From the NCBI GenBank assembly GCA_902786205.1, contig CADABQ010000004.1, positions 1 to 64,000 on the forward strand: a stretch of DNA of 64,000 bases, in the 5' to 3' direction. This document shows positions 1-64,000 of the stretch, one piece after another (within the stretch, counting starts at the first letter, position 1; every line of letters starts with the position of its first letter). This DNA comes from an uncultured Lachnospiraceae bacterium (GTDB taxonomy: Bacteria > Bacillota > Clostridia > Lachnospirales > Lachnospiraceae). Below the pieces are notes generated by a model. It was not told the DNA's origin, did no database searches, and was given only the letters and a program-made list of their open reading frames with translations. The translations under genes and the position numbers were made by a program.

Positions 1-166
1 AAAAGTTTTGATTTGAACAAAAACCTTGCATTTATTTTACCACAAAACTGGCTGAAAGTCAGTAATTACAGGGATTTTCTGTTATTCAGCAGACACTACC
101 TAGCACCTTCCCCAAAACACTCAGACATTAATACATTCGCACTTTCTTCGTTATTAATGCTAAATT
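1..166 (-). other. Possible outward end of an insertion sequence
   Basis: No gene lies left of 212. On the minus strand there is a promoter-like TAAAAT box at 34-39, about 17 bases after a TGACTT-like box, pointing out of the window. The stretch resembles, from memory, the upstream end of IS1182-type transposase genes of Lachnospiraceae. This is inference: no transposase codon is inside the window and no terminal repeat can be proven. Confidence 0.25.
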
Positions 167-211
167 GCAACATTTATCCTCGGATACAGATAACAATTAA
201 GCTTTCTAATC

Positions 212-2020
212 TTATACATCCATGTCCGCAATTTTCCCTAACCACATCTTCACATATGGATACTTTTTATCAGCTTCAGCTATTATTGATGCCAATCTCC
301 TATTTCCTTCAATTTCAAACACACCAGCAAGACTTTCTTTTAATTGATTTGTCGCTTGCCCTGAGCTCACAAAAGAAATCTCTGCTCCTCTTTCTGGATT
401 ATTTTCGTTCTTTTTCATTTCACACAACATCATAAACCCTGTCGTTTTAAATGCAGGTTGTCCTAAGTTTTCTATAAGCTTTTTACTATCTATGGCATTC
501 ATATTTTTTTTACCCAATATCTCGTTCACCAAATAACACATAACCTCAGGATACACAAAATCTTCTATTTCATTATTTGTGTTGTTATGTTTTGAATACT
601 CTATATTGGCACTATTAGTGCAATTCTGTAAAATGCAATGCTTAACATCTAAATGTGGATAACGTTTAGCTTGATTATGTTTATATGCCTCTCGCCCAGC
701 AATATCATTATCATAGACAACAACAATTTCCGGCTTGTATTGATTCATATTCTTATAATACGATTCGTAGAAATCCAAATATTTTACAATGTTACTTGCA
801 CCATTTGCAGAAATAATTTGTGGTTGAACTATTCCAAAATATTTCATTAACTGTTCTAGATATTTCTTATCACAATTACCTTCTACGATAATATTTTTTT
901 TCTTTAAAACATTGTATTCAACCTTTTCAATTCCCAGATTTTCACAAATCATTTCATATCCATCATCTTCTTTTATGTCTAAGCATTTTGTTTCAATAAT
1001 ACTGATATCCTTCTTCTTTCTAGCCGAATATTGTTTGTGTACTTCTGCATCTAACAGTATTATATTTTGCATATTTAATGTATTTATAAAAATTTTAGAA
1101 TGAGACGTATACATTATTTGCATCTTTTCTGCTTTATCATCAAAGAATTTTTTTAATTTACTTTGAAGACCTTCGTGCAAAAAGATGTCAGGTTCATCAA
1201 TACAGACAATTATATGTTCGCCTCTTTTTCTTTTCATTGCTATTTCAAACTGTAATAGAATTGTTGCTAGTCTTTGTAAACCAGAACCTTTATCATCTAT
1301 TCCAACCGAACCTTGGTCATCCAACAGTAATTCCACATCATCTGATATCAAATCTCTAAATGTTTCCGAATTTTTAGGTACTACAAACTTCACTCGCCAA
1401 TCTTTAACAAATGACAAAAATGTTTCCGAAATGCTATTTGCAAATTCATCTAATACTTCCTGCAATCCATCAACATATGAATCATATGCTTCTTTTAACT
1501 GTTTTTTACTGTTTGAAAATCTTGAACGATTATATTCCATTGTTAACATGTCACCAGTTAACTCTTGCACAATTTCAGGCAAAATAATATTAGCTGCTTC
1601 TAAATAATAAAACTTAATTTTAGCCAAGAATGCAGATATATCATTTTTACTCATATCACTCCATGCTCGTGTTCCTCTTTTTCTTTTTCTTTTTCGTCCT
1701 TCCATCAAAACATTCTCATCAGGCCAATTACTCCAATTTTTTTCTATTTTATATTCCATTTCATCCTGAGTATTAAAAAAGGTTATAGTGATTTTGGGAT
1801 AAACTGATGCCCCACCTGTAGCTTGCTTAAACACTGGCATATCATTTTGTGGTTCGTATTCTGATGGATTAAAAAAAAGATTAATCGCTCTTAGTGTATT
1901 AGTTTTTCCAACATTATTTCTACCACAAATTGTCACAATATTTGTGTTATCATCCATTGCAACTCTCATATTTTTTATAGATCTATATCTTTGAATTTCC
2001 AGATTAACAATTTTTATCAT
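212..2020 (-). CDS. OLD-family ATP-dependent endonuclease (AAA ATPase + TOPRIM)
   Basis: Predicted cytoplasmic defence nuclease of 602 residues. The N-terminus begins like SMC/RecF-type ATPases (IQRYRSIKNM) and has a Walker A GRNNVGKTN near residue 33; a D-loop/Walker B segment (VCIDEPDIFLHEGLQ) lies near residue 270. The C-terminal half carries a TOPRIM domain with IIVEGNCDKKYL near residue 375 and VVVYDNDIAGREA near 435, the acidic residues expected for metal binding. OLD proteins use ATP-gated DNA cleavage in phage defence (known of the family). The ATG follows an AGAGG site and lies only 11 bases after the DpnII-like gene, so it is very likely the last gene of the restriction operon. It could be a GajA-like protein, but no UvrD-type GajB partner is seen in the window; 211 gene-free bases follow it. 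Confidence 0.85.
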   Translation of the reverse strand: MIKIVNLEIQRYRSIKNMRVAMDDNTNIVTICGRNNVGKTNTLRAINLFFNPSEYEPQNDMPVFKQATGGASVYPKITITFFNTQDEMEYKIEKNWSNWPDENVLMEGRKRKRKRGTRAWSDMSKNDISAFLAKIKFYYLEAANIILPEIVQELTGDMLTMEYNRSRFSNSKKQLKEAYDSYVDGLQEVLDEFANSISETFLSFVKDWRVKFVVPKNSETFRDLISDDVELLLDDQGSVGIDDKGSGLQRLATILLQFEIAMKRKRGEHIIVCIDEPDIFLHEGLQSKLKKFFDDKAEKMQIMYTSHSKIFINTLNMQNIILLDAEVHKQYSARKKKDISIIETKCLDIKEDDGYEMICENLGIEKVEYNVLKKKNIIVEGNCDKKYLEQLMKYFGIVQPQIISANGASNIVKYLDFYESYYKNMNQYKPEIVVVYDNDIAGREAYKHNQAKRYPHLDVKHCILQNCTNSANIEYSKHNNTNNEIEDFVYPEVMCYLVNEILGKKNMNAIDSKKLIENLGQPAFKTTGFMMLCEMKKNENNPERGAEISFVSSGQATNQLKESLAGVFEIEGNRRLASIIAEADKKYPYVKMWLGKIADMDV

Positions 2021-2031
2021 TTGATTTTCCT

Positions 2032-2889
2032 CTACAAAATTTTTCTTTCTACAATTCCACTTTCCATATCATCTATACTGTAAATATGTTCCATAACCTC
2101 AAATGTCTCTCTCAAATTACCTCTAGCACTCTTCCAACCGATTCCATCCGTAAACCATACAAATGTAAATCCATCCACTGTATCAGCCTCTTGTGATAGC
2201 ATCTTATAGCTTCTAGCGGTTTCGTTTAGCTTCGAACCGCCACCACCATAAAAGTTTGTCTCAATACCATAAATCATGTTATCCGTCTTGATAACAAAGT
2301 CAAATCTCTTTGCAGCCTTACCTTGATTAGAAAGCGCAGATAAATCGATATTCCATTTCTTTTCGACATCTTTCAAATACATTTCTTTGAAATAATTGAC
2401 CTCTTTCACAAAGCCTGCTGCCTGAATATATTTTTCAACCAGATTTTCCATCTGATGACCACCACGATTTTTTCTTCCGTTGGAATCCAATCCTGTTTCA
2501 ACACCTAATGCATAATCTACAAGGTTATTCACCAAATGATTAGCTATCATGTCAAACAATCCTGTTTTTTTCATGAACATTTTATATTGTTCCACATCAT
2601 AATTCATTTTCTTAAAACTATACAAAAATGCTCCATCCTCATCCTGTGCGTATATCTCATGACCTCTTACAGCTAAAAGAAGCGGTACACATCGTAATGT
2701 CTCTGGATACTTATCAATGATGCGCTCAAAATCCTCTTCTATATTCTTTGAACCAATCAAAGAATTCAAAATATTAAGTTCTACCTTGATTTCATCTACA
2801 TTTTTTACTACCTTATCGAAGTCAATATAATAATCATAACTTGAAATACTTGGTCTAAACTTGCTTAACCATTCATCAAAATCCCTCAT
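2032..2889 (-). CDS. DpnII-like type II restriction endonuclease (GATC)
   Basis: A 285-residue protein resembling the DpnII/MboI endonuclease family, which cuts unmethylated GATC. The conserved N-terminal region (LNSLIGSKNIEEDF, then LRCVPLLLAVRG) and the central motif ending DFVIKTDNMIYGIETNFYGGGGSKLNE fit a PD-(D/E)XK-type core with E-T-N in place of the usual E-X-K. A clear AAGGAGG site precedes the ATG. It lies downstream of two adenine methylases and a broken Mrr-like gene, all on the same strand with tiny gaps, the layout of the DpnII system. Recognition of GATC is inferred from similarity and from the methylase pair, not shown. Confidence 0.85.
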   Translation of the reverse strand: MRDFDEWLSKFRPSISSYDYYIDFDKVVKNVDEIKVELNILNSLIGSKNIEEDFERIIDKYPETLRCVPLLLAVRGHEIYAQDEDGAFLYSFKKMNYDVEQYKMFMKKTGLFDMIANHLVNNLVDYALGVETGLDSNGRKNRGGHQMENLVEKYIQAAGFVKEVNYFKEMYLKDVEKKWNIDLSALSNQGKAAKRFDFVIKTDNMIYGIETNFYGGGGSKLNETARSYKMLSQEADTVDGFTFVWFTDGIGWKSARGNLRETFEVMEHIYSIDDMESGIVERKIL

Positions 2890-2893
2890 GCTA

Positions 2894-3130
2894 CTATTCC
2901 TCCTTTAGTACAATTTCCACTTTGTCATTATAAATTTTCCAAATTGATTTTTTCGGAGAATACGAACCATCCTCTTTTATCAAGCCTGATTTGCGATACA
3001 ATTCTGTAATACCAGACAAATAACATCTCGTTTTATCTATATTCAAAGTTTTTATCTCATTATCGCCAAACACCACATCAACGGTTTTGTCCTCATCGTT
3101 CAAAACATCAATGAGTGCTTTTGCATTCTC
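2894..3130 (-). pseudogene. Frameshifted C-terminal fragment of the Mrr-like nuclease gene
   Basis: This frame continues the preceding Mrr-like protein after a one-base shift. It can be read upstream past its nominal TTG start as ENAKALIDVLNDEDKTVDVV, up to a stop beside the A4T4 tract at 3131-3138. The upstream protein instead ends in an unrelated tail (LRMQKHSLMF). Adding one A to the tract would restore one reading frame across the junction (...RAK-NFENAKALIDVL...) and give a protein of about 280 residues. The fragment ends KIYNDKVEIVLKEE. Alone, its 69 residues have no recognised domain and no good ribosome site. A separate overlapping gene with TTG start remains possible but less likely. 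Confidence 0.6.
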
Positions 3131-3735
3131 AAAATTTTAGCACGTATGTCATTGGCTGTAATCCTTTTATCAACGATTACAACTGGAACTTCCTGTTCCT
3201 CTGTAACTTCATCTTCTATTGGCATATCATCGCTGGTATCCCTCAGTGCGTTCATTGCACATTTGCTAAATACAGGAGTAAAGACAAATCCTATTTCATT
3301 GTCTATACAACTCTCCACCAATGTTTTACCGTCTATCAAAATAATTGGTCTTGTTAAATCCTCCTCAACAAATTCAATAGTCTTGTTTGAGTATCCTGCA
3401 GTCGTAATAAATACACCTTTACTCCCAGATGGCATCACACCTCTTAATGCACGCACCTTTTCTATTGGAATAGTCGTCCCTGGCCTATTTCTCTTTGCTT
3501 GCACAAAATACTCAACCGAATCTGCCCCTGCAAGTCCTCCTACTCCATATCGTATTGCCTTAAGATCTATTCCACCATCTCCCGAACGTTGCGTTACGAC
3601 TACTTCATCCAAACCAATCTTCTCCAAATACACTTTCAAAAACTCTTCAAAATCATATCCACTCTCAAAATAATCATAAAATTGTTCTAGAAAACCACCT
3701 AATTGTTGTTCCGATATTTCAATATTTTTCCTCAT
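3100..3735 (-). CDS. Mrr-like restriction endonuclease, truncated by frameshift
   Basis: A 211-residue product with an Mrr-type catalytic core: GDGGIDLKAIRYG near residue 53, YFVQAKRNRPG near 78 and GVFITTAGYSNKTIEFVEE near 110, matching the D-(Q/E)-x-K nuclease motif. Mrr-fold enzymes in restriction operons can act as modification-dependent or accessory nucleases. The start ATG overlaps the end of the upstream methylase by 17 bases, so translation is probably coupled. After codon RAK a one-base loss in A4T4 at 3131-3138 moves the frame and ends the protein early; the rest of the gene is in the next frame. The catalytic core is intact, so the product may still work; a sequencing error is also possible. 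Confidence 0.7.
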   Translation of the reverse strand: MRKNIEISEQQLGGFLEQFYDYFESGYDFEEFLKVYLEKIGLDEVVVTQRSGDGGIDLKAIRYGVGGLAGADSVEYFVQAKRNRPGTTIPIEKVRALRGVMPSGSKGVFITTAGYSNKTIEFVEEDLTRPIILIDGKTLVESCIDNEIGFVFTPVFSKCAMNALRDTSDDMPIEDEVTEEQEVPVVIVDKRITANDIRAKILRMQKHSLMF

Positions 3736-4531
3736 TAGTCATTTCCTTCTCTATTCTTTTCTTCGCTATTTGCAAATATTCTTCACAATTATCAATTCCA
3801 ACAAAAGTTCTTCCCATTCTTGTTGCTAGCACCCCAGTTGTTCCAGATCCACAAAATGGATCCATCACTACTTGTCCTTTCTCTGTTGAAGCAAGAACAA
3901 TTCGCTCCAATAAATACTCTGGTTTCTGTGTAGGATGCTTTCCTTCCTTCTTTTCAGACGGCTTTGTCAAACTTCCTGTCCATACATCCTTCATTTGTTT
4001 TCCATTGTTCATTTCTTTCATTGCCTGATAATTAAAAAAATGCCGAGACTTCTTCTCATTCTTCTGAGCCCAAAGAATTGTCTCTGTAGAATGAGTGAAG
4101 CATCGACATGCTAAGTTTGGCGGCGGGTTAGTTTTTTGCCAAGTGATATTGTTTATAATTTTAAAACCTTCTTGTTCTAATGCCATTCCTATGGAGTAAA
4201 TGTTATGTAATGTTCCAGATATCCAAATGCTTCCATTTGATTTTAATACTGTTTTACATAATCTTATCCACTTTCTGTTAAACTTATGTTTTCCCTCAAT
4301 GTTCATCTTCTCAGATGACAATTTATCCCATGAACCTTTGTTAACTGAAACCATCTTTCCACCCTGACAGGTTACTCCATCATTACTTAAAAAGTAAGGT
4401 GGATCCGCAAATATCATATCTACAGACTCTGATTTCATCTTCCTAAGAATATTAAACGAATCGCCTAAAATAAGCTTCGCCTCTTCCGTCTCGTAATAGA
4501 ATTTTACTTTCTTTTCAAATACTTCTTCCAT
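3719..4531 (-). CDS. dpnA: DpnA-like DNA adenine methyltransferase (beta class)
   Basis: An N6-adenine methylase of 270 residues. The catalytic motif IV MIFADPPYFLSNDG comes first (near residue 40) and the AdoMet motif VMDPFCGSGTTGVLATRMG comes near residue 230, the beta-class order of DpnA, which methylates GATC in DpnII strains, including single-stranded DNA. The start at 4531 is preferred because AAAGGGAG lies at proper distance; an upstream in-frame ATG at 4591 would sit inside the dpnM-like gene with no ribosome site. It follows dpnM with a 13-base gap and overlaps the Mrr-like gene. Confidence 0.85.
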   Translation of the reverse strand: MEEVFEKKVKFYYETEEAKLILGDSFNILRKMKSESVDMIFADPPYFLSNDGVTCQGGKMVSVNKGSWDKLSSEKMNIEGKHKFNRKWIRLCKTVLKSNGSIWISGTLHNIYSIGMALEQEGFKIINNITWQKTNPPPNLACRCFTHSTETILWAQKNEKKSRHFFNYQAMKEMNNGKQMKDVWTGSLTKPSEKKEGKHPTQKPEYLLERIVLASTEKGQVVMDPFCGSGTTGVLATRMGRTFVGIDNCEEYLQIAKKRIEKEMTNEEKY

Positions 4532-4544
4532 TACGAATCTCCCT

Positions 4545-5387
4545 TTAGTAGTTGCAAATAATAACTTCTTGCCCAACTCTATTGCTTGCATCTGAATTTA
4601 TCATTCGCTTCACACTTACTACATCTATTCGATAGCCTTTATTGCTATATAACTCATTGATCAACTCTGTATTGTGGTTAGTCAGCATACAATAACAACC
4701 TCGCTCTGTTAATTCGTCGTATAGCTTTGCAAGTCGCTTATGACTTTCCACATCAAAACCTTCTTTTGTATATGACTCAAACGATGTTGGGTTTAATGGA
4801 GCATACGGACTATCAATAAACACAAAATCTCCCTTGCCTGCATTTTTACATGCCGGCTGAAAATCTCCTTCCATAATTGTGACACCTTTTAGAAATTCAG
4901 AAACTGACATAATTGTTTCCTCATCACATGATGCTCGACGACTATTATTATAAGGGACATTATAAAGTCCCTTGCCATTTACTCGATACAACCCATTAAA
5001 ACAATGCTTATTAATGAAAACGAACAATGCAGCCAACTCTAAGTCAAATTCTTCCTTCATCAACTTATCATTATACTTTTCTCTAATATCATAATAATAA
5101 GCCTTTCCGTCTTCCCACATTTCTTCGTCGAGACACTTAACCGTATCTATGAATGCTATCGGTTCCTCAGCAATTACTCTATATGAGTTTATCAATGCCT
5201 TATTTATATCATTGATTACCGCATTTTTTGGCAACAATTCAAATGTAACTGCACCTCCACCAACAAATGGTTCATAATAGCAATTATAACTTTTGGGCAT
5301 ACGTTCTCTAATCTGTGGTATTAATTGGCGTTTTCCACCTGCCCATTTCACAAATGGTGTTGCACCTGCACTCTTCTTAACACTCAT
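4545..5387 (-). CDS. dpnM: DpnM/Dam-like DNA adenine methyltransferase (D12 class)
   Basis: A 280-residue alpha-class adenine methylase, first gene of the operon. It shows FVKWAGGKRQLIPQI at residue 13, the AdoMet motif YYEPFVGGGAVTFELL at 37 and the catalytic motif VFIDSPYAPLNPTSF near 190. The usual DPPY is DSPY here, a conservative change that leaves the D and the aromatic residue. D12 methylases of this kind protect GATC. About 90 bases separate it from the next methylase gene of system B, which is on the same strand. The promoter was not identified with certainty. Confidence 0.87.
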   Translation of the reverse strand: MSVKKSAGATPFVKWAGGKRQLIPQIRERMPKSYNCYYEPFVGGGAVTFELLPKNAVINDINKALINSYRVIAEEPIAFIDTVKCLDEEMWEDGKAYYYDIREKYNDKLMKEEFDLELAALFVFINKHCFNGLYRVNGKGLYNVPYNNSRRASCDEETIMSVSEFLKGVTIMEGDFQPACKNAGKGDFVFIDSPYAPLNPTSFESYTKEGFDVESHKRLAKLYDELTERGCYCMLTNHNTELINELYSNKGYRIDVVSVKRMINSDASNRVGQEVIICNY

Positions 5388-5478
5388 TGTATTACCTCAT
5401 TTCGTTTTCAATAGACATACCTCTTTATTATAAATCGTATCCCTAGAAATAACAAGCATAACTTCTTCTGATTGCCAG

Positions 5479-6201
5479 CTATTTTTGGAAAACAAATATA
5501 TATTCATGTGCTAATAACAAAAAATTACTGTTTTTGTTTTCCCAATATTTTGTTGATTTACAATTATGTTGCTCTTTGATAATTATTTCCTTATTCGTGA
5601 ACCCCTGTGCCACAAAACACTGCATCATTTCAAACCCTAACGGAATCACTTTTCCGTTCTTTCGAATATCCCCAATCATTATTGCACACATTTTCCCTTT
5701 TTTTAGAACTCTATACGCCTCTTTTGCCACTAACAACATCTGCTCTAAGAATTCCTTTTTATCTAACAAGGATATATCTCCATCTATATTTTTACTGTAT
5801 TGGATTATATTGGCATAAGGCGGATGAGTACATATGAAGTCAATACTTTTGTCCTTCAAAAAAGACAAATCAGTAGCATTTCCTAATTGAATATAAGTCT
5901 TTGGATTTGTTTCACATTGAAATTCCAGATTTTTTCTTGAAATAGAAATTGATTGCGGATTAACATCAATGCCAATCGCATTTCGATTAAGTAGCTTAGC
6001 CTCAACTATTGTTGTTCCGCTACCCACAAATTGATCTAACACCCAATCTCTGGGGCTAGTATAACGAAGTATCAGGTTTCTGGGCACATACGGTGACCAA
6101 TTACCTCGATATTTTCCAGAATGAGTTGCCCAATCTCCTCTGTTTGGAAATGACCAAATCGTTGTCATTTCTGGACTAAATCTATTTGGTTGTAATCTAA
6201 T
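5479..6201 (-). CDS. N4/N6 DNA methyltransferase of restriction system B, probable ATT start
   Basis: AdoMet-dependent DNA methylase with motif I WVLDQFVGSGTTIVEAKLL and motif IV FICTHPPYANIIQYS. The N-terminal TTIWSFPNRGDWATH and PYVPRNLILRY pattern is typical of this methylase group. The first ATG is at 6168 (229 residues) but has no ribosome site. A strong AAGGAGG lies further upstream, and the frame between is open, reading IRLQPNRFSPE, which looks like genuine family sequence; the best-spaced codons are ATT at 6201 or 6204. I therefore extend the gene to 6201. It is divergent from the C-protein/endonuclease pair and is probably the protective methylase of that system. Whether it makes m4C or m6A cannot be told. 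Confidence 0.75.
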   Translation of the reverse strand: MRLQPNRFSPEMTTIWSFPNRGDWATHSGKYRGNWSPYVPRNLILRYTSPRDWVLDQFVGSGTTIVEAKLLNRNAIGIDVNPQSISISRKNLEFQCETNPKTYIQLGNATDLSFLKDKSIDFICTHPPYANIIQYSKNIDGDISLLDKKEFLEQMLLVAKEAYRVLKKGKMCAIMIGDIRKNGKVIPLGFEMMQCFVAQGFTNKEIIIKEQHNCKSTKYWENKNSNFLLLAHEYIFVFQK

Positions 6202-6239
6202 AATAAAAACCTCCTTTTTTCCGCAGGTGCACAGAATTT

Positions 6240-6268
6240 ATTATACGCCTTAATACAAGTTATGTCTA
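6240..6268 (-). promoter_or_regulatory. Promoter of the system B methylase
   Basis: On the minus strand TAGACA (6263-6268) and TATAAT (6240-6245) are 17 bases apart, a good sigma-A promoter directed at the methylase. C-box 1 lies a few bases upstream of its -35. Confidence 0.6.
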
Positions 6269-6273
6269 CAACT

Positions 6274-6288
6274 TTCACTATAAGTGAA
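6274..6288. promoter_or_regulatory. C-box 1, controller protein operator
   Basis: Palindrome TTCACTATAAGTGAA in the divergent control region. The outer five bases on each side (TTCAC, GTGAA) match exactly those of the second palindrome at 6319-6333. It lies just upstream of the -35 regions of both divergent promoters, a place suited to activation of the C gene or repression of the methylase. Confidence 0.65.
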
Positions 6289-6318
6289 TTTAAGAACCAT
6301 TTTAATCATGAGATAATA

Positions 6319-6333
6319 TTCACAAATAGTGAA
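6319..6333. promoter_or_regulatory. C-box 2, controller protein operator
   Basis: Palindrome TTCACAAATAGTGAA, 31 bases from C-box 1 and 11 bases before the C-protein ATG. It follows directly a GATAAT -10 box (6312-6317) and would cover the C-gene transcription start, suited to repression at high C-protein level. Confidence 0.65.
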
Positions 6334-6344
6334 AGAGGTGTACT

Positions 6345-6587
6345 ATGTCGCAAATGAATGATGTCGAACTCTATAAAATCATAGGCTCTAATATAAAAAA
6401 ATACAGAGAACAAGCACAACTCACTCAAGCACAACTTGCCGAACGCACCCAGATTAGCATTAGCTATATTTCCAAAATCGAGGCAATTGGTTGTCACAAA
6501 AGCTTCTCTCTCTCTGCTTTAAATCATATTGCAAATGTTCTCAACGTCGAGATTACTGAATTTTTTAAGGAGGATAAACACAAATGA
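6345..6587 (+). CDS. Restriction-modification controller (C) protein, XRE HTH
   Basis: A small 80-residue helix-turn-helix protein: IGSNIKKYREQAQLTQAQLA then ISISYISKIEAIG, and a C-terminal NHIANVLNVEITEFFKE, the single-domain XRE form typical of C proteins. It has an AGGTG ribosome site before its ATG. Its stop overlaps the start of the endonuclease gene (ATGA), so the two are co-translated. C proteins delay endonuclease expression after entry to a new host and bind paired palindromes near their own promoter, which fits the two TTCAC-N5-GTGAA boxes just upstream. Confidence 0.8.
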   Translation: MSQMNDVELYKIIGSNIKKYREQAQLTQAQLAERTQISISYISKIEAIGCHKSFSLSALNHIANVLNVEITEFFKEDKHK

Positions 6588-7243
6588 AAATATTAGATGC
6601 AAAATTAAAAATAGAAAAATTAGCTAACATTCCGTTTAAGGAATATTTATCTCCAGCACAAATTGAGGATGCAGAAATGATAATAAATAAAGGAAAAACC
6701 GGGCAACTATTAGAACTTACTATAGGATTAAACCTCTCCAATACTACACTCGACTTTGAAGATGGAGAATTGAAAACAAACAAATCAAACAGTTTAGGTC
6801 AACCAACTCAAACAATGTTTATCACACAAATCGCATCCATTATAGATGAACTACTTTCTATAAAACCATTCGAAGAAACAAAATTGTATAAAAAAATAAG
6901 TAGAATGCTCTATGTTCGCATTAGTAAAGATGGTTCACCAAGCGAATGGATGTTTTTAGAACCAATACTTGTCGATCTTGCATTAGATAAATACTCTGCA
7001 CTCGCAACGCAATTAGAAACCGATTATCTTGACATATGTGATGCTTTAAATGATCAATTATGTACTTCCTCTAAAGCAATGCTGCACACAACTAACGGAA
7101 AATTCATTCAAATTCGCACAAAAGATAGTCGTCCATATAAGCCCATTTATTCTCAAAGCTATAAAAGAGTTGTTTCTGACAAAAACAGGGCATTTTATTT
7201 TAAGCTCGATGGTCTGAAATATATTGTTTCGCTTGGAAGCTGA
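6584..7243 (+). CDS. MutH/Sau3AI-fold restriction endonuclease
   Basis: A 219-residue nuclease with the MutH-family pattern: NKGKTGQLLELTIGLNLS near residue 26, then LDFEDGELKTNKSNS near 48, giving the E...D-x(n)-E-x-K catalytic set of MutH and Sau3AI. It resembles MutH, but a mismatch-repair role is unlikely because it is encoded with a controller and faces a methylase. The start overlaps the C-protein stop by four bases. A strong hairpin terminator follows. Sau3AI-group enzymes often cut GATC, but the site of this one cannot be deduced here. Confidence 0.75.
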   Translation: MKILDAKLKIEKLANIPFKEYLSPAQIEDAEMIINKGKTGQLLELTIGLNLSNTTLDFEDGELKTNKSNSLGQPTQTMFITQIASIIDELLSIKPFEETKLYKKISRMLYVRISKDGSPSEWMFLEPILVDLALDKYSALATQLETDYLDICDALNDQLCTSSKAMLHTTNGKFIQIRTKDSRPYKPIYSQSYKRVVSDKNRAFYFKLDGLKYIVSLGS

Positions 7244-7289
7244 TCTAAACATCTGCATTTCACACTTTTTTTTCATTTATGTCATCAAT

Positions 7290-7320
7290 AAATGCTAGTC
7301 ACATAAAATGACTAGCATTT
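7290..7320. terminator. Bidirectional hairpin terminator
   Basis: Perfect 12-base arms (AAATGCTAGTCA at 7290-7301 and its complement at 7309-7320) with a 7-base loop, T-rich on both sides. It lies between the converging endonuclease and relaxase genes. Confidence 0.85.
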
Positions 7321-7337
7321 TCTCATTTTCTTTTTGC

Positions 7338-8849
7338 TTATCTCCTACACATCTCCTCCAACCTTCTCCTTTCCTTGCCCCATCTCAATATTTCCTCCAA
7401 ATCCGCTATCAAAGCCTGCATATTGGCACCCAACTGCTCCACTGTTCCGCTTCGCTTTTCAGCTTTAATCTCATGCTGTAAATCTTCTTTTCTATACTTC
7501 TCTTTTGTATCTACATTCATATAGCCAAATACTTCATAATCGTAACCATTACTCCGTTCTATAAAGATTGGTGCTACCTCTCCCTTTGATGTTTTCCAAT
7601 GCATCAATCGCGGAAACCAACATATTCCTTCTTGAAGCAATTCCTTAAATGCCATCAGCAGCTTTCCAATTTCATATAGTATGCCGTGAAATGAATTGCC
7701 TGCCTCAATTCGCTTTCCACTTTCTACCTGATTTGCATATTCTTCTATGGTTGGAGCAAATAATTGGAAGCCTGACACAAAAGATTTAAACTTTTCCAGT
7801 ACACCTAAAGCCTCTTTTACCTGTTTCATCTTATCCTCAAGTTCTCGTTCTGCCGATAACAATTCACTTCTTTTATCTGTTACTTCTCCGATTAGCTGGA
7901 TATATTCTTTGTTCTCCCAATCAGACAATCTTCGTTTCACCTCTCGTTGCTGTTCGATAGTCTTGATTTCTTCCTCTAGCTGTTCCTTTTTACCTGAATA
8001 TTCAGCTTCCACTGCCTCCTTTCGTTCTTCTAGTTGTTTAACTTCCTTCTGTGTATCTTCCTTTTTCATCGTTTCTTGTGCATATTCAATCTTCTTTATC
8101 ATCAAATCGTCTTCCACATCAAACAATTCATCCTTTGCTTTCTGCAAATTTTCTTGTTCCTTTGAAACCTTATATTCCAATACGGATAAATCACGATTAC
8201 GTCCTTTCCTTTTTGTTTTTATTTTTCCTTCAAAATAAAGCTTCATAGAATTTTGAGCAACCTCTCGTAACTTATCCTGCAATATTACTGACATGGTCTC
8301 AGGTGTAAATACATTTCTTTTAGAGACCTTCTTTTTTAATCCTCTCTTTGCTCCTTCCCACACAGGAACACCAACCACATGCATATGAGGGCTAGCCTCA
8401 TCAAAATGAATGACAGCATTTGCCACCTTAAAATCAGGTAGCAATTTTTGCATTTCCTCCAATATATCACAGTACACATCACACATATAATCTTTTTCGC
8501 TGCTATGAGCCTGCCAATATGCTCGATCACCACATTGAAATATGATTTCTACCGCTAAGTCCTGATCTAGGTTTGCAACATGCTCAAAATAATCATCAAT
8601 TCTACGTTCTGGTCTTTTTTGTTTTTGGTTATATTCTTCTACCACTTTTCCGAATTCCATTTTATAAACTCTTTTTACATCACGATACAAATCATATGTT
8701 CCACATATAACCTCAGCGCCATGACGATTGTATGCATCTGACTTATATTTTCTTAAATTGTGTTTTGCCACAGCAAGCAATTTACTCTTACTTGTAATGG
8801 CACTTTTCTTATTGCTGACATGTGCTGTATATGAAATATGCTCCATAAG
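7338..8849 (-). CDS. MobV/Pre-type plasmid mobilization relaxase
   Basis: A 503-residue relaxase that nicks oriT and pilots DNA in conjugative mobilization. The N-terminal domain has NLRKYKSDAYNRHG and the metal-binding motif HFDEASPHMHVVGVP, characteristic of MobV. A long coiled coil follows (roughly residues 215-350, rich in E, K, Q). I choose the ATG at 8849 (MEHISYTAHVS) because AAGGAGC precedes it; an in-frame start at 8897 lacks this site. A likely oriT lies just upstream. With integrase and RepA-like ATPase nearby, it marks the region as a mobilizable element that needs a helper conjugation system. Confidence 0.9.
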   Translation of the reverse strand, partial: LMEHISYTAHVSNKKSAITSKSKLLAVAKHNLRKYKSDAYNRHGAEVICGTYDLYRDVKRVYKMEFGKVVEEYNQKQKRPERRIDDYFEHVANLDQDLAVEIIFQCGDRAYWQAHSSEKDYMCDVYCDILEEMQKLLPDFKVANAVIHFDEASPHMHVVGVPVWEGAKRGLKKKVSKRNVFTPETMSVILQDKLREVAQNSMKLYFEGKIKTKRKGRNRDLSVLEYKVSKEQENLQKAKDELFDVEDDLMIKKIEYAQETMKKEDTQKEVKQLEERKEAVEAEYSGKKEQLEEEIKTIEQQREVKRRLSDWENKEYIQLIGEVTDKRSELLSAERELEDKMKQVKEALGVLEKFKSFVSGFQLFAPTIEEYANQVESGKRIEAGNSFHGILYEIGKLLMAFKELLQEGICWFPRLMHWKTSKGEVAPIFIERSNGYDYEVFGYMNVDTKEKYRKEDLQHEIKAEKRSGTVEQLGANMQALIADLEEILRWGKERRRLEEMCRR

Positions 8850-8890
8850 CAACGCTCCTTCCTTATCTGTAATCCCCCGCGAAGCCCTGC

Positions 8891-8952
8891 TTATCATCTT
8901 GGCTCTGCCATAGATGATAACCCCCTAGCAGTTTTGGCAAAGCCAAAATTGC
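8891..8952. other. Candidate origin of transfer (oriT)
   Basis: Two nested inverted repeats lie directly upstream of the relaxase gene: TTATCATCT (8891-8899) with AGATGATAA (8912-8920), and an 11-base pair at 8928-8938 and 8942-8952 with a three-base loop and one mismatch (GTTTTGGC/GCCAAAAT core). A CCCCC run sits between them. MobV oriTs normally lie just before mob and contain such hairpins. Assignment is from position and structure only. Confidence 0.5.
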
Positions 8953-9027
8953 GGTGGCTCTCCGAGGGTGTTCATCATTTTACTTTTGTCATCAAGAATT
9001 TAATAATCTGTTCTTTTAAGAACTACA

Positions 9028-9057
9028 GACTCTAAACTCTTTGTAGAATTTAGAGTC
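9028..9057. terminator. Hairpin terminator after the RepA-like gene
   Basis: Perfect GACTCTAAA (9028-9036) / TTTAGAGTC (9049-9057) inverted repeat. It lies just past the 3' end of the minus-strand ATPase gene. Confidence 0.6.
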
Positions 9058-9080
9058 CGCTTCTATAAAAAAATAAATTG

Positions 9081-10085
9081 TTAAACTCTTTCTTCTGGCA
9101 TTACCCATGTCCAATAGGTTGTGCCATCTTCTAGCTTTCCTTTCCCAGACAATATTCCAAGTTTCTTCTTTGCTGATAAAAGAGTATTTCGTTTTATTCC
9201 TCTCTTACCTGCTTCTCTTAAAATATCATTGGATAAAATTTCTTTGTTATCGCCAAAGTATTCTTTAATAAAATCTTCTGCAATATCAAGCTTTTTCTTT
9301 CCTCTACCTTCTTTTCCGATAAGCAACTCATCAATAGTAATATCATAAGGTCCGATACACACCATTCCTTGCTCCTCTGTCATTTCAAATCCTATGGCAT
9401 CACCTATCGGTGCCAACGAAGATTTGTCATGAGCCATAATGCGTATATTAGGTTTGTTCTGCAATCTTGCAACCAACAATACACTTCTAGCTGTTGCTTG
9501 AATATCAATAGAACCAAGACCACGATATGTTGATTTACTTCCTGCTGCTTTGTTCATATGACCGATAAGAATAATTGCACAATTGTGTTTTTCCGCTATC
9601 ATTCCCAAATGCTTTAACACTGGTCTGATTTCATTTGCCCTGTGCATATCTACCTTTGCTCCGATATACGCCTGAATAGGATCTAGAATAATCAGCTTTG
9701 CTTTTGTTTCTACAATTGCCTTCTCTAGTCTTTCATCTGTCATACACAATTCTTTTTCAGTTTCGTCAATCACTCGTATCATAGAACAATCTGCACCTGC
9801 CTTTTCTAATCTTGGCTTTATGGTATCATCAATACCGTCCTCTGCTGTCTGATAAATAATATGGATAGGCTCTCGCTCCCTATCATCATCACAAGGAAGG
9901 GGCAAGCCCTTACTAAGAGCTGCCGCCAACATTAAAACAAGCGTTGTTTTTCCTTCCCCTGGATCTCCTTCTATGATTGTGATTTTCCCATATGGTATAT
10001 AAGGATACCATAGCCATTCCACCGCTTTTGCCACCACATCTTCCATACGAATAAGTTTTAATTCTACATTCTGTTGTTCCATCAT
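9081..10085 (-). CDS. RepA-like RecA-fold ATPase / replicative helicase
   Basis: A 334-residue AAA/RecA-fold ATPase of the RSF1010 RepA type. Walker A GDPGEGKTTLVLML near residue 40, Walker B KLIILDPIQAYIG near 130, and ILIGHMNKAAG and STYRGLGSIDIQATARS motifs further on are typical of hexameric helicases encoded by mobilizable plasmids and integrated elements. The C-terminal part (residues 250-330) may be a winged-helix region. A GGAGG site precedes the ATG. It follows the small DNA-binding gene with a 14-base gap, so both probably share the strong promoter at 10391-10419. It likely supports autonomous replication of the excised element. Confidence 0.8.
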   Translation of the reverse strand: MMEQQNVELKLIRMEDVVAKAVEWLWYPYIPYGKITIIEGDPGEGKTTLVLMLAAALSKGLPLPCDDDREREPIHIIYQTAEDGIDDTIKPRLEKAGADCSMIRVIDETEKELCMTDERLEKAIVETKAKLIILDPIQAYIGAKVDMHRANEIRPVLKHLGMIAEKHNCAIILIGHMNKAAGSKSTYRGLGSIDIQATARSVLLVARLQNKPNIRIMAHDKSSLAPIGDAIGFEMTEEQGMVCIGPYDITIDELLIGKEGRGKKKLDIAEDFIKEYFGDNKEILSNDILREAGKRGIKRNTLLSAKKKLGILSGKGKLEDGTTYWTWVMPEERV

Positions 10086-10099
10086 AAACCTCTCCTCCT

Positions 10100-10342
10100 T
10101 TATTCCTTCGTTGATTCACTGTTAAAATAACCTGTTTCTTCCCAAACTCTTTTATCCGAACAGTAATAACTAAATTCTTTCGAATTTCCCACCTTTATTG
10201 CCGTTCCAAATTTGAGTATTCCTTGTTGTATTCCCAGCCTTACATACTGTGCATCCTTTCCAATTGCCTTTGCAATTTCTTTTATTGGTACATTTCTTCC
10301 TGTAAAAGCTGGCAAATCAACCTTATAAATATTCTCTGGCAT
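10100..10342 (-). CDS. Small MerR/excisionase-like DNA-binding protein
   Basis: An 80-residue protein with a predicted helix-turn-helix: PIKEIAKAIGKDAQYVRLGIQQG followed by a basic beta-hairpin-like part (FGTAIKVGNSKEFSYYCS). This matches small proteins often found next to RepA ATPases and integrases in Firmicutes elements, where they act as excisionases or replication regulators; which one cannot be decided. It is first in the operon with the ATPase and starts downstream of a strong promoter with repeated operator-like sites. Confidence 0.6.
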   Translation of the reverse strand: MPENIYKVDLPAFTGRNVPIKEIAKAIGKDAQYVRLGIQQGILKFGTAIKVGNSKEFSYYCSDKRVWEETGYFNSESTKE

Positions 10343-10359
10343 CTCTACCGCCTCCTTCC

Positions 10360-10380
10360 ACAGAGCATTATTTGCTCTGT
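10360..10380. promoter_or_regulatory. Operator-like palindrome ACAGAGCA-N5-TGCTCTGT
   Basis: Perfect 8-base inverted repeat between the -10 box and the start of the 10342 gene. The same TGCTCTGT half-site occurs again at 10409-10416, overlapping the -35 box, so one regulator could cover both sides of the promoter. The divergent XRE protein is the obvious candidate. Confidence 0.6.
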
Positions 10381-10390
10381 TGTATTATGC

Positions 10391-10419
10391 ATTATACAGA
10401 CCTTCTCTTGCTCTGTCAA
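10391..10419 (-). promoter_or_regulatory. Consensus sigma-A promoter for the small DNA-binding protein / RepA operon
   Basis: Minus-strand TTGACA (10414-10419) and TATAAT (10391-10396) with a 17-base spacer: a perfect consensus promoter. A TTGACT box of the divergent XRE gene lies at 10437-10442. Confidence 0.85.
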
Positions 10420-10488
10420 GTGTTTATAATTTAATGTTGACTAATAAATTTTAGTATGTTACATTTACATATACAGGAGGTTGATACA

Positions 10489-10923
10489 ATGGATACAGGT
10501 AAAAAGATTAAACTAATCCGTACATTTCGCGGATTAACGCAAAAAGAACTTGGTGAAGCCTGCGGCATACATGAGGTTGCAATCCGAAAGTATGAACTAG
10601 GCAAGAATGTACCAAAGCACGAACAACTTCGTAAAATTGCAGAAGCATTAAATGTGAATGTAAATTCTCTAATAGAGTTTGATATTCAAGTAGATGGTGA
10701 TGTATTACCTTTACTATTTGCAATTGATGAAGTGTTTGATGTTTCACTTCGAGATCTTGACGGAGAGCCAGGCATCTTCTTTTCAAACAAAAGCCTTATT
10801 CAATTTTTAAAGGATTGGCAGGCTATGAAAGAATTGCTAGAGAATGGTAGTCAAACCATAGACAATTATGAAATATGGAAAACAATCCGTCCAAGTGTAA
10901 CAAAAGTGATACACGAAGACTAA
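10489..10923 (+). CDS. XRE-family regulator of the mobile element
   Basis: A 144-residue repressor-like protein. The N-terminus is a canonical HTH (KKIKLIRTFRGLTQKELGEA, then IRKYELGKNVPKHEQLRKIA) ending in LNVNVNSLIEFD; the C-terminal half (residues 65-144) has no recognised domain. The ATG at 10489 follows AGGAGG; an upstream in-frame start at 10456 is unlikely. It is divergent from the RepA operon with operator-like palindromes between, so it probably represses the element's replication or excision genes. Confidence 0.8.
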   Translation: MDTGKKIKLIRTFRGLTQKELGEACGIHEVAIRKYELGKNVPKHEQLRKIAEALNVNVNSLIEFDIQVDGDVLPLLFAIDEVFDVSLRDLDGEPGIFFSNKSLIQFLKDWQAMKELLENGSQTIDNYEIWKTIRPSVTKVIHED

Positions 10924-11017
10924 TCATTTATCTGGTAACAGTTCAGCTAATGGCTAATCTGTTGCTTTATCCGTTCGTTGTCAGCTTGCTGATTATATAA
11001 CGAAAGGATTGGTGCTT

Positions 11018-12073
11018 ATGAAGTTACCCAACGGATACGGAAGCGTTGTTAAACTTTCCGGAAAAAGAAGAAAGCCTTATCAGGTCAGAAAAACAACAGG
11101 CTGGCACTATGATAAGGAAAAGGACAGACAAATTCAGGATATGATTACAATTGGATACGCAGCCACGCGCGCTGAAGGCTTACAGATGCTTGCAGAGTAC
11201 AACAATAATCCATTCGATACTAAAGCCGCCAAGATGACCTTCTCCGATGTATATGAAGAATGGTCCAAGCGTAAGTATCCTACAGTATCCGAATCCAATG
11301 TCAAAGGATATACTGCATCCTATAAGGCATGTGGTACCCTCTACAACAAAGTTTTTAAGGATATTCGATTAGTGGATTTGCAAAATGTCATTGATACCTG
11401 TGGTAAGAATTATCCTACTCTCAGGAAAATCAAAGTACTTTTCAATCAGCTTTATGATTACGCCTTGAAAAACGATATTTGCAACAAAGATTATTCAAGT
11501 TTTGTGGATGTAGCACAGTACAAAGACCGCAACCCGAATAAGTATGATAGAAACAAATTTGAGAAAGATGAAATTGAGAGAATCTGGGAACAGAAGGACG
11601 ATAAGTATTATCAAATTGTTCTGATGCTTCTCTACAACGGAGTCAGAATTTCAGAATTTCTTGATTTGAAAAAGAAACATGTTCATCTTGATGAACAATA
11701 CTTTGATGTAATCAGCAGTAAAACAGAAAATGGCATCCGAAAAGTCCCCATTGCAGATAGGGTTCTTCCTTTCTACAAGAGTTGGTACGAATCCTGTCCT
11801 GACTGTGAATATCTGCTTCATACGGAAGACGGAAAGCATTTTTCTTACAGAAACTATTATGACAGCTACTTCCATCCATTAATGGAACAGTTAAAGATTA
11901 ATCACACACCTCACTGTTGCAGACACACATGTGTGTCTATGTTGGCAGAAGCTGGTGTAGATCAGACAATTATTAAGAAAATTGTGGGGCACTCTGGAGC
12001 CATGTCACTTACAGAAAAGGTATATACCCACTTTGATATTAAGGAGTTAGTAGATGCGATTAATAGAATTTAG
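11018..12073 (+). CDS. int: Tyrosine site-specific integrase
   Basis: A 351-residue phage-type integrase. The N-terminal part includes an arm-type/AP2-like stretch (NGYGSVVKLSGKRRKPYQVR), a SAM-like core-binding domain at residues 70-160, and the catalytic domain with R (NGVRISEFLDLK), H-x-x-R (HTPHCCRHTCVSML), a second H (IVGHSG) and the nucleophile Y (EKVYTHF). ATG at 11018 follows GAAAGGA; in-frame TTG/GTG at 11009/11012 are alternatives. It is the last gene of the mobile region and points at the 3' end of rpsI, as integrases adjoining their attachment site do. Confidence 0.92.
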   Translation: MKLPNGYGSVVKLSGKRRKPYQVRKTTGWHYDKEKDRQIQDMITIGYAATRAEGLQMLAEYNNNPFDTKAAKMTFSDVYEEWSKRKYPTVSESNVKGYTASYKACGTLYNKVFKDIRLVDLQNVIDTCGKNYPTLRKIKVLFNQLYDYALKNDICNKDYSSFVDVAQYKDRNPNKYDRNKFEKDEIERIWEQKDDKYYQIVLMLLYNGVRISEFLDLKKKHVHLDEQYFDVISSKTENGIRKVPIADRVLPFYKSWYESCPDCEYLLHTEDGKHFSYRNYYDSYFHPLMEQLKINHTPHCCRHTCVSMLAEAGVDQTIIKKIVGHSGAMSLTEKVYTHFDIKELVDAINRI

Positions 12074-12393
12074 TTTCAAGCGGTCATTCGCAGATTGCAA
12101 AGCAATCTTGCTCATGTCGCGCTGGCGCGCTATACCATCCAGCAAATATATTTCGATTGATGCAAGCATCATCTCAATATATTCACTGTCTGCTGCACCG
12201 CTTGTAGAAACGCACAAAAAGGACATTCCCCAGTATCTCTACTGAAAAATGTCCTGTACATATCAATATCTTTGTTGCATACCTGCTGCATATGTGTTGC
12301 ATTCGATGTAAATTCCAGCACATCTGACAGCATTCCACAACTTCTGTAACCCTTGAAAAATGGGCTTTTCTTGATATCTTCGTTCTTGAAAGA
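12074..12393. other. Junction region between integrase and rpsI, no gene
   Basis: 320 bases with no credible gene. It contains an inverted repeat near 12089-12110 (CAGATTGC / GCAATCTT-like), a GC-rich GCGCGC stretch and the rpsI terminator at 12216-12255. The right attachment site must lie here or in the 3' end of rpsI. I searched by eye for a copy of the rpsI 3' end elsewhere in the first 12 kb and found none, so the core site is not identified. Confidence 0.5.
12216..12255 (-). terminator. Terminator of the rplM-rpsI operon
   Basis: Minus-strand hairpin with AGGACATT (12248-12255 complement) and AATGTCCT (12220-12227 complement) outer arms, an inner CAGTA-GAGA-TACTG stem, then a T5 tract. 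It lies about 140 bases after the rpsI stop, which suggests that the chromosomal side of the junction extends at least to here. Confidence 0.7.
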
Positions 12394-12786
12394 TTATCTC
12401 TTTGAGAACTGTGGCGCACGACGAGCTGCCTTTAAACCATACTTCTTTCTTTCCTTCATACGAGGGTCACGAGTTAAGAAGCCTGCTTTCTTAAGTGCTG
12501 GTCTGTAATCACCATCAACTGTTAATAATGCACGAGAAATTCCGTGTCTGATTGCTCCAGCCTGACCTGTGAAACCACCACCACGAACGTTTACTAATAC
12601 GTCATATTTATCAGCTGTTTCTGTTAATACAAGTGGTTGACGAACGATAAGCTTTAATGTCTCAAGACCGAAATACTCATCCATATCCTTCTTGTTAATT
12701 GTAACCTTACCTGTACCTGGTACTAAATATACTCTAGCGATACTCTTTTTTCTTCTACCTGTTCCGTAAAATTTTGAACTAGCCAA
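12394..12786 (-). CDS. rpsI: 30S ribosomal protein S9
   Basis: A 130-residue ribosomal protein of the small subunit. It shows the S9 pattern: [19 protein letters not shown] at the start, [21 protein letters not shown] in the middle and [20 protein letters not shown] with the conserved basic tail ending FSKR, which reaches the P-site tRNA. It follows rplM with a 28-base gap in the usual L13-S9 operon. Full length. Confidence 0.98.
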
Positions 12787-12814
12787 TGTTACTTCCTCCT
12801 TTCAAATCCGTTTA

Positions 12815-13255
12815 TTAATATCTCTTAGCGATTTCTAAAACTTCTGGTTTCTGAGCTGCATGGTCATGTTCTGGTCCAGCATAAACATGTAATTTTGTCA
12901 ACATGCTTCTTCCTAATGGTCCCTTTGGTAACATACCCTTTACAGCAAGAGTAATAACATTCTCAGGTTTCTTTTCTAACATCTCTTTTAATGTAGTTTC
13001 TTTCATTCCACCTACATAATCTGAATGATGATAGTAAATCTTCTGATCTAATTTCTTACCACTTACCTTAATCTTATCAGCGTTTACTACGATAACGTAA
13101 TCGCCTGTATCAATATGAGGTGTATATGTTGGCTTATTCTTACCTCTTAACACCTTTGCAATTTCTGAAGCTAAACGTCCTAATGTTTGATCTGCAGCAT
13201 CTACTACATACCATTTTCTTTCAACCGATGCTGTACTAGCCATATAACTTTTCAT
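12815..13255 (-). CDS. rplM: 50S ribosomal protein L13
   Basis: A 146-residue large-subunit protein. Family motifs visible: [48 protein letters not shown] and [16 protein letters not shown]. The start at 13255 (MKSYMAST) is preferred because CAAGGAGG precedes it; a further in-frame codon at 13282 lies upstream of that site. First gene of the L13-S9 operon behind a consensus promoter and a leader of about 120 bases. Confidence 0.97.
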
Positions 13256-13408
13256 TGGTTTTCCTCCTTGTAATATATCCAAATGAAATATCTATTCATT
13301 TAACACTATCTGCAACATAGTCTCTCATGCTATTACCGGGGCTTTGGCTTAAGCATTCTTAGACGTATCACAGTTTCCTATTATACCGCTTATCACCATA
13401 CTTGTCAA
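13256..13408 (-). promoter_or_regulatory. rplM promoter and leader
   Basis: Minus-strand TTGACA (13403-13408) and TATAAT (13380-13385) with 17-base spacing form a strong promoter. The transcript would carry a leader of about 115 bases with short inverted repeats. In other Firmicutes an L13 leader binds L13 for autoregulation; I could not confirm that fold here. The stretch 13409-13677 upstream is AT-rich and holds only the facing EIIC-EAL promoter. Confidence 0.7.
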
Positions 13409-13704
13409 TAAATTTTTCTATAAAATCAAGAATAAAAGGTAACAGTTCTGATAGACAGAAAGGATAATGCATATTGCACATGATTTATAAAGGCTTTTTG
13501 AACAATACTTCTATTTACCTAAAACAAAAGTAACAAAATAATCACTTTATTTTTTTCTTTCTTGCCTACTTTTTACAATCATCTTCCTTTTTCATTCCAC
13601 TATTAAAGTCGTTTCCTACAATTGTCACAACCTATAATTTGTATTTTTTGTAATTTTTTGTTATAATTTATAAGTAAATGTTACGTATTATTAGGGGGAA
13701 TATT

Positions 13705-15801
13705 ATGAGGGAGCAATTAAAAAAAATTATTTTTAAAATTGAAAATATTTATTTTCTAAATGTGCTCCGGCATGGTCTAGTTATGCTTATTCCGTTGATT
13801 TTAATAGGGGGTACTGCCAATGCATTGCTAAATCTGCCGCTAGCTCAATATCAAACTTTTTTAGCATCACCTTATTTTCATTGGATTCGTTCTTTGTTAT
13901 CCATTGTTTACGCAGGAACTTTCGGCATATTTTCTTTAGCACTGGTTATTACTACCAGCCTTAGTTTTGCTATGGGAAAAAATGAAACACCAGATAAAAC
14001 TGCCAATTTTATTTTAATTGCATTGCTTTCCTATGCTGTACAACTCAATTTTGTTTCATCAGATTTTAAAATTACAGATATAGGCATAACTGGTTGTTTT
14101 ACTGCGCTCCTTGTTTCTATTTTATCTTGCTATATGTATGATGCGTTAAGGAAACAGAGTATTTTTCAATTTTCAAACCAGACAACGAGTATGGAGGGAA
14201 TTTGCGCAAATGCTATCCAAGGCATCTTTCCAGGTGGTATTATCGTATTATTTTTTGCTTCTTGTACCTTGCTTTTACACCATATTTTCGGAGTAAGTAA
14301 TATTAATCGCTTGTTATCTATTTCCCTTTGCAATTTATTTTATAATATTAAGCAACCGTTTTGGGGTGGACTGCTTTATACTATTTTACTACATACGTTT
14401 TGGCTTTTGGGCTTCCACGGCAGTCATATCATGGAACCGGTCGCACAAACTAATTTCCAAATTGATACAAATGCTATTTTTAATAAAAGTTTTTTTGATA
14501 CTTTTATTGTTATGGGCGGCTGTGGTACTACCATCTGCGTACTCCTTGCCCTGCTTTTGTTTTTTTCAAAAGACAGACAAGGAAATATCGCTAAATTTGC
14601 ACTCCCTACCGTAATTTTTAATATTAATGAAATGCTTAACTTTGGTCTTCCTATTGTTTTAAACCCTATTTTAGCCATTCCATTTTTGGCAACTCCAATT
14701 CTTTGTTACTGCATTTCTTATAGTGCATGTGCTATCGGTTTTCTTCCTCCTGTTACCCATGAGGTTACTTGGACAACACCGGTACTATTTAGTGGTTATT
14801 ATGCCACCGGATCCATTAATGGAACCATTGTCCAACTCACTTGTATTTTATTGGGTATTTTTATTTACTTACCATTTTTACATTATCACAAACGTTTTCA
14901 AGAACTTCGTGCCAAAGAACAATTGGACGAAATTATTAAACATTTACACCAAATGGAAGAAGACAATGAACAACCCGATTTTTTAAGTCGTTCCGACCGA
15001 TTAGGTGTTACCTCACGAATGTTACTACAAGATTTGAAAATTGCAATTAAAGAAAAGGAATTATTTTTGCTCTTTCAACCACAAGTAAACGAAAATAGTC
15101 TCTGTCTTGGTGCAGAGGCATTGCTTCGCTGGAATCATCCCGTATATAGGTTTATTTATCCTCCTTTTATCATCTATCTGGCAAAGGCTGGTGGAATATT
15201 ACCAGAATTAGAAACACTGCTATTTGATATGGCAGGAGAGTCTATCCAAAAAATACAAAAATCCTACAAAGGTGATTTTAAAATCTCTGTAAATATAACA
15301 GCCAAATCACTTTTATGGGATATTGAAACTTGCATTCACAACTGTTTAGATACCTACCATATCCCTGCCAACAGACTATGGTTAGAAATTACAGAACAGG
15401 ATGTTATTTCAAATTCAAATCAGGTCATCGAAAAACTAAACCGTTTAAAATCTCTTGGGCATACTTTACTGATCGATGATTTTGGAATGGGACATACTTC
15501 ATTGATTTACTTGCAATCAAACTATTTTAATGTTGTAAAACTAGATGGCTCACTGGTAAAAAAGATGTTAAATTCTGATACGAACCAAAAGATCATTTCT
15601 TCTATTGTTAAACTTGGAAAGGAACTGGATATCGATGTTATCGCAGAATATGTAGAAAATAGAGAACAAAGAAATAAACTATTAGAATTAGGTTGCACAC
15701 ATTACCAAGGCTATTTGTTTGAAAAACCGCTTCCATTAAACCAATTTATTCAGTTCATTACCAAGAATACTACTATATCTACTCAAAAAAAAGCAAACTA
15801 A
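13705..15801 (+). CDS. PTS EIIC (lactose/cellobiose type) membrane domain fused to an EAL phosphodiesterase
   Basis: A 698-residue fusion. Residues 1 to about 405 form a polytopic membrane domain of the EIIC-CelB type, with WLLGFHGSHIMEP and INEMLNFGLPIVLNPILAIP, the conserved sugar-pocket segments. After a charged linker (residues 410-455) comes an EAL domain with AEALLRWNHP near residue 471, SVNITAKSLL, LWLEITEQD, IDDFGMGHTSL near 591, KLDGSL, AEYVENREQ and QGYLFEKPLP: the metal- and c-di-GMP-binding residues appear intact, so the enzyme should hydrolyse c-di-GMP to pGpG. No EIIB or EIIA is seen, so the EIIC part may sense rather than import sugar (inference). ATG at 13705 follows AGGGGGA. 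Single gene with its own terminator. Confidence 0.88.
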   Translation: MREQLKKIIFKIENIYFLNVLRHGLVMLIPLILIGGTANALLNLPLAQYQTFLASPYFHWIRSLLSIVYAGTFGIFSLALVITTSLSFAMGKNETPDKTANFILIALLSYAVQLNFVSSDFKITDIGITGCFTALLVSILSCYMYDALRKQSIFQFSNQTTSMEGICANAIQGIFPGGIIVLFFASCTLLLHHIFGVSNINRLLSISLCNLFYNIKQPFWGGLLYTILLHTFWLLGFHGSHIMEPVAQTNFQIDTNAIFNKSFFDTFIVMGGCGTTICVLLALLLFFSKDRQGNIAKFALPTVIFNINEMLNFGLPIVLNPILAIPFLATPILCYCISYSACAIGFLPPVTHEVTWTTPVLFSGYYATGSINGTIVQLTCILLGIFIYLPFLHYHKRFQELRAKEQLDEIIKHLHQMEEDNEQPDFLSRSDRLGVTSRMLLQDLKIAIKEKELFLLFQPQVNENSLCLGAEALLRWNHPVYRFIYPPFIIYLAKAGGILPELETLLFDMAGESIQKIQKSYKGDFKISVNITAKSLLWDIETCIHNCLDTYHIPANRLWLEITEQDVISNSNQVIEKLNRLKSLGHTLLIDDFGMGHTSLIYLQSNYFNVVKLDGSLVKKMLNSDTNQKIISSIVKLGKELDIDVIAEYVENREQRNKLLELGCTHYQGYLFEKPLPLNQFIQFITKNTTISTQKKAN

Positions 15802-15830
15802 CATCTAAAAAATTCTTATTATTTTGAAAA

Positions 15831-15868
15831 GAGGATAGCACATTTTACCTTTCAAACGTGCTATCCTC
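15831..15868. terminator. Bidirectional hairpin terminator
   Basis: Perfect 11-base arms GAGGATAGCAC (15831-15841) and GTGCTATCCTC (15858-15868), with A/T-rich flanks on both sides, between the converging EIIC-EAL and histidine kinase genes. Confidence 0.85.
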
Positions 15869-15979
15869 TTATATTTACAAGAGTATTGAGCTTAAAATCC
15901 ATACCTATACGAAATTTTTGCAATTATCACAAAACAAGGACAACTTGCAAGACATAGTGCCCATAGTTTTTCTATTCTT

Positions 15980-17626
15980 TTACTGCATATGAATCCGCTT
16001 CATTTTCACCCAGAACTCTACTCCGATTTCCTTATTTACACAACCATACTTATATTTATGTAAATCCAACATATACTTTACAATGGTTAGTCCTAATCCT
16101 GTGCTGCGTATCCTGTTTTTATTTGTCTTTTGAACCTGTTGATACCCATCCCATATATGTTCTCGAATATGTTCTGGGATTGTAGGACCATTATTATAAA
16201 TTCGTAAATATACCCACTCTTTTTCTTCCTGTATTGTGATTTTTACTAATCCATGCTCTGGTGCATGTTTGATAGCATTTCCAAACAAATTAGAAACCAC
16301 TTTATGTATACAAGTTAAATCTCCATTAATAAAACAATTTTCCTTTCCTTCTACTTGTACTGTTATATCTTTTTCCATATAAAGTGCCTTGTACTGCTTT
16401 ACAACCGCCTGTACAAATTCTACCAGTTGAATTTCCTCTCTGTCTAGTTCATAACCTTCCGTTTCTAATTTTGACACTTCAAGCATATCCAAAACAAGTT
16501 GATTCATCTCCGTTGTTTCTCTGGCAATTGTTTCTAAATACTCTTGTTTCCGTTGTGTATCCTTTTGATATTGAAATCCCTCACAATACCCTTGTATAAT
16601 ACTAATCGGCGTTTTTAATTCATGCGCAATTGCTCGAGTCAACATTTTTTGGTTCCAATTCCACTTCTCTTGTTTTGAAAAAATCAAATGCATCAGACTA
16701 TAAACAATGCCAGCTGCTACAACATAAAATACAATCAATACTATGTAAATCAACCATAGCTGTTGTATTGAAATTTTTAACGGATTTCCAAAAAAATAAT
16801 AGGATAAGCTAGTATTTGTTCCTGTCTTAATCGTACCATAATACACAACTTCAAATCTATTCTTTCTTTTCTCTGTAACATTCTTTTGTTTCGAAACTAC
16901 TTGCATTGACTGCTTTTCAAAATAAGCCTCTGAGGAAAGTGTTACAGAAGATGGTGTTTTTTTTGTTCCCTTCTCCCCACTGTTGATGTTCTTTTCATAT
17001 AACAGCCTATATTCCCGCGTATTTTGCTCGTTTAAAATTGTATTTTTGCTTTTCCATCTTTTTCCCTTATGATTGGATGCAGGAATTACCACCTGTATTT
17101 GCTCTGGAATAAGAAAAATTCCTTTTATTCTCCCTTCTGCCACAATAACAGAATCTTTGTTTGTCTCATAAATTTTCCTAATCTTTGCAATTTCCTCTTT
17201 GGATAAATATGCATCCAACTGTAATATTATTTGTTGAATTTCTTCGTATACTACATCCCCATCTTCATCTCGAAAACTATCATAATAATGAAAGAAAACC
17301 AAATTTCCACTTTTTAAAACGTTTTTCTTTTTTTCAAAGCAACGATAGGATAACTGCACTCCCTGCTGCTGCACTGTATCATACAATTGTGACATTTCTA
17401 AAGCTGCTGCATATGTACTTTCCTTGTCTGGTAAATAAGAGGATGCTATGGTATTAAGTTTCTTTTTACTATTTCTTTCTAACTTTTCCAAATGTGTTTT
17501 CATGTCTCGTTGTATTCCCCGCTCATTTAGCATGGTCACCCCTGCAATGCTCACAAAAAAACATAGCAATAATATTCCTCCAATTAACGCATATAAACGC
17601 TTTTTATATGGAGTCTTACTTCTCAT
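15980..17626 (-). CDS. Sensor histidine kinase
   Basis: A 548-residue membrane kinase. TM1 at residues about 12-33 (YALIGGILLLCFFVSIAGVT), an extracytoplasmic region of some 250 residues without a recognised sensor fold, TM2 at about 285-310 (LWLIYIVLIVFYVVAAGIVY), then HisKA with the phosphorylated histidine in AIAHELKTPISIIQGY (near residue 335) and HATPase_c with the N-box NLFGNAIKHAPE and GLGLTIVKYML. No HAMP is obvious between TM2 and HisKA. The ATG at 17626 has an AAGGAG site and follows the regulator stop by 7 bases, so the pair is co-transcribed. The signal is unknown. Confidence 0.9.
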   Translation of the reverse strand: MRSKTPYKKRLYALIGGILLLCFFVSIAGVTMLNERGIQRDMKTHLEKLERNSKKKLNTIASSYLPDKESTYAAALEMSQLYDTVQQQGVQLSYRCFEKKKNVLKSGNLVFFHYYDSFRDEDGDVVYEEIQQIILQLDAYLSKEEIAKIRKIYETNKDSVIVAEGRIKGIFLIPEQIQVVIPASNHKGKRWKSKNTILNEQNTREYRLLYEKNINSGEKGTKKTPSSVTLSSEAYFEKQSMQVVSKQKNVTEKRKNRFEVVYYGTIKTGTNTSLSYYFFGNPLKISIQQLWLIYIVLIVFYVVAAGIVYSLMHLIFSKQEKWNWNQKMLTRAIAHELKTPISIIQGYCEGFQYQKDTQRKQEYLETIARETTEMNQLVLDMLEVSKLETEGYELDREEIQLVEFVQAVVKQYKALYMEKDITVQVEGKENCFINGDLTCIHKVVSNLFGNAIKHAPEHGLVKITIQEEKEWVYLRIYNNGPTIPEHIREHIWDGYQQVQKTNKNRIRSTGLGLTIVKYMLDLHKYKYGCVNKEIGVEFWVKMKRIHMQ

Positions 17627-17633
17627 ATAACGA

Positions 17634-18323
17634 TTACTCCTTCCATATGTATCCTGCCTTATACACGGTCTGAAGAGGTTCTGCCGCATCCCCAATTATC
17701 TTTCTCAATTTTTTAATATGCGTATCTACTGTTCGATCATATCCAAAATATTCTTCTCCCCACACTTTGTCTAATATCTGGTCGCGTGTTATAATCTGCC
17801 CCTTATTTTCTAAGAACATCTTTAAGATTTCATATTCTTTTTTTGCCATTTTGCATTCTTTATCGTCTATTATGGCAACTTGTTTCTTTGTATCCAACAA
17901 AACGTTCTTACTTCTTAAAATTCCTTCTCTTTCCTTAGTATTTTGCTTTTCATATCTTTTTCGAATGGCTTCTGCCTTTGCAAATAAAACTTCCAAAGAA
18001 AATGGCTTTGTAACAAAATCATCCGCTCCACATGCATATCCAGATAATTTTGTCTCCTCATCATATAACGCTGTAAGAAATAAAATTGGAACTTCCGTCT
18101 TCTCCCGAATCCTTTTACATGCTTCCATTCCATCCATTTCCGGCATCATGACGTCCAAAAAAATCATATCAATCTCCTGCTTTTCCAAACATTCCAATGC
18201 CTTTGTACCATTTTCTGCTTCTATTACTTCGTATCCCTTTACTTTAAAAAAATCACTCATTAAAACTCGCAATTTCTTTTCATCTTCTACAATTAACAAA
18301 TGTACCATTCTTTTTTCATTCAT
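17634..18323 (-). CDS. OmpR-family response regulator
   Basis: A 229-residue two-component regulator. The receiver domain has LLIVEDEKKLR, the phospho-acceptor in IFLDVMMPEMDG (near residue 52), FLTALYDEETKL and VTKPFSLEVL. The C-terminal winged helix shows EYEILKMFLENKGQIITRDQ and DRTVDTHIKKLRKIIG. Start at 18323 is chosen for its GAAGGA site; an in-frame ATG nine bases upstream is part of that site. Partner of the kinase that follows. The secreted InlB-repeat gene ends just upstream (10-base gap) on the same strand, so all three may be one transcript. Confidence 0.93.
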   Translation of the reverse strand: MNEKRMVHLLIVEDEKKLRVLMSDFFKVKGYEVIEAENGTKALECLEKQEIDMIFLDVMMPEMDGMEACKRIREKTEVPILFLTALYDEETKLSGYACGADDFVTKPFSLEVLFAKAEAIRKRYEKQNTKEREGILRSKNVLLDTKKQVAIIDDKECKMAKKEYEILKMFLENKGQIITRDQILDKVWGEEYFGYDRTVDTHIKKLRKIIGDAAEPLQTVYKAGYIWKE

Positions 18324-18333
18324 TCCTTCCATT

Positions 18334-19329
18334 TTAAGAGCATTTACAACGCACTATGCGACTGTAAGCCCCATATATTTTATTTTCGCAAGAGTCTATC
18401 TTATAAGAACGTACTTTTATGTAACAAAACTTTCCTCTTATGCGACACAGATTTTTAGGATTCTTTTTACTTCTTACAATATTTTTTCGTGTAAAAGAAG
18501 GTGTTATAGCATATATATATTCATATCCTTTTACTGCTGTCTGTTTTTGCACTTTTACACAAACCCGCCCTTTCCTGATGGATTTTACAGATAAAATAAC
18601 TGTTTTCTTCACAGATACTTTTTTCCATTTTGCATATACTTTTATGTTCTTATTTTGTTTCCCCGTTATAGAAGTTACCTTCTTATGATACTTAGAATCT
18701 AAATACCAGCCTGCGAAATAATAGCCTTTTCTTTTTGCCCCATAAAGTCTCTTCGTATGTCCCTTTTTTATACGAACTGGATTCTTTCTATCATTTTTTC
18801 CTCCGTTTAACACATAAGAAATTTTCATACTAACCTCATCATCTTTAGACGGATTATTGGTTGGTTTTGGTGAAATAATAGGTGCATAGGTAGGCAATGG
18901 TTTCCTTGTTGGTACTACTGTTGGTGCCGGCATAGATGTTGCACAAGGGGTACTCACAGCCGTACTTTCGGGCGTAGCAGTACATACCAATTCATCCTTG
19001 GGTTTCTCTGTTGGTTCCGGTGTATCATAAAACTCTACATTATCCTGTGGTTTCTCTGTTGGTTCCGACGTATCATAAAACTCCACATTATCCTGTGGTT
19101 TTTCTGTTAAGTTCTCTTTTATGGCAGCCGAGGAAACAACCTTGCTCTCTTTTACTCTCAAAAACACATATGGCATATCTCCATACTGTATATGGTGTTC
19201 TAAACCCGTAATTACTAACTCACTTCTATCTACAGCCTTTACATAACTCGGGCTCTGCATATAGGTAATACATCCACACAAAGCCAATAGACTTAATCCC
19301 ACTCGTGCTACTTTCTTTCTTTTTTTCAT
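18334..19329 (-). CDS. Secreted protein with tandem TEKPQDNVEFYDT repeats and an InlB-type B repeat
   Basis: A 331-residue exported protein. The N-terminus is a signal peptide (basic KKRKK, hydrophobic GLSLLALCGCITYM); LCGC is a weak lipobox, so lipoprotein or soluble export are both possible. Residues about 75-115 hold a 16-residue tandem repeat TEKPQDNVEFYDT(S/P)EP, two full copies plus a diverged third. A Pro/Thr-rich linker follows. Residues about 165-240 (ISYVLNGGK... GYYFAGWYLDSKYHKKVTSI... IKVYAKW) form an InlB B-repeat/Flg_new domain. The C-terminal 90 residues are basic and unrecognised, with several cysteines. It sits upstream of the two-component genes and may be a signal partner (inference). 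An IS605-type element begins about 49 bases before its start codon and may have cut off its promoter. Confidence 0.75.
   Translation of the reverse strand: MKKRKKVARVGLSLLALCGCITYMQSPSYVKAVDRSELVITGLEHHIQYGDMPYVFLRVKESKVVSSAAIKENLTEKPQDNVEFYDTSEPTEKPQDNVEFYDTPEPTEKPKDELVCTATPESTAVSTPCATSMPAPTVVPTRKPLPTYAPIISPKPTNNPSKDDEVSMKISYVLNGGKNDRKNPVRIKKGHTKRLYGAKRKGYYFAGWYLDSKYHKKVTSITGKQNKNIKVYAKWKKVSVKKTVILSVKSIRKGRVCVKVQKQTAVKGYEYIYAITPSFTRKNIVRSKKNPKNLCRIRGKFCYIKVRSYKIDSCENKIYGAYSRIVRCKCS
19000..19110 (-). repeat. 48-bp in-frame tandem repeat
   Basis: Two near-identical 48-base units and a partial third encode TEKPQDNVEFYDT(S/P)EP in the secreted protein. Differences between the first two copies are few single-base changes, so copy number may vary between strains. 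Confidence 0.8.
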
Positions 19330-19377
19330 TTCTGTTCATATTTCTCCTCTCTTTATATAGAGAATGATAATAGCAAT

Positions 19378-19545
19378 GTCAACTACCCATCACCTAAAGG
19401 TAATGGGCTTGTAACTGCCCAGTCGTAGTAACGGCTTATGCCTCCGACCTTTGACCCCAATAGGTATTATTACCTAAAGTGGCGTTACATTATAGGGTGG
19501 TTGACAACACCCTTTACGACAAAGTTTACTCTGCCGTAACTGTAT
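19378..19545 (-). ncRNA. Candidate omega RNA (reRNA) of TnpB
   Basis: The 3' region of tnpB through the element end has the usual omega-RNA layout: structured scaffold, then a final hairpin (AAGCCCATTACC core) and GGTAGTTGAC directly at the element end. The guide would be the adjoining host DNA read on the minus strand below 19378, starting ATTGCTATTATCATTC. Scaffold length is not determined; start at about 19545 is a guess. Confidence 0.5.
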
Positions 19546-20665
19546 CAGGTACTTGACTATCTTCGAGATAGTTGATTCCCATGCGGTACAGATTCATAGC
19601 TCCAATACGGTCATCGTTAGATTTATAGCCACAGTTCTTACAAGTAAACAGATGTATCTTCTTGTTGCGGTTAGACTTTTCAATGTGTCCACATACAGGA
19701 CAGCACTGACTCGTATAACGAGGGTCAACCTTAATAACAGTAGACTGATTCTGTTTAGCCTTGTAGATGAGTTTTTGTTCAAGGTCATAGAAAGACCATG
19801 ACACAGAAACATAGCGGTCTTTAGTCCTCACACGCTCTGTAGCATTGCGAACGCCCGACAAATCTTCAAGGACAAAGAGTGTATGCTTCGGGTTGTTCAG
19901 GGCGAGTGCCTTTGACACACAATGGTTTACATCCTGCATCCAACGGTTTTCTCGCTGACCGATAGCTTTAATCCTACGTCTTGCAGATGGAGTGTGACGC
20001 ATTTGGAGTTCTTTACGAAGTTTAGAATAGTGAGCACGTTTCTGTTTGATGGATTTACCACTGACAAATCCAGACTTGTGCTCACTATCATAGGTGGCAA
20101 CAACAAAGTTAATACCTCTGTCAATGCCAACAACATTGCAGATGTCAGAGATATTGCTTTCCTCTACATCATAAGTGACAGGGATATGCAAAAAATATTT
20201 GCCATGCTTATTTACAAGCTTGGCTGTACCAAACTTATAGATTGTATGGTCAAAGTATTTAGACATACCTTTAGTGAAATAAGGCAGCTTAACACGTCCA
20301 TTCAGAGTATTTACTGAAAAGCAATTTTGCGTCAGGGAATAATCCCTGTTCCAAACAAGGTCGTACTGTGGTTTCTTGAAATTAGGCTGAATCCACTCTT
20401 TCTGATTTTCAAGAATGGTTTTGTATCTTGCGATAACCGTCTTAAACACGGACTGAGCCATTTGGGATTTAAGACCAAACCTTTCTCGAAGTGTGGAATA
20501 CAGAACCTTATTCAAGGAAAACTGCTTTAAGTCGTGAGTACGGAATACATAGTTAGACACGTAGTTACAAGCATCAGAATAAACAGACATGGTTTCATCA
20601 AGTAAAACCTTACAGTCTGCATTAACGGATATCTGAATTTTAGCCGTAACTGTCATCTGTTCCAT
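19526..20665 (-). CDS. tnpB: TnpB, RNA-guided nuclease of the IS605 family
   Basis: A 379-residue TnpB. The RuvC-like nuclease shows the first Asp in VVGIDRGINFVVATYD (near 188), the Glu in LFVLEDLSGVRN (near 270) and the last Asp in SNDDRIGAMNLYRMG (near 355). A zinc ribbon of two C-x-x-C pairs (CCPVCG and CKNCG) lies between the last two. The N-terminal HTH_OrfB part is present, so the protein is full length. Family members cut DNA next to a short TAM under guidance of an omega RNA taken from the element's right end. Whether all catalytic residues work cannot be shown here. Confidence 0.93.
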   Translation of the reverse strand: MEQMTVTAKIQISVNADCKVLLDETMSVYSDACNYVSNYVFRTHDLKQFSLNKVLYSTLRERFGLKSQMAQSVFKTVIARYKTILENQKEWIQPNFKKPQYDLVWNRDYSLTQNCFSVNTLNGRVKLPYFTKGMSKYFDHTIYKFGTAKLVNKHGKYFLHIPVTYDVEESNISDICNVVGIDRGINFVVATYDSEHKSGFVSGKSIKQKRAHYSKLRKELQMRHTPSARRRIKAIGQRENRWMQDVNHCVSKALALNNPKHTLFVLEDLSGVRNATERVRTKDRYVSVSWSFYDLEQKLIYKAKQNQSTVIKVDPRYTSQCCPVCGHIEKSNRNKKIHLFTCKNCGYKSNDDRIGAMNLYRMGINYLEDSQVPDTVTAE

Positions 20666-20683
20666 AAAATCACCTCATAGATA

Positions 20684-20720
20684 TTTCACTAAATATATGT
20701 TATACTATTCATTAGTGAAA
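20684..20720. promoter_or_regulatory. Inverted repeat in the tnpA-tnpB divergent promoter
   Basis: TTTCACTAA (20684-20692) and TTAGTGAAA (20712-20720), perfect arms around a 19-base AT-rich spacer with a TATACT box. Probably the shared control site or an RNA hairpin in the tnpA leader. Confidence 0.5.
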
Positions 20721-20744
20721 GTCAATATATTTGAGGGATTCGAT

Positions 20745-21149
20745 ATGGATAATAGATATAACCGTCATAACAGACGCAAATACAGTCTGAAAGTGCATAT
20801 AGTTCTTGTTACAAAGTACCGCAAGCAAATACTTAAAGGTTCTATCGCTGACGATGTAAAGCAAAAGATATACGATATCTGCAATTATAAAGGTTACGGT
20901 ATTATAGCTATGGAAACTGATAAAGACCATATACATTTTCTTATCAGCTATGATACCACGGATAGAGTTTGCGACATGGTAAAACTTATTAAACAGCAGA
21001 CCACATACTATCTTTGGCAGAAATATCCAAACTTTTTGTCTAAACAGTATTGGAAGAAGAAAATCTTTTGGTCTGACGGATATTTTGCTTGTAGTATAGG
21101 TGAAGTATCATCATCCACTATACAAAAGTATATCGAGAGCCAAGGTTAA
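20745..21149 (+). CDS. tnpA: TnpA, IS200/IS605 Y1 transposase
   Basis: A 134-residue single-strand transposase. It has the HUH motif in DKDHIHFLISYD, the conserved start KYSLKVHIVLVTKYRKQIL, and the catalytic tyrosine in IQKYIESQG near the C-terminus, followed by a normal end. ATG at 20745 follows GAGGGA; in-frame starts upstream (20697) overlap the regulatory repeat and lack a site. Full length, likely active. Confidence 0.93.
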   Translation: MDNRYNRHNRRKYSLKVHIVLVTKYRKQILKGSIADDVKQKIYDICNYKGYGIIAMETDKDHIHFLISYDTTDRVCDMVKLIKQQTTYYLWQKYPNFLSKQYWKKKIFWSDGYFACSIGEVSSSTIQKYIESQG

Positions 21150-21173
21150 TGGCTACGAATTCACAAGGCTCCT

Positions 21174-21195
21174 CCCACCGCCCAAGGGCAGTGGG
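21174..21195 (+). repeat. Left-end hairpin of the IS605-type element
   Basis: CCCACCGCCC / GGGCAGTGGG stem with a two-base loop, 25 bases after tnpA. Such imperfect hairpins are recognised by TnpA at the element ends. Confidence 0.7.
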
Positions 21196-21413
21196 TTTCC
21201 GCCTACAACAACAGAAAGGATTTTATTTATGAAATCTGCAAAACCAAGCAACTTTTTTTATCTTAATACTTATTTTTGTAGTATTTATGTACACATTGCC
21301 TTTTCATTCAATAAAGATTATAATGTAAATAAATAACTTTCTCAAGAAAGCATGGAAAAATATTACTGTTCATAGGTGTCCAGCCAAAAAGATATGATAG
21401 GGAGGAATTATAC

Positions 21414-21719
21414 ATGCAAAATAAATTACATACAACAGAAACCGATCAGCTTTTTGAAGCAATCACTTTATTAGAAAATATAGAAGACTGTTATCGTTTT
21501 TTTGAAGATATATGCACAATCAATGAAATCCAATCTTTTGTCCAACGATTTCAAGTAGCAAAAATGTTACGTGAAAATAAAATTTATACACAAATCACTA
21601 AAGAAACTGGCGCCTCTACAGCTACGATCAGCCGTGTAAAACGAACACTTGATTACGGTGCAGATGGTTACGATCTTGTTTTAGAACGCCTAAAAAAGAA
21701 AGATAAGAACGAAGGTTAA
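21414..21719 (+). CDS. yerC: YerC/YecD-type TrpR-like regulator
   Basis: A 101-residue DNA-binding protein of the TrpR superfamily. Visible family segments: LFEAITLLENIEDCYRFFED, then INEIQSFVQRFQVAKMLREN and the HTH YTQITKETGASTATISRVKR. A GGGAGG site lies ahead of the ATG. The last residues KKDKNEG are coded in the left half of a 50-bp palindrome shared with the converging DUF1836 gene. The physiological target of this family is not firmly known. Confidence 0.9.
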   Translation: MQNKLHTTETDQLFEAITLLENIEDCYRFFEDICTINEIQSFVQRFQVAKMLRENKIYTQITKETGASTATISRVKRTLDYGADGYDLVLERLKKKDKNEG

Positions 21720-21742
21720 CCTTCGTTCTTATCTTTCTTTTT
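21693..21742. terminator. Perfect 50-bp palindrome forming the ends of two converging genes and a bidirectional terminator
   Basis: The 25 bases left of 21717/21718 are the exact reverse complement of the 25 to the right (center GTTAAC). Both converging genes end inside it with the same C-terminus KKDKNEG and a TAA stop, and their last 4 bases overlap. Each transcript ends with a long A-rich/T-rich stem, suited to termination in both directions. Confidence 0.9.
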
Positions 21743-22375
21743 GTCTGTTTTTTGTCCACCACCAAAACGTGGCATAATATGCTGATCTATCATTTTTTCT
21801 ATCATTTTCTTTTTTATATATACATCAAAAGAAAGGATACAAATAAATGTAAAACATACTAAAAATTCTTTATCCTCTTCCTTTTCTACTTTTCCATCAA
21901 ATGCATTCTCCGCCTTTTTAAACTTTCGAATCACATCTTTTGCCAATACATCTACCTGTTCTTTTTCATAGGTAAATACTTCTTCATATATGGATTCTAA
22001 ACTAATCTGCCCATCCTTATATGCTCCATTTGGTGAAAACAGTTCAGAAAGAGGTGTAAAAATACTACGTATATCATTGATTGACAATATATTTTTAAAA
22101 TAATAGATAAAAATCAACAACAGCATATGTTCTTTGGAATATTTCTTTTTCAACGGAGGCGGTAATAAATGATTTTTTGTATAATTGTTGATCATTGTTT
22201 TTGTCAGTATTTTATCATCCTCATACCGCTTTTCTTGGGATAGGTGCTCATCCATAAAGGTTGTAACCTGATCCATATATAAATTAATATTCGGAATCTC
22301 ATCTGGCTGTATAAAATCCAGTTTTTGTAGGCTATTTATAATCTGACGCACATATTCTGCATTTGATCTACTCAT
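21716..22375 (-). CDS. DUF1836 protein
   Basis: A DUF1836-type cytoplasmic protein of 219 residues. The family signature is LPPPLKKKYSKEHMLLLIFIYYFKNILSINDI near residues 75-105 (described in two overlapping pieces: LPPPLKKKYSKEHM and IYYFKNILSINDI), a winged-helix-like segment. The C-terminal part is helical. I choose the start at 22375 (MSRSNAEYV) for its AGGGTGAT site; in-frame ATGs at 22387 and 22420 are alternatives. The function of the family is unknown; a regulatory role is a guess. Confidence 0.75.
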   Translation of the reverse strand: MSRSNAEYVRQIINSLQKLDFIQPDEIPNINLYMDQVTTFMDEHLSQEKRYEDDKILTKTMINNYTKNHLLPPPLKKKYSKEHMLLLIFIYYFKNILSINDIRSIFTPLSELFSPNGAYKDGQISLESIYEEVFTYEKEQVDVLAKDVIRKFKKAENAFDGKVEKEEDKEFLVCFTFICILSFDVYIKKKMIEKMIDQHIMPRFGGGQKTDKKKDKNEG

Positions 22376-22645
22376 ACAATCACCCTGCATAATGAACCTA
22401 TATATAACTTCACTATACATTTTCCTTTCTGATCTTGTCTATCAATCCGTTCTATTTGTTAAATATTATACACTACTCTATATTATATAGTATTAAAAAC
22501 CTCATTACAAGTTCTAAATAAAATCCTCTATTAATGTAAATGGTATTACCAGTTCAGAAGGTAACATTCATTGCATTCTCCCCCAAAAGATGATACACTA
22601 AAACAAATATTATTATTCCAACAACAGAAAAGGAGTGCTGCAAAA

Positions 22646-23125
22646 ATGAAGCGATCTGACTATATTGACTGGGATGCCTATTTTATGGGAATCGCCATGC
22701 TTTCTGCCAAACGAAGCAAAGACCCTAGCACATGTGTAGGCGCTTGCATTGTGGGACAGGATAACCGTATCTTATCCCTAGGCTATAATGGAATGCCACA
22801 AGGATGTTCAGATGATGAATACCCCTGGGAACGTGACGGTCAAGAACTTGATACAAAATATCTTTACGTTTGCCACGCAGAACTAAATGCTATTTTAAAT
22901 TATACCGGCTCTCATATAAAAGGAGCCAAAATATATACAACACTTTTTCCATGTAACGAATGCACAAAAGCTTTGATTCAATCTGGCATTAAAGAGGTTA
23001 TTTACATTTCTGATAAATATGCTGCTACTGCCAGTGTGATTGCAGCAAAAAAAATGATGAAAAGTGCAGGAATTCTTTATCGCCCTTATTCTAGTATTGA
23101 CAAAGATATTACATTGCATTTATAA
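22646..23125 (+). CDS. Deoxycytidylate (dCMP) deaminase
   Basis: A 159-residue zinc enzyme that converts dCMP to dUMP for thymidylate synthesis (ComEB-like). Zinc ligands are visible in VCHAELNAILN (H, with catalytic E) and FPCNECTKALIQ (two Cys); the allosteric/substrate segment SKDPSTCVGACIV and GYNGMPQGCSD is typical. ATG at 22646 follows AAAGGAG; the frame is open further up but has no ribosome site. Confidence 0.93.
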   Translation: MKRSDYIDWDAYFMGIAMLSAKRSKDPSTCVGACIVGQDNRILSLGYNGMPQGCSDDEYPWERDGQELDTKYLYVCHAELNAILNYTGSHIKGAKIYTTLFPCNECTKALIQSGIKEVIYISDKYAATASVIAAKKMMKSAGILYRPYSSIDKDITLHL

Positions 23126-23190
23126 AAAATACACAAATCAACTAAAAATATTTGTTCTGACTAAACTGTTACTACTTAAGTAAATAAAAA

Positions 23191-23250
23191 ACAAGATTTG
23201 TTTGCTTTTTCATAATAATTTTACCTTAGAAAAAGCAAACCTATTCTTGT
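23191..23250. terminator. Bidirectional long-stem terminator
   Basis: Imperfect 21-base arms (ACAAGATTTGTTTGCTTTTTC region at 23191-23211 and its near-complement 23229-23250) with A6 before and T5 after, between two converging genes. Confidence 0.8.
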
Positions 23251-23282
23251 TTTTCCATTGACACTTCTCTATTCACATTATT

Positions 23283-23969
23283 TTATTCTAATGATGCATT
23301 CTTTGAAATATAAATAAATACATCTTTCTTAAATTTTTTCCATAAATCCTTGTTTTTCACATAATATTTCGGGCACATTTTTCCTGTTACATCATAATGC
23401 CGAATAATATCATCCTGTTTCAAATTATATTTTCCACATAACCAAGATACAAGTTTTACAAGAGAATCGTATGTTTGTGTTGTAAATTTTCCTTCTTTAC
23501 CGGGATGACAACATTCAATAGAAATGGTATCTTTATTTCTTTTATTCGAAGCATATGCAATTTCATTTAATGGCACACACTGTACAATTTCTCCCTTTAG
23601 CCCTATTACATAATGACTACTGGCATAGGTTGTCTTCTTTTTTCTTAAATTCTCAAAATAATTTCGGTTCTGTACTGCTGTACTTCCAGGATTTGCTGTA
23701 TAATGTATCACAATTCCCTTTATTCTTGTCATTTTCTTCCCTGACCTTGAATATTTGTTAGGAGTAAGTAACATTTGTTTTATCTCCGGCTTTTCTACCT
23801 GTCCTGTAGCAATGGCTTTTCGTACCTTGTTTTGCTCATCTAACCTAACCACAATACTAACACCTAACACCACAATCACAGATACAAAAAAAATCAAGAT
23901 AACATTTCCCATTACCCCTTTTGCACCATTTTCTGTATTCTTTTTCGTATTCTTTTGTTCATCCATCAT
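23283..23969 (-). CDS. Membrane-anchored N-acetylmuramoyl-L-alanine amidase (amidase_2/PGRP)
   Basis: A 228-residue cell-wall amidase. One N-terminal membrane anchor (residues about 21-43, GNVILIFFVSVIVVLGVSIVV) leaves the catalytic domain outside. Zinc ligands are visible in KGIVIHYTANPGS (first His) and IIRHYDVTGKMCPKYY (second His and Cys), with Tyr/His in SSHYVIGLKG. Such enzymes cut the bond between muramic acid and the stem peptide. The role (recycling, sporulation, division) is not indicated by neighbours. Confidence 0.88.
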   Translation of the reverse strand: MMDEQKNTKKNTENGAKGVMGNVILIFFVSVIVVLGVSIVVRLDEQNKVRKAIATGQVEKPEIKQMLLTPNKYSRSGKKMTRIKGIVIHYTANPGSTAVQNRNYFENLRKKKTTYASSHYVIGLKGEIVQCVPLNEIAYASNKRNKDTISIECCHPGKEGKFTTQTYDSLVKLVSWLCGKYNLKQDDIIRHYDVTGKMCPKYYVKNKDLWKKFKKDVFIYISKNASLE

Positions 23970-24050
23970 TCATACCCCTGCCGTTTATCCACTCTTTTAT
24001 TTCGTCCATAATAGATTATAACTAAATCCTTCTTTGTAATTATATCATAA

Positions 24051-24080
24051 AAAGGGTATTGCTTTCCAGCAACACCCTTT
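24051..24080 (-). terminator. Terminator of guaB
   Basis: Stem AAAGGGT-TTGCT (24051-24063) with AGCAA-ACCCTTT (24068-24080), one mismatch, followed on the minus strand by a T tract. Confidence 0.8.
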
Positions 24081-24177
24081 TCTTTTTATTTATGCAAGTA
24101 ACGAACCATAGTCCACACTTAAAGAACCATGATGACTACCGCTATATTATTGAAACTCGCAAAACCTGTTTTTCAGT

Positions 24178-26023
<1,846 letters not shown>

Positions 26024-26551
26024 TCAACCATTGCTTTGTATCATTCGTGTACCAAGTTTAATTTTAAGACAACTAAGCATCTTTTCCGATGGTTCTAGCA
26101 AAATACACATCTTTTTTCCTCGCAAAACAGTAATCATAGCATAGACTGGCTCCTGCTTTTTCAAAGATGCAAAATCAATTTTAGGCAAATCTTTATATGC
26201 ATGCAATTCATTTGCTCCAACAGGTGCAAATAACTCTACATTGTCCGTCTCTATTTTTGCCATATTTTTTCGCTTGTTCTTATTGATAATCTTTGCCACA
26301 ATCATTACATCATCACAATACAGATATTCGTATTCTATCTTTCCTCTTCTGTAAAAATAGGTATTTAACGCCATTACGACAATAAGAAATGGAATACTGC
26401 ATAAAAGAACTGCAAATGTAGCATTTTGAAACGACTGTTTGCATGCTGTTAAAAATACAAATAATGCAAATGCATAAATCAAACCAACTATAATGTTCCT
26501 TATAATGGGTTGCTTTGGTTTTACTACAACCTCTGCGTACAACGAATCCAT
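26024..26551 (-). CDS. Small membrane protein (DUF6106-like)
   Basis: A 175-residue protein with two membrane helices near the N-terminus (about 19-38 and 43-65) and a soluble C-terminal part predicted to be beta-rich with a PH-like look (YLYCDDVMIVAKIINKNKRKNM, TDNVELFAPVGA, KKMCILLEPSEKMLSCLK). From memory it resembles the DUF6106 family of Lachnospiraceae; this was not checked. Function unknown. Good AGGAGG site. Confidence 0.7.
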   Translation of the reverse strand: MDSLYAEVVVKPKQPIIRNIIVGLIYAFALFVFLTACKQSFQNATFAVLLCSIPFLIVVMALNTYFYRRGKIEYEYLYCDDVMIVAKIINKNKRKNMAKIETDNVELFAPVGANELHAYKDLPKIDFASLKKQEPVYAMITVLRGKKMCILLEPSEKMLSCLKIKLGTRMIQSNG

Positions 26552-26713
26552 ACTATTCCTCCTAGTAAAAAGTAAATAATTATCATAAGTAGGGATTTAC
26601 CTCCCCTATATCCTTTTCATTATACAATGATTTCCAACAAAAAAAAAGAAAATTTTTATAAATTTTCACTAACATTTCTATTATTATTACAGTTCAGAGA
26701 GTGCGTTTTCCTT

Positions 26714-26737
26714 TATAGGACACACTTTTCCATAAAG
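26714..26737. repeat. Dispersed TATAGGACACA...TTTCC(T)ATAAAG motif, copy A
   Basis: Short inverted-repeat motif abutting the A tract of the groEL terminator. Closely similar copy at 29056-29079 in the same relation to another terminator. Confidence 0.6.
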
Positions 26738-26743
26738 AAAAAA

Positions 26744-26765
26744 AGGTGCCGCTACTGCGACACCT
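26744..26765 (-). terminator. groESL terminator
   Basis: Stem AGGTGTCGC / GCGGCACCT with a four-base loop on the minus strand, followed by T7. Confidence 0.9.
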
Positions 26766-26777
26766 GTAATTTTATTT

Positions 26778-28415
<1,638 letters not shown>

Positions 28416-28464
28416 TCAACTATTTTAAAATTCGTTCGATATTGGGGTATGCCCCACCATATAT

Positions 28465-28752
28465 TTACTCTTCTACGATTGCTACAATATCATTCTGCTT
28501 TACAACGATAAATTCTTCGTCTCCAAGTTTTACATCTGTTCCTGCATATTTTGAATATATAACTTTATCTCCAACTTTTACCTGCATCGTAACTTCTTTT
28601 CCGTCTATTACTCCACCAGGACCTACTGCAATAACTTCAGCCTGCTGTGGTTTTTCCTGTGCCTGACCTGGTAATACGATACCTGATTTTGTTGTTTCCT
28701 CTGCTTCAAGCTGTTTTAATACAACTTTATCTCCCAATGGTACTAATTTCAT
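28465..28752 (-). CDS. groES: Co-chaperonin GroES (Hsp10)
   Basis: A 95-residue cap of the GroEL chamber. Shows LVPLGDKVVLKQLEAEETTK, the mobile loop SGIVLPGQAQEKPQ and VKVGDKVIYSKYAGTDVKL. Strong AAAGGAGG site. First gene of the groESL operon, separated from groEL by about 64 bases. Confidence 0.98.
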   Translation of the reverse strand: MKLVPLGDKVVLKQLEAEETTKSGIVLPGQAQEKPQQAEVIAVGPGGVIDGKEVTMQVKVGDKVIYSKYAGTDVKLGDEEFIVVKQNDIVAIVEE

Positions 28753-28795
28753 AATGGTATCCTCCTTTAATCACTTACGACTTTTTTCTACATTA

Positions 28796-28822
28796 TTAGC
28801 ACTCATTTCATTCGAGTGCTAA
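28796..28822. promoter_or_regulatory. CIRCE operator of groESL
   Basis: Perfect TTAGCACTC (28796-28804), N9, GAGTGCTAA (28814-28822): the consensus HrcA operator. A TTGACT -35 box lies at 28839-28844 on the minus strand, so the operator overlaps the -10/start region. HrcA itself is not in the window. Confidence 0.98.
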
Positions 28823-29055
28823 ATCTAATATTTATATTAGTCAATTCCCCCTGCAAAATCAACTTTTAATTTTCTGTATTTTTTATGTTATAATTCACTA
28901 TTTTCAGTTTTTCTCTTTTTTTCTCTTCTTTTTTAATGTTTTCTCTTTCTTGTCAATTGTACCATTGTATTAAATAACCTGCATTACTATGCAAAGCAGA
29001 TACCGTTACTACTTCAAAAATTAAAGGCAAACAAATTTTACTACTCCCCTTGCTC

Positions 29056-29079
29056 TATAGGACACATTTTCCTATAAAG
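29056..29079. repeat. Dispersed TATAGGACACA...TTTCCTATAAAG motif, copy B
   Basis: Inverted repeat TATAGGA...TCCTATA beside a run of seven A and the PilZ terminator. Differs from copy A (26714) at few positions. Confidence 0.6.
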
Positions 29080-29086
29080 TAAAAAA

Positions 29087-29105
29087 AGGATGGAAAACCC
29101 ATCCT
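29087..29105 (-). terminator. Terminator of the PilZ gene
   Basis: AGGATGG (29087-29093) / CCATCCT (29099-29105), followed by T7 on the minus strand. Confidence 0.85.
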
Positions 29106-29119
29106 AAAAATATAGCATA

Positions 29120-29464
29120 TTACTCTTCTAAAGATTTTGAATATTCGTCAAATATGTAAGAAAATACTGGTGCCATTCCAACAAATTCGCAACCATAGAT
29201 ATTTCGTTCTCCATCTGAATCAATACGAATAATCTTTACCACACAATAAATACTTCGATCCGGTCCCCCAAGCTCCAGTTTTGCATTGAAATAATAATCT
29301 AATGGCAAAATATTTTCAGATTTAAACCCAATCCCAAACTTTGATACATCGGTCACCTCTATCGGTGCACCAATATCAACCATAATATTATCCTGCTTAA
29401 ATAGTTGAGAAATCTCCAATTCTAATTTAGCTGGAAATCGTTTTGCTCTTCTTTTTTCCTGCAT
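29120..29464 (-). CDS. PilZ domain c-di-GMP receptor
   Basis: A single-domain protein of 114 residues. The c-di-GMP-binding residues are present: RRAKRFPAKLELEI (RxxxR) at the N-terminus and VTDVSKFGIGFKS (DxSxxG) near residue 40. PilZ proteins bind c-di-GMP and change the activity of a partner. No partner is adjacent; the gene is monocistronic. The EAL, GGDEF-EAL and HD-GYP proteins in this window may set its ligand level (inference). Confidence 0.85.
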   Translation of the reverse strand: MQEKRRAKRFPAKLELEISQLFKQDNIMVDIGAPIEVTDVSKFGIGFKSENILPLDYYFNAKLELGGPDRSIYCVVKIIRIDSDGERNIYGCEFVGMAPVFSYIFDEYSKSLEE

Positions 29465-29738
29465 TAAAGCACTCCCTCTCTCTTTTTCTTATCTATCATT
29501 GTACGTTACTCCAATTTTTCCGTCAAGGGCTTTATTGCTTTTCTTTTTTGCCTTTGCTATACTTATATTACTGTTCACAGATAGGTATTATTGGCACCAA
29601 AAATACCGTATGAATGTCTGTTTTGGACAGTTTTGGACAATTTTCATGCACAACATTTGCCCAAAAACGGTTACAGTTTACATACCTATGATCTGTAACA
29701 TGCTTATAAACAAATAAGAACTGGGAGGTCCTTTTATT

Positions 29739-30494
29739 ATGAAAGAAATAAAAGTTAAAAATATTACAATCGGAAGCGGACTGCCAAAAATCTGTGTTCC
29801 TATTGTAGAGACATCAAGCAATGCCATAAAACAAAAATTATCCGATTTTAATCGTCCAGATATTGATCTAATTGAATGGCGTATGGATTATATGGAAAAT
29901 GTCCATGATGTTTCTGCCATGTTGGAAACTGCTAAATTCATTCAAAATACATTACCAGAAAAACCTCTATTAGCAACTTTTCGAACGAAAAGAGAGGGTG
30001 GAGAACAGGAACTTTCACTAAAAGATTATTTTAACCTAAATTTAGCACTCGCACAAAGTGGTTATGTAAATTTGGTTGATTTAGAACTTTTTTGTACAAA
30101 AGATACGGAAAAACTTTCCTCAATCATTCAGGCACTCAAGGAAAATGATACAGTTGTTCTCCTGTCAAATCATGATTTCCAAAAAACTCCAAAGAAAGAA
30201 GAAATCATACAACGCTTAAATAACATGCAAAAAATGGGTGCGGATATTACTAAAATCGCAGTCATGCCTACCAATGCAGAAGATGTACTTACTTTATTGC
30301 ATGCCACCTACGAAGTACATACCTCTGCATCGGTTCCTATTGTAACCATGTCCATGGGAAAATTAGGCGCAGTATCCCGTATCAGTGGTTCCACCTTTGG
30401 TTCCGCAATTACTTTCGGTGCGCTTGGACAAACCTCAGCACCAGGACAATTAGCCGTAAAGGATTTATCCATGATTTTACATAGCTTGGAATAA
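29739..30494 (+). CDS. aroD: Type I 3-dehydroquinate dehydratase
   Basis: A 251-residue shikimate-pathway enzyme forming 3-dehydroshikimate. The Schiff-base lysine lies in DITKIAVMPTN and the catalytic His in VLLSNHDFQKTP; substrate-binding EWRMDYM, ATFRTKREGG and SGSTFGSAITFG are typical of class I. GGGAGG site before the ATG. It stands alone, not with other aro genes. An imperfect inverted repeat at about 30520-30585 follows. Confidence 0.96.
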   Translation: MKEIKVKNITIGSGLPKICVPIVETSSNAIKQKLSDFNRPDIDLIEWRMDYMENVHDVSAMLETAKFIQNTLPEKPLLATFRTKREGGEQELSLKDYFNLNLALAQSGYVNLVDLELFCTKDTEKLSSIIQALKENDTVVLLSNHDFQKTPKKEEIIQRLNNMQKMGADITKIAVMPTNAEDVLTLLHATYEVHTSASVPIVTMSMGKLGAVSRISGSTFGSAITFGALGQTSAPGQLAVKDLSMILHSLE

Positions 30495-30610
30495 TCTATT
30501 ATACCAGTTTAGCCGGGCAGAAATGATTGTTCCTACTGCATATATCTGTCTATAGACTAAAAGCAGTTGGACAACATTTCTACTTGGTAACGCCCAACAA
30601 TTGTTTTCTC

Positions 30611-32128
30611 CTAACAATACAATTTTGTGTATTTTTCTTTTAAATATTTGATATAATATTCTGCTGAAAATTCTTCTCCTGTCATTTCTTTCAACAATTC
30701 GTTAGTAGACTTCTGCTTCCCATATTGATAAATATGCTGCCTCAAATATTCTCTTATAGGAACCAGATTTTGTTCTTTTAAATACTGTTCCAATGGCATA
30801 ACTTCCTGCAAATGATAATAAATCTGTGCTGCTACCGCTGTACCAATGGCATAGGATGGGAAGTATCCAATATCGCCTCCCGCCCAGTGTATATCCTGCA
30901 ACACACCTTCACTGGCATTTTTCGGACGCACACTTAACAGTTCTTCATATTTATCTGCCCATAGTTCTTCTAACTCTTCTACTTTACATTTGCCACTTAT
31001 TAACTGTTTCTCCAATTCATAACGAACCATAATATGCAAACTGTACGATAACTCATCCGCCTCTGTACGAATCAAACCCGGTTCTATTTTATTACACCCT
31101 TTTATAAATTGTTTTAAGGAAATCTCACCTAACTGCTCTGGAAAGAAACTCTGTAATTTTGGATAAATCGGTTTCCAAAACGCTTCGCTGCGTCCAATTA
31201 CATTTTCCCAAAATCTAGATTGTGATTCGTGCATTCCCATGGAAGTACCCGTCCCTAATAATGTACGCGTGATATCATCTGAAATTCCCATTTCATACAT
31301 AGCATGTCCTGTCTCATGAATAGCTGAAAATATGGCACTTTCCAGATTATTTTCATAAAAATGATTAGAAATGCGAACATCTCGATTGTGTAAATTTGTA
31401 GTAAAGGGATGTGCACTTTCTCCAATTACGCCCTTCGTAAAATCAAATCCTAAATACCCTGAAATCCATCTACAAAATTTCCTTTGTTTTTCAATATCAT
31501 ATACTTTTTCATTGTATGACTTATCTATTGTTTTACATTTTTGGGTAATCTCTTTCAAAAAAGGAACTACTTCTTCTTTTATTTTTTCAAAAAAGGCATC
31601 CAATAATTCTGTTGTAAATCCTGGTTCATACTCCTCCAGCAATATGTCATAACGTGACTTCTTTTTATTTTCTTTTTGCTGCTTCTTACGATAATCCGCA
31701 AATTTTTGTTTATAAGAAACGATTTCGCGTAAAGTTGGCATAAAATACTGAAAATCCTTCTTTTCTTTTGCTTTCGCCCAGATATTTCCTGCTCTCGCTA
31801 TTAATGTTGCATAGGCTTTATATTCCTTCTGTGGAATACTTTCTAACTGCTGCACTACTTTTTTCCACTCTTTTAAATTTGCCTGCTCCACGTTGGAAAG
31901 TGTTGTCCACTCTTTTTCTTTCCATAATTTTTCCAACTTTCCTTTTACTTCTTCATTCACCAATGTTTGCATATAAGAATCAGACAATTCCCCTATAATA
32001 TTCGCAGTATACTCTTCTGCCTGCACCGGAGCAATGGTTTCCTCATCCCATTCTAATAAAGTGAGTGCTGCCTGATATGCCATTCCTTTTTCTAAATATG
32101 GCATTAATTCTTCGTATGTTTTATTCAT
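30611..32128 (-). CDS. M32 family carboxypeptidase (Taq type)
   Basis: A 505-residue zinc metallocarboxypeptidase. The active site HETGHAMYEMG (HExxH) is near residue 262, followed by the family motif GTGTSMGMHESQSRFWEN with the third zinc ligand Glu; IRTEADELSYSLHIMVRYELE is also characteristic. Removes C-terminal residues from peptides in the cytoplasm. Alone on its strand between aroD and mreB. Confidence 0.95.
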   Translation of the reverse strand: MNKTYEELMPYLEKGMAYQAALTLLEWDEETIAPVQAEEYTANIIGELSDSYMQTLVNEEVKGKLEKLWKEKEWTTLSNVEQANLKEWKKVVQQLESIPQKEYKAYATLIARAGNIWAKAKEKKDFQYFMPTLREIVSYKQKFADYRKKQQKENKKKSRYDILLEEYEPGFTTELLDAFFEKIKEEVVPFLKEITQKCKTIDKSYNEKVYDIEKQRKFCRWISGYLGFDFTKGVIGESAHPFTTNLHNRDVRISNHFYENNLESAIFSAIHETGHAMYEMGISDDITRTLLGTGTSMGMHESQSRFWENVIGRSEAFWKPIYPKLQSFFPEQLGEISLKQFIKGCNKIEPGLIRTEADELSYSLHIMVRYELEKQLISGKCKVEELEELWADKYEELLSVRPKNASEGVLQDIHWAGGDIGYFPSYAIGTAVAAQIYYHLQEVMPLEQYLKEQNLVPIREYLRQHIYQYGKQKSTNELLKEMTGEEFSAEYYIKYLKEKYTKLYC

Positions 32129-32430
32129 GATTACACCTCTTCTCTCAATCTAGGATTCTCCTTTTATCCTTACAAATAAATGCCTTTTTATCACTCTTAG
32201 TATATGTGATTCTTTTGTAACTATTCAAAACTTCCTCTATCTATTCGCCCTGTTCATCTTTACCGATATTCTAGTTTCCAGTCACATAAACTAGAACGTA
32301 CAGACTCCCTTTTACTTTTTACAAAGCTCCAAGGCACGCACAAGATTGTAAGGCATTTAGTATACTTGTAGAATGTTTTTGTATAGAATTAAAAATAGTC
32401 CTACAGTTTCCTGCAGGACTATTTTTTTAT
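32129..32430. other. Gene-free stretch between the M32 peptidase and mreB
   Basis: About 300 bases: promoter region of the peptidase (right of 32128) and the mreB terminator at 32392-32426. Nothing else seen. Confidence 0.5.
32392..32426 (-). terminator. Terminator of mreB
   Basis: Stem AATAGTCCTGCAG with CTGTAGGACTATT (minus strand, one mismatch, 4-base loop), then T5. Confidence 0.85.
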
Positions 32431-33432
32431 CTATTCCTGAATGTCTTTTCTACCACTCAAAAATTCTACATATTTACCTGTACCAATTGCAACTACTGTC
32501 ATAGGATCTTCTGCTGTCATAGTTGTAATACCGGTTCTTGTTTCAATCAATTCCTCTAAGCCACGAAGCAATGCTCCACCACCAGTTAAAACAATACCTC
32601 TGTCTGCAATATCCGCAGATAATTCTGGTGGAGTTTTCTCCAATACTGTGTGTACGGCTTCCACAATCTGAGAAGTTGCTTCATGTAATGCTTCTTCTGT
32701 CTCCTCAGAAGTAACTGTAATTGTCTTTGGAAGTCCTGTAACCAGATTACGTCCTCTAACATCAATACTTTCTACTTCGTCACGTTTAAATGCTGTACCA
32801 ATTCTAATCTTGATATCTTCCGCAGTTCTTTCGCCGATCAATAAATTATGTTTCTTTCTCATATAACGGACAATCGCTTCATCAAAATTGTCACCTGCTA
32901 TTTTAATAGATGTACTTACAACTGTACCTCCAAGGGAGATAACAGCGATATCCGTCGTTCCACCACCGATATCTACGATCATGTTACCGCATGGTCTGGA
33001 AATATCAATTCCAGCTCCAATTGCAGCAGCAATCGGCTCTTCAATGATAGCTACCTCTCTTGCACCTGCACGAATAGTAGCATCTTCTACCGCTCTTCTT
33101 TCCACTTCTGTAACCTGACTTGGAACACATACGCTGATTCTTGGCTTACGGAAACGTGGTTGTTTTCCTACTGCTTTATCAATAAAATAACGAATCATCT
33201 TTTCAGTATATGTGTAATCAGAAATTACCCCCTGTCTCAATGGACGTATTGCAACGATATTTCCAGGTGTTCTTCCCAACATCAGTCTTGCTTCTTCACC
33301 AATTGCTTTAATTTTATTTGTGTCTCTGTCAAACGCTACTACTGACGGCTCTTTTAACACAACACCTTTGCCTTTTATATAAACAAGTACACTTGCTGTT
33401 CCTAAATCAATTCCAATATCGCTTCCGATCAT
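32431..33432 (-). CDS. mreB: Rod-shape determining protein, MreB/Mbl type
   Basis: A 333-residue actin-like protein forming filaments under the membrane that guide lateral wall synthesis. Visible: DIGIDLGTASVLVYIKGKGVV (phosphate 1), CVPSQVTEVERRAVEDA, IEEPIAAAIGAGIDI, MIVDIGGGTTDIAVISLGG (phosphate 2) and GIVLTGGGALLRGLEE (adenosine motif). It is not beside mreC/mreD, so it may be the Mbl paralogue. GAGAGGAG site before the ATG. Confidence 0.95.
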   Translation of the reverse strand: MIGSDIGIDLGTASVLVYIKGKGVVLKEPSVVAFDRDTNKIKAIGEEARLMLGRTPGNIVAIRPLRQGVISDYTYTEKMIRYFIDKAVGKQPRFRKPRISVCVPSQVTEVERRAVEDATIRAGAREVAIIEEPIAAAIGAGIDISRPCGNMIVDIGGGTTDIAVISLGGTVVSTSIKIAGDNFDEAIVRYMRKKHNLLIGERTAEDIKIRIGTAFKRDEVESIDVRGRNLVTGLPKTITVTSEETEEALHEATSQIVEAVHTVLEKTPPELSADIADRGIVLTGGGALLRGLEELIETRTGITTMTAEDPMTVVAIGTGKYVEFLSGRKDIQE

Positions 33433-33823
33433 TTTCTGATTTCTCCTCTCTTTATTCTATGTTATCAATAAAATTGCTTTTGCTCTAACTTTTAAGATTT
33501 CGGCTCTTTATCCTAAATCCTAATTATACACTTATATCATTATATACATATTCCCTTTATTTTTCAAAGGAAATTTATAAAAATTTACTTTTTCTTTGTA
33601 ATATACAATTTTTCGACTTTTTTTGACTGTTTTTTGCCTATTATTACTAGAAATCTTTCTTGCCTTTTCCGCTTTGAAACATTATACTTTATGCAGAGTA
33701 TTCGTAATCATTCCGCCCCAAAATACTTTTCATTTATTTGTTAATTGCGTATTTTGTGAATGACTTTGACGGAACCATTACTAGTATTTTAATTCCAAAC
33801 AGATAGGAGAAGCAAATCACACT
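33433..33823. other. Gene-free stretch upstream of mreB
   Basis: 391 very AT-rich bases holding the divergent promoters of mreB and the 33824 membrane protein. No gene, RNA element or strong repeat recognised. Confidence 0.5.
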
Positions 33824-34297
33824 ATGAGAAAAGAATACATGGCAATCCATCGGGAACTCCATAATATAGCCAGACTCCAAGGTCTGTACTATGCAAGATA
33901 TCTTTTAATGGGTATGAGTGCCCTCAGCCTGTTTTATTATCTTGCACATCATTATGGCCTTTATTGTTTTTATCCCCTTATCTTGGCATTTATAACACCA
34001 ACCCTTGTGGAACTAATCTTTAAAGATGGATTCTCTACTAGCAAAACATTCCTTCCCGTTCTGCAAGAAAAGTACCACTATACCAAACTACGGCACTTAA
34101 GTCTATTTATCACTTTTTGGCTTTGTAATATTTTATTATTTCTATGGCAGCTTCGTTTATCCTTTTTTTCCTCTGCAAGCTGGCTTGCAAATCACATTCC
34201 TATTTTTCTTTTATTGACACATTTACTCTGCTATATAGGTATCTCTTATTATTACCAATTTAAATTTCATTATCAATTAATCAACAACAGATGGTAA
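33824..34297 (+). CDS. Unrecognised membrane protein with about four helices
   Basis: A 157-residue hydrophobic protein. Membrane segments are likely at about 25-45, 48-66, 90-110 and 122-143; the N-terminal MRKEYMAIHRELHNIARLQG is amphipathic. No family recognised. AGGAG lies 14 bases before the ATG, a little far; an ATG at 33839 is an alternative start. Its stop codon lies inside a perfect terminator stem. Confidence 0.6.
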   Translation: MRKEYMAIHRELHNIARLQGLYYARYLLMGMSALSLFYYLAHHYGLYCFYPLILAFITPTLVELIFKDGFSTSKTFLPVLQEKYHYTKLRHLSLFITFWLCNILLFLWQLRLSFFSSASWLANHIPIFLLLTHLLCYIGISYYYQFKFHYQLINNRW

Positions 34298-34318
34298 AAT
34301 GGTTTACCATCTGTTGTT
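34283..34318 (+). terminator. 16-bp perfect-stem terminator overlapping a gene end
   Basis: AACAACAGATGGTAAA (34283-34298) pairs perfectly with 34303-34318, loop of four, then a T-rich tract. The upstream arm codes for the last residues NNRW and stop of the membrane protein. Confidence 0.9.
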
Positions 34319-34338
34319 TTATTTTTTTGTTACTTTGT

Positions 34339-35535
34339 TTAGCTTTCCTCTTGTGGTGCTTCCGTTGGTGCCACTTCCGTTTCCTTTGGTTCCTCTGTAA
34401 TACGTGGCTTTTCTGTTTCTTTTGGAATCTGTGTTTCCATTCCTTCTTCCTTATTTTCTTCGTTTGCATCCTCTTGAGACGGTTTCTCTGTTATCTTTGG
34501 TATTTCAAACAATTGTTTTCCTGCTTCATTATGATAACCACCAAAAGGTTGTCCCATTTTTTCACAAATTTGTTCTCCTAACGAACCAAATACACACACA
34601 AGCTGTTCTGTTTTTTCTTTTATATTTATGATAGACACTGATAAAGATGCCAATTTATCTAATGATGGTGCCTGATACATAAGTTGCATATAGTACCCTT
34701 CCCCAATGGTCACCTTTTGTCCAGTAGAAGCACTACTTATATATAAATCTGCCCCGCTTCCATACACACTAGAAACATTTGCAAAATAAGTTTCTGCATC
34801 AATAAATTCCATCCATACCGTCATCTCTCCAGTAACAATATTATATTCTTTTACCTCATTTTCTCCATTTACGGATTCAAATAGATAAATTTTTGTGCCA
34901 TCACTATTTACTTTTATGTCTCCAGTAATTTCCTCTTGAGGAATATAAGTAGAAATCGCTCGGTCAGCCAAATTATAAACGATAATTCCAAAATCACCAT
35001 GAAAAATAACCTTTTGCATAGACGCATAATCCAATACAATACCAGAACCTCTAGACCTTCCTGCTATACTTTCTAATTCACTTTTATTCTGTTTTCTTAT
35101 TTTATTTTTTGAGGCTTTTTCTGTTTTCTGTTTTTCTGTTTTACTCTTTTGTTCTATATCTAATGCCGTACCTGTTGTTGTCTCCTCCTGTTCCTCAGGG
35201 ACTTCTGTGTCACATAACATAATCTGTCCAGACGTATTTTGTGAAACCAATTTTAAATGTTGCTTCAAATATACACCGGTGGTAACAATTGCTATACCTG
35301 CTGCTAGCGTCCCTGCTAAAACAATCCACTGCTTTTTTATCCTTCCTTTTGCAATAACATTTTCCGGCGACACTTCCTGCTCCTCAGTCTCGAAAAATGA
35401 CTTATCTTCTTTCGGTTGCAATTTTAGGCTTACTTCTTTTTCATATTCTTCCATCATACGCTTTTTGGTTTGCTCAATCAGGCGTGAACTAGGTTTTATT
35501 TCATCAAAATGCTTTTTGTATTCTTCTTTAAACAC
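34339..35535 (-). CDS. Membrane-bound anti-sigma factor-like protein
   Basis: A 398-residue single-pass protein. The N-terminal 70 residues are cytoplasmic (KEEYKKHFDEIKPSSRLIEQTKKRM), one helix lies at about 70-91 (WIVLAGTLAAGIAIVTTGVYL), and the outer domain (about 160-330) may be beta-propeller-like. The tail is rich in P, E, T, K (ITEKPSQED, PKETEVAPTEAPQ). Start directly overlaps the stop of the ECF sigma gene, so the two are translationally coupled; this is the classic sigma/anti-sigma pair. The anti-sigma role is inferred from context; no zinc motif is seen. Confidence 0.7.
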   Translation of the reverse strand: MFKEEYKKHFDEIKPSSRLIEQTKKRMMEEYEKEVSLKLQPKEDKSFFETEEQEVSPENVIAKGRIKKQWIVLAGTLAAGIAIVTTGVYLKQHLKLVSQNTSGQIMLCDTEVPEEQEETTTGTALDIEQKSKTEKQKTEKASKNKIRKQNKSELESIAGRSRGSGIVLDYASMQKVIFHGDFGIIVYNLADRAISTYIPQEEITGDIKVNSDGTKIYLFESVNGENEVKEYNIVTGEMTVWMEFIDAETYFANVSSVYGSGADLYISSASTGQKVTIGEGYYMQLMYQAPSLDKLASLSVSIINIKEKTEQLVCVFGSLGEQICEKMGQPFGGYHNEAGKQLFEIPKITEKPSQEDANEENKEEGMETQIPKETEKPRITEEPKETEVAPTEAPQEES

Positions 35536-36041
35536 TATAACTCCACTCCTTTCAGCAAACTTTTCAGCTTTCGCCTAGCTCTTGTAAGCCAGGTTCGAAT
35601 TGTTGATTCTTTTTCATTTAGTATTTGGCTCATTTCTGCTATCGATAAATCTTCATAATAAAACAAATGTATTACAGAGCGATATTTTTTCGGTAACTTT
35701 TCTATCGCTTCCATCAATGGACTCTCCTCTGCTATATCCTGCTGTTCATACACAAGTGTGTTTTGTATCCCTTCATCTAATACACCTGTTTTTTTGTTCC
35801 AGGAACTACCAAGTACATTTTTACACTGGTTGATCGTAACACGTATCATCCATGCTTTTTCATGATCTTCACTCGTAAATTTTTCTCTATATTGCATCCA
35901 CTTTATAAAAACTTCCTGAAAAATATCATCCGCATCGCTACGGTTTTTCATTTGATTCACTGCAATTCTATAAACCATATCCCCATATTTCTCAATTGCC
36001 TTATTAAAGCATTCTTCTATTTCATCCACTTCACAACTCAT
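35535..36041 (-). CDS. ECF-type RNA polymerase sigma factor
   Basis: A 168-residue extracytoplasmic-function sigma factor. Region 2 shows YGDMVYRIAVNQMKNRSDADDIFQEVFIKW (the DADDIFQEVF core near residue 36); region 4 shows LPKKYRSVIHLFYYEDLSIAEMSQ and ESTIRTWLTRARRKLKSLL. Start at 36041 is chosen for AAGGAG; the in-frame ATGs at 36056 and 36092 have no better site. Followed by its likely anti-sigma factor. The regulon is unknown. Confidence 0.92.
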   Translation of the reverse strand: MSCEVDEIEECFNKAIEKYGDMVYRIAVNQMKNRSDADDIFQEVFIKWMQYREKFTSEDHEKAWMIRVTINQCKNVLGSSWNKKTGVLDEGIQNTLVYEQQDIAEESPLMEAIEKLPKKYRSVIHLFYYEDLSIAEMSQILNEKESTIRTWLTRARRKLKSLLKGVEL

Positions 36042-36119
36042 GTTGCTCTCCTTCATTTGTAATACAATTTTCCTTTGCAAAAAGCTACACAAAATGTTTT
36101 TTGATTCGCTTTTTGCAAA

Positions 36120-36305
36120 TTATTTTATCCGTCTGCAGGCAGAGCAATCAAACGAATATTCGCAATCCTCTCTGCTACTTGCTCATAACACTATTCGCTG
36201 CTATCGCAGCATATCAGAAGTGGCTTGTACCCCTCCCTGATACAAGAAAGCCCCCATTCACCACTTATTGCTCTACGCAATAGAAGTGGGGGACTTTCTT
36301 GATCG
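36120..36305 (-). repeat. Structured intergenic element resembling an IS200/IS605 end, beyond hydG
   Basis: The hairpin at 36244-36300 has outer arms AAGAAAG..CCCC with GGGG.CTTTCTT and an inner TTGC-N5-GCAA stem. The pattern of CCCCCAC...GTGAATGGGGG resembles right ends of TnpB-type elements. Further downstream on the minus strand (36120-36190) a short open run reads CYEQVAERIANIRLIALPADG before a stop, perhaps a gene scrap. It may now serve as the hydG terminator, although no T tract follows. Confidence 0.4.
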
Positions 36306-36307
36306 TG

Positions 36308-37723
36308 TTAAAAACGGAAATCACGTATTCCCTGTTCGATCAACTGCAAACGTTGAGAAGCAATTTCCTTCACCTTCGGATTCGTTATTTTTTCCATCTC
36401 CTTTTCAATCAATATTTCTCCCTTTCTTCGAGTATCTTCCGAAGCATAGTCCATCAAATACTCTTTCAACGTCATCAAAGCATTTGGATGACAACAATTT
36501 AAAATCTGTCCTGATTTACACAAGGACATAAAACGGTCTCCAGTTCTTCCTTCACGATAACATGCTGTACAAAAACTTGGAATATATCCTGCCGTCATAA
36601 GCCAGTTTACTACCTCATCTAACGTACGTTGATCCGATACATCAAACTGCTCTGTATCATGTGGTCGTTCTTCTTCTTGATATCCACCAACACTTGTTCT
36701 GGAACCACCCGAAATCTGTGAGACTCCAAGTCGAATAATATTTTCCCTTAAATCTGCTGATTCTCTTGTAGATATGATCATTCCTGTATATGGCACCGCT
36801 ACACGGATACATGCAGCAATTTTACAGAAAATATCGTCACTAATTCCATTATCGAATTTAGACGGATCAATATCATCTGCTTTCTTTACACGTGGTACAG
36901 AAATCGTATGTGGTCCCACTCCGTGTACGGCTTCTAAATGTTCTGCATGCATCAACAAAGCTGCAAATTCATATTTGTATAAATCTAATCCAAATAAAAC
37001 ACCAAGTCCAACATCGTCAATGCCACCTTCCATTGCACGATCCATCGCCTCCGTATGATAGGCATAATTATGCTTTGGTCCCGCTGGATGCAATTTTTCA
37101 TAGGTTTCCTTGTGATACGTTTCCTGAAATAAAATATACGTTCCAATTCCTGCTTCACTAAGCTTTCGGTAATTTTCTACTGTCGTTGCTGCAATATTTA
37201 CATTTACTCTACGTATGGCACCATTTTTATGTTTGATGCTGTAAATTGTATGAATACAATCCAATATATACTCTATTGGGTTATTTACCGGATCCTCACC
37301 AGCTTCAATCGCAAGACGTTTATGTCCCATATCCTGCAAAGCAATTACTTCCTGTTTGACTTCCTCCTGTGTAAGCTTTTTTCTTGGAATGGTTTTATTT
37401 TGCATATGATATGGACAATATACACATTTATTTACACAATAATTTGATAAATAAAGTGGCGCAAACATTACAATACGATTTCCATAAAAATCCTTTTTTA
37501 TCTGTTCTGCCAAATCATAAATCTGCTCAATTTTTTCAGGTATTTCACAGGCAAGTAACACGGATGCTTCTCTATGTGTCAATCCTTTTCTTTTTTTTGC
37601 TTTTTCTATAATTTCATCAATCAATGCAATATTTTCTTTATTTTCCTCTGCATAAGAAATTGTATCTTGCACTTCCTTATCGCAAATAAATTCTTCCGCT
37701 TTTAGTGATTTTGGATCATACAT
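36308..37723 (-). CDS. hydG: [FeFe]-hydrogenase maturase HydG (radical SAM tyrosine lyase)
   Basis: A 471-residue radical SAM enzyme. The cluster motif is CVNKCVYCPY near residue 88; the sequence follows ThiH/HydG (LAIEAGEDPVNNP, LFQETYHKETYEKLHP, GLGVLFGLDLYKYEF). The HydG-specific C-terminal cluster is visible as FCTACYREGRTGDRFMSLC and LNCCHP, separating it from ThiH. HydG cleaves tyrosine to supply CO and cyanide ligands for the hydrogenase H-cluster. HydE, HydF and the hydrogenase are not in this window. Single gene. Confidence 0.93.
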   Translation of the reverse strand: MYDPKSLKAEEFICDKEVQDTISYAEENKENIALIDEIIEKAKKRKGLTHREASVLLACEIPEKIEQIYDLAEQIKKDFYGNRIVMFAPLYLSNYCVNKCVYCPYHMQNKTIPRKKLTQEEVKQEVIALQDMGHKRLAIEAGEDPVNNPIEYILDCIHTIYSIKHKNGAIRRVNVNIAATTVENYRKLSEAGIGTYILFQETYHKETYEKLHPAGPKHNYAYHTEAMDRAMEGGIDDVGLGVLFGLDLYKYEFAALLMHAEHLEAVHGVGPHTISVPRVKKADDIDPSKFDNGISDDIFCKIAACIRVAVPYTGMIISTRESADLRENIIRLGVSQISGGSRTSVGGYQEEERPHDTEQFDVSDQRTLDEVVNWLMTAGYIPSFCTACYREGRTGDRFMSLCKSGQILNCCHPNALMTLKEYLMDYASEDTRRKGEILIEKEMEKITNPKVKEIASQRLQLIEQGIRDFRF

Positions 37724-37770
37724 TTTTTCCCAACCTTTCCGGCAGTCCGTCTGCCATAAACCAAGTTTAA

Positions 37771-37800
37771 AAAGACCTATACCAGACAGTATAGGTCTTT
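37771..37800 (-). terminator. Terminator of the FprA gene
   Basis: Perfect arms AAAGACCTATAC (37771-37782) / GTATAGGTCTTT (37789-37800) and T-rich flanks on both strands. Confidence 0.9.
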
Positions 37801-37809
37801 TTCTTTTAC

Positions 37810-38982
37810 TTATTCTGCTTTTGACTGTAAAATTTGATTCGCTAATTCTTCCATTGCCTTTACTGTACTTTCATTCATTGTAGATTTGATTGTCACTACA
37901 GGTTCTATTACTGTACAATCTTTAAACTGCTCTGCATATGCTTTCATAAGTTTCCCTGCCATTGGAGCCCAGGTTCCATTTTCAATGATTCCAATGGTTC
38001 GCTTCTGATAATTTTTGATTTTCAAATGATATAGGAAATCTTCCATACAAGGGAACAATGCAGCATCATAGGTAGGAGCTGCAAGTATTAGCTTATCGTA
38101 ACGGAACGCATCCTCAATTGCTTCTGCCATATCATCTCTTGAAAGATCAAATAAAGACACTTTTTCTCCTCTTGCCTCTAACATTTCTCCCATTTTTTTG
38201 GCTGCCGCTGCTGTATTTCCATGAATAGATGCGTAAGCAATTGTCACTCCCTCATTTTCCGGACGATAACTAGACCAAATATCATATTTTTCTAAATAGT
38301 GTTCCAGATTTTCTTTTAAAATTGGACCATGTAATGGGCAAATCATCTGAATGTCCAAGGATGCAGCTTTCTTTAACAACGCTTGTACAGAAGTGCCATA
38401 CTTTCCAACAATATTCATGTAATATCGGCGAGCTTCGCAATCCCAGTCTTCTTCAACATCTAATGCTCCAAATTTCCCAAATCCATCTGCAGAAAATAGA
38501 ATTTTTTCTGTACTTTCATATTCTACCATCACTTCTGGCCAATGCACCATTGGTGCCATAACAAAGGTAAGAACATGCTCTCCTAGTTCCAACGTATCTC
38601 CTTCTTTTACTTCCACTTTTCTATCACTTAGATCAATATTAAAAAATTGTGGAATCATCGCAAATATCTTTGCATTTGCCACAACTTTCATTTCCGGATA
38701 CTTATCACAAACTTTTTGAATGTTAGAAGCATGATCCGGTTCCATATGGGACACGATTAGATAATCTGGTTTTTTACCTGCTAATTCTCTATCTAAATTT
38801 TCAAACCATTGGGTTGTAGCACGATGATCTACGGTATCCATAATGGCAATCTTTTTATCTAGTATCAAATAAGAATTATAGGATACTCCATTGGGTACTT
38901 CATACTGACTTTCAAATAAGTCAATCGTATGATCATCGCATCCTATGTATCGTACGGAATCTGAAATTGTAACTTTACTCAT
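37810..38982 (-). CDS. fprA: FprA-type flavodiiron protein
   Basis: A 390-residue A-type flavoprotein: an N-terminal metallo-beta-lactamase-like diiron domain (IVSHMEPDHASNIQ near residue 80, HWPEVMVEY, FSADGFGKFG) and a C-terminal flavodoxin domain from about 255 (IAYASIHGNTAAAAKKM, APTYDAALFP). Such enzymes reduce O2 to water or NO to N2O in anaerobes, taking electrons from rubredoxin or similar. No C-terminal rubredoxin is fused. Monocistronic. Confidence 0.94.
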   Translation of the reverse strand: MSKVTISDSVRYIGCDDHTIDLFESQYEVPNGVSYNSYLILDKKIAIMDTVDHRATTQWFENLDRELAGKKPDYLIVSHMEPDHASNIQKVCDKYPEMKVVANAKIFAMIPQFFNIDLSDRKVEVKEGDTLELGEHVLTFVMAPMVHWPEVMVEYESTEKILFSADGFGKFGALDVEEDWDCEARRYYMNIVGKYGTSVQALLKKAASLDIQMICPLHGPILKENLEHYLEKYDIWSSYRPENEGVTIAYASIHGNTAAAAKKMGEMLEARGEKVSLFDLSRDDMAEAIEDAFRYDKLILAAPTYDAALFPCMEDFLYHLKIKNYQKRTIGIIENGTWAPMAGKLMKAYAEQFKDCTVIEPVVTIKSTMNESTVKAMEELANQILQSKAE

Positions 38983-39129
38983 ATTCTATCAAATCCTTTC
39001 TTTTGCAGCCTTTTATTCCATAATTGCAATCCTTTGCATTTATCTAACACACTTTCTTTAGTATAGCAAATTATCACTTTCGAAACAAGTCACAGTTCAA
39101 CCAAACAAAAATGACTATTCGTATTACAT

Positions 39130-40848
39130 TCAGCTATTGACAGACGAAACCGTTATCTTTAACTTTCGGAATCGATTCCATGCTGCAAGTACTTCCTGAC
39201 GTCTTGGTAACACTGGGAAACCAGCAGAATACCCTCTTGGAAGCACGGATGAAAAGCCTTTTTCCTCTACCTGATGGTATAATTCCTCTATAATCTGTTG
39301 CATGGTTTTCTTTCCATCCACAAGATTTTCCATTGCATATTTCATCAAATACGCAACACCTACTGTTTGTCCATAATCCACTAATTGTTCTAAATAACGT
39401 ACATCTACAGCCTCTTTGTTGATACAAATCGTATCCGTTCCGGTCGTTTTCACTTTCATATCACGACCCTTATAAGATAAATCTATTTTTTTTACTACTC
39501 GGTCAAAGGAAATTTCCGGCACTTGCGACTTTGGCTCCGTACACATGGATGGATATTGGGATAGTATCTTTTTTGCCTCCTCTTTTATATCTCTTACTTT
39601 ATAAAAATCAAGCTGTAAAATATGATCTGCAACTTCTAAATAAGCGGCAGAGCTTCCTACAACAATAACGGTAGATATTCCTTTTTCCTGATACAATGCC
39701 TGTACATAACTAATAAATGGTGTGATTGGTTCTTTTTCCTTTGTAACGATTTGCTGCATGATACGATCCCGTACCATAAAGTTTGTAGCCGAAGTATCCT
39801 CATCAATTAAAAATGTTTTTGTGTCTCCTTCCATTGCCTCTATCATATTTGCCGCTTGTGACGTACTTCCACTGGCATTTTCCGTAAAAAATGCTTTTGT
39901 GTCCTTGTTATTTGGTAAATGATTTATAAACATCTGAATGTCTGTTTTACAAATTCCTCTTCCATCCTCTGCCCGGATCTTCATAGCAGTGGAATCTGTA
40001 ATCACATATTCTCTTCCATCTCCCAATATATGGTTATATACCCCTAGCTGAATCGCCTCAAGCAGAGTAGATTTTCCATGATATCCACCGCCTACAATAA
40101 CTGTAACTCCCTTTGGAATTCCCATACCACAAATTGGTCCTCCAAATGGCAACTCAATTGTAATTTCCATGCTTTTCGGAGAAACAAATGGAACTGCATC
40201 TCGCAGTGGTTTCTGTGAAATTCCACTCTCTCTTGGTAAAATAGAACCATTTGCCAAAAAAGAAACCAACTGTAATCTTTCCAACTCTTGTCTAATGAAA
40301 TCCTGATTCACCGCCAGCTCCATATTTTCTTTTAATCGATCCATTGTATAACTTTTGCATACAAAAATCTCTTCTATCATTTTCGGCAGCATAACAAATA
40401 AAATTTTAATCAATTCTTCTGCCAGAATACTTCTTCCCCTCGCAGGAAATCCAATTAAGAAATATCCCTCTATTTTCTTTTCCTTTATACAAACTGCCTG
40501 CCGTTCCAAAATTTCCTGTCCACATATACATACACCTAATTTTCCACTATTACCAGAACCTGCCTTTTGATTCTGTTTACCAATAAAGCGATTCCACTTT
40601 CGTAGAATGCTATCCTCCAAAGCAATCCTTTTACATGGATCCTCATAAAGAAATAGAGGAAAACCATGTACCTTTTCTGGTACAATCACTCTTACTCTGG
40701 ACGGAGATGCAAACGGATCCCCTTGTACCTTATCAATACATAATATAAACTGATCAAACCGATATTCTCCTGCAATGGTCTTATATAAAGAATAACTTTT
40801 GTGATCTATTTCTTGTAATTTTTTTTTCAATTCTGCTGCGGTCTTCAT
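39130..40848 (-). CDS. ABC-class P-loop ATPase of unknown role
   Basis: A 572-residue soluble ATPase of the 'predicted ATPase of the ABC class' group. Walker A GGGYHGKSTLLEAIQLG is near residue 250, Walker B TFLIDEDTSATNFM near 340, and the N-terminal domain (FDQFILCIDKVQGDPFASPS) is the conserved family start. It has no membrane segments and no transporter partner. The function of the family is unknown. AAAGGAAAG site before the ATG; the psd gene lies about 43 bases upstream on the same strand, so they may be co-transcribed. Confidence 0.85.
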   Translation of the reverse strand: MKTAAELKKKLQEIDHKSYSLYKTIAGEYRFDQFILCIDKVQGDPFASPSRVRVIVPEKVHGFPLFLYEDPCKRIALEDSILRKWNRFIGKQNQKAGSGNSGKLGVCICGQEILERQAVCIKEKKIEGYFLIGFPARGRSILAEELIKILFVMLPKMIEEIFVCKSYTMDRLKENMELAVNQDFIRQELERLQLVSFLANGSILPRESGISQKPLRDAVPFVSPKSMEITIELPFGGPICGMGIPKGVTVIVGGGYHGKSTLLEAIQLGVYNHILGDGREYVITDSTAMKIRAEDGRGICKTDIQMFINHLPNNKDTKAFFTENASGSTSQAANMIEAMEGDTKTFLIDEDTSATNFMVRDRIMQQIVTKEKEPITPFISYVQALYQEKGISTVIVVGSSAAYLEVADHILQLDFYKVRDIKEEAKKILSQYPSMCTEPKSQVPEISFDRVVKKIDLSYKGRDMKVKTTGTDTICINKEAVDVRYLEQLVDYGQTVGVAYLMKYAMENLVDGKKTMQQIIEELYHQVEEKGFSSVLPRGYSAGFPVLPRRQEVLAAWNRFRKLKITVSSVNS

Positions 40849-40891
40849 ATTTTCTGTTCTTTCCTTTCTTCATTTTGGTACTTTTTATCCC

Positions 40892-41791
40892 CTATAGAGA
40901 AAAAAATCGTTTCGACTCGTCCAACATTTTTCGATATCCTATTCGTTCTCCCATCTTTACTATTGTTTCCATTCCCTGTTCTGTATTTTGTAATAAATCC
41001 CGATCAAAATCTACTGCGTCTTCTTTAAACAATACTACAATTGTAGAGCCGCCATAAGAAAAGTATCCTTTTTCTTCTCCTTTTTTCACTTCTCTTATTC
41101 CTTCTTCCAGATTATTAATCCTTCCAATCAGCATAGCTCCCACTTCCATTTGAATGATTTCATCAAAGTAATGGGTACGGATCCTGCAAAATTCTCTTGC
41201 ATTTTCCTGATAAACTGGTTTCTTCTCACAGGCAAGCGGTGTAAGTGCATGAAATACCCCATGCAAATAATGATTCTTTCCCTTTTTTCCATCTGCCACA
41301 TAACAATAGTGGTGATAATCCCCACCACTTAAACGAACAACCAACGCTACACCATTTTTATATTTTTCCGCAAGTTCTTTACTTTTTAATAATCGCGCAA
41401 TGGAATATGTAGTGTTTTTTATATGCAAAGATAATTCTTCTGTAATAGGATAAACAGATGCTTTTCCATCACAAGGAGCAACGATACCAGCCATTTCTTG
41501 ATCAATCGGACGCAATTCCTCTTTTATTTCTCTTGTAAAAAAAGCATTAAAAGATTCGTAAAATCTTGGTTTGTATAAACTCATATCAATATGGTGCATT
41601 TTTTTGTAGGGAAGCACCAATCCTACTGAAAGTCTACTATCTAACATTGCTCCTAAAAATCTTTGCCATATCGGAGAAACCAGCGGTTTTAGAAGCATAC
41701 GCCCCAATTTTGTTCCATAGAAAAAGGAAGTGATTTTCTTTCCCTTCTCTTCCTCCTCCACTATTTCTCCATCTCTATTTTTATATTTCAT
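40892..41791 (-). CDS. psd: Phosphatidylserine decarboxylase
   Basis: A 299-residue membrane-associated enzyme that makes phosphatidylethanolamine. The self-cleavage site is visible as YFSYGGSTIVVLF (GGST in place of the common LGST), where the Ser becomes the pyruvoyl group; RLSGGDYHHYCYVADG holds the conserved His residues and VAPCDGKA is also typical. Good AAAGGAG site. No pssA is adjacent. The RNase P RNA gene begins about 50 bases upstream on the other strand. Confidence 0.94.
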   Translation of the reverse strand: MKYKNRDGEIVEEEEKGKKITSFFYGTKLGRMLLKPLVSPIWQRFLGAMLDSRLSVGLVLPYKKMHHIDMSLYKPRFYESFNAFFTREIKEELRPIDQEMAGIVAPCDGKASVYPITEELSLHIKNTTYSIARLLKSKELAEKYKNGVALVVRLSGGDYHHYCYVADGKKGKNHYLHGVFHALTPLACEKKPVYQENAREFCRIRTHYFDEIIQMEVGAMLIGRINNLEEGIREVKKGEEKGYFSYGGSTIVVLFKEDAVDFDRDLLQNTEQGMETIVKMGERIGYRKMLDESKRFFSL

Positions 41792-41804
41792 ATTACTTTT
41801 CTCC

Positions 41805-41833
41805 TTTACTTTTTCTATAGAAAGTGCTAAAAT
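41805..41833 (+). promoter_or_regulatory. Promoter of the RNase P RNA gene
   Basis: TTTACT (41805-41810), 17-base spacer, TAAAAT (41828-41833). Its expected start near 41840 agrees with the 5' end of the RNA. Confidence 0.65.
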
Positions 41834-41842
41834 CTAAACATT

Positions 41843-42198
41843 GGCAAAAACAAGTAACACAGATGATCGCGCCTATTAATGCCGAAAGGCTTTAGGTGAG
41901 GAAAGTCCGAGCTTCACAGGGCAGGATGCCGGATAACGTCCGGTGGAGGTGACTCCAAGGCTAGTGCAACAGAAATATACCGCACGTTTATCGTGTAAGG
42001 GTGGAAAGGCGAGGTAAGAGCTCCCCGCAGTCTTGGTAACAAGGCTGGCAATGTAAACCCCATCCGAAGCAAGACCGAATAGAAAAGCATTGCGGCGGCC
42101 CGTCGTGCTTTAGGGTAGGTCGCTTGAGCCTGGTGGTAACATCAGGACCAGATAGATGATCATCTAATACAGAACTCGGCTTATAGTGTTGCTTGTTT
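41843..42198 (+). ncRNA. rnpB: RNase P RNA (ribozyme subunit)
   Basis: Bacterial RNase P RNA of about 355 bases, which removes tRNA 5' leaders. The universal core is seen: GAGGAAAGTCCGAGC near 41896 (P4 5' strand), AGTGCAACAGAAA, AGGGTGGAAAGGCGAGGTAA, GCAAGACCGAATAG and ACAGAACTCGGCTTA near 42170 (P4 3' strand). The ends pair as helix P1: AACAAGTAACAC at 41849-41860 with GTGTTGCTTGTT at 42186-42197, followed by a T tract. Flanked by psd and lspA, both on the minus strand. Confidence 0.97.
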
Positions 42199-42207
42199 TT
42201 TGTTTTC

Positions 42208-42645
42208 TTATTTTCGTTTCAAACATTCTTTTACCAGTAGCATAATCCCACCGATTGCAATACATACATCTGCAAAATTAAAAACAATCTTTCGCAACAC
42301 GTTGCAATCCATATGTATATAGTCTACCACATATCCTCTTTTTATTCGGTCCCAAACATTTCCCATTGCGCCTGCTACTAACAAAGCCCAGGAAACTCTT
42401 TCTACTCTACTTTTTCTTCTACTTATGATCCATTTAAAAAATAAGAAAAAAAACATCATACCAGAAACCAATTTTACTTGCTCTGGATTTTCTTTTCCAA
42501 TAGAATACATAATCCCTTTATTATGACACTTTCGAATGGTACATTTTCCTTTTTTCTTCTTATAATCTTCTGGTTGTTTCTCAATCTGCTCTTTTATATA
42601 CTGATCAATACCAAATAATCCAATTATCAAACCACACATCGTCAT
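42208..42645 (-). CDS. lspA: Signal peptidase II-like protein (divergent LspA)
   Basis: A 145-residue membrane peptidase of lipoprotein maturation. The two catalytic Asp regions are present: VAGAMGNVWDRIKRGYVVDYIHM and VFNFADVCIAIGG. The protein has about four membrane helices, but the region 20-55 (KEQIEKQPEDYKKKKGK) is more charged than in typical LspA, and the usual N-Asn motif is altered. A second, standard LspA elsewhere in the genome is possible. Co-oriented with the glycosyltransferase (12-base gap). Confidence 0.85.
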   Translation of the reverse strand: MTMCGLIIGLFGIDQYIKEQIEKQPEDYKKKKGKCTIRKCHNKGIMYSIGKENPEQVKLVSGMMFFFLFFKWIISRRKSRVERVSWALLVAGAMGNVWDRIKRGYVVDYIHMDCNVLRKIVFNFADVCIAIGGIMLLVKECLKRK

Positions 42646-42657
42646 CTATCCTCCAGC

Positions 42658-43728
42658 TTACAATTCATGGGGCATATTTACTCCAACATCCGTAACAATT
42701 CCATCAAGATCCTTTCTTGCCTTGTTATATTCCATTGCAAGTTGTTTCTGTCCGCTTTTTTCTGCACATTCTTCTAACTTTTCATAACAGAAACGTAATC
42801 CCTCTTTCGGAATTTCTTCTTGATAACGAATATTTAAAATAGCCTTCACATTTTGTATTGCATTATAATACCAATTGCTCGCCTCTTCAAAATCTTCCTG
42901 TTCTACATAAAATGCACCAAGTTCACAACAAACCTCGCTACATGGGTTTTCTACAATATCCTTCATCGCATGTTTAAAAAAAGTAAATTTGTCTCCTTTT
43001 AATTTTGCACAATGTACTAATACGGCATTGGCTTCCTTCCACTCATCCGTTGAGCGCTGTTCCGTTATACTTTTTTTAAAAAATGTCTCTGCTTCCAGAA
43101 AGTCCTTTGCTTCTCCAGCTATGAACAATTCTCTGGCATACATATTATGCAAATGTGCGGATAACGTTTCTCCTCTAGCTATCATTCTTTGAAAGGCAGC
43201 AAAATCCCTAGTTCCATGATTATTCTCTGGTTTATGCATAATGGCAATTTCACTATCATATATGATTGGCTCAATTTGTACACATTCATGAATTGGATTT
43301 TTCCAAATAAACTGACGAAGTCTCTTATAAAGTTTTGGTCTATATTCTTTATCATAATTATAGGTTGTATTAAACTCCAACTGGTTGCAATAATACATTT
43401 GCACAATATCAATTTCCGGCAATAAGACCTGTTTTAACTTTTTAAACTTTTCATAATTGTCATGATCAAGTACCTCATCTGCATCCGCCACATAAATATA
43501 TTCTTTGGTTGCCTTGGAAAAAGAAAAATTTCTAGCAGCCGAAAAATCATCTATCCATTTAAAATCGTATATTTTATTCGTATACTTTTCGGCAATTTTT
43601 TTTGTCTTGTCCGTAGAACCTGTATCAACAATGATAATCTCATCCATCAATCCTTTTAGTGATTCCAAGCATCGTTCCAATACCCGTTCCTCATTTTTTA
43701 CAATCATGCATAAACTAATACTAATCAT
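42658..43728 (-). CDS. GT2-type glycosyltransferase with C-terminal TPR-like repeats
   Basis: A 356-residue protein. The N-terminal GT-A domain shows LCMIVKNEERVLERCLESL, IIVDTGSTDKTKKIAEKY, IDDFSAARNFSF and YIYVADADEVLD (the metal-binding DAD). Residues about 195-350 are helical TPR-like repeats (RELFIAGEAKDFLEAETFFKK, ELGAFYVEQEDFEEASNWYY). This group (SunS/YkcC-like) includes glycosyltransferases acting on proteins or peptides; the acceptor here is unknown. Start at 43728 follows GAGG; an in-frame ATG at 43743 is less likely. Confidence 0.85.
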   Translation of the reverse strand: MISISLCMIVKNEERVLERCLESLKGLMDEIIIVDTGSTDKTKKIAEKYTNKIYDFKWIDDFSAARNFSFSKATKEYIYVADADEVLDHDNYEKFKKLKQVLLPEIDIVQMYYCNQLEFNTTYNYDKEYRPKLYKRLRQFIWKNPIHECVQIEPIIYDSEIAIMHKPENNHGTRDFAAFQRMIARGETLSAHLHNMYARELFIAGEAKDFLEAETFFKKSITEQRSTDEWKEANAVLVHCAKLKGDKFTFFKHAMKDIVENPCSEVCCELGAFYVEQEDFEEASNWYYNAIQNVKAILNIRYQEEIPKEGLRFCYEKLEECAEKSGQKQLAMEYNKARKDLDGIVTDVGVNMPHEL

Positions 43729-43784
43729 TTTTTCCTCTTTCATTTGTAATACTGTTGACCATTTTCAGTGTTACCGTTCCAATT

Positions 43785-44234
43785 TTATTGGGATTTCAAT
43801 TCATGAATCCTCTTTTCTAGTGCTGTTTTATAAGCCAAAATCATATAGGCATCCAAGTAAGAATATTTGTTAATCAAAAATTCGTACGTTTTATAAAAAA
43901 AGGCAATCGTAAGCATAATCGTAGTCACTATATTAACGTAACCTATTTTTCCTATCGATAGTATGACACCTACTGCTAAAAAATACGAAATAACAGTAAA
44001 AACATAGTGCCTACTTAATCTTAACACTAATAGGATTGCATCTTTTAAATGCTTCTGGATTTGTAAAAGAATACCAACGTCCTTATCTTTCAATCCCTCA
44101 TAAATGTCCTGTGATATTTCTGCAAGCATTTTCTTTTCACATTTTGGTTCCATTTTTTTATATTGACCCAAATAAGCGATATATTTACTGCTCCCCAACT
44201 CTTTTCTTAAAAAACTCTCAAATACGTTTATCAT
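43785..44234 (-). CDS. Unrecognised protein with two membrane helices
   Basis: A 149-residue protein. Two adjacent membrane helices lie at about 78-98 (YVFTVISYFLAVGVILSIGKI) and 100-120 (VNIVTTIMLTIAFFYKTYEFL), flanked by helical cytoplasmic parts. The N-terminus MINVFESFLRKELGSSKYIAYL is likely soluble. No family recognised. Clear GGAGGAGG-type site. It may be in one transcript with the glycosyltransferase downstream. Confidence 0.6.
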   Translation of the reverse strand: MINVFESFLRKELGSSKYIAYLGQYKKMEPKCEKKMLAEISQDIYEGLKDKDVGILLQIQKHLKDAILLVLRLSRHYVFTVISYFLAVGVILSIGKIGYVNIVTTIMLTIAFFYKTYEFLINKYSYLDAYMILAYKTALEKRIHELKSQ

Positions 44235-44572
44235 GTCATCCCTCCTCCTACCAATCGTCGTAGAATGAACCTATATTTTTAAATCTATTATGTATCCTCT
44301 GACACTTTATGAATGTTTTCCACCAAACTGTTACTATTTTTTACCTTTTATTCACAAATCATTCACACAAATCTCATTTTTCCACATTATAATAAAGTTA
44401 TAAAAAAACATAACTAATTTAGACGATACCTTTTATATAGTTCGGCCTAGCAGGATTTCTCTCCCCTCCCTGCTAGGCATTCCTCTTTTATTAACACTTT
44501 TTTCTATCGTTCTATTCTTTCTTTGCAACTATTCTCTCACCTGACAGTTCCATTATTTAGGACCCCGAATAG
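44235..44572. other. Gene-free stretch with a possible small RNA
   Basis: 338 bases without a protein gene. A TATAAT box at 44388-44393 (plus strand) is followed 50 bases later by a perfect 10-base hairpin GCCTAGCAGG/CCTGCTAGGC at 44445-44478 and a T-rich tail. No proper -35 box at 17 bases. Could be a small RNA of about 90 bases, or simply the terminator of the minus-strand genes. Confidence 0.35.
44445..44478. terminator. Perfect 10-bp hairpin, terminator-like
   Basis: GCCTAGCAGG (44445-44454) and CCTGCTAGGC (44469-44478) with a 14-base pyrimidine loop; on the plus strand followed by TTCCTCTTTTATT. It lies past the 3' end of the minus-strand RR-Hpt gene. Confidence 0.6.
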
Positions 44573-45628
44573 CTAGTTACCTTTCTTTAATAATTCCAGT
44601 GCATTCTCATACTGAAAATCCTGAATTTCTTTTAATACATTTTGATACAATGCTCTTTTTTCTCCCTTTGATGCATATAACAAAGCATTGGTCAATTCCC
44701 TTAAATCATTGTATTCATATTTCTGCAATGCGTTCACCAATTCTGCGTAATATTGGTCATAGGTTTCCTCATCCATCGGACGGTATTGTTCCAACTGTTT
44801 TCTTTTATAATCTCCATCATACTGTGCCAATCCATGTTCCAATCCTCTCACAAACACATCAAGATCACTCAAATATTGTTCCAAATCATTTGTGAGTAAA
44901 TCCACAGAAGCATTGGTACAAGCCAATTCAAATAATTGTGATTGTTCTGACAACTTATGTGCTCCTAAATTTAAAAAGATTCCTTTTAAACTATGAAAAG
45001 AAATTTTCATAGATGACGGTTGAATCATAGATTCACTATAGACAAACAGTCGTTTTTGTTGCTGCCTGATATTATCTACTGCCGTTTCTAATACCTTTAT
45101 ATAATTTTCTACCGTATTTCCCAGATGACTAAGCCCTTCCTCTACATTCATTCCACTTACCTCGGAAAAAATTTCTATGACTTTTTTGGTATCTTCCCCA
45201 ACCTGCTTCTTTGAATCTATATTTGCAACTTGTTCTTTTGGAACCAAGCGTTCTAATAATTGTTGCAGTGCCTCTATTGTTAAAGGTTTTGCTAATACAT
45301 TGTCCGCCCCTGCTGCACTAAATTTAGATTTTAGTTCCGGTGTTACATCCGCAGATAATCCAATTATAACAGGTCTTTTTACCTTTCCAAGTTTACGTAT
45401 TTCTTCTGTAGTTTCAATACCGTTCATTTCCGGCATAAGATAATCCATAAATATTATATCGAAATCTTCATACTTTGCTTTTTCTATGGCATCCTTTCCT
45501 GCATATACTTCTGTAACCACTATATGGAATTGTTCCAACATACTGGCTACTACCATAGAATTTACTTCATTATCATCTACTACCATTACTTTCACGCCAT
45601 CCGCATGAAAAAACATATCCTCACTCAT
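44573..45628 (-). CDS. Response regulator receiver fused to an Hpt-like domain
   Basis: A 351-residue signalling protein. The receiver domain (residues about 10-125) has VMVVDDNEVNSMVV, the phospho-Asp in IIFMDYLMPEMNG (near 62) and VLAKPLTIEAL. After a linker, residues about 165-270 are a helical Hpt-like domain with the candidate phospho-His in ISFHSLKGIFLNLGAH (near 211). Such RR-Hpt proteins work in multi-step phosphorelays with hybrid kinases, and none is adjacent. Start at 45628 follows GGAGG. It is 60 bases downstream of the PAS-GGDEF-EAL gene, probably in one operon. Confidence 0.85.
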   Translation of the reverse strand: MSEDMFFHADGVKVMVVDDNEVNSMVVASMLEQFHIVVTEVYAGKDAIEKAKYEDFDIIFMDYLMPEMNGIETTEEIRKLGKVKRPVIIGLSADVTPELKSKFSAAGADNVLAKPLTIEALQQLLERLVPKEQVANIDSKKQVGEDTKKVIEIFSEVSGMNVEEGLSHLGNTVENYIKVLETAVDNIRQQQKRLFVYSESMIQPSSMKISFHSLKGIFLNLGAHKLSEQSQLFELACTNASVDLLTNDLEQYLSDLDVFVRGLEHGLAQYDGDYKRKQLEQYRPMDEETYDQYYAELVNALQKYEYNDLRELTNALLYASKGEKRALYQNVLKEIQDFQYENALELLKKGN

Positions 45629-45688
45629 TGGTTTCCTCCATCTGTTCTTTAAACAAAGTGGACAAGTCCACATCAACTCCCTATCCCC

Positions 45689-48091
45689 CTATAGAGTGAA
45701 AATTTTCTTTTCAAACTCTATAGCAGGCATAGGCTTTCCATATAAATATCCTTGTATTTTATCTGCATTTAAAAACATCAAAAATTCCATCTGCTGCTTC
45801 GTTTCTACACCTTCCACAATAATTTCCATATTTACACTATGTGCAAGTTCTGCAATCGCACTTAACAAACTTGGATTAAAGTCCTTTGTACCATAGGTGG
45901 AAATAAAGCTTTTATCTATTTTTACATAATTCAGCGGCATCTCCATAATATGGTTTAAAGAAGAGTACCCAGTTCCAAAGTCATCTAAGGCAATGCTAAA
46001 ACCATAAGAACGAAGCTCTGTAAGTACACTTTTCATTAAGTGCATGTCCTCTACTGCAAGACTTTCGGTAACTTCTAATATAATATTTCTTTTATTTACA
46101 CCAGTCGTACGGGCAATTTCTAAAATTCGTTCTACAATATTAGGCTGTACCAATTGAATAACTGATAAATTAACACTTACTTTAAAATCAGGATCGAAGG
46201 TATCATTCCAACGCTTACAAGTTATAAATGTTTGTCGTAAAACATATTCTCCTAAAGGCACAATCAATCCTAAATACTCGGAAAGGGAAATAAAATTAAT
46301 GGGAGAAATAAATCCAAGTTCCGGACTATACCAACGCACAAGTGCCTCTGCTGATATATATTCTTTTGTCTGCGCACGTACAATAGGCTGGAAAAACATT
46401 TCAAATTCTACACAACCTTTTGCAATTGCTTTTCTAAGATATTTCTCATAATTGACACGATCCATGGATGGTTGCAACACCGCACGCTTATAATGTTGAA
46501 TCCGATTTTTTCCTTTACGTTTTGCTTCGTATACAGCCGCATCTGCATACTTGAGCAACTCCCTTGGTTGTGCACTATCCTTTGGATATTCTGCAATACC
46601 AATACTAACTGTACAAAAGCATTCTTTATCCTGCAATTTCCAGCTTTTTTGAAACAATGCCAAACATTTCTGAATAATCTCTTCTACATTTTTTTCATAT
46701 TTATTTCGGATAAAAATCAAAAATTCATCTCCATCCACGCGATAGCAATAATTTTCTATCTCTGGAATGTTATTCAATTCTTTTGATATTTTATTTAACA
46801 AAATATCTCCATACTCTGGTCCTAATCCTTCATTTATATGCTTAAAATCATCTAAATCTAGCGCAAATATATAACCTTTTTTTCTGTTTTCAATCGCCTT
46901 TTCAATTAATTTTTCTGCATCTTTTTCATACTTTAATCGGTTCGGTAATCCGGTTAAAAAATCCAAATAATTTTCTCTTTTTTTCATGACCGAATCGTAT
47001 AGCATATTCTCAGAAGCAATGGAATCAATTTCTATTACAATACGCATATACTCTTCCCCAAAACCAAAGCCTTTTCCAGTATTGATTGTATTGATCCAAT
47101 GCTTCTCTCCTTTTGCATCTAAAATGCGGTACTTTTGATAAAAGAAATGCTCTTTTTGCGCAAATGCATCCTGTATTTCTTCTCTTACACGTTCTCTATC
47201 TTCCGGAGCAATCACGTCCATCCAATCCACTTTTCTTTGTATTACTTCTTCCATAGGATATCCCAATAAGCAGAAATTTGAAGTTGCATAACGGATGTTC
47301 ATATTTTCCCGCTTTCCGACACACAAAATCATTTTGCAATCCGACATAATACACTCACGTAACAAAGCATTCTCTATACTTTGATTTGCGTAAAGCTGCA
47401 TATAGTCTTTTTCCGAAAGCACTGGTTTACATACCATCAATACCCCAAGAAGTTCTTCTCCTTTTCCTAGTATAGGAAGTTTGTTCATGGTAACTAAACC
47501 ATTGTTTTCTTCTGTAAAATCCACACGCTCTACTTGGCAAAATACTGGCTCTTTTTTTTCATAGACAAACGCTTGTTGATAGGCAATTTCCCGCATCATC
47601 TCCAACTCTGTTTCTGTCGCTTCTTCTGGATGTTCCAATACATAAGCATAATGGGACATTCCAATTTTTAGCCCTGTACTAACCGATACCGTTTGTCTAT
47701 CCGCATCCTTCCAAATCAAGCCAGGTAATAATTTTGCTGCATCCATGCGAAAAGGTTGTCGAATACTCTCATCAAAAAAAGCTACCACAATATGTTCATT
47801 AGGAAGCGGCAATACGTTTAATTCAAAATCCAGCGCTCGCACTTCGTCTCCAACAAGCACTTTTTGTTCAAAGAACAACTGACTTCCCCCTCTTAGTAAT
47901 TCTGTTGATAATTTTAACTTTTTTCGATCCATCCAAAGCAAATTTACATTTTGACAAGATATCCCGTTTAATACAGCCTTTGCCATCCGATTTGCAGCAA
48001 TCACTTTTCCCGTTTCATATACATAAACTGCCATCGGAAAGTCAATATATTCCACCATCTCTATCATTTGCTTTTTTACGCTACTTCTCAT
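45689..48091 (-). CDS. PAS-GGDEF-EAL cyclic-di-GMP protein
   Basis: An 800-residue soluble signalling protein. Residues 1-370 hold two or three PAS-like sensor parts (the best is NIRYATSNFCLLGYPMEEVI with FFYQKYRILDAKGEKHWI). The GGDEF domain (about 375-545) shows FLTGLPNRLKYEKDAE and YRVDGDEFLIF; the signature is DGDEF instead of GGDEF, which may weaken or abolish synthase activity. The EAL domain (about 555-800) is intact: SAEALVRWYSP, NLSVIQLVQP, LEVTESLAVED, LDDFGTGYSSL, KIDKSFI, VEGVETKQQ, QGYLYGKPMP. Net phosphodiesterase activity is therefore likely (inference). GGGGGA site before the ATG. Confidence 0.92.
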   Translation of the reverse strand: MRSSVKKQMIEMVEYIDFPMAVYVYETGKVIAANRMAKAVLNGISCQNVNLLWMDRKKLKLSTELLRGGSQLFFEQKVLVGDEVRALDFELNVLPLPNEHIVVAFFDESIRQPFRMDAAKLLPGLIWKDADRQTVSVSTGLKIGMSHYAYVLEHPEEATETELEMMREIAYQQAFVYEKKEPVFCQVERVDFTEENNGLVTMNKLPILGKGEELLGVLMVCKPVLSEKDYMQLYANQSIENALLRECIMSDCKMILCVGKRENMNIRYATSNFCLLGYPMEEVIQRKVDWMDVIAPEDRERVREEIQDAFAQKEHFFYQKYRILDAKGEKHWINTINTGKGFGFGEEYMRIVIEIDSIASENMLYDSVMKKRENYLDFLTGLPNRLKYEKDAEKLIEKAIENRKKGYIFALDLDDFKHINEGLGPEYGDILLNKISKELNNIPEIENYCYRVDGDEFLIFIRNKYEKNVEEIIQKCLALFQKSWKLQDKECFCTVSIGIAEYPKDSAQPRELLKYADAAVYEAKRKGKNRIQHYKRAVLQPSMDRVNYEKYLRKAIAKGCVEFEMFFQPIVRAQTKEYISAEALVRWYSPELGFISPINFISLSEYLGLIVPLGEYVLRQTFITCKRWNDTFDPDFKVSVNLSVIQLVQPNIVERILEIARTTGVNKRNIILEVTESLAVEDMHLMKSVLTELRSYGFSIALDDFGTGYSSLNHIMEMPLNYVKIDKSFISTYGTKDFNPSLLSAIAELAHSVNMEIIVEGVETKQQMEFLMFLNADKIQGYLYGKPMPAIEFEKKIFTL

Positions 48092-48225
48092 ACACTATCC
48101 CCCATTATATTCTATTTCTCTCACGTTCGTTCTTATACTTTATAACCCTCTATATCACTTTTTATATTATAACAAACTCTATCTCGGTAAGCAAGCAAAC
48201 GGTCCTACTGGTTTGTGTTTTCCGC

Positions 48226-48250
48226 TATAGGAAAACTCTTTCTTATAGAG
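48226..48250. repeat. Related intergenic motif TATAGGA...TTATAGAG, copy C
   Basis: Looser relative of the motifs at 26714 and 29056; again directly beside an A7 tract and a terminator stem (48256-48293). Confidence 0.4.
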
Positions 48251-48255
48251 AAAAA

Positions 48256-48293
48256 AAGCTGCCGCTTTACGATAATTCGTAAAACGACAGCTT
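48256..48293 (-). terminator. Terminator beyond cspA
   Basis: Stem AAGCTGTCGTTTTACG with CGTAAAGCGGCAGCTT (minus strand, two mismatches), then T7. A TTGACA at about 48353-48358 on the minus strand lies between cspA and this hairpin; a separate short transcript is possible but not shown. Confidence 0.75.
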
Positions 48294-48389
48294 CTTTTAA
48301 TCAATTCATACTTTGGTACTTTATTCTCTATTACTATAGCTTTCGCTTTTTGTCAATAAAAAGTAAGGTACATCGAAAGAAAAATTTGA

Positions 48390-48590
48390 TTATAGTGTTG
48401 TAACGTTAGTAGCTTGTGGTCCCTTTGCTCCTTCGATTACTTCGAATTCAACCTGCTGACCTTCTTCAAGAGTCTTGTATCCTTCCATGTTTAATCCTGA
48501 AAAATGAACGAATACGTCCTTTCCCTCTTCGTCTGTAATAAAGCCGAATCCCTTTTGGTTATTAAACCATTTTACTGTACCTTTGTTCAT
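48390..48590 (-). CDS. cspA: Cold-shock protein
   Basis: A 66-residue single cold-shock domain that binds single-stranded nucleic acid. Both RNA-binding motifs are visible: [16 protein letters not shown] (RNP1) and DVFVHFSGL (RNP2), and the C-terminus GPQATNVT. Start at 48590 (MNKGTVKWF) follows GGAGG; the frame extends upstream to 48629 but without signal. No CspA 5' thermosensor fold could be judged. Confidence 0.95.
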
Positions 48591-48779
48591 GAGTTGTTCC
48601 TCCATAAAATAAATTCCATGTGCAAGCACATATACTTATTTTATCATCCTTTTTATTATAAGTCAATTTATTGTTTGTGTTTACAACTCAAAAAGGTAAC
48701 CGTTCAGGCGAGGCACTCATAAAGTGCCAAAATACACAAATTAAGTTTAAAATATTCTGCTCGACTGAACAGTAATACT

Positions 48780-51700
48780 TTATTTTGTTTTCTTTGCACG
48801 TATAATCATATCAATTGCAGCACCTAATGACAGAAGCATAATACATACTAATGTTCCAACATTTGCTGTCTGATCACCCGTTGCCGGTGTATTTGGTCCA
48901 CTTGGCACGGAATCATTTACATTTTCTGTTGGAGTAGGTGTTGGTTTTTTTGTTGGCGCAACCGTTGGTTTTGGTGTTGGTTTCTTTGTTGGTGCAACGG
49001 TTGGTTTTGCAGTTGGAACAGGTGAAGGTGTAGGATCTTTCTTTAAATTGTAATAAACCTTTAATACTGTTGAACTATCCTCTTTTACTACATCTGATTC
49101 ATTGGTGTCTTTTGTCGTAGTATGCTTGTAACCATCAATGCTGATAATTTCTGCACTTACCTTTTCCCCTGTTGTAGATGGAATATCTCTTATTTCTGTA
49201 TATAATTTATAGCTGCCATCTGGCTGTTCCACATAGTATTCTACTGCATAAACAGGCTGTGAAGTTGGGTCATAGTACACTTTCATCGTTGTAGATCCAT
49301 CTGGTGCTACGACATCCGCTTCATTTGATTCTGATGTTGTTACATGCGCATAGCCTTTATAAGACTTTTCTGGTGCAGTTACATGTTTTCCTGCATAGGT
49401 CTGTTCTCCCTGTACCGTATCTACTTTTTTGTAACTTCCATCTTCCTGCTTTAAGTAATACTCCGTCTTGTAGGTTGTCTTTACCGGATCATAATAAGCA
49501 TCCATCTCATAGACTTTACCTTCCTGTTTCAAAGTTGTATGATATGTTTCGTTTTTCGATGCATTGATCTGATAACCATCTTTTGTATATTTGCTTTGAT
49601 AATCAGCATCTGCATCTGTTACCTTTACAGCAGTTCCTACTTTATCATAAGTTACCTTTGTACTTTCTACATATTCATATTTTTCTGTATCTGGGTTTAA
49701 CTTATAATAATTTAATTTATACCCTGCCTGATCTGGTTTTATCGGATCATAGTATACCTTCATAGTCGTTGATCCATCCGCTGCTACAACATCTGCTTCA
49801 TTTGATTCTGATGTTGTTACATGGGTATAACCATCATAAGATTTTTCCGGTGCAGTTACATGTGTTCCTGCATAAGTTTGCTCTCCCTGGATTGTATCTA
49901 CCTTCTTATAACTTCCATCTTCCTGTTTTAAATAATACTCTGTTTTATAAGTTGTGATAATCGGATCATAGTATACATCCATTTCATAAATTTTATTTGC
50001 TGCTTTCAAAGTCGTTTTATATGTATCATTTTTGCTTTCATTGATTTTGTAATTGTCTTTTTTAAATTTATCCTTGTATGCTGCATCTACATCTGTTACT
50101 GTCACATCTTTTCCTACTGCATCATAAACCGGATCTGTACTTTCTACTAATACATATTCTTTTGTATTCACATCATATTTGTAGTAGTTTAGCTTGTATC
50201 CTGCCTGCTCACTTTCTACCGGATCATAATACACATTCATATAATATGTCTTTCCAGCTTCATCCAATGAAACAGAAGTTTCCTGTTTTGCTGTTGCACT
50301 ATATTCATATGTCTTTCCATTAAACTTATTGTATTTTGTAGCATAGGTTCCTTCTACTTTTTCTGCTGTAACCGTAGTTCCTACTTCATCCTCTTTTACA
50401 GGTGTTGTTTCTACTAAATTATACTTTCCAGTTTCTGGATCTTTGATATAATAATTTAATGCATAGGATGCCATCTCTGTCGGTATACTCATCTTAAATG
50501 AATGAATCGTATGGTTTGCTTTTGAAGTTCCTACTGCTGAAGTAAAACCAACGTATACATCTTTACCATCAAACTGGCTTAAATCTACTGTTTGTGTGAT
50601 AACTGGAGTAGATGGTTTTTCTACTTTGTCTGCCAATGCTCCATTTGCATAATACACTTTCATAGTTGTTCCATCAAAATCAATCCATGCTGTAAACAGA
50701 CGATTGTCCACACCTTTGTCTGCAAATCTAGTCTTGCAGGTACTTGATGTACTTGGAGTTGCAGCATCAGAACCTGTAGAACCATATGTATCATAGCTAC
50801 CGCTACCATTAGCATTACGTTTGATTGTACCATTTAAGTTTTTGTAACGAGCCTGTGTTTTCGTTTCCAAATCTGTTGGATTTAATTGATTCAGGTAATA
50901 AATTCCTTCATGTTGTTTTACATTACCATTTAATGTAATACCAATGTGATCAAATCGTTCGTTATGATTTGGATTCATATAATTAAATACGTAACCACCT
51001 GCATGCGGATTGTTGTTATTAGAATAGATAGAATTTCCATCATTTCCATCCGTTTTGAAATGTAACTGATTATCAAATCCCCAGTTTTGTAAATCGTATT
51101 TATTATTATCCATTGTAGTATAACAATAAGCTCCGTTAAAGAAAGAATCCATCTCAACGGCCAAACTATCTGTCATACCCTGATATCCAATACCACTACC
51201 TGCATCTACTGCAGATGTCTGTTTTGATGTCATAATAAATGCAATTCCATCTCCACCTACTTCTCTAGCAAATTCTGCACCGCCTGCCTGTTGTTCGTTT
51301 ACAACAGCCTCTGGCATAGAAAACGTAAATGCTACAGAAAACGCCGCATTTTCATCCAAATGCACAGCATTTTTTACAAATGCAGCACCACTTCGATAAT
51401 CTTTAAAACTGTCTCCTGCCTCGATACCTGGTGTATTTGCGTCCTCTTTTACACCTCGGATCAAACGGATTACTTCATTATCACCAGTTTTCCCTAAATA
51501 CTGTCCTTCTACAGAATCATTTACAATTGCAGGTGCCTGATCTCCAGTAAGAGAATAAGATTTATTATTGACATCTTGTCCCAATCCGAAAAAGTCCCAG
51601 GAATCTTTAGAAAAATCTGCATCCATTCCCTGTCCCTGAGCAAAAATCACCTTTTCACCTTTTGTTTTTTGTTCTGCCTTTGCCGGATCACTTTGCTTTA

Positions 51701-51785
51701 AACCGTGGTAACCAACTACGCTGGTAATTCCCACTACTGCTGCTATACCCAAGGCAAATGCCTTCATAACTTTGTTCTTAGCCAT
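48780..51785 (-). CDS. Large surface adhesin: L-type lectin domain, MucBP-like repeats, sortase signal
   Basis: A 1001-residue cell-wall protein. N-terminal signal peptide (about 1-37), then an L-type (legume) lectin domain at about 50-435 with GDGIAFIMTSKQ, the metal-ligand strand DSLAVEMDSFFNGAYC, AWIDFDGTTMKVYY and VYVGFTSAVGTSKANHTIHSF. From about 435 to 925 there are seven or so MucBP-like repeats of alternating types (TYKTEYYLKQEDGSYKKVDT...; AGYKLNYYKLNPDTEKYEYVE...). A PT(P/A)KPT stalk follows, then the sorting signal NTPATGDQTANVG, hydrophobic segment and RAKKTK tail. Sortase A-type anchoring with a TPATG motif is inferred. Probable carbohydrate or mucin adhesin. Confidence 0.88.
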   Translation of the reverse strand: MAKNKVMKAFALGIAAVVGITSVVGYHGLKQSDPAKAEQKTKGEKVIFAQGQGMDADFSKDSWDFFGLGQDVNNKSYSLTGDQAPAIVNDSVEGQYLGKTGDNEVIRLIRGVKEDANTPGIEAGDSFKDYRSGAAFVKNAVHLDENAAFSVAFTFSMPEAVVNEQQAGGAEFAREVGGDGIAFIMTSKQTSAVDAGSGIGYQGMTDSLAVEMDSFFNGAYCYTTMDNNKYDLQNWGFDNQLHFKTDGNDGNSIYSNNNNPHAGGYVFNYMNPNHNERFDHIGITLNGNVKQHEGIYYLNQLNPTDLETKTQARYKNLNGTIKRNANGSGSYDTYGSTGSDAATPSTSSTCKTRFADKGVDNRLFTAWIDFDGTTMKVYYANGALADKVEKPSTPVITQTVDLSQFDGKDVYVGFTSAVGTSKANHTIHSFKMSIPTEMASYALNYYIKDPETGKYNLVETTPVKEDEVGTTVTAEKVEGTYATKYNKFNGKTYEYSATAKQETSVSLDEAGKTYYMNVYYDPVESEQAGYKLNYYKYDVNTKEYVLVESTDPVYDAVGKDVTVTDVDAAYKDKFKKDNYKINESKNDTYKTTLKAANKIYEMDVYYDPIITTYKTEYYLKQEDGSYKKVDTIQGEQTYAGTHVTAPEKSYDGYTHVTTSESNEADVVAADGSTTMKVYYDPIKPDQAGYKLNYYKLNPDTEKYEYVESTKVTYDKVGTAVKVTDADADYQSKYTKDGYQINASKNETYHTTLKQEGKVYEMDAYYDPVKTTYKTEYYLKQEDGSYKKVDTVQGEQTYAGKHVTAPEKSYKGYAHVTTSESNEADVVAPDGSTTMKVYYDPTSQPVYAVEYYVEQPDGSYKLYTEIRDIPSTTGEKVSAEIISIDGYKHTTTKDTNESDVVKEDSSTVLKVYYNLKKDPTPSPVPTAKPTVAPTKKPTPKPTVAPTKKPTPTPTENVNDSVPSGPNTPATGDQTANVGTLVCIMLLSLGAAIDMIIRAKKTK
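49050..50480 (-). repeat. Long internal repeats in the adhesin gene
   Basis: Blocks coding for YKTEYYLKQEDGSYKKVDT...STTMKVYYDP occur at about 49260-49480 and 49740-49960 with high identity, and blocks coding for AGYKLNYYK... occur at about 49490-49730, 49970-50210 and a weaker one above. Identity this high suggests recent duplication and possible length change between strains. Confidence 0.8.
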
Positions 51786-51946
51786 AGCTTTTACCCCCTG
51801 TTTTGAAATAACTAATAATTTAGTTTAATTATTTATCGGTTTTTTCCTTTCCACACTTTATACTCTGCTTATTTTATAATGGTATATTTTATTATTCTAG
51901 CGAACAGAAACCATAGGTCGCATGATAATCCACTTTCTATAATGCA

Positions 51947-51979
51947 AAAAGGTCTCAACTTATAAAGCCAAGACCTTTT
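51947..51979 (-). terminator. Terminator of the DUF1294 gene / aspS operon
   Basis: AAAAGGTCT (51947-51955) and AGACCTTTT (51971-51979) with T/A-rich flanks on both sides. Confidence 0.8.
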
Positions 51980-52001
51980 CTTTTTTTAATAAACACAATC
52001 A

Positions 52002-52295
52002 TCAACTAGGAACATTGACAAACTGCCAAAATATACAAATTGCCATTAACAATTGCACAATCAAAATTGCCGGCATTCCATATACAAAGCTCTTATGCTT
52101 TGTCTTATGTCGAAATAAATGCATCCCATACATTGAGCCTATGCTGCCACCTATGGCAGCTATAAGAAATAATGTTTTTTCTGGTATTCTCCACTGTCCT
52201 TTTTTGGCTTTATGTTTATCTATTCCCATAGATAAAAAACCTGCAATGTTTACCACAATTAGATATACAATTAAAATTTTCCATTGAATATCCAT
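52002..52295 (-). CDS. DUF1294 small membrane protein
   Basis: A 97-residue protein with three membrane helices. The family pattern is clear: GIDKHKAKKGQWRIPEKTL, AAIGGSIGSMYGMHLFRHKTKHKSF. The function of DUF1294 is unknown. It begins 6 bases after aspS and is probably the last gene of the hisS-aspS operon. Confidence 0.88.
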   Translation of the reverse strand: MDIQWKILIVYLIVVNIAGFLSMGIDKHKAKKGQWRIPEKTLFLIAAIGGSIGSMYGMHLFRHKTKHKSFVYGMPAILIVQLLMAICIFWQFVNVPS

Positions 52296-52301
52296 TTTAT
52301 T

Positions 52302-54110
52302 CTATTCCTCATCCTCTTTCTTTTCTGAAGATGCGATTACGGCAATGCCTAACTCTTCTAACTGCTTTTCATCTACAATATTTGGTGCTTCTGACATAAT
52401 ACAAGAAGCATCTTTTACCTTAGGGAATGCAATTACGTCACGAATACTATCCATCTGTGCCATAAGCATAACCAAACGATCTAATCCATATGCCAAACCT
52501 GCATGTGGTGGTACTCCATACTTAAATGCATTTAATAGGAAACCAAATTGGCTGTATGCCTGTTCTTTTGTAAATCCAAGTGCTTCAAACATACGCTCCT
52601 GTATATCATTTTGGTGAATACGCACTGAACCACCACCAATTTCTGTACCATTTAATACAATATCATATGCCTTTGCACGAACTCTTCCAGGTTCTGTTTC
52701 CAAATACTGTAAGTCTTCTTCCATTGGCATAGTAAATGGATGATGCATTGCTGTGTAACGATTTTCTTCTTCAGACCACTCAAGAAGTGGAAATTCTGTA
52801 ACCCATAAGAATTTGTATTCATCTTTATGCAACAATCTCATCTGATTTGCAAGCTCTAAACGAAGTGCTCCCAGTACATCCCAGACTACTTTATTTTTAT
52901 CTGCTGCAAATAGAAGTAAATCACCATTTTCTCCATCCATTGCCTGAATCAATGCTTTCATTTCCTCTTCTTTCATAAATTTAGCGAAAGAAGATTTGAT
53001 TGTACCATCTTCATGAATGGCAATATAGGCAAGTCCCTTTGCACCATATCCTTTTGCAAAATCAACTAAAGCATCAATTTTCTTTCTTGGCATATTTCCC
53101 TGTCCTTTGGCATTGATACCACGAACCGTTCCGCCATTTTCGATTGCCCCTTTGAATACTCCAAATTCACAATCCTTTACGACTTCTGTCACATTTGTAA
53201 GTTCCATACCAAAACGAATATCCGGCTTATCAGAACCAAAACGATCCATTGCTTCCTGCCAAGTCATTCGCTGGATTGGAAGTGGAACATCCACACCGAT
53301 TGTTTCTTTAAATAACTTTTGTAACAATCTTTCATTTACGTCAATTACATCATCCACATCTACAAATGACAATTCCATATCCATCTGTGTAAATTCTGGC
53401 TGTCTGTCTGCTCGTAAATCTTCATCACGGAAACATCTTGCGATCTGGAAATAACGATCATAACCAGAACACATCAATAACTGCTTGAAAATCTGTGGAG
53501 ACTGTGGAAGTGCATAAAAGTTTCCTGGATGCACACGACTAGGAACTAAATAATCTCTTGCTCCTTCTGGTGTACTCTTATTAAGGATTGGAGTTTCAAT
53601 CTCTAAAAATCCTTCCTCAGCCAAAAATTGACGAGTAAGAGTAGACACTTTACTGCGAAGAATCAAATTTCTTTGTAAATCTGGTCTTCTAAGGTCTAAA
53701 TATCTGTATTTTAAACGAAGTTCTTCTTTTGTCTTGCTATCTTCCTCAATTGGAAACGGAGGTGTCTCTGATTCTGATAAAATACGAATGCGCAATGCTC
53801 TTACTTCAATTTCTCCTGTTGCAAGATTTTTATTGATACCACCCTCACGTTCACATACTTTACCTGTTACCGCAATTACAAATTCACTTCTAAGCTTTTC
53901 TGCCTTTGCAAAGCTTTCTGTTCCACATTCACTTTCTTCGAAGATAATCTGTAATAATCCAGAACGGTCACGCAAATCAACAAAAATAATTCCACCTTTG
54001 TTTCTCTGTTTTTGCACCCATCCCATAACGGTAACTTCTTTGCCTACATCTGCTTTTGATAATTCTGCACAGCGACAACTTCTGTGCAATCCACTCATTG
54101 ATTCTGCCAT
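52302..54110 (-). CDS. aspS: Aspartyl-tRNA synthetase
   Basis: A 602-residue class II synthetase. Visible: anticodon-binding OB domain (VTVMGWVQKQRNKGGIIFVDLRDRSG), motif 2 RYFQIARCFRDEDLRADRQPEF, the bacterial GAD insertion (residues about 300-415), and motif 3 GLAYGLDRLVMLM. The conserved HHPFTMP and NGTEIGGGSVRIH follow. The length and insertion are bacterial type. Follows hisS by 22 bases; GGAGG site present. Confidence 0.97.
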   Translation of the reverse strand: MAESMSGLHRSCRCAELSKADVGKEVTVMGWVQKQRNKGGIIFVDLRDRSGLLQIIFEESECGTESFAKAEKLRSEFVIAVTGKVCEREGGINKNLATGEIEVRALRIRILSESETPPFPIEEDSKTKEELRLKYRYLDLRRPDLQRNLILRSKVSTLTRQFLAEEGFLEIETPILNKSTPEGARDYLVPSRVHPGNFYALPQSPQIFKQLLMCSGYDRYFQIARCFRDEDLRADRQPEFTQMDMELSFVDVDDVIDVNERLLQKLFKETIGVDVPLPIQRMTWQEAMDRFGSDKPDIRFGMELTNVTEVVKDCEFGVFKGAIENGGTVRGINAKGQGNMPRKKIDALVDFAKGYGAKGLAYIAIHEDGTIKSSFAKFMKEEEMKALIQAMDGENGDLLLFAADKNKVVWDVLGALRLELANQMRLLHKDEYKFLWVTEFPLLEWSEEENRYTAMHHPFTMPMEEDLQYLETEPGRVRAKAYDIVLNGTEIGGGSVRIHQNDIQERMFEALGFTKEQAYSQFGFLLNAFKYGVPPHAGLAYGLDRLVMLMAQMDSIRDVIAFPKVKDASCIMSEAPNIVDEKQLEELGIAVIASSEKKEDEE

Positions 54111-54132
54111 TTTTATTTACTCCTCCAGTTTC

Positions 54133-55377
54133 TTACTTAAATAATCCTGCTATTTCATCCAACGCAACTTCTGTTTGCTCATGGGTATCCATATTTTTCA
54201 CTACAGCAACTCTCTTTTCTAGTTCGTCGCTTCCCAATACTACTGTATTTTTTGCTCCAATTTTATTGGCATATTTCATCTGGGCTTTTACACTTCTGTC
54301 CATATAATCTGTCTCGACCACAACACCTGCCAAACGAAGCTCATTTACAAGCTGGTATGCTTTTGCTCTGGCTTCTTTTCCAAGAATACCTACATATAAT
54401 TCAGGTGTAGGTGCCTTTTCCAATTCTACTCCTTCTTTTTCCAAGAAATAAAGGATACGTTCGATACCCATTCCAAAACCTACAGATGGAATATCCTGCT
54501 TTCCGTCAATCTCATGTATCAAATTGTCATAACGTCCACCACCGCAAAGTGTAAAGCCATCTTCATTGACAAATTCAAATACTGTCTTTGTGTAATAGTC
54601 CAATCCGCGTACAATTCCTGTGTCGATCTCAAATGGAATATTCAACTCTGTCAAAAGAGCCTGTAATTCTTCAAAATGCTCCTTACATTCCTCATCTAAA
54701 TAGTCAATTGTTCGAGGTGCATCCGCAACAATCTCTTTACACTCTGGCACTTTACAGTCAATAACACGAAGAGGGTTTTTCTGCATTCTTTCTTTACAAG
54801 TTGGGCAAAGCTTTTCTTCATGTTTATGCAGATATGCCAATAGGGCATCATTATATTTTTTTCTACAATTTGCACAACCAATGCTGTTAATATGAAGCTT
54901 TGCATCCTTTAATCCTAACTTGCGGATAAAGGTGGTAACCAACGTAATCAATTCTACTTCAGCTAAAGGACTTTTGGAACCAATAAACTCTACACCAAAC
55001 TGATGATGCTGTCTCATACGCCCACTCTGTGGTTTTTCATAACGAAATGCTGGTGTAACATAAAACAATTTTGTTGGCTGGCTTTCTGCATACATACTAT
55101 TTTCCAAATAAGCACGAATAGCCCCCGCCGTACCTTCTGGTTTCAAGGAAATACTTCTATCTCCCTTATCCGTAAAAGTATACATTTCTTTTTGTACTAC
55201 GTCTGTAGTCTCTCCAACACCACGTTGAAATAATTCTGTATGCTCAAATACTGGTGTAATCACTTCTTTTATGTTATATACTTTACATAAATCTCGCGCC
55301 ATTTTCTCCAGTACGGTGCGTTTCTGCATACTTTCTCCATACCAATCCTGTGTTCCTTTTGGTCTTTGTGTAATCAA
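54133..55377 (-). CDS. hisS: Histidyl-tRNA synthetase, TTG start
   Basis: A 414-residue class II synthetase. Motif 1 KGTQDWYGE... [13 protein letters not shown], motif 2 [26 protein letters not shown], His-specific [16 protein letters not shown] and motif 3 [14 protein letters not shown] are all present. A perfect AAGGAGG lies about 8 bases before the TTG at 55377 (giving [12 protein letters not shown]), whereas the in-frame GTG at 55404 lies upstream of that site. No T-box was recognised in the leader. Confidence 0.95.
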
Positions 55378-55515
55378 TGTATTTTCCTCCTTTTGCTGAT
55401 TCACTCTATTTTATTGTTACTATTCAGAGGGCATCTAAAAATATCAAATATACAAAACTCTAGAAAGCTGTTCCAATTGTCTGGACATTTTTCTCATGAT
55501 GCCATTACCGGCTAT

Positions 55516-55568
55516 GCCTGTATATATGTAGCATGTACTTTAACAGTACAGGTTACATATATACAGGC
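55516..55568. repeat. Perfect 15-bp inverted repeat upstream of hisS
   Basis: GCCTGTATATATGTA (55516-55530) and TACATATATACAGGC (55554-55568) with an inner GTAC/GTAC stem. No T tract follows on either strand, so it is not a standard terminator. It lies between the HD-GYP gene end and hisS and could be an RNA element of the hisS leader, a binding site or a small repeat element. Confidence 0.7.
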
Positions 55569-55591
55569 CACCTCCTCTAAACAATAGCATT

Positions 55592-56266
55592 TTATTCTCC
55601 TAATCTCTGTACTAATAAATCCGACTGACACATATATTCCATAAATTTTTCCGAGGTTTTTTCTATTTCTTCCAAATCAAAAACCTTTTGAAATTCTTCC
55701 GAATGCAGTACTTTTTGAAAAGCAACTAAAATTTCAATATCGAAATTTTTCGTTTCCTCTAACATAATCTCTACAGCACCTTCCTGATCAAATGCTGTTC
55801 GATAACTCCGGTTAGATGTCAACGCCGCAAATACATCGCAAACATGCAGGATACGAGCTCCATAGGGGATATCATCTCCAACCAGATTATCCGGATAACC
55901 ACTTCCATCATAGTTTTCATGGTGATGATACACTGCCTGCTGTATAAATTGCGAATAATCCAATTTATGTAACACATCATAACTATACACGGAATGCATA
56001 CGAAAGTATTTCATTTCTTCTACTGCAAGGGCATCTTTTCCATAAAGATAGCGATTCATTTTAATCTTTCCTATATCATGTAATAACCCTGCTATCGCTA
56101 TTTCATTACAAAAAGCAGCCCCCTCACCTAACTCTCTTGACAACAATACTGCCAGATTGCTTACTACAATCCCATGGCAGATTACATCCACAAGTTCTGA
56201 TTTAATAGAATCTTCCAATGTCTCCAGTTTACTGTATTCCTGAAAATCAAAATCTACCATTTTCAC
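55592..56266 (-). CDS. HD-GYP domain phosphohydrolase
   Basis: A 224-residue single-domain protein. Metal and signature motifs are present: AIAGLLHDIGKIKMN (HD), HHHENYDGSGYPDNLVGD (HHE and GYP) and ILHVCDVFAALTSNRSYR. HD-GYP enzymes hydrolyse c-di-GMP to pGpG or GMP. A GTG start at 56266 and an ATG two codons later share the GAAGGA site. It sits inside the hisS/hemZ cluster, an unusual place for a signalling enzyme. No sensor domain is attached. Confidence 0.87.
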   Translation of the reverse strand: MKMVDFDFQEYSKLETLEDSIKSELVDVICHGIVVSNLAVLLSRELGEGAAFCNEIAIAGLLHDIGKIKMNRYLYGKDALAVEEMKYFRMHSVYSYDVLHKLDYSQFIQQAVYHHHENYDGSGYPDNLVGDDIPYGARILHVCDVFAALTSNRSYRTAFDQEGAVEIMLEETKNFDIEILVAFQKVLHSEEFQKVFDLEEIEKTSEKFMEYMCQSDLLVQRLGE

Positions 56267-56351
56267 TCATTCCTTCCTCCAAAGACTTAGAAATACAATT
56301 TGCATTTATCCAACTTTCACGAACATGCACAATTATTATTTTATCCTTGGT

Positions 56352-57866
56352 TTATTGATTAGAAAAAGCATTCTTATGTTTCCGCCAAAAACTTTCTTTT
56401 CTATCTATCATTTCGTCAATTCTTTCAATATAATCTGTTATGCTTTTTACATTTTCTACTCGTTGAATCTTTTTCTTTTCCATAGGAAGTAAAAACTTTG
56501 AAGAAGCTCCTGCACCTACTGCAAGTATCGTTTGTTTTTCCTCCATAATCAATATATTGTAAATACATTCCTTTCCAGGCTTTGCATATCCAATGTTCTC
56601 TCTACTATCACTATCCGACCCCGTTGCATTTTTTTGCCGGTACATATAATACGGTACATATCCATGCTCCTTGGCAAACTCTACTGTTTCTTTTGCCATA
56701 GCAGCCGATTGCCCTTCTAATGCATAATCCTCTCCGCTTGCTTCTTCCTGATACTTCGTATTTAATCTTGCTGCACGTTTTAGCACAAGAGAATGTACGG
56801 TTAGATTTTCCGGATCAAGGGGCGCCAATCTATCCAATGTCTTTTTTACATCTAACGGAGTTTCTTCCGGCAATCCAATAATCAAATCCATATTTATCGT
56901 ATCATGTCCCATCTGCCTTGCAAGTCGGAATATCCATTCTACCTGCTCTACTGTATGTTTTCGTCCAATTCGATCTAATGTTTTTTGATTCATTGTCTGT
57001 GGATTAATTGAAATTCTAGTAACGCCTTCTTCTTTTAACACCTTAAGTTTTTCTTCCGTAATGCTATCTGGTCTACCGGCCTCTACTGTAAATTCTACTA
57101 CTTGTTCCATCGGGAAAAGTGCTTTTATCTTTTGTATTAATTGACGTAATTGCGTTGCCGTCAATGTAGTTGGCGTTCCTCCGCCTATATAAATCGTAGA
57201 TAACCGTTTATTCCATGCTTTCCCTGCAACATAAGATAATTCTTTATAAAGTGCCTCTAAATATCGTTCTATCAGATTTCCAAACTGTTCTACCGGATAA
57301 GACGGAAAGGAACAGTAGGAACACCTTGTAGGACAAAATGGAATTCCCACATACAAACTATAACCATTTTTATAATCAATTGCCTCTAAAATATCCAGTT
57401 CTCTTTTGGAAATAGTATAGGCCAATGCGATTTTTTCCTCGGAGCAAAAATAATGCTCTTTCATAAAAGCCACAACCTGCTCTTTTTGTTCTCCCAGTTC
57501 CAACCGCTCCATTGCAAGTTTTGTTGGGCGAACTCCTGTAAGCGTTCCCCAAGGAAGCTGTTTTCCCGTTTGTTCCATCAAAAGCTGATACAATAACTTT
57601 TTTAATATATTTTTGTATGCACGTCGCTCCGTACTCAATATACTTTTCTGATATTTTTTACTCCTACCCTGGTTATGCGAAACAAGTGTAATAAGACTGT
57701 CACTCATCTCTATTTCAATCCTTAACCAGTCTTTTTTCTTATCTGCATCCTTAGAAACCATCTTTTGATCTACCTTAATCACGATTTGTTCCGATGGATA
57801 AAAAGATTTGCACAACCCTTGTATATCATAAACAAAATCTTCTTTCGATAGTTGAATACTGATCAT
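56352..57866 (-). CDS. hemZ: HemZ, coproporphyrinogen dehydrogenase-like radical SAM protein
   Basis: A 504-residue radical SAM enzyme of the HemN/HemZ group. The cluster motif is CPTRCSYCSFPSYP near residue 178; GGGTPTTLTATQLRQ, VEAGRPDSITEEKL and MDLIIGLPEETP are the family core. The 160-residue N-terminal extension with LPWGTLTGVRPTKLAMER is characteristic of HemZ. Its role in haem or other tetrapyrrole chemistry is uncertain in anaerobes without a haem pathway. Adjoins the MBL hydrolase by 14 bases. Confidence 0.93.
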   Translation of the reverse strand: MISIQLSKEDFVYDIQGLCKSFYPSEQIVIKVDQKMVSKDADKKKDWLRIEIEMSDSLITLVSHNQGRSKKYQKSILSTERRAYKNILKKLLYQLLMEQTGKQLPWGTLTGVRPTKLAMERLELGEQKEQVVAFMKEHYFCSEEKIALAYTISKRELDILEAIDYKNGYSLYVGIPFCPTRCSYCSFPSYPVEQFGNLIERYLEALYKELSYVAGKAWNKRLSTIYIGGGTPTTLTATQLRQLIQKIKALFPMEQVVEFTVEAGRPDSITEEKLKVLKEEGVTRISINPQTMNQKTLDRIGRKHTVEQVEWIFRLARQMGHDTINMDLIIGLPEETPLDVKKTLDRLAPLDPENLTVHSLVLKRAARLNTKYQEEASGEDYALEGQSAAMAKETVEFAKEHGYVPYYMYRQKNATGSDSDSRENIGYAKPGKECIYNILIMEEKQTILAVGAGASSKFLLPMEKKKIQRVENVKSITDYIERIDEMIDRKESFWRKHKNAFSNQ

Positions 57867-57880
57867 CTTTTTTTACCTTT

Positions 57881-58501
57881 CTACACAAACATATTGTACT
57901 TTTTCTCATAAGAAACAACCGTACTATCTCCATGTCCTGGAAAAAGTTGTGTATCCTCCGGTAAAGTAAAAATTTTCTCACGAATGGATTTTGACAAACT
58001 TGCCCCGCTTCCCGTTGGAAAATCACTTCTTCCAACCGAAGCCTGAAAAATTGTATCACCACTAAATGCAACAGATTCTTTTTCAATGTAATAACAAACA
58101 CCGCCCTTTGTATGTCCTGGTGTTGCTAATACTTTAATTTCAAATCCAGCTAACTCTAATACCTGTCCATCCCGCAACAATACATCTGCATGTGTAGACA
58201 TAGGTTTTCCAAACATACCAGATACATTTTCCATAGGATTTTTTATCAATTCACTATCATCCTGTCCCAGATAAACCTTCACTTGATATTTTTCTCGAAG
58301 GGTATCTGCTGCCAGCATATGATCAAAATGTCCATGTGTAAGCAGTATTGCCTCTACAGAAACTTGCAACTCTTTTATCTTATTCATAATTCTGTCTGCA
58401 TCTCCACCTGGATCTACAATCAATGCTCTTTTTTTACTTTCTTCCACTATGATATAACAATTTGTAGATATAGGTCCTACCGTTAATCTGCATATTCTCA
58501 T
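57881..58501 (-). CDS. Metallo-beta-lactamase fold hydrolase (glyoxalase II-like)
   Basis: A 206-residue zinc hydrolase. Motifs LLTHGHFDHMLAAD (HxHxDH), ATPGHTKGGVCYY, AFSGDTIFQASVG and LFPGHGDSTV follow the glyoxalase II/YcbL pattern. The substrate is not known. The gene is 18 bases after relA in the conserved cluster. Confidence 0.92.
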   Translation of the reverse strand: MRICRLTVGPISTNCYIIVEESKKRALIVDPGGDADRIMNKIKELQVSVEAILLTHGHFDHMLAADTLREKYQVKVYLGQDDSELIKNPMENVSGMFGKPMSTHADVLLRDGQVLELAGFEIKVLATPGHTKGGVCYYIEKESVAFSGDTIFQASVGRSDFPTGSGASLSKSIREKIFTLPEDTQLFPGHGDSTVVSYEKKYNMFV

Positions 58502-58519
58502 TATTTTGCCACCTAACTT

Positions 58520-60817
58520 TTAATTTGATGTTCTTGTAATATCAAGCACACTTTCTACCATGCGTAATTTTTTCACTAGCAAATCGAGCTGTTCCACACC
58601 ATGCGTTTCAAATCCAATGGAAATGGTTGCCGTATCCTTTTTGCTGGTTCTTACATTCATGGATTTAATATCAATTTTATTTTCTGTAAAAATACGTGAA
58701 ATATCTGTCAATACACCAGTACGATTATTCGCATAGACTACGATTTCTGTGCTATATAGTTCATCCTTTGGTGTCATTCCATTCCATTCTGCACGAATCA
58801 TCCTTGCACGATCTTCCTCTGGTAAATTCAAAATATTTACACAATCAGTTCGATGTATGGAAACTCCACGTCCCCGTGTAACAAATCCAACAATCTCGTC
58901 CCCTGGAACCGGACTACAACACTTTGAAAAACGAACCGCTACATCACTTAGCCCCTGTACAATGATTCCACTCTTTGATTTTAATACAGCAGAATTTCGA
59001 TCTACCTTTTCTGCAGTAACCTGTTCTTTTACTAATTCGTCTGTAATTAATGCCTTTTGCTTTTTCCTTTGTTCTTCCTGTAATCTGGAAACAACCTGAC
59101 CTTCTTTTAACCCACCATGTCCAATTGCTGCACAAACCGAATCCCAATCCTTGAAACCAAAACGGCGAACCGCCGCTTCAATAAATTCCGGTTTAGTCAA
59201 ATCGCTTTGCACAATGCCATGGGCTTTGCAATAAGAAGCAAGCAAATCCTTTCCTTTTATAATATTTTCTTCTTTAAATTCTGTCTTAAACCATTGATTG
59301 ATTTTATTTTTTGCCTGTGTACTTTTTGCCAGTTTTAACCAATCTCTACTTGGGCCTTTGGAATTTTGAGAGGTAAGGATTTCAATTCGATCTCCATTTT
59401 TTATCTGATAATCAATAGTCACAAGTTTTCCATTTACTCTGGCTCCTACCATTTTATTTCCAACTGCACTATGAATGGAATAGGCGAAGTCAATCGGTGT
59501 AGATCCTACAGGAAGATTTTTCACATCTCCTGACGGAGTAAAGCAGTAGACATTGTCTGAAAATAAATTCAGGTCACTTTTTAGCAAACTCAAAAATTCA
59601 TGATTATCAGACATATCTCTCTGCCATTCTAAAATCTGGCGTAACCAGGAAAGTTTTTCTTCTTCACTGACCTTTTCTGTACTTCCATCAATACCTTCTT
59701 TGTATTTCCAATGCGCAGCAATACCATATTCCGCAGTCCGATGCATTTCTACTGTTCGTATTTGTATCTCAAATGGTGTTCCTGTTGAACCAATCAATGT
59801 TGTGTGAAGAGACTGATACATATTTGGTTTTGGCATCGCAATATAATCTTTAAAACGTCCAGGAATTGGCGTATACATTTCATGAATCACACCAAGTGCT
59901 GCATAACAATCTTTCACACTATCTACAATAATTCGAACTGCAAATAAATCATAAATCTGATCCAGAGTCTTATTTTGTGTTTTCATTTTTCGGTATATAC
60001 TAAAGAAATGTTTTACTCTGCCGTCAATCTTTGCCTCAATCCCAGCATCCTTTATCTGCTTTGAAACTTTTGAAATAATATCCTTTATAAAGGCATCTCT
60101 ATCTTGCTTCTTTGCATTGATCTTAATCACTAAGTCTTTATAAGCTTCTGGCTCTAAGTATCGCAAAGATAAATCATCCAGTTCAATCTTTATCTTAGAA
60201 ATACCAAGTCTTTGCGCAATTGGCGAATAAATATCCATAGTTTCTCTTGCTTTAATTTTTTGCTTTTCCGGTTTCATATATTCCAACGTACGCATATTAT
60301 GCAAACGGTCTGCAAGTTTAATAAGAATAACACGAATATCCTTTGCCATTGCAAGGAACATTTTTCGAAGATTTTCTGCCTGTAATTCTATCTTATCCCC
60401 TGAATAATTCAATTGTGTAAGTTTTGTAACACCATCTACCAGCAGAGCAACTTCCGGACTAAACATATCAGAAATCTCCTGAGAAGTCACTTCGGTATCT
60501 TCCACTACATCGTGAAGCAAACCTGCAATAATGGTCTCTTTATCCAATTCTAATTCAGCCAGAATAATACCGACACAAATAGGATGGATAATATAGGGTT
60601 CCCCTGATTTTCTTTTTTGCTCCTTATGTGCCTCATATGCGACTTTATACGCACGTTCAATTTCTGATAAATTGCTGGATGGATGATAGTTTTTTACTGT
60701 ATCCATCAATTGCTTATATAATATGTCCGGATCGGTAAAGTGTGCCGGTGCGGATATATCATTCGAAGCATGTCCCACTTCATTTTCCTTAATATCTTCT
60801 ATTCCTGTTTTTTTCAT
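58520..60817 (-). CDS. relA: Bifunctional (p)ppGpp synthetase/hydrolase, RelA/SpoT (Rsh)
   Basis: A 765-residue stringent-response enzyme. The hydrolase HD domain (about 60-200) is intact: HPICVGIILAELELDKETIIAG and LLHDVVEDT; the synthetase domain follows (FKDYIAMPKPNMYQSLHTTLI), then TGS (YCFTPSGDVKNLPVGSTPIDFA), a helical/zinc-finger-like part with FSKCCSPVPGDEIVG, and ACT (TEIVVYANNRTGVLTDISR). Both activities appear possible, so it is the long bifunctional Rsh rather than a small synthetase. Precedes the MBL gene; apt upstream. Confidence 0.96.
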   Translation of the reverse strand: MKKTGIEDIKENEVGHASNDISAPAHFTDPDILYKQLMDTVKNYHPSSNLSEIERAYKVAYEAHKEQKRKSGEPYIIHPICVGIILAELELDKETIIAGLLHDVVEDTEVTSQEISDMFSPEVALLVDGVTKLTQLNYSGDKIELQAENLRKMFLAMAKDIRVILIKLADRLHNMRTLEYMKPEKQKIKARETMDIYSPIAQRLGISKIKIELDDLSLRYLEPEAYKDLVIKINAKKQDRDAFIKDIISKVSKQIKDAGIEAKIDGRVKHFFSIYRKMKTQNKTLDQIYDLFAVRIIVDSVKDCYAALGVIHEMYTPIPGRFKDYIAMPKPNMYQSLHTTLIGSTGTPFEIQIRTVEMHRTAEYGIAAHWKYKEGIDGSTEKVSEEEKLSWLRQILEWQRDMSDNHEFLSLLKSDLNLFSDNVYCFTPSGDVKNLPVGSTPIDFAYSIHSAVGNKMVGARVNGKLVTIDYQIKNGDRIEILTSQNSKGPSRDWLKLAKSTQAKNKINQWFKTEFKEENIIKGKDLLASYCKAHGIVQSDLTKPEFIEAAVRRFGFKDWDSVCAAIGHGGLKEGQVVSRLQEEQRKKQKALITDELVKEQVTAEKVDRNSAVLKSKSGIIVQGLSDVAVRFSKCCSPVPGDEIVGFVTRGRGVSIHRTDCVNILNLPEEDRARMIRAEWNGMTPKDELYSTEIVVYANNRTGVLTDISRIFTENKIDIKSMNVRTSKKDTATISIGFETHGVEQLDLLVKKLRMVESVLDITRTSN

Positions 60818-60867
60818 CTGAACACCACCTGTATGATACCATTTTATTTTTACATCCTATCTAGCGC

Positions 60868-61395
60868 TTATTTTCCTGCATATTTTATCACAGATGCCAC
60901 TTCATAATCCTGAAGTTTTTCTCTGCCATTCAATCCCTCTAATTCTAATAAGAATACAATTTTTACAACTTCGCCACCAAGCATTTCCACTAATTTTGTG
61001 ATTGCTTCGATTGTTCCTCCTGTTGCAATTAAATCGTCTACAATTACAACCTTGTCCCCTGGCTGGATTGCATCCTTATGCAATTCTAACGTTGCGGTTC
61101 CATACTCTAACTCATATTCCATAGATACCGTTTCACATGGAAGTTTCCCCTTTTTACGAACTGGAATAAATGCTTTCTTTAAATTGTATGCCAATGGTGC
61201 TCCGAAGATAAAACCTCTTGATTCTGCCCCTAATACTTTATCAAATGTAACCCCCTCTAATTCCTGCTGCATTTTATCAATTGCAAGCTGGAAGCCATCT
61301 TTATCCTGTAATACAGTCGTAATATCACGAAAAATAATTCCTTTCCGTGGAAAATCCGGTATGCTACGCACATAGTCTTCTATTTTTTTACTCAT
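60868..61395 (-). CDS. apt: Adenine phosphoribosyltransferase
   Basis: A 175-residue purine-salvage enzyme turning adenine and PRPP into AMP. The PRPP motif VVIVDDLIATGGTIEAI is near residue 120; IPDFPRKGIIFRDIT and GAESRGFIFGAPLA are family signatures. Start at 61395 (MSKKIEDYV) has a GGAGG site; the frame extends to 61455 but without signal. The apt-relA link is a conserved Firmicutes arrangement. Confidence 0.96.
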   Translation of the reverse strand: MSKKIEDYVRSIPDFPRKGIIFRDITTVLQDKDGFQLAIDKMQQELEGVTFDKVLGAESRGFIFGAPLAYNLKKAFIPVRKKGKLPCETVSMEYELEYGTATLELHKDAIQPGDKVVIVDDLIATGGTIEAITKLVEMLGGEVVKIVFLLELEGLNGREKLQDYEVASVIKYAGK

Positions 61396-61571
61396 CGTTT
61401 TCCTCCAATCCCTGATATTTTCAAAACTTCTGACAGGTATAACCAAACCGTTCATTCTCTCTTTTTTCTATTATAATAGCTTATTATACCATTGAATTTT
61501 ACAAATAGCAATGCTACCACCACGGTTTCACAACGCCTACACCTGACACTCTTTATGTTTCTTTAAAAATG

Positions 61572-63350
61572 TTATTTTCTGGAAATTGCACAATAATTTT
61601 GAATTACAATCTGTAGCGTTTTTTGATCCCGAAATTCATTTACTGTTGGATAATATGTGAGTCCTAAATCTATGGCATTTTTTTCTCCGTCAAGCATTTT
61701 ATTATATTCTTCCTCTCCAAAATGCGTAATAACATATTCCCGAAAAGCTTCTATATCTCCAAAGAAAATACCTTCCATCCGATCCCCTGCATCATTTAGC
61801 ACTTTACACTTAAAAACATTTTTATTTTTTCCAATGACTGCGCCACTTAAAAATCGAAAATGCTGTTCCGCAAATATAGGTTTTGGATTTCCCTTTCCAA
61901 ATGGTTCTAACAGCTCCAATTGTTCCACGAAATCCTCTGTAATATATCCAATTGGCATCGGAACATCAATCCAGATTACAGGGCATAAATCTTCTTCTGT
62001 TAATGTTGTATTTTCATTTAAACGTTTTCGTAATTCTACCAGTTTTTCTGTTTCCATAGACACGCCTGCAGCCATGGGATGACCACCAAATCGAGTCAAT
62101 AAATCCTTACATTTATTTAATTCTTCAAACATATTATACGCCTCAATAGACCTGCCCGATCCTTTTATTCCCTCTTCTACATCCGTAAAAACAATAACTG
62201 GTTTATTGTATCGTTCCCGAATCCTTCCTGCAATAATTCCGACCAAAGATTCATGACAGCTTTCCAATTTGACAATCAACACTTTATCTTGTGATAAGGA
62301 GGAATGTTCTATTTTTTCAATAGCTTGTTCCAATCCCTTTACGGTCATTTCTTTTCTACTTTCATTTAGCTCCTTCAGCTGTTGGGCAATCGCCATTGCC
62401 TCTGTCTCGTTTTCACTCATTAACAAATCCAATGCAATTTTCACAGTATCTAGTCTTCCTGCTGCATTAAAACAGGGACCAATAATAAAACCAATATGAT
62501 ACGCAGAAATTGCTTTTCCGTCCAACTGATTCACTTTTAATATTGCTTGTAACCCTTTGTTTTCAGTATGTTCTAACAGTTTTAGTCCTGTTTTTACAAT
62601 AATACGATTTTCCTCTTCCAAGTCCATAACATCTGCAACCGTAGCAATCGCTGCATATTCAACCAATTGTCTCTGCTCTTGTATGTTTACACCATACCTT
62701 TCATACAATACTTGTACTAATTTGAACGCAACACCAGCACCACAAAGTTTGGGGAACGGATACTGACACTCCTTTTGTTTTGGATTCACAATAGCATCTG
62801 CCACTGGTTTTACAAAAATCCGACTTCCATCTTCCTGCTCTTCAAACAGAACTTCATGGTGATCTGTTACAATTACAGTCAAACCATTGTCTTTTGCATA
62901 TTGCACTGCATCTAAGGCTGCAATACCATTATCACAAGTTATCAACAATGTTGCCCCTTTTTTCAAAGATTCATCCACGATTCTGCGATTTAATCCATAT
63001 CCTTCTGTTACTCGATTCGGTGTTTCAATAAAACATTCCGCTCCCACTTTTCGAAATCCTGTATATAGAATCATACTAGAAAAAATACCATCTACATCAA
63101 AATCGCTGGCTATCGCTATCGTTTGCTTACTATCAATGGCTTTCTGCAAAAGGTTCACTGCCTTTTCCATATCTAACAATTGCAATGGGTCGTATAAATC
63201 TTTCATCGTTCCTTTTAAAAATTTTCGTATTTGCTCTTCTTCTTTCACTCCCCGATTCACCATAATCCTTGCCAACACAGGACTAATACCAAATTGTTCT
63301 GCAATTTTTCTAAATTCACCTTTTTTCGTATGTAACATCCACTTTTCCAT
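61572..63350 (-). CDS. recJ: Single-strand-specific 5'-3' exonuclease RecJ
   Basis: A 592-residue DHH-family nuclease of recombination and repair. The DHH motifs are clear: IAIASDFDVDGIFSSMIL near residue 75, TCDNGIAALDAV, IVTDHHEVLFEE near 150 and the DHHA1 motif LTRFGGHPMAAGVSME. Conserved start FGISPVLARIMVNRG also typical. The C-terminal OB domain is present, so full length. Upstream of apt; separate transcript likely because of a 116-base gap. Confidence 0.95.
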   Translation of the reverse strand: MEKWMLHTKKGEFRKIAEQFGISPVLARIMVNRGVKEEEQIRKFLKGTMKDLYDPLQLLDMEKAVNLLQKAIDSKQTIAIASDFDVDGIFSSMILYTGFRKVGAECFIETPNRVTEGYGLNRRIVDESLKKGATLLITCDNGIAALDAVQYAKDNGLTVIVTDHHEVLFEEQEDGSRIFVKPVADAIVNPKQKECQYPFPKLCGAGVAFKLVQVLYERYGVNIQEQRQLVEYAAIATVADVMDLEEENRIIVKTGLKLLEHTENKGLQAILKVNQLDGKAISAYHIGFIIGPCFNAAGRLDTVKIALDLLMSENETEAMAIAQQLKELNESRKEMTVKGLEQAIEKIEHSSLSQDKVLIVKLESCHESLVGIIAGRIRERYNKPVIVFTDVEEGIKGSGRSIEAYNMFEELNKCKDLLTRFGGHPMAAGVSMETEKLVELRKRLNENTTLTEEDLCPVIWIDVPMPIGYITEDFVEQLELLEPFGKGNPKPIFAEQHFRFLSGAVIGKNKNVFKCKVLNDAGDRMEGIFFGDIEAFREYVITHFGEEEYNKMLDGEKNAIDLGLTYYPTVNEFRDQKTLQIVIQNYCAISRK

Positions 63351-63380
63351 TTTTAATCTTATGCTCCTTTGTATAGAGTG

Positions 63381-63420
63381 AAAGAGACACTCTCCTACAA
63401 CTGCAGGACAGTGTCTCTTT
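63381..63420 (-). terminator. Terminator of the secDF operon
   Basis: Perfect 11-base arms AAAGAGACACT (63381-63391) / AGTGTCTCTTT (63410-63420) with an inner CTCCT/AGGA stem, between secF and recJ. Confidence 0.8.
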
Positions 63421-63455
63421 GTTTACGCAATACTTATTTATTACGTCTATTTTCT

Positions 63456-64000
63456 TTATTTTTTCTTTGAAAATAATTTCTTAACATAATACCACATTGC
63501 ACTTGTCAGACAAATAGAAGAATATGCTCCGGCAATCAAACCAGCAATCAATGGAATTGTAAACTCTCTAAGTGAACTAACACCTAATAATAACAACATA
63601 AATATCATAATAAATGTTGTCAATGTAGTATTAATATTACGTGTAATCGTCTGGCTTACACTAATATTTACAATATCCTTAAGCTCTGTCTTTTTGCTCA
63701 TAACCTGTCTGTTTTCTCGGATACGGTCAAATGTTACGATTGTACTGTTTATCGAATATCCTAAAATAGTAAGCATACATGCAATAAATGTATTTCCGAC
63801 TGTAATAACACCTACTGCAGAACCAATACCATATGCCATCAATACAATCAATACATCGTGAAGTAATGCTAAAATAGCACTTGCACCAAAGGTTATATCT
63901 TTAAAGCGAATTGCAATATACAGAAGCATCAATATAACTGCAACAGTAACTGCCAATACTGCATCACGTTTCATTTCGTTACTTACAGATGCACTGATGG
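63456..64000 (-). CDS. secF: Protein translocase subunit SecF, C-terminal part (cut by window edge)
   Basis: The frame is open to the window edge, so the gene starts outside; the first visible residues are ISASVSNEMKRDAV. The last 172 residues after the internal Met hold the SecF membrane signature: ITFGASAILALLHDVLIVLMAYG, ILGYSINSTIVTFDRIREN and NTTLTTFIMIFMLLLLG, with five helices. SecDF drives late steps of protein export by the proton force. recJ lies downstream. Confidence 0.94.
   Translation of the reverse strand, partial: ISASVSNEMKRDAVLAVTVAVILMLLYIAIRFKDITFGASAILALLHDVLIVLMAYGIGSAVGVITVGNTFIACMLTILGYSINSTIVTFDRIRENRQVMSKKTELKDIVNISVSQTITRNINTTLTTFIMIFMLLLLGVSSLREFTIPLIAGLIAGAYSSICLTSAMWYYVKKLFSKKK

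Follow-up and report, generated by a model that had tools for sequence, protein, structure and literature searches.

The gene at 13705–15801 (plus strand) of the window, by which we mean the whole 64,000-nucleotide stretch of DNA that was analysed, encodes a single protein of 698 aa in which an EIIC domain of the phosphotransferase system (PTS) is followed by a complete EAL domain. To judge from its sequence, this protein is real, selected and widely distributed, and is most likely a sugar-sensing c-di-GMP phosphodiesterase that arose from a retired permease. We favour, at a probability of roughly 0.6, a reading in which the former permease senses sugar and thereby controls the hydrolysis of c-di-GMP, with PTS phosphorylation taking no part, the whole forming a stand-alone membrane phosphodiesterase.

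The gene, its domains and its borders are as follows.

13693–13698, plus strand: AGGGGG resembling a ribosome-binding site, 6 nt 5' of the ATG at 13705 (sequence).
13705–15801, plus strand: EIIC-EAL fusion gene, 698 aa (ORF, Pfam, orthologues).
13729–14913, plus strand: PTS EIIC domain of the lactose/cellobiose superfamily, residues 9–403 (TIGR00410, 1e-51; 3qnq, 7.5e-43; 3qnq is also the top Foldseek hit).
14815–14961, plus strand: last transmembrane (TM) helix running on as a cytosolic helix, residues 371–419, the linker to EAL (AlphaFold model).
15028–15729, plus strand: predicted EAL c-di-GMP phosphodiesterase domain, residues 442–675, with the full catalytic set (Pfam, solved-structure match, alignment).
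15830–15869, no strand: AGAGGATAGCAC/GTGCTATCCTCT, a perfect inverted repeat of 12 bp behind the stop codon (sequence).

An alternative in-frame start, the ATG at 13678, has no ribosome-binding site. Pfam recognises PTS_EIIC (PF02378) at residues 23–331 (E 8e-21, 74.8 bits, cut-off 30.7) and EAL (PF00563) at residues 442–675 (E 1e-56, 192.1 bits, cut-off 31.3), while the lacE model of NCBIfam (TIGR00410) aligns end to end with residues 9–403 at 176.3 bits, under its curated cut-off of 236. By sequence and by fold the nearest solved structures are ChbC (3qnq, 7.5e-43) and the EAL domain of BifA (8arv, 1e-44); Foldseek assigned the EIIC fold to 3qnq with a probability of 1.00 (E 1.3e-18, rmsd 8.3 over 427 columns). 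The inverted repeat behind the gene is probably a terminator, common to the EIIC-EAL gene and the convergent histidine kinase gene, which the terminator scan missed because its loop is 16 nt.

Of 397 genomes sampled from the same family, 47 contain a relative; at the threshold applied there is one in each, and one of the 47 matches residues 9–448 only, at a contig end. A scan of genome contigs gave 207 relatives, of which 80 were kept; these come mainly from Lachnospiraceae, but isolates of Treponema porcinum and of Geosporobacter and Synergistaceae MAGs are also among them, some of the MAG labels possibly reflecting binning errors. Plasmid-collection records with the fusion belong to C. difficile, Acetoanaerobium, Tritonibacter, Photobacterium and Vibrio, so that the statement in the initial annotation that EIIC-EAL fusions occur in databases of Clostridia was correct as to their existence and too narrow as to their range. 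One of these records (NZ_CP149720.1, 39159–53255, a C. difficile “plasmid”) may in fact be chromosomal DNA that was assembled wrongly, as rlmH and adenylosuccinate synthase adjoin the EIIC-EAL gene there. In one MAG (L012:1438-3576, L089:6054-8192) an in-frame stop lies between the EIIC and EAL parts, representing either a sequencing error or a natural separation. A phage origin was considered and rejected, as a match to at least 80% of the protein's length was not found in any phage record.

In a tree of the EIIC parts of 83 fusions together with 31 canonical EIICs, a single branch with 100% SH-aLRT splits the fusions from the canonical proteins, which is consistent with the fusion having arisen once within the sampled sequences. 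Values of dN/dS in close pairs (Nei-Gojobori, simple counts) are about 0.05–0.30 for EIIC and 0–0.24 for EAL, and both halves are under purifying selection. Since the fusions recur in several phyla and both domains are under such selection, the gene is not a chance ORF.

The residues Q458, E471, N530, E561, E564, D591, D592, K612, E648 and Q668 of the EAL domain are 100% invariant in the 83 non-redundant fusions, and the domain is most likely a c-di-GMP phosphodiesterase, as predicted from these positions. Its loop 6 (residues 591–599) reads DDFGMGHTS in place of the common DDFGTGYSS, with M595 and H597 invariant in 57/57 aligned fusions.

Conservation in the EIIC part was scored in ChbC numbering across the same 83 fusions, with canonical EIICs as the yardstick. 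The conserved positions, which we take to line the sugar site from their place in ChbC and from what is known of its structure, fall into three motifs.

14401–14421, plus strand: pocket motif WxxGxHG, where W233, G236, H238 and G239 correspond to ChbC W245, G248, H250 and G251 (at least 93% in 83 fusions).
14620–14667, plus strand: pocket motif NINEMLNFGLPIVLNP, where E309 and N320 correspond to ChbC E334 and N345 (99% and 95% in fusions).
14770–14781, plus strand: WTTP, where W356 corresponds to ChbC W382 (99% in fusions).

The pocket residues W233, H238, E309, N320 and W356 are thus all present in the protein studied here, and across the fusions (ChbC numbering) W245 is kept in 96%, G248 in 99%, H250 in 93%, G251 in 100%, E334 in 99%, N345 in 95% and W382 in 99%. 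They are also kept in most proteobacterial fusions, the exceptions being H250, which is N in the Photobacterium fusion, and W382, which is F in that of Vibrio. Many EIIC positions away from the pocket vary freely across the fusions. The initial annotation had described an EIIC-EAL fusion at 13705–15801, of the cellobiose type with its pocket motifs and with all key EAL residues, and our results bear out every one of these points, as shown by the place of the ORF and by both domains, by the alignment to TIGR00410, the match to 3qnq and the pocket residues, and by the full set of metal- and substrate-binding EAL residues, invariant in 83 fusions.

A different picture emerged for the cytoplasmic loop between TM4 and TM5.

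14170–14226, plus strand: eroded TM4–TM5 cytoplasmic loop, residues 156–174, canonically IKMPxxVPPxVxxSFxxL (0/7 canonical invariants kept in fusions).

The seven loop positions (I170, P173, V176, P177, V180, F184 and L187 in ChbC numbering) are 87–100% conserved in canonical EIICs and at most 28% in the fusions, P177 being at 0%; D27 and P223 (same numbering), near-invariant in canonical EIICs, are lost as well. Canonical invariants were kept at 0/7 positions in the loop versus 25/39 elsewhere (lost 7/7 versus 14/39; Fisher p=0.002). As the loop region had been singled out after inspection of the data, a shuffle test on the longest run of losses was carried out, which gave p=0.038, 0.0011 and 0.0002 at thresholds of 0.8, 0.5 and 0.3, respectively. 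The fusions from C. difficile and proteobacteria show the same pattern of kept pocket and lost loop, with small exceptions. The question raised in the initial annotation, whether the EIIC has lost transport residues, therefore receives a divided answer: the sugar-binding residues are kept, while the TM4–TM5 loop motif, D27 and P223 are lost. The corresponding cytoplasmic loop of glucose-type EIICs extends to the transport domain of the neighbouring protomer, and a proline hinge connects TM5 with an amphipathic helix (PMC11393339, PMC12900739). Given this role of the loop in glucose-type EIICs, its loss could by analogy mean that EIIB no longer docks, that the elevator motion is altered, or both; taken alone, it does not prove that EIIB can no longer dock on an EIIC of the lactose/cellobiose type.

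The partners of a PTS permease are missing too. PF02255, the EIIA of the lactose/cellobiose type, has no match in the whole source genome and is absent from 40/47 fusion genomes; it occurs in the remaining seven, and these are exactly the ones that possess a separate canonical EIIC. The sole PF02302 EIIB match of the source genome sits within a 647-aa PTS protein, so that there is no free-standing EIIB, and 18/47 fusion genomes are devoid of PF02302 altogether. With HMMs built from canonical operons, neither EIIA nor EIIB was found in the flanks of any of 140 fusion loci, and the same HMMs detected EIIA in 26/39 and EIIB in 29/39 canonical loci; these absences hold at the thresholds used, and unusual EIIA/EIIB types would escape. 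A genome with a functional PTS permease should carry cognate EIIA and EIIB, and this pair was not found here. The earlier remark that no EIIA or EIIB is near can thus be extended to the entire genome for EIIA of the lactose/cellobiose type and for free-standing EIIB.

How binding might reach the EAL domain is suggested by the predicted structure. In the AlphaFold monomer model (mean pLDDT 89.5, pTM 0.81) an unbroken helix, residues 371–419, leads from the last TM segment into the cytosol and is followed by a short link and then EAL. F391 and Q458 lie 67 residues apart in 68/83 fusions, and a linker of such near-constant length is what mechanical coupling would lead one to expect. EAL domains function as dimers. 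As EIICs of this kind for their part move as dimeric elevators (reviewed in PMC7329351), it is plausible that a ligand switches the protein by shifting the transport domain. We propose that the EIIC pocket would bind a sugar from outside, the likeliest ligands being beta-linked disaccharides of the cellobiose/chitobiose class, and that binding would move EIIC among its elevator-type conformations. This shift would be passed on to the EAL domains because the last TM helix is unbroken and the linker near-fixed, and would alter their arrangement, probably the dimer state, and hence the rate of c-di-GMP hydrolysis; phosphate borne by EIIB would play no part in the signalling. As to sign, the balance tips slightly, little beyond even, towards sugar activating the phosphodiesterase and so lowering c-di-GMP. 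Within this best explanation we infer that the EIIC part would not transport. The initial annotation suggested that c-di-GMP breakdown may be coupled directly to sugar outside the cell, and this emerges as the best-supported reading, by inference from the kept pocket and catalytic sites, the absent partners and the near-fixed linker. The conservation of the pocket could, on the other hand, stem from residual transport or facilitated diffusion.

Other readings of the EIIC part have to be weighed against this. A working PTS permease might borrow its EIIB, for example from glucose- or fructose-type EIIs, with EAL reporting transport; the retained pocket glutamate and histidine would fit, as would the presence of two other multi-domain PTS proteins (744 and 647 aa) in the genome and the cross-talk documented for glucose-family PTS transporters in B. 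subtilis (PMC6148471). That cross-talk is, however, among glucose-family systems and does not extend to an EIIC of the lactose/cellobiose type, and with lactose-type EIIA and free-standing EIIB missing from the genome, PF02302 missing from the 18 genomes mentioned above and the loop motif invariant in canonical EIICs gone, we consider borrowing unlikely. Strong purifying selection on the entire EIIC fold and pocket would also suit an unphosphorylating facilitator (a transceptor) that passes sugar and signals simultaneously; yet the loss of D27, P223 and the loop may impair the elevator stroke, and sugar-catabolic genes do not recur in the flanks, which makes this improbable in our view.

If EIIC were a membrane anchor, or the sensor of a signal other than sugar, its score under the lacE curated cut-off and the free variation of many positions outside the pocket would be understandable, but conservation has fallen on the sugar-site residues, for which a mere anchor would have no use, and we give this reading only a small chance. 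In the PTS, EIIA and EIIB are phosphorylated and EIIC itself is not; for this reason, and because the cognate EIIA and EIIB are missing, EIIC as a phospho-receiver under PTS phosphorylation control was rejected as the best reading. Although that is the wording of a 2022 review (PMC8846402), we regard it as very improbable.

The genomic setting supplies a network into which a sugar sensor of the favoured kind could feed. The source genome (3.37 Mb, 99.98% complete), which is placed with Lachnospiraceae by the named relatives of genomes from the same family and genus, has 18 GGDEF matches, 6 EAL matches including the EIIC-EAL protein, and 2 c-di-GMP-I riboswitches, from which we conclude that a c-di-GMP network exists. 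At 44573–48091 the window encodes another c-di-GMP protein of 800 aa (PAS-GGDEF-EAL) and, immediately behind it, a response-regulator protein that is extended at its C-terminus by a long stretch. The EIIC-EAL gene itself stands alone: upstream, on the opposite strand, are the ribosomal genes rplM-rpsI, and downstream a histidine kinase/response regulator pair runs towards it. No conserved operon partners recur in 78 loci, merely scattered two-component, ABC and GGDEF/EAL genes; no c-di-GMP riboswitch or other Rfam element lies near the gene, the single match in the window being RNase P, and sigma-70 promoter signals showed no excess over shuffles.

Elsewhere in the window, a probable integrative mobilizable element (212–12073) adjoins the 3' end of rpsI and carries a tyrosine integrase (11009–12073), a Mob_Pre relaxase (7338–8897) and an AAA ATPase (9081–10085). 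Its putative cargo, as read from the ORFs, is a restriction-modification set of two DNA methyltransferases (3719–5387) and an Mrr-like nuclease (3100–3735), together with an OLD-like ATPase (212–2020); no convincing att-like repeats were found for it. An IS200/IS605-type element with divergent TnpB (Cas12f1-like_TNB domain) and Y1 transposase TnpA genes occupies 19526–21149. The region 48780–51785 encodes a putative surface protein of 1001 aa, which has a legume-lectin-like domain and repeats and ends in an anchor-like tail.

To our knowledge, the signals that feed c-di-GMP networks are largely unidentified and direct sugar inputs are few. We put at even odds the broader proposition that this is a widespread one-protein sugar receptor, a permease devoid of phosphotransfer partners and interface through which extracellular disaccharides would switch c-di-GMP independently of both PTS phosphorylation and uptake. 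If true, this single protein would link the c-di-GMP pool of gut and rumen Lachnospiraceae, and that of C. difficile, to dietary or host glycans, and would represent a case of a PTS transporter evolved into a sensor, with a route that is easy to test experimentally. In the literature searched (mostly freely readable papers), the architecture appears in the 2022 review alone, and no paper was found that examines what an EIIC-EAL protein does. The architecture is thus already on record and functionally uncharacterised; what is new here is the evidence for the eroded loop and for the orphan state.

The 2011 C. difficile c-di-GMP census reportedly lists an EIIC-EAL protein. The C. difficile protein WP_003435700.1 shares 36% identity over 98% of the protein, with the same pocket residues and the same loop loss, and is annotated merely as “EAL domain-containing protein”. 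Randall et al. 2022 (PMC8846402) name the same architecture, counting PTS_EIIC among the rare receiver domains of DGCs and PDEs and terming it a phospho-receiver, and give no mechanism specific to EIIC; our evidence on the fusions points instead to an orphan, probably phosphorylation-independent sugar sensor. The permeases ChbC, CelB and LacE (3qnq; TIGR00410) have the fold and pocket residues in common with the fusion at about 30% identity, whereas the fusion scores under the lacE cut-off, is devoid of the loop motif, D27, P223 and cognate EIIA/EIIB, and has gained an EAL domain. A parallel in function would be EIIA-Glc/PdeS of Vibrio cholerae, where, as far as it is summarised in PMC8846402 (citing Heo et al. 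2019), a PTS component likewise controls a c-di-GMP phosphodiesterase in response to sugar; in that system the EIIA is soluble and phosphorylated and binds to a phosphodiesterase that is a protein of its own, whereas in the fusion a membrane EIIC is covalently joined to the phosphodiesterase and a phosphorylation partner is not evident.
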